NCBI GenBank assembly: GCA_021647785.1
Contig: JAKIUC010000034.1
Location: forward strand, 1-43,650
DNA length: 43,650 bases
Origin: Melioribacteraceae bacterium
Lineage (GTDB): Bacteria; Bacteroidota; Ignavibacteria; Ignavibacteriales; Melioribacteraceae
Reading direction: 5' to 3'
Shown: piece after piece, positions 1 to 43,650 of the stretch
Layout: each line of letters opens with the position of its first letter
How positions within the stretch are numbered: position 1 is the first letter of the stretch
The notes under the pieces: generated by a model
Database searches by the model: none
The model's input: only the letters and a program-made list of their open reading frames with translations
What the model was told of the DNA's origin: nothing
Program-made: the position numbers and the translations under genes

Positions 1-637
1 ATATTCTATTTCTTATAATTAATAATTCTTCTATGTAAATCTCCAGCTGTTCTTTGCCAATATCGTAGTTAAATTCTATAGTTCGTAAATGTTCTATAAA
101 TCTTCTCGACCAATGTTTCATCTCACTGTTTTTTGGCAGTTCATGCCCATAAAAATCTAGGTAACTTTTTATTTGGTTTTTTATTCGTGTTTGTTTTTTT
201 ACTTGTTGATATCTCAGCCTACATAATGAGCGTAACTCTTGTTGTAATAGGGTTGGAATATAAATGCCAGTTATTGTTTCATTCGATAGTTCTCTCGCTA
301 ATTTTCTCGAATCAATAGCATCCGTTTTTATTAGTTTCTCCTTTACTGTGGTTGGTATTGATGAAGCACTTACAATAATACTCTTAAAGCCTAAACTCTC
401 TAATTCTCTATGTGTTCCAAAACCACTAAAACCAGCTTCGTAAACACTAAAGTAATTTCCATTTGGATAACGCTTTTTCATAAACTCCGATAACTCTCTA
501 ACTGATGGATTCATGCTAAATGTTTTAAGTGCCATGTTATTACTTCTTATGGTCACGGTCCAACTTTTTTTGTGAACATCAATTCCTAAATAAAAGTCTT
601 GATTACTAAAATCCAATTGTGTACCTTTTTGTTTCAT
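1..637 (-). CDS. IS110-family transposase, N-terminal part (runs off window)
   Basis: An open frame reads on the minus strand from an ATG at 637 to the window edge without a stop, giving 212 residues of a protein that in this family is usually 300-400 aa. It begins with the RuvC-like DEDD transposase domain: YLGIDVHKKSWTVTI carries D20, VYEAGFSGFG carries E67, and KTDAIDSRKLA carries D106 and D109, so the acidic tetrad is intact as far as it can be seen. IS110 enzymes move elements by a recombinase-like mechanism, usually without long terminal inverted repeats. The C-terminal serine-containing domain lies outside the window. The gene sits beside a restriction-modification relic and may have caused or followed that decay. 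Family assignment is firm; whether the whole element is active cannot be judged. Confidence 0.9.
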   Translation of the reverse strand, partial: MKQKGTQLDFSNQDFYLGIDVHKKSWTVTIRSNNMALKTFSMNPSVRELSEFMKKRYPNGNYFSVYEAGFSGFGTHRELESLGFKSIIVSASSIPTTVKEKLIKTDAIDSRKLARELSNETITGIYIPTLLQQELRSLCRLRYQQVKKQTRIKNQIKSYLDFYGHELPKNSEMKHWSRRFIEHLRTIEFNYDIGKEQLEIYIEELLIIRNRI

Positions 638-645
638 TATGGTAT

Positions 646-693
646 CCTTTCTTATTATTGATAAATAGTTTTGCAACTACAATTTAAGAAGGG
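646..693 (-). ncRNA. structured leader upstream of IS110 transposase (bridge-RNA candidate)
   Basis: On the minus strand, just upstream of the transposase ATG, an outer stem pairs CCTTCTTA (685-692 on the plus strand) with TAAGAAAGG (646-654) around one bulged A. It encloses a small hairpin TAGTT-GCAA-AACTA (666-679). IS110-group elements encode a bridge RNA in the non-coding end upstream of the recombinase gene, so a structured RNA is expected at this place. The pairing is visible in the sequence; the assignment as bridge RNA is inference, and target- and donor-binding loops were not identified. Confidence 0.35.
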
Positions 694-953
694 ATGCTTT
701 TTTTATCTACTATTTCGTTTTGTTTCTTTTTTGCAACTTACTTAGTTAAACCTTTTTAAACATAACTTCTTTGGAGGGGTGAGTTCAAAAGACATACGAC
801 ACTACAAACTTGACACGACACTAGTTATGTACTTTACAAAAGTCTCATTATTAAGTTATAAAAAGAGGAATAAAAAATATTTTGGGCAGATAAAATTCGT
901 TAACACTCCAAAATTATTTGTATTTTTAGCATTATTAAAAACATCAAATTTAT
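694..953. other. non-coding stretch containing the undefined IS110 element end
   Basis: About 260 bp between the transposase leader and the restriction-enzyme relic. No credible gene is present: the only open frame of note (779-985, GTG start) has low-complexity composition and no ribosome-binding site. The junction between the insertion element and the host DNA must lie here, but IS110 elements lack diagnostic inverted repeats and I could not place it. Confidence 0.5.
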
Positions 954-1121
954 ATGTCAATATTTCAAAAATCAGTTATAAATAAGCATCTTGCAAATCT
1001 TGATAGTAGGCAAATTAAAAAGGCATATCAAAAATTTAGAAAGAATTACAATTCTGTTAAAATTGAGAAGATCAAAAATCTCAAAGGGGAAGAGATTGCT
1101 ATTGTTGAAATGAGTGTATAA
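954..1121 (+). pseudogene. internally deleted type IIG (Eco57I-like) restriction-modification gene relic
   Basis: This 55-codon frame starts MSIFQKSVINKHLANLD and continues with a lysine-rich helix (QIKKAYQKFRKNYN...KIEKIKNLKGEE). That is how Eco57I-type IIG methylase-endonucleases, normally around 1000 aa, begin. The last residues, EEIAIVEMSV, resemble the usual C-terminus of the same family (a LYGL..EEIxIVE pattern). The simplest reading is that nearly the whole enzyme was removed by an in-frame deletion, joining head to tail. The TAA is followed after 2 nt by the rhuM-like ATG, a spacing typical of an intact operon. The N-terminal match is recalled from family knowledge and is fairly strong; the C-terminal match is weaker. 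No catalytic domain remains. Confidence 0.6.
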
Positions 1122-1123
1122 AA

Positions 1124-2131
1124 ATGAAATTACAAAAGAACAAATCGCAAATAATAATATATCAGACCGAGAGCGGAAAAACAAAATTGGATGTTCGTTT
1201 TCAGGACGAAACCGTTTGGCTAACACAAAAAATGATGGCTGAGTTGTTTCAAACGACTTCACAAAATATAACAATACATCTAAAAAATATTTTTGAAGAG
1301 GGTGAGTTGGAGGAAAAAGCAACTTGTAAGGATTTCTTACAAGTTCAAAAAGAAGGTAAACGAGAGGTAAAAAGAGAGCAGAAATTTTATAATCTTGATT
1401 CAATTATTTCAGTTGGTTACCGTATAAAATCTCATGTTGCAACAAAGTTCAGACAATGGGCAACAACACAAATAAAAGAATTTATAGTAAAAGGTTTTGT
1501 GTTGGATGATGAACGTTTGAAAAATCCAGATTTACCTTTCGATTATTTTGAAGAGTTGGAAAAACGAATACAAGATATTCGTACATCCGAAAAGAGATTT
1601 TACAGAAAAATTACTGATATTTATGCTACAAGTGTTGATTACGACCCTACATTAGAGATAAGTATCCATTTTTTCAAAACAATTCAAAACAAATTACATT
1701 GGGCAATTACTGGAAAAACCGCTGCAGAAATTGTTGAATTGAGGGCTAATAGTGAAAAACGAAATATGGGTTTAACCAATTGGCGAGGAGAAAAAATTAG
1801 AAAGTCCGATGTTTCAATTGCTAAAAATTACTTGCAAGAAAATGAATTAATGGCATTAAATAATTTAGTTGAGCAATATCTTATTTTTGCTCAGGGTCAA
1901 GCAATGCAACGCATTCCTATGAGTATGAATAATTGGATTGAAAAACTTGAAGCATTTTTGATAATTAATAATCGTAAAATATTAACAGATGCCGGAAAAA
2001 TTTCTCACGAATTAGCAAAAGAGAATGCAGAACTAGAATACGAAAAGTACAAACAACATCAGCAAAAAGTAATTACTGATAGTGATTTTGATAGAGTAAT
2101 TAAAAAAATTGAAGATGAGAAAAAAAGTTAA
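1124..2131 (+). CDS. RhuM-family protein
   Basis: A 335-aa protein of the virulence RhuM family (COG3943 type). The N-terminal part (about residues 12-110) has the pattern IIIYQTESGKTKLDVRF, DETVWLTQKMMAELF and FYNLDSIISVGYRI, a DNA-binding-like module resembling KilA-N/ORF6N and Fic-associated antirepressors. The middle (about 130-290) is helical with the family signature TGKTAAEIVELRA and a following NWRGEKIRKSDV. The C-terminal 50 residues form a charged helix. Length is normal for the family and no frameshift is visible. Biochemical function is unknown. Members are often found inside type I and type IIG restriction-modification operons, and here the gene directly follows such a relic, so it is probably a leftover partner of that system. 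Translation was probably coupled to the upstream frame because only 2 nt separate them. Confidence 0.85.
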   Translation: MKLQKNKSQIIIYQTESGKTKLDVRFQDETVWLTQKMMAELFQTTSQNITIHLKNIFEEGELEEKATCKDFLQVQKEGKREVKREQKFYNLDSIISVGYRIKSHVATKFRQWATTQIKEFIVKGFVLDDERLKNPDLPFDYFEELEKRIQDIRTSEKRFYRKITDIYATSVDYDPTLEISIHFFKTIQNKLHWAITGKTAAEIVELRANSEKRNMGLTNWRGEKIRKSDVSIAKNYLQENELMALNNLVEQYLIFAQGQAMQRIPMSMNNWIEKLEAFLIINNRKILTDAGKISHELAKENAELEYEKYKQHQQKVITDSDFDRVIKKIEDEKKS

Positions 2132-2211
2132 ATTCTAAGTGTATATATCCGATAGGTGTTGCAGAATACGGTTTTGTTTTGTGTGGTCGGCTAACAATGT
2201 GTTGCAAAAAC

Positions 2212-2238
2212 ACTGGATGCTTCTATCAAGCATCCAGT
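2212..2238 (-). terminator. intrinsic terminator of the M3 peptidase gene
   Basis: A perfect 11-bp stem, ACTGGATGCTT paired with AAGCATCCAGT around a 5-nt loop (CTATC), lies 65 nt past the stop codon of the minus-strand peptidase gene. Read on the minus strand it is followed by GTTTTTG, so it fits a rho-independent terminator for that gene. It would also separate it from the convergent rhuM-like gene. Confidence 0.65.
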
Positions 2239-2303
2239 AACACAAAATTGCGCAAGTAGCTTAGTATCTCATGAATGGATCTCTTTGGTACAATATCCAG
2301 TTT

Positions 2304-4403
2304 TTAGTTTAATCCTCTTTTTTCTAAAAGCGGCTCAATGCCTGGTTCTGCTCCACGGAATTTTTTGTAAAGCTCCATTGCATCCTCAGTACCACCAGAA
2401 GATAAAATGTATTTCCGATATTTATCAGCTAAATCTTTATTTAATACATCACCACTCTTTTCAAATGCAGCAAAAGCATCTGCATCAAGAACCGCTGACC
2501 AAATGTAGCTATAGTATCCGGAGGAATATCCGCCAGAGAAAATATGATTAAAATAAGTACTTCTGTAACGAGGTTTTATTTCAGGAATAAGTCCTAGTTT
2601 TTTCATTGAATTATTTTCAAATGTATTTGCATCTACAGAAATTGGCTCTGTGACAGTGTGCCAATCCATGTCGAGGAAAGCTGCAGCGAGATATTCTGAA
2701 GTAGCAAATCCTTGATTGAATTTTGAAGAGTTCTTAATTTTATTAACCAACTCTATTGGAATTACTCTCCCGGTTTCATAATGTGTTGCATAGGTTTTAA
2801 GAACTTCCGGATGCAATGCCCAGTTCTCCATTACTTGAGATGGAAATTCAACAAAGTCGCGTGGGGTCTCGGTTCCAGCTACAGACTCGTAAGTACAATC
2901 GGATAATAGTCCGTGTAATGCATGTCCAAATTCGTGGAAGAGTGTTTCAACATCATCAATACTTAGCAGTGCAGGTTTGTTGCCAACCGGCTTAGAGAAA
3001 TTTCCAACATTGTAAATTATTGGAGTAACCATCTCTCCATCTTTTTTATATTGCTTCCGAAACGCATCCATCCAAGCACCAGCACGTTTGCTATCGCGAG
3101 GGAAGTAATCTGTGTAAAGAATTCCAATATGTTTTCCGTCTGCTTCTTTCACTTCAAATACTTTTACTTCGGGATGATATTTTTGAATATCGTTTCGTTC
3201 TTCAAACTGAATTCCCCAAAGTGATGTTGCCAAACCGAATACACCCTTTATAACATTGTTTACTTCAAAATAAGGTCGCACTTCGTTTTCATCAAAATTG
3301 TATTTCTCTTTTTTTACTTTCTCGGCATAGTACCACCAATCCCAAGAAGCGAGTTCGAAATTATTTCCTTCCTTCTCTATTATTTTTTGCATATCCTCAC
3401 GTTCCTCTTTAGCACGCTTAATTGCTGGAGTCCAAACTTTTTCTAAAAGCATATAAACATTGGATGGAGTCTTTGCCATCTGTTCATCAAGCACATACTC
3501 AGCGTGCGAATTGTAGCCAAGTAATTTTGCTCTTTCCAAACGTAGGTTTACCATTTTAACAAGAATATTTTTATTATCCAATTTGTTGTTATGGTCTCCT
3601 TTCATAAAGTATGCAGAGTATATTTTTTCTCTTAAATCTCTTTTGGCTGAGTATTGTATAAACGGAATCATACTTGGTTTTGAAATTGTAAAAACCCATT
3701 TTCCCTCATACCCTTTATTGGCAGCGGTTTCAGCAGCATTTGCAATTGCACTCTCCGGAAGTCCAATCAAATCAGCCTTATTATCAATTACCAGTTCAAA
3801 TTTATTTGTTTCACTTAAAACATTTTCCCCAAACTGGATTGAAAGGGTTGAGAGTTCACTATTTATTTTACTGAACTTCTCTTTATTTGCTTCTGTTAAG
3901 TTAGCACCACCGCGGATAAAATCGCGATAGTAGTTTTCTAAAACAGTATTTTGTTCCATGTCTAAGTTTAGTTCATCCCGTTTTTCGTAAAGTGTTTTAA
4001 TCTTAGAAAAGAGTGTTGCGTTCATATTTATATCATCGTCATGCTTCGAGAGTTTTGGAAGAATCTCTTTTGAAATAGTTTTAATTTTATCACTATTCAT
4101 TGCTCCTTTCATTGCACTAAAAACGCGTCTTACACGTTTTAATATTTCACCGCAATTATCAAGTGCTGTAATTGTATTCTCGAAAGTTGGAGAGTCTGTA
4201 TTGTTGGTAATTGCATCAACCTCTTTATTGTGCAATAGCATTGCATCCGTAAATGCTGGCAAATAATGCCCCTCATTAATTTCATCAAATGGTGGTGTTT
4301 CAAATGGAGTTTCCCATTTGGCGAGTAACGGATTTTTTGTTTCATTACCGCAACTCGATAATAATAATGTTGTAAATATTAATGCCATAATTTTGACCTT
4401 CAT
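2304..4403 (-). CDS. dcp: M3 family peptidyl-dipeptidase (Dcp-like), lipoprotein
   Basis: A 699-aa zinc metallopeptidase of family M3A, normal length for Dcp/oligopeptidase A. The N-terminus is a lipoprotein signal (hydrophobic stretch, then LLLSSCGN with the lipobox Cys at about 19), so the enzyme is tethered to a membrane facing the periplasm, as is common in Bacteroidota. Zinc ligands are visible in LFHEFGHALHG (H490, E491, H494), with the third ligand expected at E519 in RDFVEFPSQVMENW. The substrate-side Gly/Tyr-rich loop (FSGGYSSGYYSYIWS) is near the C-terminus. It would remove dipeptides from peptide C-termini during peptide uptake or recycling. It is monocistronic, with its own terminator downstream. 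Dcp versus oligopeptidase A specificity cannot be settled from sequence alone; the C-terminal features favour Dcp. Confidence 0.93.
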   Translation of the reverse strand: MKVKIMALIFTTLLLSSCGNETKNPLLAKWETPFETPPFDEINEGHYLPAFTDAMLLHNKEVDAITNNTDSPTFENTITALDNCGEILKRVRRVFSAMKGAMNSDKIKTISKEILPKLSKHDDDINMNATLFSKIKTLYEKRDELNLDMEQNTVLENYYRDFIRGGANLTEANKEKFSKINSELSTLSIQFGENVLSETNKFELVIDNKADLIGLPESAIANAAETAANKGYEGKWVFTISKPSMIPFIQYSAKRDLREKIYSAYFMKGDHNNKLDNKNILVKMVNLRLERAKLLGYNSHAEYVLDEQMAKTPSNVYMLLEKVWTPAIKRAKEEREDMQKIIEKEGNNFELASWDWWYYAEKVKKEKYNFDENEVRPYFEVNNVIKGVFGLATSLWGIQFEERNDIQKYHPEVKVFEVKEADGKHIGILYTDYFPRDSKRAGAWMDAFRKQYKKDGEMVTPIIYNVGNFSKPVGNKPALLSIDDVETLFHEFGHALHGLLSDCTYESVAGTETPRDFVEFPSQVMENWALHPEVLKTYATHYETGRVIPIELVNKIKNSSKFNQGFATSEYLAAAFLDMDWHTVTEPISVDANTFENNSMKKLGLIPEIKPRYRSTYFNHIFSGGYSSGYYSYIWSAVLDADAFAAFEKSGDVLNKDLADKYRKYILSSGGTEDAMELYKKFRGAEPGIEPLLEKRGLN

Positions 4404-4517
4404 GTGAAGTCCTTTCTATTAATTTGAAATTATTTTAGAGTAGAATTTAATAAATTGATTGGCGTGAAGTAAGAAAATGAAAGAGACGTTTTGCAACGCC
4501 TCAATTTAGAAAAAAAA

Positions 4518-5015
4518 TCAAACTTGAACGTACATATCACCACGTAAGCTGCATATTGGGCAGTTTTCCGGAGCTTCACCAAATTCGATATGACCACAAA
4601 CTGGGCACAGATAAAAATCAGTAGCTTCCAAATCTTTTCCTTCTTCAACCGCTTTAAGTGCTGCTGCATAAAGTTTTGCATGAACTTCTTCCGCTTCTAT
4701 TGCCCACTTAAACATTTTTTTAGCTTTGTGTCCTTCTACTTCTGCTTGTTTTAACATAGGAGGATACATCTCTTCAAACTCGTATGTTTCACCGCCAATA
4801 GCTGCTTTAAGATTTTCTAATGTAGAATTCACTCCATCCAAAGCTTTTAAATGACCTTCCGCATGTATTCTTTCTGCTTCCGCAGTAGTATCAAATAATT
4901 TTGCAATATTTGGGAATCCATCCTTTTTAGCTTTTTTTGCAAAAGCTCTATATTTTTGGTTTGCCTGACTTTCACCAGCAAATGCAGTTCCAAGATTCTC
5001 TTTTGTTGTTGGCAT
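4518..5015 (-). CDS. rbr: rubrerythrin
   Basis: A 165-aa non-haem diiron protein that reduces hydrogen peroxide in anaerobes and microaerophiles. The N-terminal ferritin-like four-helix bundle supplies the diiron ligands: E15 in GESQANQKY, EAERIHAEGH around 46-55, and EAEEVHAKLY around 108-115. The C-terminal rubredoxin-like domain has two Cys pairs, CPVC (137-140) and CPIC (152-155), which bind the electron-transfer iron. Both domains are complete. The ATG is preceded by a clear ribosome-binding site (AAAGGAG). The gene stands alone, divergent from the chaperone gene at 5263. It points to an oxygen-sensitive or oxygen-exposed anaerobic lifestyle. Confidence 0.96.
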   Translation of the reverse strand: MPTTKENLGTAFAGESQANQKYRAFAKKAKKDGFPNIAKLFDTTAEAERIHAEGHLKALDGVNSTLENLKAAIGGETYEFEEMYPPMLKQAEVEGHKAKKMFKWAIEAEEVHAKLYAAALKAVEEGKDLEATDFYLCPVCGHIEFGEAPENCPICSLRGDMYVQV

Positions 5016-5184
5016 AGTTAACTCCTTTATTTAATAAAAAGTTTAAAAAATTTGCTTTATCAAGTTAATTCAATTTTTAAATTAAAACAATTTAAATGAA
5101 ATTATGCAGATATAAAATTCAACTTATCGTATTATATTTTGTTTATTTAGAATAACTTAACAATAGTTTGTAGTTGAAATGTTA

Positions 5185-5215
5185 TTGATTTTAGAGAATA
5201 GTCTAACTAAATTTA
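5185..5215 (+). promoter_or_regulatory. candidate Bacteroidota-type promoter for the PpiD-like gene
   Basis: TTG at 5185-5187, a 20-nt spacer, and TAAATTTA at 5208-5215 fit the Bacteroidota sigma pattern TTG-N19-21-TAnnTTTG except for the last base. It lies about 50 nt upstream of the chaperone start. Pattern match only. Confidence 0.4.
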
Positions 5216-5262
5216 GAACTGTATTTTTTATAAAAAGTTTTTAGTTGGAGGATGTTGAAATT

Positions 5263-7332
5263 ATGGGTATGATGGCAAAGATGAGGAGCCTTGCTCCATG
5301 GTTTATAATTACAGTTGGTGGTTTATTTGTGATATTTATGGTTCTTTCCGATTCAAAAATTGGTGAATCGATGGGAAGAACAGGTAATGATATTGGTGAA
5401 GTTAATGGTGAAGCAATAACATATCAAGAATTTGCTAATCTATTGGATAGATATAGAGAGTTTCAATTACAACAAAATGGTCAAGAAATTCCAGAGAACC
5501 AAATGGAACAATTTCGTGACCAGGTATGGGAAAATTTGGTAAACCAAAAATTAATGGAACAGAAAATTGAAGAATTTGACTTAACTGTTTCGGATAGTGA
5601 AATTGAAGATTTACTAATAGGTCCAAATCCTCCGCAATCAGTTACGCAATATTTTATCGATTCAACAGGTATGTTTAATCGCGAAGCATACGATAATGCT
5701 ATTCGTAATCCGCAAAATAAAACAGCCGTTTTACAAATAGAAGATCAGGTAAGACAACAACTTTTGCAAGATAAATTATCAGGTCTTGTTAATGCCACTG
5801 CTTTTGTTACTGATGAAGAGATTAAAAGAAAATTTTATGATGATAACATAAAAATGAATGCTGATTATGTTGTTGTAACTATTTCAGCAAGAGATGATTC
5901 TACTCTTCAAGCTACCGATGATGAAATAGCGAGTTACTATAAATCACATAAAGAGGAATATAAAAGAGAGGAATCAAGGAAAATTAAATATGTGCTTTTC
6001 AATACTCGTGCTTCACGTGGTGATACACTTGGAATAGAAAAGAACTTAAATGCTATTCTTAAAAAGATGGAATCAGATACAAGTGGTTTCAAAACTTATA
6101 TTGAAATTTATTCTGATAAACCATATTCAAAAGATACGGTTCAAATTGTACAAATACCTGTGGCTGCACAAGATTTAGTTGCCAATGCTGATGCCGGTAG
6201 TTTTGTTGGCCCAATACTTACTAACGAAGGATATATACTTTACAGAGTTGAAAAAAGCATTAAATCGAAAGATAAATTAGTGAAAGCTTCTCATATTCTG
6301 ATTAAAGAGAAAGCAGAAGCAGATTCAATATACAAAGAATTGAAAGCTGGTGCTGACTTTGCTGAAATGGCAAAAGAAAAATCTCAAGACCCTGGAAGTG
6401 GATTAAAGGGTGGCGACCTCGGCTGGTTTGGAAAAGGACAAATGGTGCCAGAGTTTGAAAAAGCTGCATTTGGTGGTAGAATTGGAAGGATTCAAAAACC
6501 TGTAAAATCACAGTTTGGATGGCATATAATTTTAGTTAAAGGCAAAACAGATAGAAAATATATTGTTGAAAGTATTGTAAATAAAATTGTACCTTCAGCA
6601 ACAACAATAGATAACATTTACAATGATGCGGGTGATTTTCAATACCTCTCTGAAGAGAATGGCTTTGAGGAGATGGCGAAAGAATTGGATTATCAGATTG
6701 TTGAAACTCCAGAGTTAAAAGCAAATGCATCTTCAATCCCAGGGCTCGGAGCAAATCGTTCACTACTTCTTTACACATTTGCTAATGATATAGGGGATAT
6801 TGGACCTGTATTTAAATTTCAAAGTGGGTATGTAGTTTCTATAATTTCTGATATTATTGAGGCTGGATTTCAACCGCTTGATGATGTTAAGAGTAGAGTT
6901 GAGAATGCTGTTGTAATGGAGAAAAAATCTTCTAAAGAGTTTAGCATTGCTCAAGAAATTAGAGCAAAAATTGGTGATAGTGGAGATTTAAACTTAGCAA
7001 AAGAAGTACTTCCTACAGCTAAGGTGGCTACTGTTAGTAATTTCTCTACTGCTGGTTCTATTCCAACAATTGGAAGAGAATTTGCATTTTCACAAACTGC
7101 TTTCGAATCACCAATAAATGTTGTTTCTGATCCTGTAAAAGGGAACAGAGGTAGTTATATAATACGAGTTACAAATAGAACAGCGTTCGATTCAACTTCA
7201 TTCTCGTTACAGAAAAACACAATTAGAACTACTCTTCTTAATCAAAAAAAATCAACACTCTACTCTCAATGGTTGGTTGATATTAAAGAGGAAGCTGATA
7301 TTGTTGATAATAGATTTAACTTTTATCGATAA
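5263..7332 (+). CDS. membrane-anchored peptidyl-prolyl isomerase, PpiD/SurA-like
   Basis: A 689-aa periplasmic folding chaperone. I chose the ATG at 5263 (MGMMAKMRSLAPW) over an in-frame TTG 18 nt earlier because GGAGGA sits at the right distance before it. One transmembrane helix (about 11-31, FIITVGGLFVIFMVL) anchors the protein. A SurA_N-like chaperone domain follows (about 45-200, beginning VNGEAITYQEFANLLDRYR). One clear parvulin domain (about 335-430) runs from KASHILIKEKAEAD through DPGSGLKGGDLGWFGKGQM to FGWHIILVKG. A further 250 residues form the second half of the PpiD-like scaffold. The layout matches PpiD-type proteins, which help newly exported outer-membrane and periplasmic proteins fold, relevant given the many secreted proteins in this window. 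It ends in a strong terminator and appears monocistronic. Confidence 0.9.
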   Translation: MGMMAKMRSLAPWFIITVGGLFVIFMVLSDSKIGESMGRTGNDIGEVNGEAITYQEFANLLDRYREFQLQQNGQEIPENQMEQFRDQVWENLVNQKLMEQKIEEFDLTVSDSEIEDLLIGPNPPQSVTQYFIDSTGMFNREAYDNAIRNPQNKTAVLQIEDQVRQQLLQDKLSGLVNATAFVTDEEIKRKFYDDNIKMNADYVVVTISARDDSTLQATDDEIASYYKSHKEEYKREESRKIKYVLFNTRASRGDTLGIEKNLNAILKKMESDTSGFKTYIEIYSDKPYSKDTVQIVQIPVAAQDLVANADAGSFVGPILTNEGYILYRVEKSIKSKDKLVKASHILIKEKAEADSIYKELKAGADFAEMAKEKSQDPGSGLKGGDLGWFGKGQMVPEFEKAAFGGRIGRIQKPVKSQFGWHIILVKGKTDRKYIVESIVNKIVPSATTIDNIYNDAGDFQYLSEENGFEEMAKELDYQIVETPELKANASSIPGLGANRSLLLYTFANDIGDIGPVFKFQSGYVVSIISDIIEAGFQPLDDVKSRVENAVVMEKKSSKEFSIAQEIRAKIGDSGDLNLAKEVLPTAKVATVSNFSTAGSIPTIGREFAFSQTAFESPINVVSDPVKGNRGSYIIRVTNRTAFDSTSFSLQKNTIRTTLLNQKKSTLYSQWLVDIKEEADIVDNRFNFYR

Positions 7333-7354
7333 AAATTAAAAGAAATTATTTTTC

Positions 7355-7390
7355 AAAAAAGCTGTGGAGATATTCACGGCTTTTTTTGTT
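7355..7390 (+). terminator. rho-independent terminator after the PpiD-like gene
   Basis: AAAAAGCTGTG pairs with CACGGCTTTTT around a short AT-rich loop (GAGATATT) and runs into seven T residues, 25 nt past the stop codon. Stem plus U-tract make this a textbook intrinsic terminator. Confidence 0.85.
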
Positions 7391-7447
7391 TAAGGAACTT
7401 TTAATTTTATCGTACATCTAACCCTGCACAATTTAATGGAGAAAGTT

Positions 7448-7738
7448 ATGGAATTCAAAGTAAATGGTAAGGAATTACTTAAAAAGATAGAAGATTTAAT
7501 TCGTGAAGGAAATGTAAGACGAATTATTATTAAAGATGCTAATGGAAAAACATTTATTGAAATACCTTTAAGTGTTGGTGTTATTGGTATGATTGCTGCA
7601 CCAATTGTAGCGGCAATAGGTGCACTTGCCGGTGTAGTTGCAAACTTTACTATTGAAGTAATTAAAACAGAAGATACCGACAGTGTAGAATTTACAGAAG
7701 TTGTTAATGAAGAATCAGAAAAAGATAAGGAAGAGTAA
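7448..7738 (+). CDS. DUF4342-type small membrane protein
   Basis: A 96-aa protein if started at the ATG at 7448, which has GGAG six bases upstream; the in-frame ATG at 7436 has no ribosome-binding site. The first half (FKVNGKELLKKIEDLIREGNV, then RRIIIKDANGKTFIEIPLSVG) matches the pattern I know from DUF4342. The middle is one hydrophobic segment (about 46-72, Gly/Ala/Val-rich, probably membrane-inserted). The tail is acidic (EESEKDKEE). Function is unknown; in other bacteria related domains occur alone or fused to ubiquitin-associated-like domains. It has its own leader after the upstream terminator and converges on the gene at 7747 with only 8 nt between. Confidence 0.7.
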   Translation: MEFKVNGKELLKKIEDLIREGNVRRIIIKDANGKTFIEIPLSVGVIGMIAAPIVAAIGALAGVVANFTIEVIKTEDTDSVEFTEVVNEESEKDKEE

Positions 7739-7746
7739 TATCTTCC

Positions 7747-8511
7747 CTAACTTTTCTTTGGGTACAAAATAGATTGAGAACTAAAATCATGTTCTGATGA
7801 TTCACCAAAAGAATTAAAGACATCTTTGAGATGGATATATTCTTTATCTTCAAGATTAAAAATTATATACTCTGCAAAACTGCTTAAAGTAACAACAGCA
7901 TTTCTGCTTGTATCATTTAATTCAACATCAGAAAGTTTTGTTACAATATTTTTATTTACAATTTGGATTTGTTCATAAGCTGCTTTTAACTTTGTTAATT
8001 CCCAATCAGGTTTATCGCCAGTTATAAATTTAAAATATTGTGCAAAAACGTAAGTTGAAAAGACCCTATATTCAGTCTCCTCTAATGAGGCAAAGGGCAA
8101 ATGGAATCTTACCAATGGACGTAGTACACCAATAATAGGGCATCCGCTGCTCGCCATAATAATTCCTATTAAACTTCCTACTCCAATTTGGACTGTAGTT
8201 TGTTTGGATGTAGTTCTGTCATTTGTATCAACCGAAACTTTTGCTTCTTCGTATGAAGGTAGTGAGTTGAAAAAATCTAGAACCCCAGCAAGATTTTTTG
8301 CTAATGGACAATATTCATTTTTTGCTATATCAAGCGGGCAGTTAGGGCATGCAAAATTCTTTAATTTTGTCCACTCTTTATGAATATGTGAAACATCGTT
8401 TTCAATTAAAAGTGTTTTGTAATTTATTTTTACCTCAAACGAAACAGTAATTTGTTCACGAAATGTGAATTTGTATAAAAATTTTATTTGACCTGGCTTC
8501 TGTTCTTCCAT
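7747..8511 (-). CDS. conserved protein of unknown function (DUF6901-like?)
   Basis: A 254-aa soluble-looking protein. The first 40 residues are beta-rich (IKFLYKFTFREQITVSFEVKI). A cysteine cluster follows, CPNCPLDIAKNEYCPLA at about 54-70, reminiscent of a metal site. Next come a Gly-rich hydrophobic segment with IGVGSLIGIIMASSGCP (about 109-125) and a helical C-terminal half. The pattern recalls the small family DUF6901, but I am not certain of that name. It is last in a tight operon with the cytosine deaminase and the MBL-fold hydrolase (39-nt gap to the deaminase). It may be functionally unrelated, since neither neighbour suggests a role. A periplasmic location is unlikely because no signal peptide is visible. 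Confidence 0.5.
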   Translation of the reverse strand: MEEQKPGQIKFLYKFTFREQITVSFEVKINYKTLLIENDVSHIHKEWTKLKNFACPNCPLDIAKNEYCPLAKNLAGVLDFFNSLPSYEEAKVSVDTNDRTTSKQTTVQIGVGSLIGIIMASSGCPIIGVLRPLVRFHLPFASLEETEYRVFSTYVFAQYFKFITGDKPDWELTKLKAAYEQIQIVNKNIVTKLSDVELNDTSRNAVVTLSSFAEYIIFNLEDKEYIHLKDVFNSFGESSEHDFSSQSILYPKKS

Positions 8512-8550
8512 TGTTTTCTCACTAAAATTAGTTTTTTAATAAAAGACTTG

Positions 8551-8991
8551 CTATTCCTCTCCAATATCTTCGTTCCAGAGTTCGGGGTTTTCGTTAATAA
8601 ATTTGTTCATCATTTCAATACAAGCACTATTATTAACAACCTCTACATTAACACCTTTTGAAAGTAGGTATTCTTCTTCCCCCATAAAAGTATTATTTTC
8701 CCCAATAATTATTTTCGGAATTCCATAAAGAGCTATTGCTCCTGAACACATTGAACAAGGGGAGAGAGTGGTGTAGAGAACTGATTCTTTATAGACCTTA
8801 GCAGATAACCTTCCTGCATTTTCGAGAGCATCCATTTCTCCATGAAGAATAGCACTCCCTTTTTGAATTCTGCGATTATGCCCACGTCCAATTATTTTTC
8901 CATTGTGAACAAGAACAGAACCTATAGGAATGCCCCCTTCTTCTAATCCTATTTTCGCTTCGTCTATTGCTGCTTCTAAAAATTCGTCCAT
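8551..8991 (-). CDS. cytosine deaminase, yeast Fcy1 type
   Basis: A 146-aa zinc-dependent deaminase predicted to convert cytosine to uracil in pyrimidine salvage. The zinc site is complete: H50 and E52 in LHGEMDAL, C79 and C82 in SPCSMC. It tracks the fungal cytosine deaminase rather than the usual bacterial tRNA adenosine or guanine deaminases: EEGGIPIGSVLVHNGKIIGRGHN, RIQKGSAILHGE, LENAGRL, KVYKESVLYTTLSPC, YGIPKIIIGEN, and the C-terminal ELWNEDIGEE. In the yeast enzyme the base is held by Asn51, Trp152 and Asp155; here N39, W139 and D142 occupy the matching places. Bacteria more often use the unrelated amidohydrolase CodA. The start lies 2 nt after the MBL gene stop, so the two are probably translated together. 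Confidence 0.85.
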   Translation of the reverse strand: MDEFLEAAIDEAKIGLEEGGIPIGSVLVHNGKIIGRGHNRRIQKGSAILHGEMDALENAGRLSAKVYKESVLYTTLSPCSMCSGAIALYGIPKIIIGENNTFMGEEEYLLSKGVNVEVVNNSACIEMMNKFINENPELWNEDIGEE

Positions 8992-8993
8992 AG

Positions 8994-9812
8994 TTATAAT
9001 TCTACTTCTAAATTATCTTTGGCTAATTCTACATTATGAAAATGTTTTTTGCATTTTTCTTCCATACTATCCAGAAAATCATCATCATGTTCTGGGTCGT
9101 GATGTGTGATGAAGAGCCTTTTTACATTTGCTAATTTGGCAACTTCTATTGCTTCCATCCAGCTACTATGCCCCCAACCCCTGTGCTGCTCTAACTCCTC
9201 TGGGGTATATTGTGCTTCGTGTATTAATATATCTGCATCCTTTGCAATTTCTACTACTCGTTTATCCAATCCGTTTACATGCTCAACATCGGTAATAAAC
9301 ACAATCACTTTTCCATTAATTTCAACTCGGTAACTATATGCACCACCTGGATGATTGTGTTCTGAAGATATTATTCTACCACATTTTGTTTCTAAAAGGT
9401 TCTCTTTTTGTTGAATAAAATTCAATTTTGCACCCATCTTTTCCAGTGGAACAGGAAAAAATTCAGTTCTCATTTGGTTTTCGAATATTGCTTTTAAATC
9501 AAAGTACTCATCACTTCTACCAAATGTTGTAATAGTTAGTTCACGGTTTCTATCGTATGCAGGTAAGAAGAAAGGAAAGCCTTGAATATGATCCCAATGG
9601 AAATGTGAAAATGCAAGAATAATGTTTGTTAGGTTATGTTTCTTATTTCCAAAATAATCTAAACCTAAGTTTCTAATTCCAGTACCAGCATCAAAAATAT
9701 AGATTTCGGTTTCGTTACTAATAGCTACACACGTTGTATTTCCACCATACTTTTGAAATTTCTGTTCACAAACTGGAATTGAACCGCGCGTACCATAAAA
9801 TTTTAGTTTCAT
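8994..9812 (-). CDS. MBL-fold metallo-hydrolase (RNase Z/PhnP-like)
   Basis: A 272-aa metallo-beta-lactamase-fold hydrolase. The N-terminus has the subgroup signature LKFYGTRGSIPV with YGGNTTC. The metal-binding motif SHFHWDHIQG gives H70, H72, D74 and H75. Further ligands are likely in SSEHNHPGG, in FITDVEH (Asp), and in FITHHDPEH near the C-terminus. This architecture is shared by cyclic-nucleotide or RNA phosphodiesterases of the RNase Z/ElaC/PhnP side of the superfamily; the substrate cannot be told from sequence. It is the first gene of a three-gene operon with cytosine deaminase and an unknown protein, which hints at a nucleotide- or nucleobase-related job. That link is inference. Confidence 0.85.
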   Translation of the reverse strand: MKLKFYGTRGSIPVCEQKFQKYGGNTTCVAISNETEIYIFDAGTGIRNLGLDYFGNKKHNLTNIILAFSHFHWDHIQGFPFFLPAYDRNRELTITTFGRSDEYFDLKAIFENQMRTEFFPVPLEKMGAKLNFIQQKENLLETKCGRIISSEHNHPGGAYSYRVEINGKVIVFITDVEHVNGLDKRVVEIAKDADILIHEAQYTPEELEQHRGWGHSSWMEAIEVAKLANVKRLFITHHDPEHDDDFLDSMEEKCKKHFHNVELAKDNLEVEL

Positions 9813-9983
9813 ATTTAAAAAAGCTTTTTAAAATAATAAAATTACAGAATAATTTTTCCTCAAAACTAATAAGAAAAACAATCAAATTAAAAGTGAGAAC
9901 AAATTAAAATAAGGGTAATTTAGGATTAAATCAAATAAGAAAAGATATGCTTGTGATTAATGTCACATTTAATGTGGAAAGTA

Positions 9984-10021
9984 TTTAGGAGGAAAATCCG
10001 ATTGCAGATTTTCCTCCTAAA
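9984..10021 (-). terminator. long perfect hairpin downstream of the envelope operon
   Basis: A perfect 15-bp inverted repeat (TTTAGGAGGAAAATC / GATTTTCCTCCTAAA) with an 8-nt loop lies 12 nt past the stop of the minus-strand outer-membrane gene. It lacks a pure U-tract but is followed by AT-rich sequence. It most likely ends or protects the operon mRNA. The rest of the 9813-10033 gap shows no gene. Confidence 0.6.
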
Positions 10022-10033
10022 ATTTATGTGCTA

Positions 10034-10651
10034 CTAATAACCATAAAAAACAAGACCAATATTAAAACTCAGATAAGCGTGTGAGTTATCGGTGCCGCCG
10101 CCAAGAGGTTTACCAGCGGTGAGGGCGTAATTATATTTTGCATTAGCCATAATTGCCATATCACCAACTCGAATTAATAAACCAGCTTCCGGAGCAAACC
10201 CAAAATGCCAGTTGCTTTCGTTTGCTTCATATACACCAAGCTGGAATCTTTGAGTAATATAATAAAGCCCAACATTCATACCAACAAAAGGTCTAATGGG
10301 GTCTTTTCTTTTCATAAAATAGTAATGCCCGTTTGCCATAATTGGAAATGAATTAATGTAGCGAACTTGTGTTCCTTGAATATCAGAAATTTTATCATCC
10401 CTTTCAAGATGGATTAATTTAGATACTTGTGTGTCAAAAATATTCCATCCAAAAGTACCACCAAAAGTCCAGTTTCTATTAGTAAAAGTTCTCCCTTCAA
10501 ACTGAAATCCTTTATAACTAAAATCACTTATAAAATCGCCAGTATTTCCGGTACCAAGTGCTGTACTGTAAGACACAACTCCAAGAAATTGTTGTGCTGA
10601 TAAGCTAACGCTTATTAAAAGCAACGCAATTGTTAAAAATTTAAATTTCAT
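10034..10651 (-). CDS. small outer-membrane beta-barrel protein
   Basis: A 205-aa protein with a signal peptide (MKFKFLTIALLLISVSLSAQ). I start it at the ATG at 10651, which has AGGA seven bases before it, instead of an upstream in-frame TTG. After the signal come alternating amphipathic strands rich in aromatic residues and glycine, ending FNIGLVFYGY with a C-terminal aromatic, typical of 8-strand porin-like barrels of Bacteroidota. No enzymatic motif is seen. It is the last gene of a five-gene envelope operon, 27 nt after the DUF4136-like lipoprotein gene. Exact role unknown; a structural or stress-induced membrane protein is likely. Confidence 0.7.
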   Translation of the reverse strand: MKFKFLTIALLLISVSLSAQQFLGVVSYSTALGTGNTGDFISDFSYKGFQFEGRTFTNRNWTFGGTFGWNIFDTQVSKLIHLERDDKISDIQGTQVRYINSFPIMANGHYYFMKRKDPIRPFVGMNVGLYYITQRFQLGVYEANESNWHFGFAPEAGLLIRVGDMAIMANAKYNYALTAGKPLGGGTDNSHAYLSFNIGLVFYGY

Positions 10652-10678
10652 TTTATTTCCTATTCTTCTTTTCAAAAA

Positions 10679-11347
10679 TTAATTACTTACTTGCAAGTAA
10701 GGTGATTGCTCAAATGCTTTGTTAATTCTATCTTCTAAACGATTTTGAGATACAGCATAAGAATCATTGTTGAGTAATCCGTTTAGAATTGCATACCATT
10801 CAACATCTATGGTTGCATTGTCAATGTTATCAACATCAACATAATTAATGAAAAGTGTGCCTACATAATATGTTGCTTTACCAACATAACCAGGGTAACC
10901 CCAACCAGGATAGTAACCGCCACCCCAACCCCAGCCAGGATAATATCCGCCACCCCAACCACCACCGTAGTAGTATTGGTCAACTTTAGTACCTTGAGCT
11001 GCAACATAAATTACAACATCAATCTGGCTTGCGTCTGTAGGATTAAGAACTTGAGTGTAACCGAGTGCATTCATGTTGTCTGCAACAGTCTTAAGAATAA
11101 AAGCATCATGTTTACGACCTAAATATTCTGAATCTGGTTTTGTAGTATCACCGGTAATATGATACACAGAATCAACAATTGCATAAGTTTTGTATTTTGA
11201 AAAGTCGGTGCTTTTTTCGTATTGTGTAATAATAACATCGTGGTCGGCTGACGATAATCCATAATCGCTATAACATGATGTTAAAGTGAGTAATAAAAAA
11301 AGAATTGGAATTATTCCTATCCTATTTATTTTGGAATTTAGTCTCAT
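10679..11347 (-). CDS. DUF4136-like lipoprotein with Gly/Tyr/Trp-rich loop
   Basis: A 222-aa lipoprotein: a hydrophobic signal with lipobox LTLTSCYS. The mature part starts with DHDVIITQYEKSTDFSKYKTYAI, a typical DUF4136 opening, then a mixed alpha/beta domain with QIDVVIYVAAQGTK. A striking insert at about 125-155 repeats GGGYYPGWGWGGGYYPGWG. The tail (VDVEWYAILNGLL...RLEDRINKAFEQSPYL) completes the domain. DUF4136 proteins are periplasm-facing lipoproteins of unknown function. The neighbour at 11384 has the same overall layout with its own Gly/Tyr loop and looks like a diverged paralogue. The gene lies inside the envelope operon with short gaps on both sides. Confidence 0.8.
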   Translation of the reverse strand: MRLNSKINRIGIIPILFLLLTLTSCYSDYGLSSADHDVIITQYEKSTDFSKYKTYAIVDSVYHITGDTTKPDSEYLGRKHDAFILKTVADNMNALGYTQVLNPTDASQIDVVIYVAAQGTKVDQYYYGGGWGGGYYPGWGWGGGYYPGWGYPGYVGKATYYVGTLFINYVDVDNIDNATIDVEWYAILNGLLNNDSYAVSQNRLEDRINKAFEQSPYLQVSN

Positions 11348-11383
11348 TTTTTATCCCTTATATTTTGTTGTTATATATTTTAA

Positions 11384-12010
11384 TTAATCAATTAGTCCAT
11401 CATCAGCCATTGCAGTAACAATAAGCTGTACAATAGGATCAATAACATCGGATGCCTTTTTTACATCAAACGATTCTGATATTGTACTCCAAGCCATTTG
11501 TTTACTCTTTACGTCAAAGATGTTAGTTTCTAAATTAACATTTGTAGTCTCTACCAAATACCCGGGTGTGTTCATATATGTGTAAGAGTAATTATAATAA
11601 CCATAAAATCCGTACCCACCATATAACCCATAGCTCGGTGTATAGTTATATACTCTCTCTTTTTCTACATTCTCGGCAACAACTCTTGTTACTAATACTG
11701 CATCAAATCCTTCATTACCAAAATAAAGCTCAAAATTTTCTTTAGTAATTTTTTCATCGGGTGAAACAATTTCAAGTGAGGAGACAGCTTCAACATTGTA
11801 TTCTGCAAATTCCTCTTTTAATTCTCCTTCAAACATTTTTCTTACCCACGGATCTTTGGATACGCCTATTAAAAGTATTTTATTAATCTTATCTATTTTA
11901 ACTTGTTCATTTTTCCAAGTTGCAATAATTTTAGTTCCACTACTGCATGAAGTAAATATAATTCCGGAAAATAAAAAAGTGGTTAACAGTAGTAATCGTT
12001 TAATGTTCAT
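11384..12010 (-). CDS. lipoprotein, diverged DUF4136-like paralogue
   Basis: A 208-aa lipoprotein; I start it at the ATG at 12010 (MNIKRLLLLTTFLFSG, lipobox FTSCSS), which gives a compact signal peptide. A second ATG 12 nt upstream is possible. The mature protein opens TWKNEQVKIDKINKILLIGVSKD, followed by FEGELKEEFAEYNVEAVSS, the alpha/beta fold seen in a large group of Bacteroidota lipoproteins. It contains a Tyr/Gly-rich insert (about 127-150, PSYGLYGGYGFYGYYNYSY) at a place equivalent to the Gly/Trp insert of the next gene. Function unknown. It is third in the five-gene envelope operon and was probably duplicated from, or gave rise to, its neighbour. Confidence 0.75.
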   Translation of the reverse strand: MNIKRLLLLTTFLFSGIIFTSCSSGTKIIATWKNEQVKIDKINKILLIGVSKDPWVRKMFEGELKEEFAEYNVEAVSSLEIVSPDEKITKENFELYFGNEGFDAVLVTRVVAENVEKERVYNYTPSYGLYGGYGFYGYYNYSYTYMNTPGYLVETTNVNLETNIFDVKSKQMAWSTISESFDVKKASDVIDPIVQLIVTAMADDGLID

Positions 12011-12063
12011 AGTTATTCTCATTGTTTAAAATAATATTGGTAGTAAATATAAGAGAAGTTGTC

Positions 12064-13161
12064 TTAAAAGGCTTCCTCAATACCAAAATAAATTCCTGAA
12101 GTATTATTTCCGAAGCCCATATCAAATCTAATATTTATTCTCTCTTTTGTATCAAGCATATAGCGGAGACCAAATCCGTAAGAATATTTTAATTGGGTTA
12201 ATTTATATGTACTTAATGAGCTGCCAACATCTCCAACTCCTGCAAATAAAACAAAACCAAGTTTCCAATAAAATTCATCTCTAAATTCAATTTGTGCAGT
12301 AGTAAAAGTTTTATCTCTATATCTTCCATTATAATAGCCGCGCATCATCCAAGCTCCGCCTAAGGTAGGCATTGAGTAAAACGGAGTATTACCTGTTGTA
12401 ACAGCCGAGTATAATTGCAAGGCAATCACTCTATCCTCAGAATAAACTGATTGATAGTGTCTTGCATCAAAAATAAATTTATTGTATTTGAAATCACTTC
12501 CAAGAGCATTTAGAAAGAAAGTAGAATAGAGGTCGAAGTAAGTTCCACTTGTTGGAAAGAAGAGATTATCTCTGTTATCATAGTTAAAACCTAAACCGAA
12601 ACCAGAATTATTTCCACCAGTAATACCTGTTATTGACTGGTCATCAAAAAAAGGATTTTCTTTTTTATCAACTATTCTGTAGTGAACAAATTCGTAAGTG
12701 GCTGTAAGTTTTATCGATCTCCAAACCTGCCTCTTAAATTTTATTATAACTTGTGATATTCGAAAATCATATTGGGGGTTTGATATTTCTTCTGAAGTAC
12801 TCCCTGTTCCATAAAACTCATCAATTTTATTTGCAAAGTATAATTCCCCTGCAATCTCATCTTTATTATCATTGAAATAAACTGATGGTGTCATAAATGT
12901 AGAGAATTGCTGGTTGATAGTGTAGTATGCTGAGACATTAACTTTTGAAGGTTTTGTCCCTTTTTTTTCTGAAGTTCTAAAATAGATAATTCCACCAACT
13001 CCAAATGCTAAACTCGTTTCGGGTGAATAAAGAGCATATGGAAAAGCAAACCAATCAAACATTTTTGGTTTTGTAGTGTCAGCAACATTCTCTTGAGCAT
13101 TTATGGAAAATGCCCAAAGAAAAAACATTAAAAAGAATACTATTATTTTTAGAAATTTCAT
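12064..13161 (-). CDS. BamA/D15-like outer-membrane barrel without POTRA domains
   Basis: A 365-aa protein with a signal peptide (ending FSINAQ) and then a barrel of the bacterial surface antigen (Bac_surface_Ag) type. Hallmarks are GLGFNYDNRDNLFFPTSG, TLGGAWMMRGYYNGRYRDK (equivalent of the BamA VRGF/Y loop) and a C-terminal Phe in IYFGIEEAF. No POTRA repeats precede the barrel, so it is not the essential BamA but one of the short 'surface antigen' relatives common in this phylum. It may help place other envelope components. It follows the Spy-like gene by 18 nt and precedes two lipoprotein genes, so the operon encodes an envelope-maintenance set. Confidence 0.82.
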   Translation of the reverse strand: MKFLKIIVFFLMFFLWAFSINAQENVADTTKPKMFDWFAFPYALYSPETSLAFGVGGIIYFRTSEKKGTKPSKVNVSAYYTINQQFSTFMTPSVYFNDNKDEIAGELYFANKIDEFYGTGSTSEEISNPQYDFRISQVIIKFKRQVWRSIKLTATYEFVHYRIVDKKENPFFDDQSITGITGGNNSGFGLGFNYDNRDNLFFPTSGTYFDLYSTFFLNALGSDFKYNKFIFDARHYQSVYSEDRVIALQLYSAVTTGNTPFYSMPTLGGAWMMRGYYNGRYRDKTFTTAQIEFRDEFYWKLGFVLFAGVGDVGSSLSTYKLTQLKYSYGFGLRYMLDTKERINIRFDMGFGNNTSGIYFGIEEAF

Positions 13162-13179
13162 TTGTTGAAAGAACCAAAC

Positions 13180-13662
13180 CTATTTATTTTTTGTTGAATC
13201 TGGTGCTATTGGAATCAAAGGAATCTCGGCTGATAGTTGAATATCAATTAACATATTCATTCTATTAATTAATTGAAGAAATTTACCTGCATATTTTGCA
13301 TCAAGCACCTTCTTAACTTTTTTGTAATACTTTTTATTAAGACTTAGTTTCTCCTCTTCTAAGTCAAATGATTTGTCTATCAAATTTTCTGCAACCTCAT
13401 TTGTAAGTTTATCATAATTTTCTGCATACTCTTTAATAATAGCCACTCTCTTATCACCAAGTTTTGAAGCATCCAATTGAAATTCATTATAAATTGGCCA
13501 AAATTTCTCGCTCTGTTCTGATGATAGTTCCATAGCTTCTGCAACTATAACTTTTTTTTCTGCCTGAATGTCTGATCTTAACAATTCAATAAATGTTTCT
13601 GTTGATTGTGCAGAGAGGGAAGTTGCAAGTAAGATGATTAGTCCGATTAATATTTGTTTCAT
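13180..13662 (-). CDS. Spy/LTXXQ-like periplasmic protein
   Basis: A 160-aa protein: signal peptide MKQILIGLIILLATSLSAQ, then an almost all-helical, highly charged mature region. It includes AMELSSEQSEKFWPIYNEFQ, which resembles the LTxxQ motif of Spy/CpxP periplasmic stress chaperones. The related Bacteroidota proteins are usually this size. It is the first gene of the envelope operon and has a strong ribosome-binding site (AAAAGGAG) upstream of its ATG. Placement ahead of barrel and lipoprotein genes agrees with a role in sensing or buffering envelope stress. The similarity is weak, so function is inference. Confidence 0.6.
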   Translation of the reverse strand: MKQILIGLIILLATSLSAQSTETFIELLRSDIQAEKKVIVAEAMELSSEQSEKFWPIYNEFQLDASKLGDKRVAIIKEYAENYDKLTNEVAENLIDKSFDLEEEKLSLNKKYYKKVKKVLDAKYAGKFLQLINRMNMLIDIQLSAEIPLIPIAPDSTKNK

Positions 13663-13862
13663 ATTGTATAGCTCCTTTTGTTTATTTTGTTTGATTGAAT
13701 ATTTAATTTAGTAATTATTATAAAAAATACAAATCGAATTATTTTGTATAAAATCTCAGTATAAATGAATAAATACGAAAAATAATGGAAGAATATTCAC
13801 ATCTTGCTTTCATAGAATTATTTGAAATATTAGTTTTGTAAAACAAATTATTAAGGATTGTT

Positions 13863-15056
13863 ATGCACTTATCAAAAAAAGTTAGCGAAATGGAATTTTC
13901 CGGAACTATGCAGATTTCGGGTAAAGCAAAAGAACTTAAAGCCCAAGGGATTAATGTAATAGATTTATCAGTAGGCGAACCAGATTTCCCAACTCCTCAG
14001 CGGATTAAAGATGCTGCAATTAAGGCAATGGAAGATGGACACACAGGCTACACAATGGCTGCTGGAATTGTTCCTTTGCGTAAAGCAGTTGGCAAATGGA
14101 TAAAAGATTTTTCCGGTGTAGAGTATGCTGTAAATGAAATTATTGTATCAAATGGTGCAAAACATTCTTTGTATAATACACTGCAAACAATTATTGATGT
14201 TGGTGAAGAGGTTATTATACCAGCACCATATTGGGTTACATATCCAGCATTAGTAAAAATTGTTGATGGTATTCCAGTTTATATTGATACAACAAGTGAA
14301 AGTGATTTTAAAATAACACCCGAACAATTGAAAGCTGCAATTACCGATAAAACACGAGCATTAATTTTGTGTAATCCATCTAACCCAACTGGTTCTGTTT
14401 ACTCAAAATCTGAGCTTGAGGCAATTGGCAAAATAGTTCTTGAAAATGATTTGTATGTAATTAGTGATGAAATATATTCACGATTAGTTTATGATGATTT
14501 TGAGTATGCAAGTTTTCCATCATTAAGTCCTGAGTTAAAGAAGAAAACTATTTTAATTGAAGGGGTTTCAAAATCTTATTCAATGACTGGCTGGAGAATT
14601 GGCTTTACTGCTGCCGATAAAGAGTTAATAAGTGGAATGGGAAAGTTGCAGAGTCAAATGACTTCAAATCCATGTTCCATTTCTCAGTATGCAGCAATTG
14701 AGGCAATTTCTGGTTTGCAAAGTGATGTTGAAGAGATGCGAAAAACTTTTTCTGGTAGAAGGGAATATTTATTTAATGCGCTAAATAAAATTGATGGAGT
14801 AAAAGCAGAAAATGCAAAGGGTGCTTTCTATCTTTTCCCAGATTTTTCATCCTACTTTGGAAAGAGTAATGCAGGAACAAAAATAGAAGGCTCGATGGAT
14901 TTGGCAATGTATTTAATAGCTGAAGCCCAAGTTGCCACAGTTCCCGGTTCGGTTTTTGGAGCAGAAGGATTTATGAGAATAGCTTATGCTACTTCAATGG
15001 AGAATTTAGAAGAGGGAATAAAGAGAATAAAAGAGGCTCTTAAAAAATTGACATAA
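13863..15056 (+). CDS. aspC: aspartate-type PLP aminotransferase, copy 1
   Basis: A 397-aa fold-type I, class I/II aminotransferase that would transfer amino groups between aspartate or a similar amino acid and 2-oxo acids. Key residues: N174 in NPSNPTG, D202 and Y205 in ISDEIYSRL, the PLP lysine K237 in EGVSKSYSMTGWRIG, R245, and the substrate-carboxylate Arg in FMRIAYATS. Length is normal. A perfect -7-like box TAGTTTTG lies at 13831-13838, though the nearest TTG is 24 nt further upstream. Bases 13889-15043 are identical to 33147-34301, whereas the first nine codons and the last few codons differ (MHLSKKVSE and KKLT here). The gene appears monocistronic. Exact amino-acid specificity is unknown. 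Confidence 0.93.
   Translation: MHLSKKVSEMEFSGTMQISGKAKELKAQGINVIDLSVGEPDFPTPQRIKDAAIKAMEDGHTGYTMAAGIVPLRKAVGKWIKDFSGVEYAVNEIIVSNGAKHSLYNTLQTIIDVGEEVIIPAPYWVTYPALVKIVDGIPVYIDTTSESDFKITPEQLKAAITDKTRALILCNPSNPTGSVYSKSELEAIGKIVLENDLYVISDEIYSRLVYDDFEYASFPSLSPELKKKTILIEGVSKSYSMTGWRIGFTAADKELISGMGKLQSQMTSNPCSISQYAAIEAISGLQSDVEEMRKTFSGRREYLFNALNKIDGVKAENAKGAFYLFPDFSSYFGKSNAGTKIEGSMDLAMYLIAEAQVATVPGSVFGAEGFMRIAYATSMENLEEGIKRIKEALKKLT
13889..15043 (+). repeat. 1155-bp exact repeat, copy 1 (inside aminotransferase gene)
   Basis: Line-by-line comparison shows no difference between this segment and 33147-34301 (offset 19258). Identity begins one base before codon 10 and stops nine bases before the stop codon. 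The flanks outside the identical tract are clearly different in DNA but still related in protein. Confidence 0.97.
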
Positions 15057-15096
15057 TTTAAAGTTTTCAGCGATCTTGAAAAGATAACAACAAAGT

Positions 15097-15132
15097 TGTC
15101 TGTCCCAAAGGCATCACTTCGGGACAGACAAA
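15097..15132 (+). terminator. hairpin downstream of aminotransferase copy 1
   Basis: TTGTCTGTCCC and GGGACAGACAA form a perfect 11-bp stem around a 14-nt loop, 40 nt past the stop codon. There is no long U-tract, so it may be a weak terminator or an mRNA-stabilising stem. Confidence 0.5.
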
Positions 15133-15193
15133 ACCTATCCCAAAAACACTACAAATTTAACCGCTTTCATTTTGTTTGAATGTTTAATCCAAG

Positions 15194-15226
15194 TTAACAG
15201 AAAATATCCTTGACATTTTCTGTTAA
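15194..15226 (+). promoter_or_regulatory. palindromic operator overlapping the peptidase/antiporter promoter
   Basis: Perfect 12-bp arms TTAACAGAAAAT (15194-15205) and ATTTTCTGTTAA (15215-15226) are separated by 9 nt, which contain the TTG of the -33 box. A protein bound here would block the promoter. The regulator is unknown. Confidence 0.6.
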
Positions 15227-15240
15227 ATCGCTTATCTTTG
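15210..15240 (+). promoter_or_regulatory. Bacteroidota-type promoter for the M20 peptidase-nhaC operon
   Basis: TTG at 15210-15212, exactly 20 nt, then TATCTTTG at 15233-15240: a full match to TTG-N19-21-TAnnTTTG. The predicted start of transcription falls about 35-40 nt before the ATG at 15285. Confidence 0.7.
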
Positions 15241-15284
15241 GAAATAATGTACCAAAATAATCAGAACAATACAAAAGTACCAGA

Positions 15285-16436
15285 ATGATAAATAAAAAAC
15301 GACTTATAAATTTATTTATAGAACTTGTTGCCATCAATGGAAAATCGGGAGATGAAACAAAAATTGCAGAAAAAGTAATGGATAGCTTAAGAAAACTTGG
15401 GCTTAAACCTTACAAAGATAACGCTGATGAATCATTTTTTGGTAACTGCGGAAATGTGCATTGCTTAATTCCCGGAAGTTCAGAGAAGTTTCCTATACTT
15501 TTTTTTGGAGCACATTTAGATACAATTGAACCAACAGAAGGGATAAATACAACAATTAAAGATGGAATTATTCAAACAGATAAAAGTACAATACTCGGTG
15601 CAGATAATCGTGCAGGGGTTGCTGTAATTTTAGAAATAATTACCACATTGATTGAGAATAGCACTCCTCATCCTCCTATTAAACTTATTTTTACTGTTGC
15701 TGAGGAAATTGGAATGTACGGCTCTAAATATTTAAGTATTGATTCTATAAATGCTGACTTCGGTTTTGTTTTTGATAGTTCAGCAAGACCAGGTAAAGTA
15801 ATAACTACTGCTCCGTTTTCGAGAGAAATGGGAATTAAAATTATTGGTAAAGCTGCACACGCTGCTGTTCAACCAGAGAAAGGAATTAACGCATTAACTA
15901 TTGCTTCTAATGCTCTTTCAAAAATTGAAGTTGGTAGGTTAAAAAATAATGGAACACTTAACTTTGGTACTATTGAGGGTGGGAAGGCAATTAATACAGT
16001 TCCGGAAATTGTTGAGATTAAAACAGATATTAGAGCTTTCCATAAAAAACACTTGGAAAGTATTGTTTCAAACATTAAAGAAACATTTCTTTCCGAAGCA
16101 GAAAAAGGGAAAGGAAAGGTGGAATTTGATTTAATTGAGAAATACGATTCATTCTCTTTACTTGAAAGTGATGAAGTAGTTCAATTAGCATTTGGTGGAA
16201 TTGAAAACAGAGGATTAACCCCTGAAGGTATAATTTATAGTGGCGGTAGTGATGCTAATATTTACAATCAGAAAGGAGTTCCAACTGTTAATTTAGGAAT
16301 GGGGTTTCAAATGGTACATTCCGTAAATGAATATATTGCAGAGAATGATCTCGTTACAATTGCTGAAATAGGTTTTAATATTATTGATGTAGCATATCAG
16401 AAAAATATAAAAAAAATAAAAGTAAATTATGGCTGA
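15285..16436 (+). CDS. M20 family peptidase, peptidase T-like
   Basis: A 383-aa di-zinc aminopeptidase of the peptidase T/PepT-like M20 branch. Visible motifs are GAHLDT (H77, D79), LGADNRAG (bridging D107), VAEEIGMYGS (catalytic E140, ligand E141), KAAHAAVQPEKGINA (dimerisation-domain His region) and GGSDANIYN near the C-terminus. The length agrees with PepT-like proteins. It is cytoplasmic (no signal peptide) and would trim tripeptides or similar short peptides taken up from outside. The nhaC ATG lies inside its last codons (8-nt overlap), so peptide breakdown and ion or solute exchange are made together. A promoter with a palindromic operator precedes it, suggesting regulated expression, perhaps by amino-acid or peptide supply. 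Confidence 0.9.
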   Translation: MINKKRLINLFIELVAINGKSGDETKIAEKVMDSLRKLGLKPYKDNADESFFGNCGNVHCLIPGSSEKFPILFFGAHLDTIEPTEGINTTIKDGIIQTDKSTILGADNRAGVAVILEIITTLIENSTPHPPIKLIFTVAEEIGMYGSKYLSIDSINADFGFVFDSSARPGKVITTAPFSREMGIKIIGKAAHAAVQPEKGINALTIASNALSKIEVGRLKNNGTLNFGTIEGGKAINTVPEIVEIKTDIRAFHKKHLESIVSNIKETFLSEAEKGKGKVEFDLIEKYDSFSLLESDEVVQLAFGGIENRGLTPEGIIYSGGSDANIYNQKGVPTVNLGMGFQMVHSVNEYIAENDLVTIAEIGFNIIDVAYQKNIKKIKVNYG

Positions 16437-17838
16437 AAAAGTTAAAAGAAAACCAACGCTCACCGAGGCATTAATTCCATTTATTGTTATGGCATTTCTG
16501 TTAGGAGTTGGATATGGAGTGTTTAAGCTAAGGATAGAAGTGCTTCTTCTAACGGCAGCATCGGTAGCAGGATTATTAGGCTTGCGGTTGGGTTTTAATT
16601 ACAAAGAGATGCAAACCGGAATAATGGAATCAATCCATAAAGGAATGCCAGCAATGTCTATTGTAATTATTGTTGGGATGCTTATTGGTACTTGGATTGC
16701 TGCCGGTACAATTCCTATGATAATATACTACGGATTAGAAATTATTTCGCCTCAATATTTTCTAATTACTGCTTCAATTGTTTGTAGTGTAATTTCTCTT
16801 GTAACAGGTTCTTCTTATGGTACAGTTGGTACAATAGGAATTGCATTTATGGGAATTGCACACGGAATGGGTATTCCTTTGGCACAAGCTGCAGGGGCAA
16901 TTGTTGCAGGTGCCTATTTTGGAGATAAAATAAGTCCATTTTCAGATACAACTAACTTAGCCCCTATTGCAGCAGGAAGTAATTTGTTCGACCACATTAG
17001 GCATCTACTTTGGACTACAACTCCTGCTTGGATGATTGGGCTAATTATTTACTATTTTGTAGGCTTAGGATTTGAAGCAGACCCAAGCGGAGAGCAAAAA
17101 ATAGATACCATACTTCTTACCTTAGAAAACAATTATAATTTTAGCATTTTTTTATTACTCCCACTTCTTACAATTTTATATTTAACTGTAAGAAAAAAAC
17201 CAGCAATTCCGGGTATGTTACTTTCATCAGTAATAGCAATAGTTCTGGCTTATATTTTCCAAAATGTGAGTATTCAAACTTCTGTTCATGCAGCAGTATT
17301 CGGGTTTAGTGCCGATACAGGGTTGGAGGTTGTTGATAAATTACTTACAAGAGGTGGGATGGTTCACATGATGGAAGTTACTCTAATTGCATTTTGTGCC
17401 TTTGCTTTTGGAGGAGTTGTACAGGTTACATTTGTGTTAGATAAACTATTAAGTGAAATCACAAAGTACACTACAAGTGTAGGTAAACTAATAGCATCAA
17501 CTGTTGCAACAAGTATTACTACTGCTGTAATTACAGGAAGTTCATTCCTTGCAATACTAATTCCCGGAGAATTGTTTGCACCAATTTATAAGGAGAAAAA
17601 ATTAGCTGCAAAAAACTTATCGAGAACCACTGAAGATTCTGGAACAGTTGTGGTTCCATTAATACCTTGGAGTATTGCTGGTGTTTATATGGCAGGTACG
17701 CTCGGAGTTCCAACTCTTGAATATGCTCCTTGGGCATTTATGTGCTACCTCGGATTTATAATCGCATTAATTTATGGTTTTGCAGGAATTAAAATTGCCC
17801 CTAAAATAAGAGAAGATGAAACCCAGATTGGTAGTTAA
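16429..17838 (+). CDS. nhaC: NhaC-family Na+/H+ antiporter
   Basis: A 469-aa polytopic inner-membrane protein of the NhaC family, with about 11-12 hydrophobic segments. Family signatures include VTGSSYGTVGTIGIAF, GAYFGDKISPFSDTTNLAP and TEDSGTVVVPLIPWSIAG, where the conserved Asp/Ser/Thr polar residues probably bind the ion. NhaC proteins exchange Na+ for H+; some relatives exchange organic acids such as malate and lactate. The start overlaps the upstream peptidase by 8 nt (ATGGCTGA), showing translational coupling. Being paired with a peptidase could mean it helps export a product or balances ions during amino-acid use, but that is inference. Length is normal and intact. Confidence 0.9.
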   Translation: MAEKVKRKPTLTEALIPFIVMAFLLGVGYGVFKLRIEVLLLTAASVAGLLGLRLGFNYKEMQTGIMESIHKGMPAMSIVIIVGMLIGTWIAAGTIPMIIYYGLEIISPQYFLITASIVCSVISLVTGSSYGTVGTIGIAFMGIAHGMGIPLAQAAGAIVAGAYFGDKISPFSDTTNLAPIAAGSNLFDHIRHLLWTTTPAWMIGLIIYYFVGLGFEADPSGEQKIDTILLTLENNYNFSIFLLLPLLTILYLTVRKKPAIPGMLLSSVIAIVLAYIFQNVSIQTSVHAAVFGFSADTGLEVVDKLLTRGGMVHMMEVTLIAFCAFAFGGVVQVTFVLDKLLSEITKYTTSVGKLIASTVATSITTAVITGSSFLAILIPGELFAPIYKEKKLAAKNLSRTTEDSGTVVVPLIPWSIAGVYMAGTLGVPTLEYAPWAFMCYLGFIIALIYGFAGIKIAPKIREDETQIGS

Positions 17839-17873
17839 TTTAATAAATATTTATTAAACAGATAGGAGATATT

Positions 17874-20117
17874 ATGAAATCGAAATTTACATTATTTAGT
17901 TTTATGTTTTTATTCTCGTTTGTTTCTTTCTTTGCACAAGGAGATTTGCGAATAACAGAGATTATGTTTGATGTTCCAGCAGACTCACTTGGTGATGCAA
18001 ATGGTGATGGAGTTAGAGGTTCACGCTCAGATGAGTTTGTTGAACTCTATAATGCAGGTACGTTACAAATTGATCTAACAGCTTATCAAATTGTTGAAAG
18101 AGAAGGTGTACCTGTCTTTACATTTCCTGTTGGTGCAACAATTGATCCTGGTCAATTTGTAGTTGTATTCGGTTCTGTGGGTCCAAACGGATTTGGCAGC
18201 AATATTCCAGAAGGAACCGGACTATATACGGTTAACACAACAACAGATGGTGCAAATGTAGGATTTAACAATGGTGCTGGCAAATCAAATTTTTCAAATT
18301 CAAGCGATAGAGTTATGATAGTGGATGCTTTATTAGCTGATACAGTGGCTGAAGTTTACTGGAGGGGCCCAACCGGACAGCCAAACGAACCAATGACTGC
18401 TGATGCAATATTCTTAGCCGCACCAAATACAATTAGTGGCGATTCAATTTATGGTGCTATTAGACAATCAGTTACACATGATATTAATAGTGAAAAGTGG
18501 GATATGCACACTTTTGTAACTGGAAACTTAGATTATCTATTTTCTCCTGGTACAAATGCTAAAGAAAGTATTGCTCCACCACCACCAACAATTACAATTA
18601 CAGAAATTATGTTTGATGTACCGTTAGATTCATTAGGAGATGCAAATGGTGATGGCATTCGAGGTTCTAAATCTGATGAATTTGTTGAGATATACAATTT
18701 TGGACTCAAAGATGTCGATTTAACAGGGTTCCAAATTTTAGACAGTGAAGGAATTGATGTTTATACTTTTCCTGATGGTGCAATTTTAGAACCTAATCAA
18801 TTTGGTGTAGTATTTGGTGCTGTTGGCTCTGCTGGTTACAGTAACATTCCGCCAGCAACAAAACTTTTTGAAGTTCAACAATCAGATGACAATGTTGGTT
18901 TTAATAATGGTTCAGGTAAATCAAATTTTTCCAATTCAAAAGATGCTGTTTTATTAGTTAATTCAGCAGTAGCAGATACAGTAGTTGAAGTTTATTGGGG
19001 TTCTACTGCTCCGCAAACAGCAGATGCTATCTATTTAGGACCCCCAAATACAATTAGTGGTGATTCAATTTCTGGTAAAATCCGTAAATCTGTTACTCAT
19101 AAATTAGATAGTGATTTGTGGGATACACATACGGTAGTTAGTGGTGATACATTAAGTTTGTTTTCGCCAGGAGCAAACGCACCTAAAAAACCAGTTGTTA
19201 TAGCTAGTGATATTATTATTACAGAAATTATGTTTGATGTACCGCCTGATTCGCTTGGTGATGCAAATGGTGATGGTGTAAGAGGTTCACGTTCTGATGA
19301 GTTTATAGAACTCTATAATAAAAGTAGTAGTGTAATTGACCTATCTGGATATCAATTGTTAGAAAGCAACTCAATTGCTGTCTATACTTTCCCTTCGGGT
19401 GCAACAATTAATCCTGGTCAATTTGTTGTAGTATTTGGTGCAGTAGGTCCAAATGGCTACGGTACAACAATTCCTTCAGAAACAGGAATATTCGAGGTTC
19501 AAGTTACAACTGATGATGCAAATGTTGGATTCAATAATAGTGCTGGTAAATCAAATCTATCTCAATCGGGCGATTGTGTTGCTCTAATTAATCCTGCAAT
19601 AAATGATACTTTAATTGAAGTTTATTGGGGTTCAGCTAATCAAATATCTTCAAAAGCTATTTACTTAAATTACCCGAATACACTTACTGGTAATGATTTA
19701 AGTGGTTCCATTGATCAATCGGTTACAAGAAAATTAGATAATGACAAATGGGATATTCACACAGTTGTTTCAGAAAGTGATATTACACTTTTTTCACCAG
19801 GTACTGATGCAGAAGTAATTACCGGATTAGAAAATGTATCGAATAAAATTCCTAATAAATTTACATTATTGCAAAACTATCCTAATCCTTTTAATCCATC
19901 AACCGTAATTGAATTTAGTATTCCGAAAGAATCAAGTGTATCACTAATTATTTATGATATACTTGGTAGAGAAATTGCAACATTAGTTAATAAGAAACTA
20001 AAAGCTGGTTATTACAATTACACTTGGAATGCGACAAATTTATCTTCAGGAATTTATTTATATAAATTTAGTGCAAATAATAACATTATTACAAAAAAGA
20101 TGTTGTTAGTAAAATAA
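17874..20117 (+). CDS. secreted protein with three lamin-tail domains and T9SS sorting domain
   Basis: A 747-aa secreted protein. The signal peptide (to about residue 22, FFAQG) is followed by three tandem homologous units of roughly 200 residues starting near 27, 242 and 447. Each opens with ITEIMFDVP.DSLGDANGDG and SDEFVE.YN, the lamin-tail domain (LTD) pattern, and each carries an Asp-rich loop (GDANGDGVRGSRSDE) that could bind calcium. The last ~88 residues form a T9SS type A sorting domain (QNYPNPFNPSTVIEF, IYDILGREIATL, SGIYLYKF). The protein is therefore expected on the cell surface or in the medium. LTDs often accompany nucleases or bind to surfaces, but no enzyme domain is present here. 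ATG is preceded by TAGGAG. The TonB receptor gene follows after a hairpin. Confidence 0.85.
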   Translation: MKSKFTLFSFMFLFSFVSFFAQGDLRITEIMFDVPADSLGDANGDGVRGSRSDEFVELYNAGTLQIDLTAYQIVEREGVPVFTFPVGATIDPGQFVVVFGSVGPNGFGSNIPEGTGLYTVNTTTDGANVGFNNGAGKSNFSNSSDRVMIVDALLADTVAEVYWRGPTGQPNEPMTADAIFLAAPNTISGDSIYGAIRQSVTHDINSEKWDMHTFVTGNLDYLFSPGTNAKESIAPPPPTITITEIMFDVPLDSLGDANGDGIRGSKSDEFVEIYNFGLKDVDLTGFQILDSEGIDVYTFPDGAILEPNQFGVVFGAVGSAGYSNIPPATKLFEVQQSDDNVGFNNGSGKSNFSNSKDAVLLVNSAVADTVVEVYWGSTAPQTADAIYLGPPNTISGDSISGKIRKSVTHKLDSDLWDTHTVVSGDTLSLFSPGANAPKKPVVIASDIIITEIMFDVPPDSLGDANGDGVRGSRSDEFIELYNKSSSVIDLSGYQLLESNSIAVYTFPSGATINPGQFVVVFGAVGPNGYGTTIPSETGIFEVQVTTDDANVGFNNSAGKSNLSQSGDCVALINPAINDTLIEVYWGSANQISSKAIYLNYPNTLTGNDLSGSIDQSVTRKLDNDKWDIHTVVSESDITLFSPGTDAEVITGLENVSNKIPNKFTLLQNYPNPFNPSTVIEFSIPKESSVSLIIYDILGREIATLVNKKLKAGYYNYTWNATNLSSGIYLYKFSANNNIITKKMLLVK

Positions 20118-20130
20118 TATATTATAAACT

Positions 20131-20170
20131 GTAATAAATCCTTGAGATTTATATCTCAAGGATTTATTAC
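20131..20170 (+). terminator. 18-bp perfect hairpin between LTD gene and TonB receptor gene
   Basis: GTAATAAATCCTTGAGAT pairs perfectly with its complement at 20153-20170 around TTAT. It ends 20 nt before the next ATG, leaving no room for a separate promoter, so it may be an attenuating or processing element rather than a full stop. Confidence 0.6.
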
Positions 20171-20190
20171 TTGAGAAATTTGGAGTTTAA

Positions 20191-22878
20191 ATGAAAAGAT
20201 TTAAATTCATTTTATTTTTAATTACAATTCTGTTACCACTAAACTTATATGCTGGAACAACTGGTAAAATTGCTGGTTTTGTAATTGATAGTTCTACTGG
20301 GGAAACACTTCCCTTTGCAAACATTATTATAATTGGTACCAATATTGGTGCAGCATCCGATGTAAATGGGCATTTTGTAATGTTAAATATTGCACCTGGT
20401 AAGTATTCTGTAAAAGTATCTATGGTTGGATATTCTTCCCAAACAATTGAAGATGTTATAATTAGAGCAGATCTTACAACTAATCTAAATTTTAACTTAA
20501 GTGATAATTCATTTTTACTTGGAGATATTGTTGTAAAAGCAGAAGTCACTTTAGTTATAAAGGATGAAACTTCACGTACAGCAATTGTAGATTCTAAAGC
20601 ATTTACGGAGCTTCCAATAGGATCGTTCCAAGATATGGTTGGTTTGCAAGCGGGTTGGACTAAAGGTGCAGATGGCAAAATTCATGCTCGTGGTGGTAGA
20701 GCTGGTGAAGTTGTATTTTTGATTGATGGAGTTCCTGATAGAAATGCACTTACTGGAAACTACACAGGGCAACTTGATAAGTATGCTATTCAAGAAATGC
20801 AAACTATTACCGGTGGTTTTAATGCTGAATACGGTCAAGCATTATCTGGTGTTGTAAACATAGTTACAAAAGATGGTGGAGATTCTTATCATGGTAGACT
20901 TGAGTATCAATCTGATATGCTTAATAGCTCTCCTTATCATAGTACTAACGCATTTGCCTACGACCAATATGGTATAGATGAAAATGGTGACTTTATTCAA
21001 AGAACTAATAGCGAAGGGACAGAATTAATAAATAACTATCCTTCTGCTTATAAAGAACAAAAAATAGATGGTACACCCTCACTTGTACCTGATATTAATA
21101 TGTTAGGTCAAATATCTCTTGTTTTAGGAGGACCTACACCCCTTATTCCTAGATTAAAATTCTTTATTACTGGGCGTTATAGTAACTCGCTTAGTCCACT
21201 TCCTTGGGGTTATGACAAATCGAGAGAGTTTAACTTAAAACTATCGTATAACATTTCAAATAGTTTTAAACTTTCATATTATTTACACAGCGATTATAGA
21301 ATGTACAAACCATATTCTCATTCTTGGAAATACTTACCAGATGGTTTTGAAGATCGTAAAAGTAATTCTTGGAAAGATAAAATAAGTGTTAACCATATTA
21401 TTAATCCAAAGTTATTTTACAATGCTTCTGTTTCGTATAACAGAGATTATTATAATAGATATACACCTGGTAAGTTTGCAACATTTACACATGATGGACA
21501 ACTAATTTCTTCAAATTATCGAAGAAAAAATAATAATACTCCTCCGTTTTGGACTAATGCTGATAACGGAATTTATATTGAAAACCAAGTTAATAATTTA
21601 ATGTTCAAATTTGATGTAACATCACAATTAGGCGAATTCAATTTAGTGAAAACAGGTATTCAAATTCAGAGTTTTAATATAGACCGTCTTAGATTTCAAG
21701 AACCATATCCAGGTGGTTTTCACGGATATGAAAATTATGAGAAGACTCCTCTCGAAGTTTCGGTTTATATTCAAGATAAGTTAGAATTTAATTCATTTAT
21801 TTTGAATATTGGTATCCGTTATGATTATACAAATTTGGATGATACTAAATGGATATCGGAAAAAAAACCAGCAGGATACATAGATAGTAATGGAGTTTGG
21901 ACACCATCGGGCGAAATTGAAGCCGAACCGCAACACCAAATAAGCCCGCGTTTAGGTATCTCTTTTCCAATTACAGATAAAACAGTTTTTTATAGTTCAT
22001 ACGGACATTTTTTCCAAATGCCAAATTATGTAGATTTATACAATTTGCGAGACCCAACATTAGATAGAGCAATAATTGGGAACCCTGGAGTAGAACCACA
22101 GAAAACGGTTGCCTATGAGTTTGGTGTAAAACAACAGTTAGGCGATTTTTACACAATCAATCTTGGTGTTTACTATAAGGATATTACAAATCTACTTGGA
22201 AGTATGTACTATGCAGTTTTCCCATATGAGTACACCATTTTTAATAATTCTGATTATGGGCAAGTAAAAGGATTTGATATCAATATCACAAAAGTATCAT
22301 CCAATTATTGGTATGCTAATCTTAACTACTCCTTTTCTATCGCTAAGGGAAATGAATCTGACCCTCGTGAAGGATATAACGATTATAGAAGAGCAAATGC
22401 AATTCTTAGACCAAAGCAAGTTTTCCCTTTAGATTTTGATAGAAGACATGTATTTAATGCTACTCTTGGTTTGAACTTCCCAGAAAATTTTGGGTTCCCA
22501 ATAGGTAATTTCTATTTGTTTGAAAACACTGATATTACTTTTATTTACAGAGCTCAAACTGGATTACCTTATACACCAAACCCTACCGAAGAGTCTGAAG
22601 GTTTAATTGTTCCTAAAAATTCAGCAACAATGCCATCTATGAATCAACTTGATTTTAGATATACTCGATTTTTTAACTTAAGTTCTACAACAAGATTTAT
22701 ACTATTTTTATCAGTACAAAATTTATTTGATACAATTAATGCACTTAATGTTTGGAGCACTACAGGTGATCCGTGGGATGCGGGTCCTACATCAAGTAGA
22801 ACTCTTGATAGGCAAATGAATCCAACTAATGTTGGACCAAGAAGAATAGTTCAAGTTGGTGTTCGATTAGATTTCTAA
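20191..22878 (+). CDS. TonB-dependent receptor with N-terminal CarboxypepD-regulatory-like domain
   Basis: An 895-aa outer-membrane transporter. The signal peptide (to LNLYA, about 22) is followed by a carboxypeptidase-regulatory-like beta-sandwich (24-107: GKIAGFVIDSSTGETLPFANIII, APGKYSVKVSMVGY). Next comes a plug domain (about 115-235, with GKIHARGGRAGEVVFLIDGVPD and MQTITGGFNAEYGQALSGVVNIVTK), then a large 22-strand barrel ending VQVGVRLDF with a C-terminal Phe. This is the SusC-like/CirA-like type that imports glycans, peptides or metal complexes with energy from TonB. No SusD lipoprotein is adjacent; instead the partners are a large secreted protein and a PorV-like protein, with only 24 nt to the next gene. 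The substrate is unknown. Confidence 0.9.
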   Translation: MKRFKFILFLITILLPLNLYAGTTGKIAGFVIDSSTGETLPFANIIIIGTNIGAASDVNGHFVMLNIAPGKYSVKVSMVGYSSQTIEDVIIRADLTTNLNFNLSDNSFLLGDIVVKAEVTLVIKDETSRTAIVDSKAFTELPIGSFQDMVGLQAGWTKGADGKIHARGGRAGEVVFLIDGVPDRNALTGNYTGQLDKYAIQEMQTITGGFNAEYGQALSGVVNIVTKDGGDSYHGRLEYQSDMLNSSPYHSTNAFAYDQYGIDENGDFIQRTNSEGTELINNYPSAYKEQKIDGTPSLVPDINMLGQISLVLGGPTPLIPRLKFFITGRYSNSLSPLPWGYDKSREFNLKLSYNISNSFKLSYYLHSDYRMYKPYSHSWKYLPDGFEDRKSNSWKDKISVNHIINPKLFYNASVSYNRDYYNRYTPGKFATFTHDGQLISSNYRRKNNNTPPFWTNADNGIYIENQVNNLMFKFDVTSQLGEFNLVKTGIQIQSFNIDRLRFQEPYPGGFHGYENYEKTPLEVSVYIQDKLEFNSFILNIGIRYDYTNLDDTKWISEKKPAGYIDSNGVWTPSGEIEAEPQHQISPRLGISFPITDKTVFYSSYGHFFQMPNYVDLYNLRDPTLDRAIIGNPGVEPQKTVAYEFGVKQQLGDFYTINLGVYYKDITNLLGSMYYAVFPYEYTIFNNSDYGQVKGFDINITKVSSNYWYANLNYSFSIAKGNESDPREGYNDYRRANAILRPKQVFPLDFDRRHVFNATLGLNFPENFGFPIGNFYLFENTDITFIYRAQTGLPYTPNPTEESEGLIVPKNSATMPSMNQLDFRYTRFFNLSSTTRFILFLSVQNLFDTINALNVWSTTGDPWDAGPTSSRTLDRQMNPTNVGPRRIVQVGVRLDF

Positions 22879-22902
22879 AATTAATTGTTAGGATACAGAA
22901 AC

Positions 22903-25845
22903 ATGAAAAAAATATTATTATTTGCTATGCTCTCCCTTCTATTTGTTCAATTAGCCTTTGCACAGCAAGAAATTGATGGTGATGAAGATTACAACGGAAG
23001 ATTAAGAAAGCCAACAACATCCGTTGATGATGCGTTTGGAATATTAGATAAAGGAGAATTAATAAATTGTATTGGTAATCAAGGTGTTATTTCCGACACA
23101 TATTATCAAAATGTAATTTATAACTTTAGATGGCCTAAAAGTCTTGGGCTTGCTAATATAAGAGGTACTAATGCAACTGATGATGTTTCCATTTTGTTTG
23201 CCCATAAAGGAAATGTACTTGATGCTTATACACGTTATAGAAATGAAGACTTTCAAGCTCCGGTTGGTGCTCGTGGGCATTATCATGCAGATGACCAGCC
23301 TGATAATTTATTAGCCCCTGATGGTGCTCCTCGTCTTGCACATAGCGATATTCCAGTAACATGGCCAAAAGGATTTATGGATACATTAAATATTTGGTAC
23401 GATGCTCCTACCGAAAACTATAAATCACTTTCGGAAAATGATAAAATTCTTGTTGATTCTAAAGGTGCATTCTATGACGAAGAAAATGATGTTTGGAGGT
23501 TTTGGCCTGGTAAATTTAGAATTGAAGTTGACCCAGAATCACCAGATTTTGGAAAACAAGTTCCGGGTGAGTTTGCTGCCGATAGAGAAGTTTTTGCAAT
23601 TTATACTGATCATAACGCACAGTTGCCATCAAAATCTATTGGTATTTCTGTTAAAATGCAGGCTTTATCATATGGACGTAGATTTGCTGAAGATATCCAT
23701 TTTTACGATTTTTTAATTACCAATACAAGTGGTGAAATTCTTGATAGTTGTTGGTTTGGTTACTATGTTGATTTCCAATTTGGAGATTCGGGTGATGAAA
23801 CTTGGGGTACCTTTAATTCAGGTTTAAATCCGAATGGGAACGATAATGTGTTTTATCAATTCGATTATAACGGACCTAACCCTGGAAACTTAGAAGATGG
23901 TGTTATTGGGATGGTTGTATTTGCTGCTCCTAAAGGAATTGGAGTAACCGATTCTCATTTTTTTGAAGACTTATCCGGAAGCATTACACCAGGCGTAGAT
24001 AAAGAAATGTGGCCTGTAATAATAAGCAATCCGGAAGATCCAAATATAAATGCCGCTAATTATTTCCACGGCTCAAATCAAAAATTTGATGACTATAGTT
24101 TAACTGAAGATGGGCAAAACCCGGGACCCAAAAATTGGACAAATTATGTTACAAGTGGTCCCTTTACAATGGCAACTGGCGAAACTGTTAGAGCCACAAT
24201 AGCATTTATTGCAGAAAAGAACTTACTTCGTTTCAAAAAAAATGTAGCCTCTGCACAGGAATTATTTGTTAACGAATTTAATGGACCAGCAGCTCCACCA
24301 TCTCCAAACGTTTATGCTGAAGAAGGTGATGCAAGGGTTACAATTTATTGGGATGATATTTCAGAACATTTTATTGACCATGTTTCAAAGAAAAAAGATT
24401 TTGAAGGCTACAAGGTTTACAGGAGCCAAGACCAAGGTTCTACTTGGGGAGATATTATTAAAGATTCCCAAGGAAACTTAGTAGGGTACGTTCCTATTGC
24501 TCAATTTGATATTGACAATTTAGTGCAGGGTGTTGATCCATTTAATCATTTTAATTTTCTTGGTTCCAATACTGGAATATTTCATTACTTTGTTGATTCA
24601 ACTGCATTGAATGGAGTTCATTATAGCTATACTGTTACTGCTTACGATTCTGGGTCAGTCTCAAAAGAATTAGAATCTTTAGAATCCTCTAAAGGTACTA
24701 CAGCAGCAGATGCAAATCTTGTGGATGCTACTCCAAGATCAAATGCCATAGGATACACTGCTGGTACTGATAGTTTATTCCACGCAGCGGGAATTGGGAA
24801 TAGTGATATCAGCATTTTTATTGGAGATGCTTCTGCTCTTACTGGTGATTCGTATCTACTAACATTTAATAAAAATCCTGCTGATAGTTTTATCTTCTCA
24901 AATTTATTGACGGGTGAACTACTTACTAAAGTTGCCATAGGAACTGATGAAATGCTCTTGATAAATGGAATAAAAATTAAAGTGGATGGAGATAGTAAAA
25001 CTGGTGAACTAAAAAATATTGTGGACGAATTAGGAAATAGTGTCGATAATTCCAATAATCCAAATGAGATAAATAATTGGTTTGTTAATTTAAACTCTGT
25101 TAACGCATTAGGAGATACTATTACTCAATCAAGTAAATTTGAAATTAGATTTACATATGATGGTTCCTATGCTTCTGGATTAACAGGAAATAATAAACCG
25201 CTAATTAATAAATTCCAAGTTCCTTACGAGGTTTGGAATGTTGCAAGAGATGATAATAATTATCAGATAAATTCAATTCTGTTAGATGATAATAAAAATG
25301 GCGAATTAGATTTAAATGAAGAAATTAGAATTCTAAACGTACCTTACAAAGAGAATGATGATACTGTTGGAGTATTTTCTATTTTTAAATGGTATTATAA
25401 CATTTCTATTGATGCAGTTAATAATGGAACATTGCCCGATGTTGGACAACTTTTCACCCTACTTCCCTACAGCCAATTGAATAAAAGTGATTCGTTTTAT
25501 GTTTATATAAATAAACCTTTTGTTAATTCAGATAGAGAAATTATAAAAAGTGGGCTTGAAGAAGTGCGTGTTGTTCCAAACCCTTATGTAGTAAATGCAA
25601 GATGGGAACAGTTGGAAAATAATAGAAGATTACGCTTTATGTATCTACCTGAAGAATGTACAATTTCTATCTATACAATTGTGGGTGAATTGGTTAAGAA
25701 AATTGAACATAATAATGGTGTTGGCGATGAGGATTGGAATTTGACCAATGAATCTGGTGTAGAAGTAGCATTTGGAGTTTATCTATATGTAATTGAAACT
25801 CCAAGTGGTGAAAAGAAAATTGGTAAATTTGCCATTATTAAGTAG
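22903..25845 (+). CDS. large secreted protein with T9SS-like C-terminal domain
   Basis: A 980-aa protein, started at the ATG at 22903 (MKKILLFAMLSLLFVQLAFAQQ, a clean signal peptide) with TTAGGA upstream. Most of the first 460 residues show no family I recognise, although acidic patches and many aromatic residues suggest beta structure (IDGDEDYNGRLRKP, YGRRFAEDIHFYDFLITN, TWGTFNSGLNPNG). At about 470-600 a fibronectin-III-like module is visible (ARVTIYWDD, DFEGYKVYRSQD, VHYSYTVTAYD). The C-terminus (VRVVPNPYVVNARWE, CTISIYTIVGELVKK, GVYLYVIETPSGEKKIGKFAII) is a variant T9SS sorting domain. It lies between the TonB receptor and PorV-like genes and may be their surface-exposed binding partner. 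Function unknown. Confidence 0.75.
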   Translation: MKKILLFAMLSLLFVQLAFAQQEIDGDEDYNGRLRKPTTSVDDAFGILDKGELINCIGNQGVISDTYYQNVIYNFRWPKSLGLANIRGTNATDDVSILFAHKGNVLDAYTRYRNEDFQAPVGARGHYHADDQPDNLLAPDGAPRLAHSDIPVTWPKGFMDTLNIWYDAPTENYKSLSENDKILVDSKGAFYDEENDVWRFWPGKFRIEVDPESPDFGKQVPGEFAADREVFAIYTDHNAQLPSKSIGISVKMQALSYGRRFAEDIHFYDFLITNTSGEILDSCWFGYYVDFQFGDSGDETWGTFNSGLNPNGNDNVFYQFDYNGPNPGNLEDGVIGMVVFAAPKGIGVTDSHFFEDLSGSITPGVDKEMWPVIISNPEDPNINAANYFHGSNQKFDDYSLTEDGQNPGPKNWTNYVTSGPFTMATGETVRATIAFIAEKNLLRFKKNVASAQELFVNEFNGPAAPPSPNVYAEEGDARVTIYWDDISEHFIDHVSKKKDFEGYKVYRSQDQGSTWGDIIKDSQGNLVGYVPIAQFDIDNLVQGVDPFNHFNFLGSNTGIFHYFVDSTALNGVHYSYTVTAYDSGSVSKELESLESSKGTTAADANLVDATPRSNAIGYTAGTDSLFHAAGIGNSDISIFIGDASALTGDSYLLTFNKNPADSFIFSNLLTGELLTKVAIGTDEMLLINGIKIKVDGDSKTGELKNIVDELGNSVDNSNNPNEINNWFVNLNSVNALGDTITQSSKFEIRFTYDGSYASGLTGNNKPLINKFQVPYEVWNVARDDNNYQINSILLDDNKNGELDLNEEIRILNVPYKENDDTVGVFSIFKWYYNISIDAVNNGTLPDVGQLFTLLPYSQLNKSDSFYVYINKPFVNSDREIIKSGLEEVRVVPNPYVVNARWEQLENNRRLRFMYLPEECTISIYTIVGELVKKIEHNNGVGDEDWNLTNESGVEVAFGVYLYVIETPSGEKKIGKFAIIK

Positions 25846-25859
25846 GAGGAGAAATTATA

Positions 25860-26882
25860 ATGTTAAGAAAATTATATAGCACTATTTTAATAATTATTAC
25901 GTTTGCATCTCTTGTTTTGGGGCAAGAGTTCAGCAAAACCGGAACTTCAGCAGCTCAATTTCTTAAAATCCCAGTTGGTGCTCGTGCAGCTTCACTTGGT
26001 AACTCATTTGCTGCTATAGTTAATGATGCAACTTCTCTCTATTGGAACCCTTCAGGAATTGCTTCCTTAGGAAAAATAGATTTTAATTTTACTCATACTC
26101 AATGGATTGCCGGATTAAACCATAATTTCTTTGGTGCAGTTATTCCTATAGATGATATGAGTGCAGCTGGTTTTGGTGTTATTTCACTCGACTATGGCTC
26201 AACTGAAATAACAACAATAGATAAGCCTAAAGGGACTGGAGCTTTTTATGAAGCAAGTGATTTATCGTTTTGGTTTTCGTACGCTCGCTTTTTGTTAGAA
26301 GATGTTAGTGTTGGAATAAGTGTGAAATATATTTCTCAAAAGATATGGAATGTTAGTGCAAGTTCTATCGCAATAGATCTTGGAGCCTTACTCTACACAG
26401 GATTTTACGATTTAAAGTTAGGTTTAAGTTTTCAAAACTTTGGACTTGATATGCAATTGGATGGAAGTGATTTAATTAGACCATATGACCCTGATATTCA
26501 AAACTCTTCAAATTTGTTGGTAGATTCCAAACTAACAACGGGGTCTAATAGTTTACCTGTATATTTTAGTGGTTCTCTTGCAATCTCTCTCATAGGTGAT
26601 AATGCCCCAATATCTTCGTTAAATTCAAGTTTAATTATTACTGCAAACGGAATACATTTAAGCGACAATCCTGAGCATTACAGTTTAGGGATGGAGTACG
26701 GATTTATGCGTACCCTTTACTTTAGAGGGGGATACATTTTTAATTCTGATGAAGCTAACTATAGTTTTGGTGTTGGTTTGAACATGAATGCTGGTGTAAC
26801 TTCATTTATATTCGATTATGCTTATTCCGACTATGGAGTTTTCAATCCAGTTCATATTTTTTCGGTTGGTTTAAATCTTTAA
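25860..26882 (+). CDS. PorV/PorQ-family outer-membrane protein
   Basis: A 340-aa outer-membrane beta-barrel. The signal peptide ends near LVLGQ; the mature start has the family signature TSAAQFLKIPVGARAASLGNSFAAIVNDATSLYWNPSG. The remainder is alternating beta strands ending in FNPVHIFSVGLNL. PorV (LptO) shuttles substrates of the type IX system to the attachment complex, and PorQ is its relative. In Ignavibacteria there are many paralogues placed beside individual secreted proteins, so this copy may serve the 980-aa protein encoded upstream. A strong ribosome-binding site (TAGGAGGAG) overlaps the stop codon of that gene. It is last in the receptor/secreted protein/PorV operon. Confidence 0.85.
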   Translation: MLRKLYSTILIIITFASLVLGQEFSKTGTSAAQFLKIPVGARAASLGNSFAAIVNDATSLYWNPSGIASLGKIDFNFTHTQWIAGLNHNFFGAVIPIDDMSAAGFGVISLDYGSTEITTIDKPKGTGAFYEASDLSFWFSYARFLLEDVSVGISVKYISQKIWNVSASSIAIDLGALLYTGFYDLKLGLSFQNFGLDMQLDGSDLIRPYDPDIQNSSNLLVDSKLTTGSNSLPVYFSGSLAISLIGDNAPISSLNSSLIITANGIHLSDNPEHYSLGMEYGFMRTLYFRGGYIFNSDEANYSFGVGLNMNAGVTSFIFDYAYSDYGVFNPVHIFSVGLNL

Positions 26883-26965
26883 CTATTATAGTTTTTCCAA
26901 TATTTAATAATTATCTGAATAATTAAAACTGTTTGCTAAAAATTATTCTTGGAGTCTATGTTTTA

Positions 26966-28420
26966 ATGAGAAAGAAAGTTTTACCTTTTATCTTTTCACT
27001 AATAACTTTTACATTTTTTGTAAACTCTTTTGCTGTAGAAATTAGTAAAATCCCTTATCTTCAACTTGCGGGTTTGCATACGCTTACTGCCAACTCAGAT
27101 AACCCTAATAGTATTAAATGGCAAATTGACCAGATTACTATTAATGAAACAGATGGGGAATATCAATATTCAGCTAACATTCAGCAAGCAACTGGTGATT
27201 CAGCTAAATTCCTTTTTATTAAGTATGCTAGTAAGTATAGCTACTACAAAATATTTGCTGATGATGGAGTTTCAATAGATTCTATGGAGGTTCAGGTCTT
27301 TAACAAAGGTGTTCGACAAAAGTATTTTTATTCCAACCTATATGAGCCTAATAAACCTATTATTGTTTATCTAATTCTTCCTCCAACATTGTCGAAGAAC
27401 TCAAATTTTGTAATGGTGATGCATGGTACGGATAGGAATGCAGATGATTATGCAGATTCATGGAAAGACTTTGTAAATAAGAGTGATTATATAATTGCTG
27501 CCCCAGAATTTTCAGATGCTGATTGGCCGTATTCAAGAAGTTATAATCTTGGCAATATGTTTACAAGAAGCAATGGAAATGGTAACCTTAATCCAACATA
27601 TAAATGGACATTCTCTGTTGTGAGTAATATTCATACCGAGTTGTTAAACGGACTTGAACTCGTTGAAAAAAAATATGACATTTGGGGACACTCAGCTGGG
27701 TCGCAGTTTGTTCATAGAATGATGGAATTTCTACCAGACAAAAATATTAGATACTATATTTCTGCTAACGCTGGCTGGTACACAATTCCTGATATTAATA
27801 TCGAATATCCATACGGGTTTAAGCATAACATACTAACATTCACTTCCTCCGATTTAGAGAGGATGAATAGAACCGAAATGATTGTAATGCGAGGAACTAC
27901 TGATACAGTAAGAGATAGTAATTTGCGTACAACTCTAGAAGCTGATGCACAAGGTTTAAACCGATATGAAAGAGCCGGTACGTTTTTTAATGTTGGAAAT
28001 GAATTAAGCGATGCAGAAAAATGGCAATTACTTGATGTTCCTAATATTGGTCATGATTTTAGAAAAATGGCAATTTCTGCACAAAATTTTCTTATTAATA
28101 ATCCTATAACTAATGTTGCCGAGTTATTTACCTCAGCGCCTTCTACTATTAAGTTATATCAGAACTATCCAAATCCTTTTAATCCAAGCACTACAATCAA
28201 ATATTCAATTCCATTAAACGTCAATCGTCAATCGTCAATCGTAAAGTTGGTGGTATATGATATTCTCGGCCGTGAAGTTACAACGCTTGTACGTGAGGAA
28301 CAGGCACCAGGCAATTATGAAGTAAAATTTGATGCAACAAGATTCATATCAGGAATTTATTATTACAGAATTTCAGTAGGTAATTTTGCAAAAACAATGA
28401 AAATGATTTTAGTCAAATAA
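26966..28420 (+). CDS. secreted alpha/beta hydrolase with T9SS sorting domain
   Basis: A 484-aa protein from the ATG at 26966 (GGAG 11 nt upstream; an in-frame TTG further up is less likely). After a signal peptide (ending NSFAV) comes a ~100-residue N-terminal beta-rich part, then an alpha/beta-hydrolase domain. Visible there are the oxyanion-hole region FVMVMHGTDRN, nucleophile S243 in WGHSAGSQF, a likely Asp in RGTTDTVRD, and H363 in NIGHDF. The family resembles poly(3-hydroxybutyrate) depolymerase/esterase-type hydrolases. The last 88 residues are a T9SS type A sorting domain (LYQNYPNPFNPSTTIKYSIP). A CGTCAAT heptamer repeat lies within that domain. It shares NLGNMF, SANAGWYT and TDTVR with the next gene, its sister. 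Substrate unknown; a secreted esterase or lipase-like role is likely. Confidence 0.85.
   Translation: MRKKVLPFIFSLITFTFFVNSFAVEISKIPYLQLAGLHTLTANSDNPNSIKWQIDQITINETDGEYQYSANIQQATGDSAKFLFIKYASKYSYYKIFADDGVSIDSMEVQVFNKGVRQKYFYSNLYEPNKPIIVYLILPPTLSKNSNFVMVMHGTDRNADDYADSWKDFVNKSDYIIAAPEFSDADWPYSRSYNLGNMFTRSNGNGNLNPTYKWTFSVVSNIHTELLNGLELVEKKYDIWGHSAGSQFVHRMMEFLPDKNIRYYISANAGWYTIPDINIEYPYGFKHNILTFTSSDLERMNRTEMIVMRGTTDTVRDSNLRTTLEADAQGLNRYERAGTFFNVGNELSDAEKWQLLDVPNIGHDFRKMAISAQNFLINNPITNVAELFTSAPSTIKLYQNYPNPFNPSTTIKYSIPLNVNRQSSIVKLVVYDILGREVTTLVREEQAPGNYEVKFDATRFISGIYYYRISVGNFAKTMKMILVK
28219..28242 (+). repeat. CGTCAAT heptanucleotide repeat (3.4 copies) inside the sorting domain
   Basis: CGTCAAT is repeated three times plus CGT. 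Three units equal 21 nt and keep the frame, adding seven residues inside the linker of the C-terminal domain. Loss or gain of one unit would shift the frame and remove the sorting signal. Confidence 0.9.
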
Positions 28421-28433
28421 TTTGGGATGAACA

Positions 28434-29321
28434 ATGCATAAACTATTCGTTATACTACTTTCCTTTCTCTATATAATAGGCTGTTCAAATAGTAATGAAG
28501 TTATTAAAGAAGGTAAAGATTCTTTAATTTTCAAAAACATTCAAAGTAAAAGCAGTCCTGAAATAAAAGTTTGGACTTACAAACCAACAAAGTATTTTGA
28601 TAACTCTAAAATACTCTTTGTTATGCACGGGAACAAAAGAAATGGAGATGTTTACAGAGATCAATGGATGGAACTTGCAGAGAAAAATAGTGTACTATTA
28701 ATTGTTCCAGAATTCTCACAGAAATATTTCCCAGAGGATGATAATTACAATATGGGAAATATGTTTATAATGGATTCAACAGAAAATTTGTTGAAAAAAA
28801 ATCCAAAGAATGAATGGTCATATTCTATAATTGAACCTCTCTTCGATTTTGTAAAAAAAATAACTGGTAATATGTCAGAAAGATATTCTATGTTTGGACA
28901 TTCAGCAGGCTCTCAGTTTGTTCACAGGTTTCTGTTTTTTATTCCAAATGCCCGCATTGATAAAGCAGTAAGTGCAAATGCAGGATGGTACACACTTCCA
29001 GATACATCAGCAATTTTTCCTTATGGCTTTAAAAAAACAGAAGCTACAGCTGAATCTATTAAAAACGTTTTTGCTAAGCAGGTTACAATTCTTCTTGGAA
29101 CATCCGATACAGTAAGAATAGGTAAATCGTTAAGAAGAACACGAGAGGCTATGGCACAAGGTAGTAATAGGTTTGAAAGAGGAAAAAGTTTTTTCCATTT
29201 CGCCAAAGAACTTGCAAAAAAAAACAATTTAAAATTTTCGTGGAGTTTAGAATTTGTTGAGAACGTTGGACACAAAAATAAAAAAATGGCTCCGCCTGCA
29301 GCCAAAATATTATTTAATTAA
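28434..29321 (+). CDS. alpha/beta hydrolase lipoprotein, sister of upstream gene
   Basis: A 295-aa protein with a lipoprotein signal (SFLYIIGCSNS, Cys about 17), so it is held in the envelope rather than released. The hydrolase core copies the preceding gene: LFVMHGNKRNG, PEFSQ, YNMGNMF, FGHSAGSQFVHR (nucleophile S157), SANAGWYTLPD, LLGTSDTVR, GSNRFERG and ENVGHKNKKMA (H280). It lacks the N-terminal beta module and the T9SS domain. The gene starts 13 nt after its sister and 9 nt before the M14 peptidase, so the three form one operon. The pair probably arose by tandem duplication followed by a split in location: one secreted, one cell-bound. Substrate unknown. Confidence 0.85.
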   Translation: MHKLFVILLSFLYIIGCSNSNEVIKEGKDSLIFKNIQSKSSPEIKVWTYKPTKYFDNSKILFVMHGNKRNGDVYRDQWMELAEKNSVLLIVPEFSQKYFPEDDNYNMGNMFIMDSTENLLKKNPKNEWSYSIIEPLFDFVKKITGNMSERYSMFGHSAGSQFVHRFLFFIPNARIDKAVSANAGWYTLPDTSAIFPYGFKKTEATAESIKNVFAKQVTILLGTSDTVRIGKSLRRTREAMAQGSNRFERGKSFFHFAKELAKKNNLKFSWSLEFVENVGHKNKKMAPPAAKILFN

Positions 29322-29325
29322 GGAG
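29321..29325 (+). promoter_or_regulatory. ribosome-binding site deciding a TTG start
   Basis: AGGAG (preceded by A, giving AAGGAG) sits five bases before the TTG at 29331. No ATG nearby would keep the signal peptide, so a TTG start is the best reading. Confidence 0.7.
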
Positions 29326-29330
29326 TTGTT

Positions 29331-30809
29331 TTGAAAAAAATTATTTTATTAACGCTTCTAGTGTTTTCTACTAAAGCTAATTCTCAGCAGTTTTTATACA
29401 AAAGTGAAATCTTGGAGACCACAAGCTATTTATCAATGATGGATTTCTTGTATGAAATTACTAAAGATTCAGAAATTATGAAGTTGGATTATCTTGGTGT
29501 TAGTTACTTAGGAAGAAAAATACCTTACGTTACAATTAACAAAAAAACAGATAGCGTTAAAGTTAAGTTTATGATCTTTGCACAGCAGCACGGAAACGAG
29601 CCATCTGGCAAGGAAGCTCTTCTAGTTCTATTTCAGGAAATATCATCTGGTTTGCACAGTAAGTGGTTCAATAAAATTGAGTTGATTATTGTTCCGATGG
29701 TAAATCCGGACGGTGCAGAACTTGGCAGCCGACTTACAGCTAATGGAGTTGATTTAAATCGTTCTCATGTAAATCTTCGTAACGCAGAAGTTTTAGGTTT
29801 ACAAAATCTCTTTTATGAAAATATGCCGGAAGTAACACTTGATATCCACGAGACTAATTACTATCGAAAAGAGTGGATAGATTGGGGATATATAAAAACA
29901 TCTCGTCAAAATATGGGAATAGTTACAAACCCTAATATAGCAGAGTCAATTTTTGAATTATCAAACAAAAAGGCATTTCCGTTTGTTAAAAAATATGTAG
30001 AGAACGCAGGTTTTTCATTTAGCAATTATTATTTGGGAAATTTATATAAAGGAGAAAAAAATAGATTTAGTAACCTTGGTATTTATGATGGGAGGCAAAG
30101 TTTTGGAATTTTCAATACACTCTCTTTTATTATTGAAGGTAAAAATGGAAGAAGTCTTAATGATAGCCTAACTATTAGGCGGAATGGTCAGCTAACTAAT
30201 ATTAAAGGTTTAATTGAATTTGTATATAAAAATTGTACAGAAATACAGGGAACAATTGATTCAGCACGAGAGGATATCATTAATTCAAAAGAAAGTGATG
30301 AGATAGTTATCCGCTCAAAATATGTTGAAACTGATAGTACAATTAATCTGGTAATGCACAACGTGAATAAAAAGGAAGATACTTTAATGACGTTTCCATT
30401 TGGTGGAATAGTTAAAGCAACTTTAACTATTAATAAACCAAAAGGATATTTAATTCCAAACAACGACACTTTATTAGTAGCGTTGTTAAAGAAACATCAT
30501 ATTAAATTTGAACCGTATCGAGTAAAAGAAAACGAGAATATTTTCAAATATAAAATTGCTGCTGATTCTGTTCAAGAATTGGAAAAAGATAATTTTAATA
30601 TAGAAAAAATTAAAGTAAGTAATTTAGAGCCGTTACAATTTTATTTTGTACCAATAAATCAGATAGCATCAAATTTTATTACACTTATATTTGAACCAAA
30701 ATCTAAGTCAGGAGTTAATTCAAAATATGGTGTTCTTAGTGATAGAAAAATATCTTATTATATAGATGGCAATAATTTTTTTAATATTTTGAGAGTTGAA
30801 ACAGAGTAA
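29331..30809 (+). CDS. M14 family zinc carboxypeptidase
   Basis: A 492-aa secreted metallocarboxypeptidase using a TTG start supported by AAGGAG. Signal peptide: MKKIILLTLLVFSTKANSQQ. The catalytic domain (about 45-290) has zinc ligands H87 and E90 in QQHGNEPSGKE, the third ligand H173 in LDIHETNYY, substrate-binding NPDGAE and DLNRSH, and the general base E269 in FIIEGKNG, so it should be active. The C-terminal 190 residues (about 300-492) form a beta-rich extension without clear family. No T9SS domain is present, so it is probably periplasmic. It is third in the hydrolase operon, and together the three could degrade a peptide- or ester-containing polymer; this is inference. Confidence 0.88.
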   Translation: MKKIILLTLLVFSTKANSQQFLYKSEILETTSYLSMMDFLYEITKDSEIMKLDYLGVSYLGRKIPYVTINKKTDSVKVKFMIFAQQHGNEPSGKEALLVLFQEISSGLHSKWFNKIELIIVPMVNPDGAELGSRLTANGVDLNRSHVNLRNAEVLGLQNLFYENMPEVTLDIHETNYYRKEWIDWGYIKTSRQNMGIVTNPNIAESIFELSNKKAFPFVKKYVENAGFSFSNYYLGNLYKGEKNRFSNLGIYDGRQSFGIFNTLSFIIEGKNGRSLNDSLTIRRNGQLTNIKGLIEFVYKNCTEIQGTIDSAREDIINSKESDEIVIRSKYVETDSTINLVMHNVNKKEDTLMTFPFGGIVKATLTINKPKGYLIPNNDTLLVALLKKHHIKFEPYRVKENENIFKYKIAADSVQELEKDNFNIEKIKVSNLEPLQFYFVPINQIASNFITLIFEPKSKSGVNSKYGVLSDRKISYYIDGNNFFNILRVETE

Positions 30810-30936
30810 TACTTTGTACGAGAAGTACGATTGTTAAAAACTGAAAAAACGATTTGTAGTAAAGTACAGATTAGAGCAATTATTGTTTTTTTTTAACAAG
30901 TGAAAGTATTAGTTTTATAAATAGTGAACCGTTAGT

Positions 30937-32028
30937 ATGCTTAACATTCAAACACCAACATTGCTACTTGATAAACAGAAAATGTTGCAAAACATTGAGT
31001 TAATTGTAAATAAAGCCAATGTTCATAATGTTATTTTGCGTCCTCATGTAAAAACTCATCAATCGCATAAAATTGCAAATTATTTTAGAAAATTTGGGAT
31101 TGATAAAATTACAGTTTCCTCACTAGATCAGGCAATTTATTTTTCTAAGGATGATTGGAAAGACATTACTGTTGCATTTCCAGTAAACATACTTGAGATA
31201 GATAAAATTAATTTTCTTGCCTCTAAAATAAAATTAAATCTTATTATAGAGTCTCAATATGTGGCCACATTTTTGGAGCAGAAGTTAGAAGCGTTAGTTT
31301 CAATTTATATCAAGATTGATGTAGGATATAATAGAACTGGTTTGAAAATTGACGAGACTAATAAGATTAACAAAATAGTTGAAATAATTAGATATTCTAA
31401 AAAACTTAAATTTGAAGGGTTTTTGAGTCATTCTGGGCATTCTTATAATGCTAAGAGTATTGAAGAAATTTCTAATGTGCATAAAGAAAGCCTAACTGTT
31501 CAAAAAAGAATAAAGGAAATATATGCTAAGGGTTTTCCAAATTTGATTAATTCTATTGGTGACACTCCAACTTGCAGTCTGATGAACGATTTTAGAAATA
31601 TTGATGAAATACGACCAGGAACATTTCTATTTTACGATTTAGTTCAATGGAAGATAGGTGCGTGCACTTTATATCAAATTGCTATTGCAATGGCTTGTCC
31701 TGTTGTGGCAAAACACGCTTCGAGAAACGAAATAATTATTTATGGCGGAAGTGCCCATTTCTCTAAGGATTTTTCTATTTTACCTTCAAATGAAAAATAT
31801 TTTGGATATGTTGTGGAATTAAAAGAGACTAATTGGGAAATTCCGGAACAGATGGATTACGTTAAATCTTTATCGCAAGAGCATGGTATTGTAAAAGTAA
31901 AACAGGAAAGGTTTCAAAAAATAAGGGAAGGTGATATTTTAACAATTCTACCAATTCATTCTTGTCTTACTGGAAATATTATGAAAAAATATTTAACAAT
32001 GGAGGGTGAAATAATTCATAGATTATAA
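30937..32028 (+). CDS. D-threonine aldolase/D-serine dehydratase-like PLP enzyme
   Basis: A 363-aa fold-type III PLP enzyme with an alanine-racemase-like N-terminal barrel. The PLP lysine is K39 in LRPHVKTHQ. SIGDTPTCS and IRPGTFLFYD are typical of the D-TA family, and the metal site is probably H341 and C343 in LPIHSCLT. Such enzymes cleave D-threonine or other D-3-hydroxyamino acids, or deaminate D-serine. It is followed, after a 193-nt gap, by an RpiR-type regulator and an aminotransferase, so the three may form a D-amino-acid or hydroxyamino-acid utilisation set. Length is normal. Precise substrate cannot be read from sequence. Confidence 0.82.
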   Translation: MLNIQTPTLLLDKQKMLQNIELIVNKANVHNVILRPHVKTHQSHKIANYFRKFGIDKITVSSLDQAIYFSKDDWKDITVAFPVNILEIDKINFLASKIKLNLIIESQYVATFLEQKLEALVSIYIKIDVGYNRTGLKIDETNKINKIVEIIRYSKKLKFEGFLSHSGHSYNAKSIEEISNVHKESLTVQKRIKEIYAKGFPNLINSIGDTPTCSLMNDFRNIDEIRPGTFLFYDLVQWKIGACTLYQIAIAMACPVVAKHASRNEIIIYGGSAHFSKDFSILPSNEKYFGYVVELKETNWEIPEQMDYVKSLSQEHGIVKVKQERFQKIREGDILTILPIHSCLTGNIMKKYLTMEGEIIHRL

Positions 32029-32221
32029 TATGGGAGTCTTAACTTGGATTTGAATTCAAAGAACTTATACTAATCCAGCAATAATAGACATTGAAAAAGT
32101 TAAAGAAATTCCCCGCAAGTTGGATTAAAAACCCGTAATTTAGATAACATATTTTAAAATAATCTTTGCTACAATATTTTTAGTATTTAAAGAATTATAA
32201 TAAAATTGAGTTGGAAGTAAA

Positions 32222-33061
32222 ATGAAACTTAAAAAAAACGTATTAAGTAAAATAAAAAGTAATCTTGATGTTTTTACAAAAACTGAAAAAAAAATAGCTC
32301 ATTTTATAATTGAGAACGACAAGGAAATTGCTTTTTGTTCAATTAACGATTTATCGCAAAAGTTGAATGTTGGAAGAGCCTCCATTTTACGATTTGCTTC
32401 CAAACTTGACTACGATGGATATACCTCATTAAAAAAAGCAATAATTATTGAATTAAAAAATGATATTACCCCACTTGAAAAATATAAAATTAGCTTTCAA
32501 AATAATGGGAAAGATTTTTTTGCGTATAATCAAATTGCCCAGAATGAAGTAGAGAATATAAATTATTCAATTAATAATCTCGATAGAAAAAGTCTTGATA
32601 GAAGTATAAAGTATATTTTGGAAGCACGTAACATATACGTTGCTGGTGTAAATCTATCAAGTTATTTTGCTGGAATAATGAGTTACCTACTTCAAAGAAT
32701 TGGGATGAATTCATTTTCACTCAGTAGTTCTGGTTCTACTTTGGTTGAACAGATAATAAATATTAGTAACAAAGATTTATTGATAGCATTTTCGTTGCCA
32801 GATTATTCGCAAGGAACAATTGACACGGCAAAGTTTGCACAAAAGCAGAAGTCAAAAGTTATTTCAATTACTAATTCAATTACTGCTCCAATTATACCAT
32901 TTTCAAATGTTAATATAGTAGTTAAAACCGAGAGTTATTTTTTCTCGAACTCCCTAACTCCCTTGATGGTTCTTATTTATGGAATAATTAAGGAATTAGT
33001 TGGAAAAGATAAAACCCGTTCCCAAACTGCAATTGATAAAGTAATTTCAACTCGGGTGTAG
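32222..33061 (+). CDS. MurR/RpiR-family transcriptional regulator
   Basis: A 279-aa regulator. N-terminal HTH (about 1-77): FTKTEKKIAHFIIEN, then INDLSQKLNVGRASILRFASKL and the DYDGYTSLKKAI tail typical of the family. A SIS domain (about 125-255) contains YVAGVNLSSYFAGIMSYLLQRIG and SSGSTLVEQI, which normally binds a sugar phosphate or related effector. The first base of the ATG is at 32222 with TTGGAAG shortly before it. It lies between a D-amino-acid enzyme and an aminotransferase in the same direction, so it probably controls them in response to a phosphorylated metabolite. That target assignment is inference. Confidence 0.9.
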   Translation: MKLKKNVLSKIKSNLDVFTKTEKKIAHFIIENDKEIAFCSINDLSQKLNVGRASILRFASKLDYDGYTSLKKAIIIELKNDITPLEKYKISFQNNGKDFFAYNQIAQNEVENINYSINNLDRKSLDRSIKYILEARNIYVAGVNLSSYFAGIMSYLLQRIGMNSFSLSSSGSTLVEQIINISNKDLLIAFSLPDYSQGTIDTAKFAQKQKSKVISITNSITAPIIPFSNVNIVVKTESYFFSNSLTPLMVLIYGIIKELVGKDKTRSQTAIDKVISTRV

Positions 33062-33120
33062 TTGTTTTGCCAAAAACTGAATTGAAATAAGTTTTTAGAA
33101 ATTAAATTAATAGAGATTTT

Positions 33121-34314
33121 ATGTATATTGCAACAAAAGTTAAAACAATGGAATTTTCCGGAACTATGCAGATTTCGGGTAAAGCAAAAGAACTTAAAGC
33201 CCAAGGGATTAATGTAATAGATTTATCAGTAGGCGAACCAGATTTCCCAACTCCTCAGCGGATTAAAGATGCTGCAATTAAGGCAATGGAAGATGGACAC
33301 ACAGGCTACACAATGGCTGCTGGAATTGTTCCTTTGCGTAAAGCAGTTGGCAAATGGATAAAAGATTTTTCCGGTGTAGAGTATGCTGTAAATGAAATTA
33401 TTGTATCAAATGGTGCAAAACATTCTTTGTATAATACACTGCAAACAATTATTGATGTTGGTGAAGAGGTTATTATACCAGCACCATATTGGGTTACATA
33501 TCCAGCATTAGTAAAAATTGTTGATGGTATTCCAGTTTATATTGATACAACAAGTGAAAGTGATTTTAAAATAACACCCGAACAATTGAAAGCTGCAATT
33601 ACCGATAAAACACGAGCATTAATTTTGTGTAATCCATCTAACCCAACTGGTTCTGTTTACTCAAAATCTGAGCTTGAGGCAATTGGCAAAATAGTTCTTG
33701 AAAATGATTTGTATGTAATTAGTGATGAAATATATTCACGATTAGTTTATGATGATTTTGAGTATGCAAGTTTTCCATCATTAAGTCCTGAGTTAAAGAA
33801 GAAAACTATTTTAATTGAAGGGGTTTCAAAATCTTATTCAATGACTGGCTGGAGAATTGGCTTTACTGCTGCCGATAAAGAGTTAATAAGTGGAATGGGA
33901 AAGTTGCAGAGTCAAATGACTTCAAATCCATGTTCCATTTCTCAGTATGCAGCAATTGAGGCAATTTCTGGTTTGCAAAGTGATGTTGAAGAGATGCGAA
34001 AAACTTTTTCTGGTAGAAGGGAATATTTATTTAATGCGCTAAATAAAATTGATGGAGTAAAAGCAGAAAATGCAAAGGGTGCTTTCTATCTTTTCCCAGA
34101 TTTTTCATCCTACTTTGGAAAGAGTAATGCAGGAACAAAAATAGAAGGCTCGATGGATTTGGCAATGTATTTAATAGCTGAAGCCCAAGTTGCCACAGTT
34201 CCCGGTTCGGTTTTTGGAGCAGAAGGATTTATGAGAATAGCTTATGCTACTTCAATGGAGAATTTAGAAGAGGGAATAAAGAGAATAAAAGAGGCTCTTA
34301 ATAAACTGAGTTAA
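33121..34314 (+). CDS. aspC: aspartate-type PLP aminotransferase, copy 2
   Basis: A 397-aa aminotransferase whose residues 10-394 are the same as copy 1 at 13863, with the same PLP lysine K237 and active-site motifs. The first nine residues (MYIATKVKT) and the C-terminal end (NKLS) differ from copy 1. The identical tract is identical in DNA as well, with no synonymous changes, which cannot be explained by selection on protein alone. It follows the RpiR-type regulator by 59 nt and is likely transcribed with it, ending before the strong terminator at 34474-34510. Function is presumably the same as copy 1, but its neighbours suggest a different metabolic use. Confidence 0.93.
   Translation: MYIATKVKTMEFSGTMQISGKAKELKAQGINVIDLSVGEPDFPTPQRIKDAAIKAMEDGHTGYTMAAGIVPLRKAVGKWIKDFSGVEYAVNEIIVSNGAKHSLYNTLQTIIDVGEEVIIPAPYWVTYPALVKIVDGIPVYIDTTSESDFKITPEQLKAAITDKTRALILCNPSNPTGSVYSKSELEAIGKIVLENDLYVISDEIYSRLVYDDFEYASFPSLSPELKKKTILIEGVSKSYSMTGWRIGFTAADKELISGMGKLQSQMTSNPCSISQYAAIEAISGLQSDVEEMRKTFSGRREYLFNALNKIDGVKAENAKGAFYLFPDFSSYFGKSNAGTKIEGSMDLAMYLIAEAQVATVPGSVFGAEGFMRIAYATSMENLEEGIKRIKEALNKLS
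33147..34301 (+). repeat. 1155-bp exact repeat, copy 2 (inside aminotransferase gene)
   Basis: Identical to 13889-15043 at every position compared. The flanks are unique: this copy sits after an RpiR regulator gene, the other after an envelope operon. Both flanking residues and codons differ outside the tract. Confidence 0.97.
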
Positions 34315-34356
34315 TAGACTTAGTTATTACATTGTTAATTAAAACTTCTGTTAGTC

Positions 34357-34387
34357 TTGAAAATGGTAATGAAAAATTGTATTTTTA
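34357..34387 (+). promoter_or_regulatory. candidate promoter upstream of the Nif3 gene
   Basis: TTG at 34357-34359, a 20-nt spacer, then TATTTTTA at 34380-34387, one base off the TAnnTTTG box. Transcription from here would pass through the terminator hairpin at 34474-34510 before reaching the Nif3 start. Pattern match only. Confidence 0.35.
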
Positions 34388-34473
34388 CAACCTGAAATAT
34401 GAGAGACTGTAATAGATACATAACGAAACGTTTAAGTTTAACACGAAACATAGAAAACTTGAAATAAAAATCG

Positions 34474-34510
34474 AAAATGCACTTCTAAAATTAGGAGTGC
34501 ATTTTTTTTT
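34474..34510 (+). terminator. intrinsic terminator just before the Nif3 gene
   Basis: A 13-bp stem (34474-34486 with 34493-34505, one T-G wobble), a 6-nt AAAATT loop and nine T residues. It ends the aminotransferase/RpiR unit. Its T-run stops only seven bases before the next start codon, so it might also act as an attenuator for that gene. Confidence 0.85.
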
Positions 34511-34517
34511 GATACTA

Positions 34518-35633
34518 ATGCATATACATCAAGTAATTAAATATTTTGAAGAATGGGCTCCAAAGGGGGTCGCTTGGGAAAAGGATAACATCGGTTTGCA
34601 GATTGGTAACCCAAAGAACCAGGTAACAAATATAATGTTGTCTTTAGAGCTTAACAAAAAAGTTTTTGAACAAGCAGTAAAGAAAAACTGCAATTTAATT
34701 ATTACTCACCATCCATTTATTTTTAATCCCATAAAAAATCTTAATTTTTCTAATAATCCGAAAGCTGAACTGATAGAGAGATTAATTGAAGAAAAAATTT
34801 CTATCTATTCTGCACATACCAACTTAGATTTTACTAAAGGTGGCGTTAGTTTTGAATTAGCAAAAAAACTTGGATTGAAAAATATTCAGTTTTTAGAAAA
34901 TCAAGAAGGCAATCAATTTAAGTTAGTTGTCTTTGTTCCATCGGGTAGTGTTGATGAAGTATCTGAGGCAATATTTAATGCTGGTGGCGGAGTTATTGGA
35001 GAGTACTCGAAATGTAGCACTCAAAATTTTGTGGATGGAACTTTTGAAGGTTCGGAAGTTTCAAACCCGACAATAGGGAAGAAAAATATTTTTGAGAAAG
35101 TAACAGAAGTACGGCTGGAAGTTTTAGTTAACTCTTGGAAATTAAATTCAATAGTTGATGAAATGAAATCAGTTCATCCATACGAAGAACCAGCGTTCGA
35201 TGTTTTTGTAATTAAAAATAAAAATATTAATTACGGAGCAGGAGCAATTGGTGAACTTACAACCCCTTTGAATTCAAAAGAATTTTTAGCACATACTCGT
35301 AAATTGCTCAAGGCTGATGCATTAAAATATACTCTTGGTAATAGTTCAAAAATAAAAAGAGTTGCAGTTTGTGGTGGAGCTTGTTCGGACCTAATAAATA
35401 ATGCAATTGATTCAAAAGCTGATGCTTTTATTACTGCCGATATAAAATATCATACATTTCAAGAGGCTGAAAATAACATTATGCTGATAGATGCTGGTCA
35501 CTACGAGACTGAGATACACGTACTTAATCCAATAAAATTACGACTTAATAAATTTATAAAAGAAGATAAATCTAAAGTGAAAGTATTTAAATATAGTGGT
35601 TCAACTAACCCGGTAAAGTTTTATAATAACTAA
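34518..35633 (+). CDS. Nif3-like dinuclear metal-centre protein (DUF34/YqfO type)
   Basis: A 371-aa member of the NIF3/DUF34 family; I start it at the ATG at 34518 (MHIHQVIKYFEEWAPKGVAWEKDN), matching the family N-terminus, not the GTG at 34497 inside the terminator. Metal ligands are visible as H64 and H65 in ITHHPFIFNP, D104 in HTNLDF, and the C-terminal H/E pair in DAGHYETE. The middle third (about 130-235) is the extra PII-like domain found in the long YqfO subtype. Proteins of this type form hexamers with a two-metal site; the substrate is debated (GTP cyclohydrolase or tRNA-related roles are proposed). It forms an operon with the zinc-ribbon coiled-coil gene 10 nt downstream, a widespread pairing. 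Confidence 0.88.
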   Translation: MHIHQVIKYFEEWAPKGVAWEKDNIGLQIGNPKNQVTNIMLSLELNKKVFEQAVKKNCNLIITHHPFIFNPIKNLNFSNNPKAELIERLIEEKISIYSAHTNLDFTKGGVSFELAKKLGLKNIQFLENQEGNQFKLVVFVPSGSVDEVSEAIFNAGGGVIGEYSKCSTQNFVDGTFEGSEVSNPTIGKKNIFEKVTEVRLEVLVNSWKLNSIVDEMKSVHPYEEPAFDVFVIKNKNINYGAGAIGELTTPLNSKEFLAHTRKLLKADALKYTLGNSSKIKRVAVCGGACSDLINNAIDSKADAFITADIKYHTFQEAENNIMLIDAGHYETEIHVLNPIKLRLNKFIKEDKSKVKVFKYSGSTNPVKFYNN

Positions 35634-35643
35634 GGAGTCATAA

Positions 35644-36378
35644 ATGATAAACAAATTAGTAACACTCTTTTCACTTCAACTTATTGATGATGAGTTGGAT
35701 GAGTTAGAAGAGTTACGAGGCGATCTCCCATTAAGAGTTAATGCACTGAATGCAAGAATAAAAGAAATGCAAGAGCAAATTGATGAAAAAGAGAAACTAA
35801 AAAGTGATTCGCTTGAAAAGAGAAAAACCAATGAAGCAGAAATTGAACGATTGGATGTAAGTTTAAAAAGGTTTAAGGCTCAACTTTATCAAGTGCGAAA
35901 CAATAAAGAGTATGATGCTTTAACAAAAGAGATTGACCATTCTGAATCGGAGATTGAAAGACTTATAGCTGAAAATGCTGCAATGGAAACAAATGGTGAA
36001 AAACTAAAAATTGAGATTGAAGATTTAACACCTAATGTTGATGAATTAAATGTTGATCTTAAAGAGAATCAGGTTGAGTTAAAAAAGATAATTAAAGAGA
36101 ATGAAATTGAAGAGATAAAATTAAAAGATAAAAGAGAAAAGGTTGCAGCTAAAGTAAAAAAACCGGATTATAATGTTTATATGAGAATTCGTAAAGCTTT
36201 AAGAGGTAAAGCTATTGTGAAGATTAACCGTGCTGCTTGTAGCGGCTGCCATAATATTGTACCACCGCAACGCCAAATTGAGCTAAGACAAAATAAACGC
36301 TTGTTTACTTGCGAATCTTGCGGACGGATTTTGGTCTCACAAGAAATTGTTGATGCAGCTATGAAGAGTTTGAGTTAA
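35644..36378 (+). CDS. coiled-coil protein with C-terminal C4 zinc ribbon (DUF164/zf-RING_7 type)
   Basis: A 244-aa protein made of a long coiled coil (about 20-180, rich in Glu/Lys, with the conserved turn KRFKAQLYQVRNNKEYDALTKEI), followed by a zinc ribbon with two cysteine pairs, CSGCH and CESCG, around NIVPPQRQIELRQNKRLFT. This is the family often annotated 'C4-type zinc ribbon domain-containing'. It typically sits next to Nif3 genes, as here with 10 nt between. The coiled-coil hairpin plus ribbon suggests nucleic-acid or protein binding; the cellular role is not firmly known. A strong terminator follows. Confidence 0.88.
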   Translation: MINKLVTLFSLQLIDDELDELEELRGDLPLRVNALNARIKEMQEQIDEKEKLKSDSLEKRKTNEAEIERLDVSLKRFKAQLYQVRNNKEYDALTKEIDHSESEIERLIAENAAMETNGEKLKIEIEDLTPNVDELNVDLKENQVELKKIIKENEIEEIKLKDKREKVAAKVKKPDYNVYMRIRKALRGKAIVKINRAACSGCHNIVPPQRQIELRQNKRLFTCESCGRILVSQEIVDAAMKSLS

Positions 36379-36407
36379 TAACTTACTGGAAAAATGATTT
36401 AATTTAT

Positions 36408-36432
36408 GGCGTCTTTTAGGGACGCCTTTTTT
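36408..36432 (+). terminator. rho-independent terminator after the zinc-ribbon gene
   Basis: GGCGTC (36408-36413) pairs with GACGCC (36421-36426), followed by six T residues, 30 nt past the stop codon. Confidence 0.9.
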
Positions 36433-36702
36433 ATTGCACAGAGAGTTAAAACTAATCATTTTGGTGCATCTCGTTTTAAGCGTCTAAAAAGAGATTAAAT
36501 AACAAAGACCAAAAGATAAATTTCAAATAAATAACAAAACCAAAAGATCAAAAAGATAAACTGAATGTTCGAAAGAACTTTACATAAATTAAAAAATGGA
36601 GTTTAGAAATTGAAATGAATATTATTTTGTTTTTAAGTTTTGGCATTTGTTCTTTTTTTTTTGAATATTATTCCGAGCAGAAAGGCAACAAAAATGTACT
36701 TA
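36433..36702. other. AT-rich non-coding stretch
   Basis: About 270 bp with no credible gene. It contains degenerate short repeats such as CCAAAAGAT (twice, around 36510 and 36541) and a T-rich stretch near 36625-36660. Nothing like a structured RNA or promoter stands out. Confidence 0.5.
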
Positions 36703-36712
36703 GGAGGAAAAG

Positions 36713-36886
36713 ATGTCTAATAATAAAAGTATAATTTTAGATGAGTTTGAAAATGAGATATTTGAAATTTATGAAAGAAGTCATCTAACCCATAATCTCC
36801 ACAAGTGCATCAAAAACATTTTTTACTGGAATAATATTAATGGAATATTTTCCTTTCACAGTTTTGTAATTTGTTTTAGGTATTAA
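36713..36886 (+). CDS. possible small ORF with strong ribosome-binding site, overlapping radA 3' end
   Basis: A 57-codon frame beginning MSNNKSIILDEFENEIFEIYE is preceded by TTAGGAGG five bases before its ATG, one of the strongest Shine-Dalgarno sites in the window. After about 24 codons it runs antisense into the end of radA, where its sequence becomes the reverse of that gene (H/N/F-rich), so only the first part looks like real protein. It may be a gene truncated when radA's neighbourhood was rearranged, or a short leader. No family recognised. Confidence 0.3.
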   Translation: MSNNKSIILDEFENEIFEIYERSHLTHNLHKCIKNIFYWNNINGIFSFHSFVICFRY

Positions 36887-38131
36887 AATGGAAGTAAATC
36901 CTAACTTTTCCGCTTCCTGAATTCGTTTCTCAATTTGGCTAACTCCGCGTATCTCTCCACCGAGACCAACTTCTCCAATTGCTGCAAATCCTTCGTTGGG
37001 TTGTTTATCTTTAAAGCTTGATGCAATTGAACAGCAGACGGCTAAATCGGCAGCTGGCTCCATTATTTTTAATCCACCAGCAATATTTAAGAAAACATTC
37101 GCTGATGATAACCGTAGTTTTACTCGTTTCTCTAAAACGGCGAGGAGAATTGATAATCGTTTATAATCAAATCCGGTAGCCACACGCTGCGGGTTCCCAT
37201 AATTGGATGGAGTAACAAGCGCCTGCACCTCTAACAATACTGGACGGCTACCTTCAATTGTAGCGGTTACTACAGAGCCAGTAGTATCGGTTGAATGTTC
37301 GCTTAAAAATATTTCACTCGGATTTTTCACTTCGGTTAAGCCATCATCATGCATTTCAAAAATGCCAATTTCGTTTGTTCCGCCAAAACGATTTTTAAGT
37401 GAGCGTAAAATTCTGTAATTATGATTTCGCTCACCCTCAAATTGGAGAACTGCATCAACCATATGTTCAAGTAGTTTTGGTCCTGCAATATAGCCTTCCT
37501 TAGTTATGTGCCCTACAAGAACAGCAACAAAATTTTTACTTTTAGCAAGCTGCATAATGTGATTTGCCGATTCACGAATTTGTGTAACAGTACCTGGAGC
37601 ATTATCCAACTCTGCACGCTGCATTGTTTGTATTGAGTCAATCATCACTACATCTGGATTTATTTTATTTATTGCAGATTCAATTAACTCCATCTCTGTA
37701 ACTGCGAGAACATAAAAATTGCTTGTGTTCAGTTTTAATCTTTTTGCTCGTAAGTTTAATTGCGTAGTCGATTCCTCGCCGCTAACATAAAGTACTGTAC
37801 CCCTTATGGATGCTGCTGCTTGCATAACTAATGTAGATTTTCCAATACCAGGGTCCCCTCCAATTAGCACAACGGAGCCTTGCATAAATCCGCCGCCAAG
37901 CACTCTATCAAATTCTGAAATATTTGTTTCAATTCTTTTCTCATCTGTTTCAAGAATCTCATCAAGTTTTACAACATTTAAAGTAGTTGATAAAATGGGT
38001 GTGGACTTTTTATTATCAACAAGTTCCTCCGAGAATGTATTCCACTCATTACACTCCGGGCATTTGCCAAGCCATTTAAGGGTTTCGTAGCCACAACTTG
38101 AACATACATATTTAACTTTTAATCTTGCCAC
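36785..38131 (-). CDS. radA: DNA repair protein RadA (Sms)
   Basis: A 448-aa RecA-like ATPase that drives branch migration during recombinational repair. It uses a GTG start at 38131. In order: an N-terminal C4 zinc finger (C10, C13, C24, C27), Walker A GGDPGIGKST (91-100), Walker B-like VVMIDSIQTM (161-170), the RadA-specific KNRFG (246-250), and a C-terminal Lon-protease-like domain with the GLGGEIRGVSQIEKRI segment. All parts are complete. Its GTG shares one base with the TAG stop of the upstream ABC-ATPase gene (TAGTG), so the two are translationally coupled. That link to a lipid-transport ATPase is likely only positional. Confidence 0.97.
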   Translation of the reverse strand: MARLKVKYVCSSCGYETLKWLGKCPECNEWNTFSEELVDNKKSTPILSTTLNVVKLDEILETDEKRIETNISEFDRVLGGGFMQGSVVLIGGDPGIGKSTLVMQAAASIRGTVLYVSGEESTTQLNLRAKRLKLNTSNFYVLAVTEMELIESAINKINPDVVMIDSIQTMQRAELDNAPGTVTQIRESANHIMQLAKSKNFVAVLVGHITKEGYIAGPKLLEHMVDAVLQFEGERNHNYRILRSLKNRFGGTNEIGIFEMHDDGLTEVKNPSEIFLSEHSTDTTGSVVTATIEGSRPVLLEVQALVTPSNYGNPQRVATGFDYKRLSILLAVLEKRVKLRLSSANVFLNIAGGLKIMEPAADLAVCCSIASSFKDKQPNEGFAAIGEVGLGGEIRGVSQIEKRIQEAEKLGFTSILIPKTNYKTVKGKYSINIIPVKNVFDALVEIMG

Positions 38132-38862
38132 TACAGAACTGTCCTCTTAACAAAGTTTTGAATCACAGTATCGTTGCTATTTAATACTTCATCATAAGTT
38201 CCGGAAAAATATATTTTTCCGTTGTGCATCATCGATACTTTATCTGCAACATTTTTTACACTAAACATATCGTGGGTTACAACAATTGATGTAACATTAA
38301 TTTCTTTATTTAAGTGAATTATAAGCTCATCAATTGAATCAGACATAATAGGATCAAGCCCAGTGGTGGGTTCATCATATAAAATGTACTGCGGATTTGT
38401 AACCAATGCACGGGCAAGACCAACACGTTTTTTCATACCCCCGGAAAGTTCTGCTGGTTTTTTTTTCTGAATTCCTGGGAGACCTACAAGTTCTAATTTT
38501 TCAGAAACAATTTCATCAATTTTGTTTTGTGATAAATTATGGTCATTTTCAACAAGCGAGAGCCAAATGTTTTCTTCAATTGTCATTGAATCGAAAAGTG
38601 CAGCACCTTGGAATAAAAAACCAAACAATTTACGAACCTCGTAAAGTTCAGTCTTGTTCAAATTATTAATATTTTTCCCTTCAATGCAAACGGAGCCTCT
38701 ATCTGGCTGAAGTAAACCTACAATAAGTTTTAATAAAACACTTTTGCCGCAGCCACTTGGTCCAATAATGGCAAGGGTTTCACCTTGTTTTATAGTTAGC
38801 TCAACACCTTGTAAAACTTTGTTATCTTCAAATTGCTTATGTAAATCTATTATTTCAATCAT
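38131..38862 (-). CDS. MlaF-like ABC transporter ATPase
   Basis: A 243-aa ATP-binding subunit of the MlaF/Mkl type that powers phospholipid transport between the membranes. Walker A GPSGCGKS (34-41), Q-loop in FLFQGAALFDSMTIEEN, signature LSGGMKKR (139-146), Walker B ILYDEPTTGLD (160-170), and the H-loop in VVTHDM. The 'ALFDSMT' and 'NIWLSL' patterns are typical of the MlaF branch. The permease (MlaE) and substrate-binding (MlaD) genes that usually accompany it are absent on both sides within the window: upstream lies a divergent ArsC-like gene, downstream radA, which overlaps it by one base. Confidence 0.88.
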   Translation of the reverse strand: MIEIIDLHKQFEDNKVLQGVELTIKQGETLAIIGPSGCGKSVLLKLIVGLLQPDRGSVCIEGKNINNLNKTELYEVRKLFGFLFQGAALFDSMTIEENIWLSLVENDHNLSQNKIDEIVSEKLELVGLPGIQKKKPAELSGGMKKRVGLARALVTNPQYILYDEPTTGLDPIMSDSIDELIIHLNKEINVTSIVVTHDMFSVKNVADKVSMMHNGKIYFSGTYDEVLNSNDTVIQNFVKRTVL

Positions 38863-39058
38863 TGCAGTTGCTTTTATTTATTGCAGCAAAAATAGAATAA
38901 TAATTAGGGAGTTGAAAGAGGAATAATTAGTAGAAAATTAATTCCAGAAGTATGGATGTTTATATCAGCAAACTATGTAACCATTTTAGTGAGGAATAAT
39001 TCAATAGAAATTATTAATATTCATGGTGAAGGTTTTAAAATTATTTATTGAGTGAAGA

Positions 39059-39400
39059 ATGAATATTCAAATTATTGGTACAAAAAAATGTAATGGAACT
39101 AAAAAGGCACAACGATATTTTAAGGAACGGAGAATTAATTTCCACTTCAAAGACTTGGCAGTAAAGGGTTTAAGCAAAGGGGAACTCGAAAACATTTGCA
39201 GAGTTTATAAATATGATGAGTTACTTGATAAAGAGAGTAAGCAATATAAAAAACGTGGATTGGAATTTATGGTCTTCAATGTGGAGGATGAATTGCTTGC
39301 TAATGCACAATTACTAAAAACACCAATTGTAAGAAATGGTAACAAAGTAACAATTGGGGTTGAAGAACAAATATGGAGTGAATGGTTAACAAGTGCCTAA
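39059..39400 (+). CDS. ArsC/Spx-family thioredoxin-fold protein
   Basis: A 113-aa protein of the ArsC/YffB/Spx family. The N-terminus MNIQIIGTKKCNGTKKAQRYF carries a single cysteine (C11, CxxT), followed by the family pattern of RxINFHFKDLAVKGLSKGEL and a C-terminal LLKTPIVRNGNKVTIGVEEQIW. There is no second catalytic Cys, so it is not a classical thioredoxin-linked arsenate reductase; a glutaredoxin-linked reductase or a regulatory Spx-like role is possible. It stands alone, divergent from the ABC ATPase. A 15-bp direct repeat overlaps the region of its stop codon. Confidence 0.8.
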   Translation: MNIQIIGTKKCNGTKKAQRYFKERRINFHFKDLAVKGLSKGELENICRVYKYDELLDKESKQYKKRGLEFMVFNVEDELLANAQLLKTPIVRNGNKVTIGVEEQIWSEWLTSA

Positions 39401-39442
39401 AGTTATAAGTTGAAAAGTGCCTAAAGTTACTAACCTCTAACC

Positions 39443-40057
39443 TTAAGACAAAACCCCTCTTTTTTGTAAGTTGTTAATTAACTGTTTGTGCGATTTAAAA
39501 TGAATGCCATCCCACCCACATTTTTTAGCACCTTCAACATACTCAGCTATATCGTCAATAAAGATATGGCTTTCTGAAGATTCATTCGTGAAAGCCTCTA
39601 CTGCTCTATAGATTCTCTCCTCTGGTTTAATTGCACCTACTTCGTGCGATAGAATTAGTTTATCGAAGTGTTTAAGGAAATCATACTTCTCCCATCCATA
39701 TTTTTGGTGAATGAAATTAGTGTTCGATAAAAGTACAAGTTTGTAGTTCTGTTTTAATATTGGAAGTAGTGCTGTTGTCTCTCTGTTCTCAACAAACAAA
39801 TCGGCATAAATGTGTTTGAGGTTTTCTTCTTCAATTTTATTTTCACTCCAGTCACACATTATTTTTAGAAACTCATTATCACTCAATTCCCATTTTTCAT
39901 ATTCTCTGTGAATGTGATAATTATCATAATATTTCTTAGCAAATCTATCTCCAAGTCCAGTATCAATAATATTCATAGAATCAATTATTCTGTTGTAATC
40001 AAAGGGGATTAGGACATTTCCTAAATCAAAAACAATAACTTTAAAACTATTTTTCAT
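39443..40057 (-). CDS. HAD-family hydrolase (HAD-IA, YihX-like)
   Basis: A 204-aa HAD phosphatase. Motif I is VIVFDLGNVL (nucleophile D11; the DxGN form of the YihX/epoxide-hydrolase-like branch). The helical cap covers about 20-85. Motif II is LLSNTN, motif III the Lys in GAIKPEERIY, and motif IV FIDDIAEYVEGA. All residues for a phosphatase are present. Likely substrates are sugar phosphates or nucleotides; no closer call is possible. It starts immediately downstream of the Nudix stop (no gap), so the two form an operon. Confidence 0.9.
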   Translation of the reverse strand: MKNSFKVIVFDLGNVLIPFDYNRIIDSMNIIDTGLGDRFAKKYYDNYHIHREYEKWELSDNEFLKIMCDWSENKIEEENLKHIYADLFVENRETTALLPILKQNYKLVLLSNTNFIHQKYGWEKYDFLKHFDKLILSHEVGAIKPEERIYRAVEAFTNESSESHIFIDDIAEYVEGAKKCGWDGIHFKSHKQLINNLQKRGVLS

Positions 40058-40474
40058 TTATTTACCTTTCTTGTGTTTAGTCTCTTTGCTAAAAGCTTTT
40101 AGAATTAGTTTGGTTAATTTTGTGTTATTAATCATTTCCGGAACTTTGTATAAGGGAACCCAAAGCCGCTCTCTAAAATTATCTTCTTCCCATTTTTTAA
40201 AAACTTTTGTTACTTCCATTGTATAAACCTTTACGCTGCAAGTGCCGCCCCATTTTTTATATTTATATGAGCCAATTTTACTTTCAGAAACAATACCCCA
40301 AATACCACCTTCTTCAACTGATTCTTTAAGTGCCGACCCTTGTGGTGTGTGATTATCTTCAATAATTCCTTTGGGGATAGTCCAGTTTCCTTTGAGGGTT
40401 GTTATCAGAAGAATTTCAATTTTGCCTTTGTGCTTACGGAATGGAATAACTCCAGATTGATCAAATATTTCCAT
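40058..40474 (-). CDS. Nudix hydrolase
   Basis: A 138-aa protein if started at the ATG at 40474 (MEIFDQSGVIPFRKHKGKIEIL), the usual Nudix N-terminus; a longer in-frame extension would overlap the sixA start and lacks family similarity. The Nudix box is at about 36-58, PKGIIEDNHTPQGSALKESVEEGG: the metal-binding E51, E54 and E55 of the R/K-E-x-x-E-E core are there, but the first box Glu is replaced by His and the Arg by Lys. These hydrolyse nucleoside diphosphate derivatives. Downstream, the HAD gene abuts it; upstream it diverges from sixA. The pair of small hydrolases may clean up nucleotide or sugar-phosphate by-products. Confidence 0.85.
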   Translation of the reverse strand: MEIFDQSGVIPFRKHKGKIEILLITTLKGNWTIPKGIIEDNHTPQGSALKESVEEGGIWGIVSESKIGSYKYKKWGGTCSVKVYTMEVTKVFKKWEEDNFRERLWVPLYKVPEMINNTKLTKLILKAFSKETKHKKGK

Positions 40475-40567
40475 AGACCTATTAAAATAATAAAATGAGA
40501 AAAGGAAACTTATTATTTCTATCTTAGAAATGAAAATACTTTTAATTATTATTTGAGCCATATTGTT

Positions 40568-41065
40568 ATGAAAATCCTTTACCTTATCCGCCACGCAAAA
40601 TCTAGTTGGGAAGACCACTTACTATCCGATTACGACAGACCCCTTAGTGACAGAGGCAAAAGAGATGCACCCAAAATTGGAGAAGTATTAAAATCGAAAA
40701 AAGCTAAGCCCGATTTAATAATGTCGAGTTCAGCAAGGCGTGCTTTAAAAACAGCAAAAATAATTTCATCCATATTAAACTATCCTGTTGAAGATATTGT
40801 TGAAGAGTCTGCAATCTACGAAGCAACAACTCAAGATTTATTGAATTTAATTAATAAAATTGATGATAAAAATAATACAGTATTTCTATTTGGACACAAT
40901 CCGGCATTTACAGTACTTGCAAATTTATTAGGCAATAAATTTATTGATAATATGCCTACATGTGCTGTAGCAGAATTAAAGTTGGATGTTAACTCTTGGA
41001 AAGATGTTGCTGCTGATCGCGGAAAACTTATAAGTTTTGAATATCCAAAAAAATATGAGGTGTAG
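40568..41065 (+). CDS. sixA: phosphohistidine phosphatase SixA-like
   Basis: A 165-aa histidine-phosphatase-fold protein of the SixA group. The ATG at 40568 gives the typical start MKILYLIRHAKSSWEDH (catalytic H9 in the RHAKSSW motif, next DYDRPLSDRGKRDAP). SSARRALKTAKII contains the second Arg, IYEATTQDLL the acid, and LFGHNPAFT the second catalytic His. SixA removes phosphate from histidine in phosphorelay proteins such as ArcB or PTS components; in this phylum the target is unknown. It is divergent from the Nudix gene, with the starts about 90 bp apart. Confidence 0.9.
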   Translation: MKILYLIRHAKSSWEDHLLSDYDRPLSDRGKRDAPKIGEVLKSKKAKPDLIMSSSARRALKTAKIISSILNYPVEDIVEESAIYEATTQDLLNLINKIDDKNNTVFLFGHNPAFTVLANLLGNKFIDNMPTCAVAELKLDVNSWKDVAADRGKLISFEYPKKYEV

Positions 41066-41201
41066 TAAACTTATTTGGTTTTGCAATAAAAGAGGTTTAT
41101 CTTATTACAACAATTAAAACATTCGTTAATTAATAGGAATATTAATTTTTTTTTGATATAGGGTCGAGGGATAAATGAGCTATAAAAAAGAGAATATCTA
41201 A

Positions 41202-42014
41202 GTGAGACTTAAATTAACTCTTATAATATCGGGCAAAAAAGAACTTCCACTTAATTACAACTATCCACTCTCGGCTGCGATTTATAAATTATTACATTTT
41301 GGTTCTTCTGAGTTTTCCGAATTTCTTCATGATATTGGATATCAGGAGCAAGGCAAAACTTATAAACTTTTCTCTTTTGCTTTACGATTTGAAAAACCAC
41401 CAAGAATTAAAAACAACAGATTTTATCTAAAAAGTGATAAAATATTTTTAATAATTTCCTCTCCTTTAATTGAAAGTTTTATAAAGAATTTTGTTGTGGG
41501 AACATTCCAGAATCAAATTATAGAAGTAGTTTCAGAAAACATTAAAACCATATTAACCGTTGAACAAGTTGAGACCCTCCTAGAACCTAACTATAAAAAC
41601 TCAATGTACTTCACACTATTATCGCCTCTTGTACTTGCAACTAAAAAAGAATCGAATGGAAAACTTATTCCAAAATATTTCCGTTACTACGATGATATAA
41701 ATGAAATAACTCGCGTCTTTAATCAAAACTTAGTTAACAAATATAAACTAATTCACAATTTGGAATATGAAGGTGAACCGCTAAAATTCCGATGGGATAC
41801 CGAATATATTGATAGACGTTTAAGTAAAAATAAAAAAGTAACAAAACTAATAAGTGCTTCAATTCGTGGAAATATAATAAACATAAAAGCTAATGAAATT
41901 CCATTTACGCTTGAAGGGAATACAGATTTGATGAAAGTTGGTTACGAGTGTGGGTTTGGTTCGCAAAATAGTTTGGGGTTTGGGTTAGCAAAGACCAGAC
42001 ACAAATTTCACTAA
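41202..42014 (+). CDS. cas6: CRISPR-associated endoribonuclease Cas6 (orphan)
   Basis: A 270-aa Cas6 protein with a GTG start (MRLKLTLIISGKKELPLNYNY). It processes CRISPR precursor RNA in type I and III systems. Against Pyrococcus furiosus Cas6, the catalytic triad is conserved: Y28 in AAIYKLL, H43 in FLHDIGY and K55 in KLFSFAL. The C-terminal glycine-rich RNA-binding motif is present too (MKVGYECGFGSQNSLGFG, about 245-262). Both ferredoxin-like domains are complete and the length is normal. No other cas gene and no CRISPR repeats lie within the window on either side, so either the array is elsewhere in the genome or this is a leftover. Codon use looks like its neighbours. Confidence 0.9.
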   Translation: MRLKLTLIISGKKELPLNYNYPLSAAIYKLLHFGSSEFSEFLHDIGYQEQGKTYKLFSFALRFEKPPRIKNNRFYLKSDKIFLIISSPLIESFIKNFVVGTFQNQIIEVVSENIKTILTVEQVETLLEPNYKNSMYFTLLSPLVLATKKESNGKLIPKYFRYYDDINEITRVFNQNLVNKYKLIHNLEYEGEPLKFRWDTEYIDRRLSKNKKVTKLISASIRGNIINIKANEIPFTLEGNTDLMKVGYECGFGSQNSLGFGLAKTRHKFH

Positions 42015-42498
42015 TTAGCACGAATAGAAACTGAAGACACTAATTGCACGAATTGACACGAATAAAAATCATACTGATAATTGGTGAGTGTGAGTTACTT
42101 GGCGAAGCTGTGGAATTATACGAACCCGCCTACCGGTCGGACAGGTTTCACGAATTGGTAGAGAAGCAAGCTAAAGTGGTTTACTAAGTTGTGATTTGTA
42201 CTAATTAGTACAAATTAATGTGGTCGCAATTTGCGAGTACATCACTTTTTGAAAAGTGAGGTAATATGAAAACAGAAAAAATTAATCAAATTGACTGAAG
42301 AAACCCTCAAAATGAAGAAGAACGAATTTTAATTAATAAATTGATAAATTGATAATCAATAGTCAGATTAAAATTTGTAGTGAATTTCACATTAAGGAAT
42401 TTGAGAAAAATAAATATATTATGGCTTGTAATCACGACAATCAAATCTAGATATATTTCAAAATTGACTTATTGAATCACAAAACTAAACCCACCAAG
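42015..42498. other. non-coding accessory stretch with palindromes
   Basis: About 480 bp without a credible gene. It contains CACGAAT-like short repeats (42019-42063), a GC-rich imperfect palindrome around CCTACCGGTCGGACAGG (42129-42145) and a perfect 22-bp AT-rich palindrome (42194-42215). Two small hairpins, TCGCA...TGCGA and CACTTTT..AAAAGTG, follow just before a 10-codon frame at about 42267 (ATGAAAACAGAAAAAATT) that looks like a gene stub. No CRISPR repeats are present. Confidence 0.55.
42194..42215. repeat. perfect 22-bp palindrome
   Basis: The sequence ATTTGTACTAA and its complement TTAGTACAAAT join without a spacer. It could be a protein-binding site or an old element end. Confidence 0.85.
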
Positions 42499-42876
42499 AT
42501 GAAAATTGACTTATTAGTAAAATTTAGCGTAACTAAAGAACTTGATGAAAAATTTAAACTAGTTGATGTTATGCATCTACTTATAGAAGGGGAACAAGTT
42601 GAACTTGCATATACTCACATTAGAGATAAAGTTTGGTTCACAAATAAGAGACTGATTGTGATGGACGTTAAAGGGTTCACAGGAAGCAAAAAAGAATTTC
42701 GTTCATTTCCTTACCCGAAAATTACATCATTCTCAATTGAAACAGCTGGAACTTTTGATGGAGATAGTGATTTTAAAATTTGGGTTAGCGGTGTTGGAGT
42801 ATTTGAAATAAAATTCCATAAAAATCTAGACATTAGAAAAATTGGAAAATATTTAAGTGCCAAAACTCTGATTTAA
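42499..42876 (+). CDS. bacterial PH-domain-like protein
   Basis: A 125-aa protein started at the ATG at 42499 (MKIDLLVKFSVTKELDEKF); an earlier TTG at 42472 is less convincing. The pattern LIEGEQVELAYTHIRDKVWFTNKRLIVMDVKGFTGSKKEFRSFPYPKITSFSIETAG is the signature of bacterial pleckstrin-homology (bPH) proteins of the small YvbH-like type, and the tail completes the beta-barrel plus helix. Such proteins are soluble oligomers of unclear function. AAAATTGACTTATT occurs both 42 bp upstream and at its start codon, a short direct repeat. It is likely a recently gained accessory gene. Confidence 0.75.
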   Translation: MKIDLLVKFSVTKELDEKFKLVDVMHLLIEGEQVELAYTHIRDKVWFTNKRLIVMDVKGFTGSKKEFRSFPYPKITSFSIETAGTFDGDSDFKIWVSGVGVFEIKFHKNLDIRKIGKYLSAKTLI

Positions 42877-42942
42877 AACTATATCTAAAATCGCATATAA
42901 TTTATGCTTACTTTTAAACTAAATTTAAACAAAAAAATAATT

Positions 42943-43638
42943 ATGAAAAAGTATTTCCTTTTCGTTTTAGTTTTCTTCATCTTATCTTGTAGTAAAGAAA
43001 ACGAAAACGAGCCTCCATTTTGTAATGGAACCATAACAGAATTAGGTATAATTAACGTAAATCCTAATTCACTGAGCTTTATTCCATATAGTGGCGAAGA
43101 AAATATTTATTTCAGAAATGAAAATGGTGATGAAGTGAAATTTGAACCAGCTTTCGGCCCTATAGAGAATGTTTTTCAAGATAACACCTTTGAAATAACA
43201 TGCGATAATGGTGGTGTTGGTTATTATAAATTCATACGTGAACAGTATGTGGTATCTTTTAAATGTACAGAATTAAATATCGAATATTACTTAAACCTGT
43301 ATACCCATAATTCTTCCATCTATCCTATATTTGTAGATGAATTTTGGTTATACTTTCTAATACCCCCAACTGAAAATAATATAAGTTTTCCTCTTATTCT
43401 TAATATCATAACGAGCTTTAATGGTAATGAAAGTTTATTAAAAAGCGAATTCGAAAGTTTTAATAATTATGAGTTTGTTGATGAACTAGAATTACTAGGT
43501 ATGACTTTCAATAATGTTTATAAAATAACTGACCTTGAAAATAGATCATTATTAACTGAATTGTATTTTAATAAAGATTATGGTGTTATTGGATTCAAAT
43601 CAGAATCGAATATTTGGGTATTTAATAGGTTTGAATAA
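42943..43638 (+). CDS. lipoprotein of unknown function
   Basis: A 231-aa lipoprotein starting at the ATG at 42943 (MKKYFLFVLVFFILSCSKENENEP, lipobox Cys at 17 followed by an acidic Asn/Glu run, which in Bacteroidota can act as a surface-export signal for lipoproteins). The mature part is probably beta-rich with many Asn, Glu and aromatic residues (YIFPIYSG-like patterns, FDEFWLYFLIPP, NVYKITDLENRSLLTELYF). I recognise no family. The style is that of flavobacterial lipoproteins, unlike most genes in the window, and it lies in the accessory right end. It is complete: its stop is 12 bp before the window end. Confidence 0.7.
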   Translation: MKKYFLFVLVFFILSCSKENENEPPFCNGTITELGIINVNPNSLSFIPYSGEENIYFRNENGDEVKFEPAFGPIENVFQDNTFEITCDNGGVGYYKFIREQYVVSFKCTELNIEYYLNLYTHNSSIYPIFVDEFWLYFLIPPTENNISFPLILNIITSFNGNESLLKSEFESFNNYEFVDELELLGMTFNNVYKITDLENRSLLTELYFNKDYGVIGFKSESNIWVFNRFE

Positions 43639-43650
43639 AAAGACAGACAC

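Follow-up and report, generated by a model that had tools for sequence, protein, structure and literature searches.

What kind of machine is formed when a T9SS cargo, a TonB-dependent receptor (TBDR), a large secreted protein and a PorV-family barrel are encoded side by side? Four such genes lie consecutively on the + strand of the window, by which we mean the whole 43,650-nucleotide stretch of contig JAKIUC010000034.1, from a Melioribacteraceae bacterium, that we analysed. The open reading frames and their profile matches confirm the block described in the initial annotation, namely an LTD protein, a TonB receptor, a 980-aa secreted protein and a PorV-like protein. The first gene (17874..20117, 747 aa) encodes a type-A cargo of the T9SS that has three lamin-tail domains (161.4 bits for Pfam LTD, over 3 stretches) and matches to Por_Secre_tail (40.2 bits) and TIGR04183 (42.5 bits). 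The TBDR follows (20191..22878, 895 aa), with a Pfam CarboxypepD-reg domain at its N terminus. The third gene encodes a predicted secreted surface protein that we call LARGE. Its reading frame was listed at 22885-25845 with a TTG start (986 aa); starting instead from the ATG at 22903 yields the 980-aa protein (22903..25845), in which a signal peptide ending AFA/Q places the start of the mature chain at 22963. The block closes with a private PorV/PorQ-family outer-membrane barrel (25860..26882, 340 aa).

The gene order is not unique to this genome. TBDR, LARGE and PorV occur in this order in 13 cassettes here, the window block being one of them, and the fetched parts of the genome hold 16 further LARGE reading frames besides that of the window. 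We examined 80 named loci from several phyla; their titles mention, among others, Ignavibacteria, Calditrichota, Marinimicrobia, KSB1, Stahlbacteria/WOR-3, Hydrothermota and Zixibacteria. Both neighbours could be seen for 74 LARGE genes, and 69 of these lie directly between TBDR and PorV. A second locus set, which overlaps slightly with the first (at least 10 loci in common), gave 107 of 118. LARGE-like genes with other neighbours make up the remaining 5/74 and 11/118. MAGs bearing the names Melioribacter roseus and Caldithrix abyssi (loci L172, L191, L129 and L193) are among the carriers of the cassette. Thus, the recurrence within and beyond this genome makes the block far more than chance. 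Upstream, a type-A-CTD protein precedes the TBDR in 102 of the 137 cassettes that have a same-strand upstream gene. Within the order, LARGE matches were found in all 58 genomes searched (58/58, own genome included), and 43 of these have at least 10 matching places, where one protein can give several places and up to 14 candidates were scored per genome. A literature search, with subscription papers and preprints outside its scope, returned no description of the cassette in the titles and abstract starts of the matches listed, and nothing that joins PorV, TonB-dependent receptor and Ignavibacteri. The TBDR-LARGE-PorV cassette is apparently a widespread and undescribed outer-membrane feeding module.

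We lean, by a little, towards a nutrient-uptake cassette in which LARGE, exported by the T9SS, captures substrate at the surface as partner of the TBDR and is held by a PorV-like barrel of its own. Its special C-terminal domain would direct LARGE to the T9SS for export; being unlipidated, the protein would stay on the surface in the hold of the private barrel, as PorU is held by PorV and PorZ by PorQ. Its β-supersandwich may then be presented beside the mouth of the TBDR, capturing oligomers, which would be sugars in many copies and probably peptides in the window copy, and passing them to the TBDR for import driven by TonB. At the surface, the variable upstream cargo could help to bind or cut the polymer. 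Such a cassette would work like SusCD/RagAB from unrelated parts, with a T9SS-exported, barrel-held β protein replacing the lipoprotein lid.

The C-terminal domain of LARGE (25564..25845, mature residues 868-960) had been noted as a variant sorting domain, and this is borne out. In the window protein it scores below cut-off with CHU_C (15.9 bits) and Por_Secre_tail (15.5 bits), and TIGR04183 gives 15.5 bits (cut-off 23) versus 42.5 bits on the LTD protein. One of eight LARGE proteins scanned singly reaches 23.5 bits for the type-A CTD (cut-off 23), and the region is modelled as a β domain. Hold-out profiles split the two classes, the LARGE profile outscoring the cargo profile on 77/77 held-out LARGE CTDs and on 0/123 held-out cargo CTDs. 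By these profiles, the LARGE CTD forms a distinct class, unlike ordinary cargo CTDs. PorU and PorZ profiles each match 4 of 10 LARGE members; we rejected a PorU/PorZ-like character of the domain, since one of three ordinary cargoes scanned matches the same models, PorU more strongly. The genome's own PorU scores higher with the cargo profile than with the LARGE profile (48 vs 36 bits). At the other end of the protein, a hydrophobic N-terminal segment is present in 152/153 LARGE proteins, while a simple motif test finds a lipobox-like sequence in 1/153 and none in the window copy. LARGE is therefore predicted not to be a lipoprotein. SprA is present in this genome (827 bits), in 18/18 other LARGE-bearing genomes and in 48/48 strong-LARGE genomes of a phylum sample of 118; this co-occurrence is a weak test, since SprA is common in the phylum (91/118).

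The window barrel belongs to the PorV family (NF033709, 175 bits, cut-off 90) and is related to F. johnsoniae PorV (6h3i_F, phmmer E 1.3e-6), and it falls below the equivalog cut-offs for PorV (61.5/250 bits), PorQ (94.1/220) and PorV2 (74.6/325). The PorV of another cassette, C24, is likewise below all three. Both LARGE and the PorVs of the cassettes make up large families that bear no functional name in the libraries searched. Precedents for anchoring have been described (PMC5562754, PMC8545088, PMC9143113, PMC10994853, in the portions available). A different reading is that the private PorV is a dedicated T9SS carrier only, pulling LARGE from SprA, after which PorU would trim LARGE to an LPS-tethered or released form with no lasting barrel complex. 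The available portions of two reports fit this reading, in which PorV carries substrates within the translocon, its loops binding the CTD (PMC10994853), and acts as a shuttle (PMC5562754). The genome also encodes PorU (963 bits), PorQ and a PorV of canonical type. Against it, some type-A cargo genes, such as C43, have no adjoining PorV-family gene, which suggests that ordinary cargo can do without a private PorV, and the separate class formed by the LARGE CTDs is what would be expected for a signal that is treated differently. We consider the carrier-only role possible but rather unlikely. The LARGE CTD tracks PorV no more than it tracks the TBDR (0.48 vs 0.65; partial correlation with PorV -0.03), so a specific CTD-PorV pairing is without support from coevolution. 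This lack of PorV-to-CTD tracking does not tell a carrier from an anchor.

The receptor has profile matches to CarbopepD_reg_2 (67.8 bits, residues 27-115), weakly to Plug, and to the TonB_dep_Rec β-barrel (91.4 bits); the N-terminal CarboxypepD-reg extension is a trait of SusC-type receptors. Its modelled barrel aligns to FhuA (Z 21.6), BtuB (21.4) and the SusC-type BT1763 (5t4y, 20.2), scores that set no class apart. The distance matrices of the three cassette proteins match one another: in the set of 153 cassettes their rank correlations are 0.82, 0.63 and 0.75, where none of 200 permutations exceeded 0.18, and over the 13 own copies they are 0.75, 0.76 and 0.81 (0/1000 permutations each). 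Mutual information between proteins was weak, with no pair above z 6 among the 153 cassettes (effective number ~70). Its regional pattern gives only a hint from the alignments: the top 200 pairs of the TBDR appear enriched in LARGE 141-300 (49 vs 27.7 expected) and 451-600 (64 vs 36.7) and depleted in 731-986 (18 vs 52), and for PorV 4 of the top 10 pairs fall in the LARGE CTD but the top 200 have no CTD excess (21 vs 19.9).

LARGE might alternatively be a binder of the SusE/SusF or SGBP kind, situated near the TBDR and not its stoichiometric lid or partner, with the PorV-like barrel anchoring it elsewhere in the membrane. The multi-domain β architecture of the LARGE model would suit such a protein, as would the upstream cargo slot, by which several surface proteins belong to one cassette. 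A single-chain model of the receptor barrel with the N-terminal domain of LARGE, built without the plug and without the C-terminal half of LARGE, also gave no confident contact (pTM 0.58, domains well folded, relative placement not confident), which counts against the capture-partner reading too. However, SGBPs are the variable part of Sus systems, whereas LARGE is the constant part of the cassette, nearly always between TBDR and PorV, and the upstream cargo is the variable one. The best distance agreement also argues against this role, since the supersandwich is the LARGE region that tracks the TBDR best (0.79, partial 0.65). We find an SGBP-like LARGE doubtful.

The capture-partner reading draws on the genes that surround the cassettes. 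Beside the window block, all on the + strand, are genes for a PepT-like M20 peptidase (15285..16436; TIGR01883, 296 bits), with homologues beside the loci L116, L118 and L120, and for an NhaC-type Na+/H+ antiporter (16429..17838; TIGR00931, 517 bits), with homologues beside L116 and L120. Downstream lie an α/β-hydrolase-like T9SS cargo with a type-A CTD (26933..28420; TIGR04183, 36.8 bits; a weak PHB-depolymerase-type match; homologues at L116 and L118), a second hydrolase-like protein in which no CTD was found (28434..29321; NF050058, 24.3 bits, sub-cut-off; homologue at L120) and an M14 zinc-carboxypeptidase-like protein (29331..30809; Peptidase_M14, 56 bits; homologue at L116). An MFS/POT-type transporter also lies beside the L116 relative. 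Judged by its PepT, M14 and NhaC neighbours and this transporter, the window copy is probably peptide-directed. Across the 153 cassettes, neighbour clusters were identified by scanning one or two of their members. They include sugar ABC importers, with ABC solute-binding proteins (28) and permeases (25 and 23), LacI (15), the glycan enzymes GH16 (13), GH3 (12), GH130 (11), GH2 (8), GH94 (7) and glucoamylase (7), and the peptidases M28 (7) and M16 (6). The substrate-processing and import genes change from copy to copy and, as in Sus-type polysaccharide-utilisation loci, enzymes and inner-membrane import genes are co-located with the cassettes. An uptake role of the cassette is well supported. 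The initial annotation had held that this is not a classical glycan-uptake locus, which stands for the window copy with its peptide-related neighbours but not for its sister cassettes, which look like glycan loci. It is very improbable that the TBDR acts in FecA-like signalling, as a transducer, or in secretion, by TonB-driven release of LARGE, with the uptake-like neighbours merely as its regulon. A role in export or sensing is conceivable in principle for a TBDR adjoining a secreted protein, but the N-terminal domain here is CarboxypepD-reg, with no STN signalling domain at E <= 1, and inner-membrane importers and GH94/GH130-type phosphorylases lie on the same strand in many cassettes.

Window LARGE has no Pfam or NCBIfam match above cut-off, and the weak CTD matches are its only ones to named families. 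Its AF2 model (pLDDT 88.6, pTM 0.79) is mainly β, comprising a supersandwich (23011..24303, mature residues ~17-447), a fibronectin-III-like domain (24295..24657, mature ~445-565) and the CTD. The FN3-like assignment is partly inferred, from the strand pattern of the model and a weak profile match to Fn3-like 3mpc (E 0.23). The supersandwich aligns to dextran dextrinase 9ju0 (VIA Z 19.2, 252 residues, RMSD 3.1), glucodextranase 1ug9 (Z 18.4 over 234 residues) and GH94 phosphorylases and GH116 (Z ~17). Thus, the first domain of LARGE as modelled resembles the supersandwich of GH94/GH15/GH116 enzymes, a fold that alone shows no function. We rejected sequence homology to GH94, as none was detectable (hhalign probability 1.1 with three GH94 rows from the same loci). 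The best Foldseek row for LARGE is PorZ, with E 4.8e-7 but a TM of only 0.11. In GH94/GH15-type supersandwich enzymes catalysis resides in a separate (α/α)6 barrel. That LARGE is itself an enzyme related to glycoside hydrolases, phosphorylases or lyases, as the matches of its first domain could suggest, is hardly credible, since no (α/α)6 barrel follows the supersandwich in the model, whose helices are few and short, and LARGE shares no profile similarity with the GH94 proteins of the same loci.

SusD had been noted as missing from the block, and across the genome neither of the two models used, PF07980 and PF12771, has a match at E <= 0.1. LARGE itself has no Pfam SusD match (window copy at E <= 1, 10 own copies at E <= 0.01), and no SusD-type structure is among its listed fold matches, an absence that by itself rules nothing out. 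PF07980 is found in 13/58 genomes of the order, and in 27/48 strong-LARGE genomes vs 34/43 other SprA-bearing genomes of the phylum sample. We rejected the idea that LARGE and SusD exclude each other, and their coexistence in 27/48 means that the cassette is not a strict SusD replacement. The initial annotation had suggested a T9SS-assembled uptake machine with the 980-aa protein in the SusD role. Gene order upholds a conserved, T9SS-tied, SusD-less uptake cassette; a SusD-like lid role for LARGE is only a conjecture, its model being mainly β, unlike the helical SusD fold, and the protein being predicted not to be a lipoprotein.

The cassette resembles SusCD/RagAB in its TBDR with an N-terminal CarboxypepD-reg, its large surface partner encoded by the next gene, and its many paralogous copies adjoining glycosidases, importers or peptidases. 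It differs in its partner, a mainly β non-lipoprotein with a T9SS-type CTD and no SusD match, and in adding a PorV-family barrel as third fixed member. BtuB-BtuG likewise joins a TBDR to a non-SusD surface partner. That partner is a lipoprotein and serves a single substrate, and we know of no T9SS signal or PorV in the system, in contrast to the T9SS-type CTD and PorV of the cassette. BtuB-BtuG is described, in the portion of the source available, as a B12 receptor with a surface lipoprotein (PMC10404256). In the T9SS attachment complex, PorU-PorV and PorZ-PorQ are CTD-bearing secreted proteins held by barrels, the CTD being retained (PMC5562754, PMC8545088, as far as the available texts go), as proposed for LARGE with its PorV/PorQ-family barrel; these are housekeeping parts without a TBDR, whereas the cassette occurs in many copies, each with a receptor. 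SprB-SprF and PG1035-PorP also pair secreted surface proteins with cognate barrels, and the accessible part of one report proposes these PorP-like barrels as anchors (PMC9143113); there the CTD is type B and the barrel of the PorP family, whereas the cassette combines a type-A-like variant CTD, a PorV-family barrel and a TBDR. More tentatively, and with the balance somewhat against it, the cassette could represent an additional class among TonB receptor complexes. This would be a utilisome with three parts, namely the TBDR, a β-supersandwich lid exported by the T9SS and a private PorV-family barrel, the last acting as carrier through SprA and then as permanent anchor. It would have evolved separately from SusCD and be a main importer of polymers and peptides in several SusD-poor FCB-group phyla.

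If such a utilisome is real, the T9SS would be an assembly route for nutrient receptors. The cassette itself recurs repeatedly in bacteria with few or no SusD partner proteins. That the T9SS builds uptake receptors, beyond secreting enzymes, is a testable proposal. A study of paddy soil reports susCD as 'scarcely detected' in Ignavibacteriales carbohydrate gene clusters and absent in Ca. Kapabacteria, although two Ignavibacteriales MAGs had ~55 such clusters (PMC10576277). The cassette is a direct candidate for the import of oligomers in such bacteria, a genomic marker for uptake loci where SusCD-based searches find little, and a handle on their substrates.

In the window, the upstream CTD-protein slot of the cassette is filled by the 747-aa LTD protein. 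We rejected LTD as a feature common to the cassettes, since a comparison of the three LTD repeats with the other own loci fetched gave no matching protein. Related proteins of L116 and L118 have one LTD each, and elsewhere the cassettes carry BNR, FN3, CBM-like or unnamed domains. The LTD domain is a trait of this lineage, and the recurring element before the TBDR is a protein with a type-A CTD and otherwise variable content.

The initial annotation described four consecutive genes as one block at 17874-26882, and they do lie there on a single strand; as listed, the ORFs are separated by 73, 6 and 14 bases. The first encodes three LTD domains and an ordinary type-A C-terminal sorting domain (CTD), the second a TonB-dependent receptor (TBDR) with an N-terminal CarboxypepD-reg domain. 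The third, read from the ATG at 22903, encodes a 980-residue protein, called LARGE together with its relatives, which gave no family match above cut-off in a Pfam/NCBIfam scan. The fourth is a PorV/PorQ-family protein that scores under the canonical PorV, PorQ and PorV2 cut-offs. As contig C82, the window belongs to a genome of 4.25 Mb in 99 contigs.

We modelled the mature window LARGE with AF2 from 76 sequences (pLDDT 88.6, pTM 0.79). Residues 17-447 align with the supersandwich domains of dextran dextrinase (Z 19.2, 252 residues, rmsd 3.1), glucodextranase (Z 18.4) and GH94 and GH116 enzymes (Z ~17). Supersandwich enzymes possess a catalytic barrel, and no counterpart of it is present in the LARGE model. 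When ten LARGE proteins of this genome were scanned against Pfam/NCBIfam (E <= 0.01), CTD-type hits and a few stray weak ones were all that came up. The LARGE CTD, initially annotated as a variant sorting domain, indeed forms a separate class: with hold-out profiles trained on other members, the LARGE profile was preferred by 77/77 held-out LARGE CTDs and by 0/123 cargo CTDs, collected with a profile from seven cargo CTDs of this genome. PorU and a PorZ-like-CTD protein of the same genome fall between the classes, closer to the cargo side. In a fused model of TBDR 232-895 and LARGE 1-481 (pLDDT 83.9, pTM 0.58; 54 rows, 20 paired, window included) the parts appear folded and the predicted arrangement is not trusted.

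The same gene order was sought across Ignavibacteria and Caldithrix relatives and was found in both. GTDB contigs were scanned with one conserved peptide, giving at least 583 matches, 578 of them confirmed, and the best 80 were retained. In this first set 69 of 81 LARGE ORFs (>=600 aa) are flanked by TBDR and PorV genes, at median intergenic spacings of 13 and 14 bases; seven of the rest are truncated at the locus end and five have different neighbours. A second set of 120 regions was hand-chosen among the top LARGE matches from phylum and order searches, and here 107 of 118 LARGE ORFs (>=800 aa) are so flanked (10 of these triples are loci already in the first set), while two have PorV ahead of LARGE and, in the other nine, one or both partners are absent or the neighbours lie on the opposite strand. 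In both sets, ranking by LARGE similarity under-samples distant relatives, and genes were labelled with profiles built from the cassettes of this genome. By record title, the full order occurs in Ignavibacteria, Calditrichota, Marinimicrobia, KSB1, Stahlbacteria/WOR-3, Hydrothermota and Zixibacteria; in a Cloacimonetes record (L128), a short TBDR ORF comes after LARGE. LARGE matches were found in 58/58 genomes of the order Ignavibacteriales, this one counted (weakest E 1.2e-5). Partnerless LARGE-like genes (~1079-1085 aa) occur at a few places (L185, L310, L311), with proteins of ~860 and 812-833 aa in the TBDR and PorV places.

Searches of this genome gave 31 matching places for LARGE, 28 for the PorV family (19 above cut-off) and 29 for the TBDR barrel (27 above cut-off), where one protein may account for more than one place. 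After gene calling on 20 fetched regions and the window, 13 complete triples were counted, on contigs C82, C85, C90, C75, C24, C2, C86, C54, C5, C8, C61, C97 and C47; C8 carries a second TBDR-LARGE pair, and on C16 and C74 the cassette is partial or rearranged. The LARGE proteins fall into two size classes, 955-1211 and 693-712 aa. The short class lies at L104, L105, L106 and L107 (C8, C61, C97, C16), and on C8 its two pairs come with one PorV.

Among 153 non-redundant triples out of 183, the rank correlations of the distance matrices were 0.82 (TBDR-LARGE), 0.63 (LARGE-PorV) and 0.75 (TBDR-PorV), against a permutation ceiling of 0.18 (200 permutations). The 13 copies of this genome gave 0.75, 0.76 and 0.81, respectively, with 0/1000 permutations as high. 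Such correlations show joint descent of the three proteins, not contact. Regions of LARGE agreed with TBDR distances at 0.79 (supersandwich), 0.75, 0.65, 0.50 and 0.65 (CTD); the LARGE CTD agreed with PorV distances at only 0.48 (partial -0.03), and interprotein mutual information was weak. In a PorV tree with unsettled bootstrap and flagged long branches, several copies of this genome are scattered, each beside cassettes of other genomes (the window with L226 and L120; L096 with L300; L097 with L126, L130 and others), and those of C8 and C97 pair together. Since the scattered PorVs lie apart, their cassettes look like old lineages.

LARGE also co-occurs with type 9 secretion (T9SS). This genome has SprA, PorU, PorQ and a PorV of canonical type (239.5 bits against a cut-off of 250), and SprA is above cut-off in 18/18 LARGE-bearing genomes reached via the loci. 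Across 118 genomes of the phylum, the 91 with SprA include all 86 with a LARGE-profile match (E <= 1e-3) and all 48 at E <= 1e-100. The LARGE N-terminus has a hydrophobic segment in 152/153 and a lipobox-like motif in 1/153. Elsewhere in the genome, C9 holds a canonical porU-porV pair (L110:1761-5347) and, a few kb away, the PorZ-like-CTD protein beside two further PorV-family genes (L110:11946-17051). On C52, a ~1914-aa protein with an odd CTD and repeated stretches resembling the TBDR N-terminal domain (L115:71-6891) is followed by a PorV-family gene, so that here, too, a CTD protein has a PorV to itself, with no TBDR. C43 has a different receptor arrangement, a 983-aa type-A-CTD protein between two TBDRs without PorV (L114:4554-13898).

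We clustered the same-strand neighbours of the 153 cassettes (415 downstream and 186 upstream genes) and named the main clusters by Pfam from one to three members. Downstream are ABC solute-binding proteins (28/153) with permeases (25 and 23), CTD proteins (22; CBM20-like stretch in 1/2 scanned), GH16+CTD (13), GH3 (12), GH130 (11), GH2 (8), GH94 (7), glucoamylase (7), and M28 (7) and M16 (6) peptidases; LacI regulators lie upstream of 15. A type-A-CTD protein precedes the TBDR in 102 of 137 cassettes having a same-strand upstream gene (of the other 16, six run past the locus end and 10 have an opposite-strand gene), against 223/1130 other ORFs >=200 aa in the same loci, a background that includes most of the 102. 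Judged by gene content, these neighbourhoods have the make-up of polymer-use loci. A ~515-aa protein follows PorV in 27/153 (e.g. L099:10793-12340, L100:10501-12069), often directly 5' of an ABC importer; with a weak rotamase/SurA-type match in 2/3 members scanned, it is possibly a private chaperone that helps to assemble the barrel or LARGE.

The window lineage differs from the sugar-type cassettes in its neighbours, a PepT-like peptidase, NhaC, hydrolase-like proteins and an M14 peptidase, partly common to L116, L118 and L120; L116 additionally has an MFS/POT-type transporter (MFS_1 117 bits, PTR2 55 bits). These genes suggest peptide uptake as the likeliest role of the window copy. Directly after the peptidase genes, 30937-32028 encodes an alanine-racemase-fold protein with a D-serine-dehydratase-like C-terminus, which may fit amino-acid use. 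A second peptide-like lineage comprises L126, L136 and relatives, with M16- and M28/M1-type peptidases downstream, and L097 on C90, where a PD40/DPPIV_N-like protein follows the cassette.

The data show a conserved gene order, the joint descent of the three proteins, their co-occurrence with the T9SS, a genomic context of uptake and, for LARGE, a predicted fold. On the proposed mechanism, LARGE would be exported via its own CTD and anchored on the surface, where it would contact the TBDR and bind ligand. In Porphyromonas gingivalis, PorU and PorZ keep their CTDs and are surface-held by PorV and PorQ (PMC5562754, PMC8545088). At the translocon, PorV loops carry the cargo CTD (PMC10994853), and cognate PorP-like barrels are described as holding type B proteins (PMC9143113). 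By these precedents, the private PorV beside each LARGE may be its dedicated carrier and may remain as its anchor. With LARGE held there, and TBDR, enzyme and importer genes in one operon-like row, the simplest reading is that LARGE captures substrate and passes it to the TBDR.

The cassette would thus work like SusCD, as a TBDR with a surface partner. Two defining SusCD features, a SusD-family partner (PF07980, PF12771) and a lipoprotein partner, were tested and found lacking, so we file it as a functional SusCD analogue within the TBDR-plus-surface-partner kind, outside SusCD. We found no description of it among the best-matching open-licence literature. There, susCD is reported to be scarce in the gene clusters of Ignavibacteriales (PMC10576277), one sus operon is named for M. 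roseus along with TonB transporters (PMC3534657), and vitamin-related TBDRs are named for C. abyssi (PMC5317091). The cassette and SusD are present together in many genomes.
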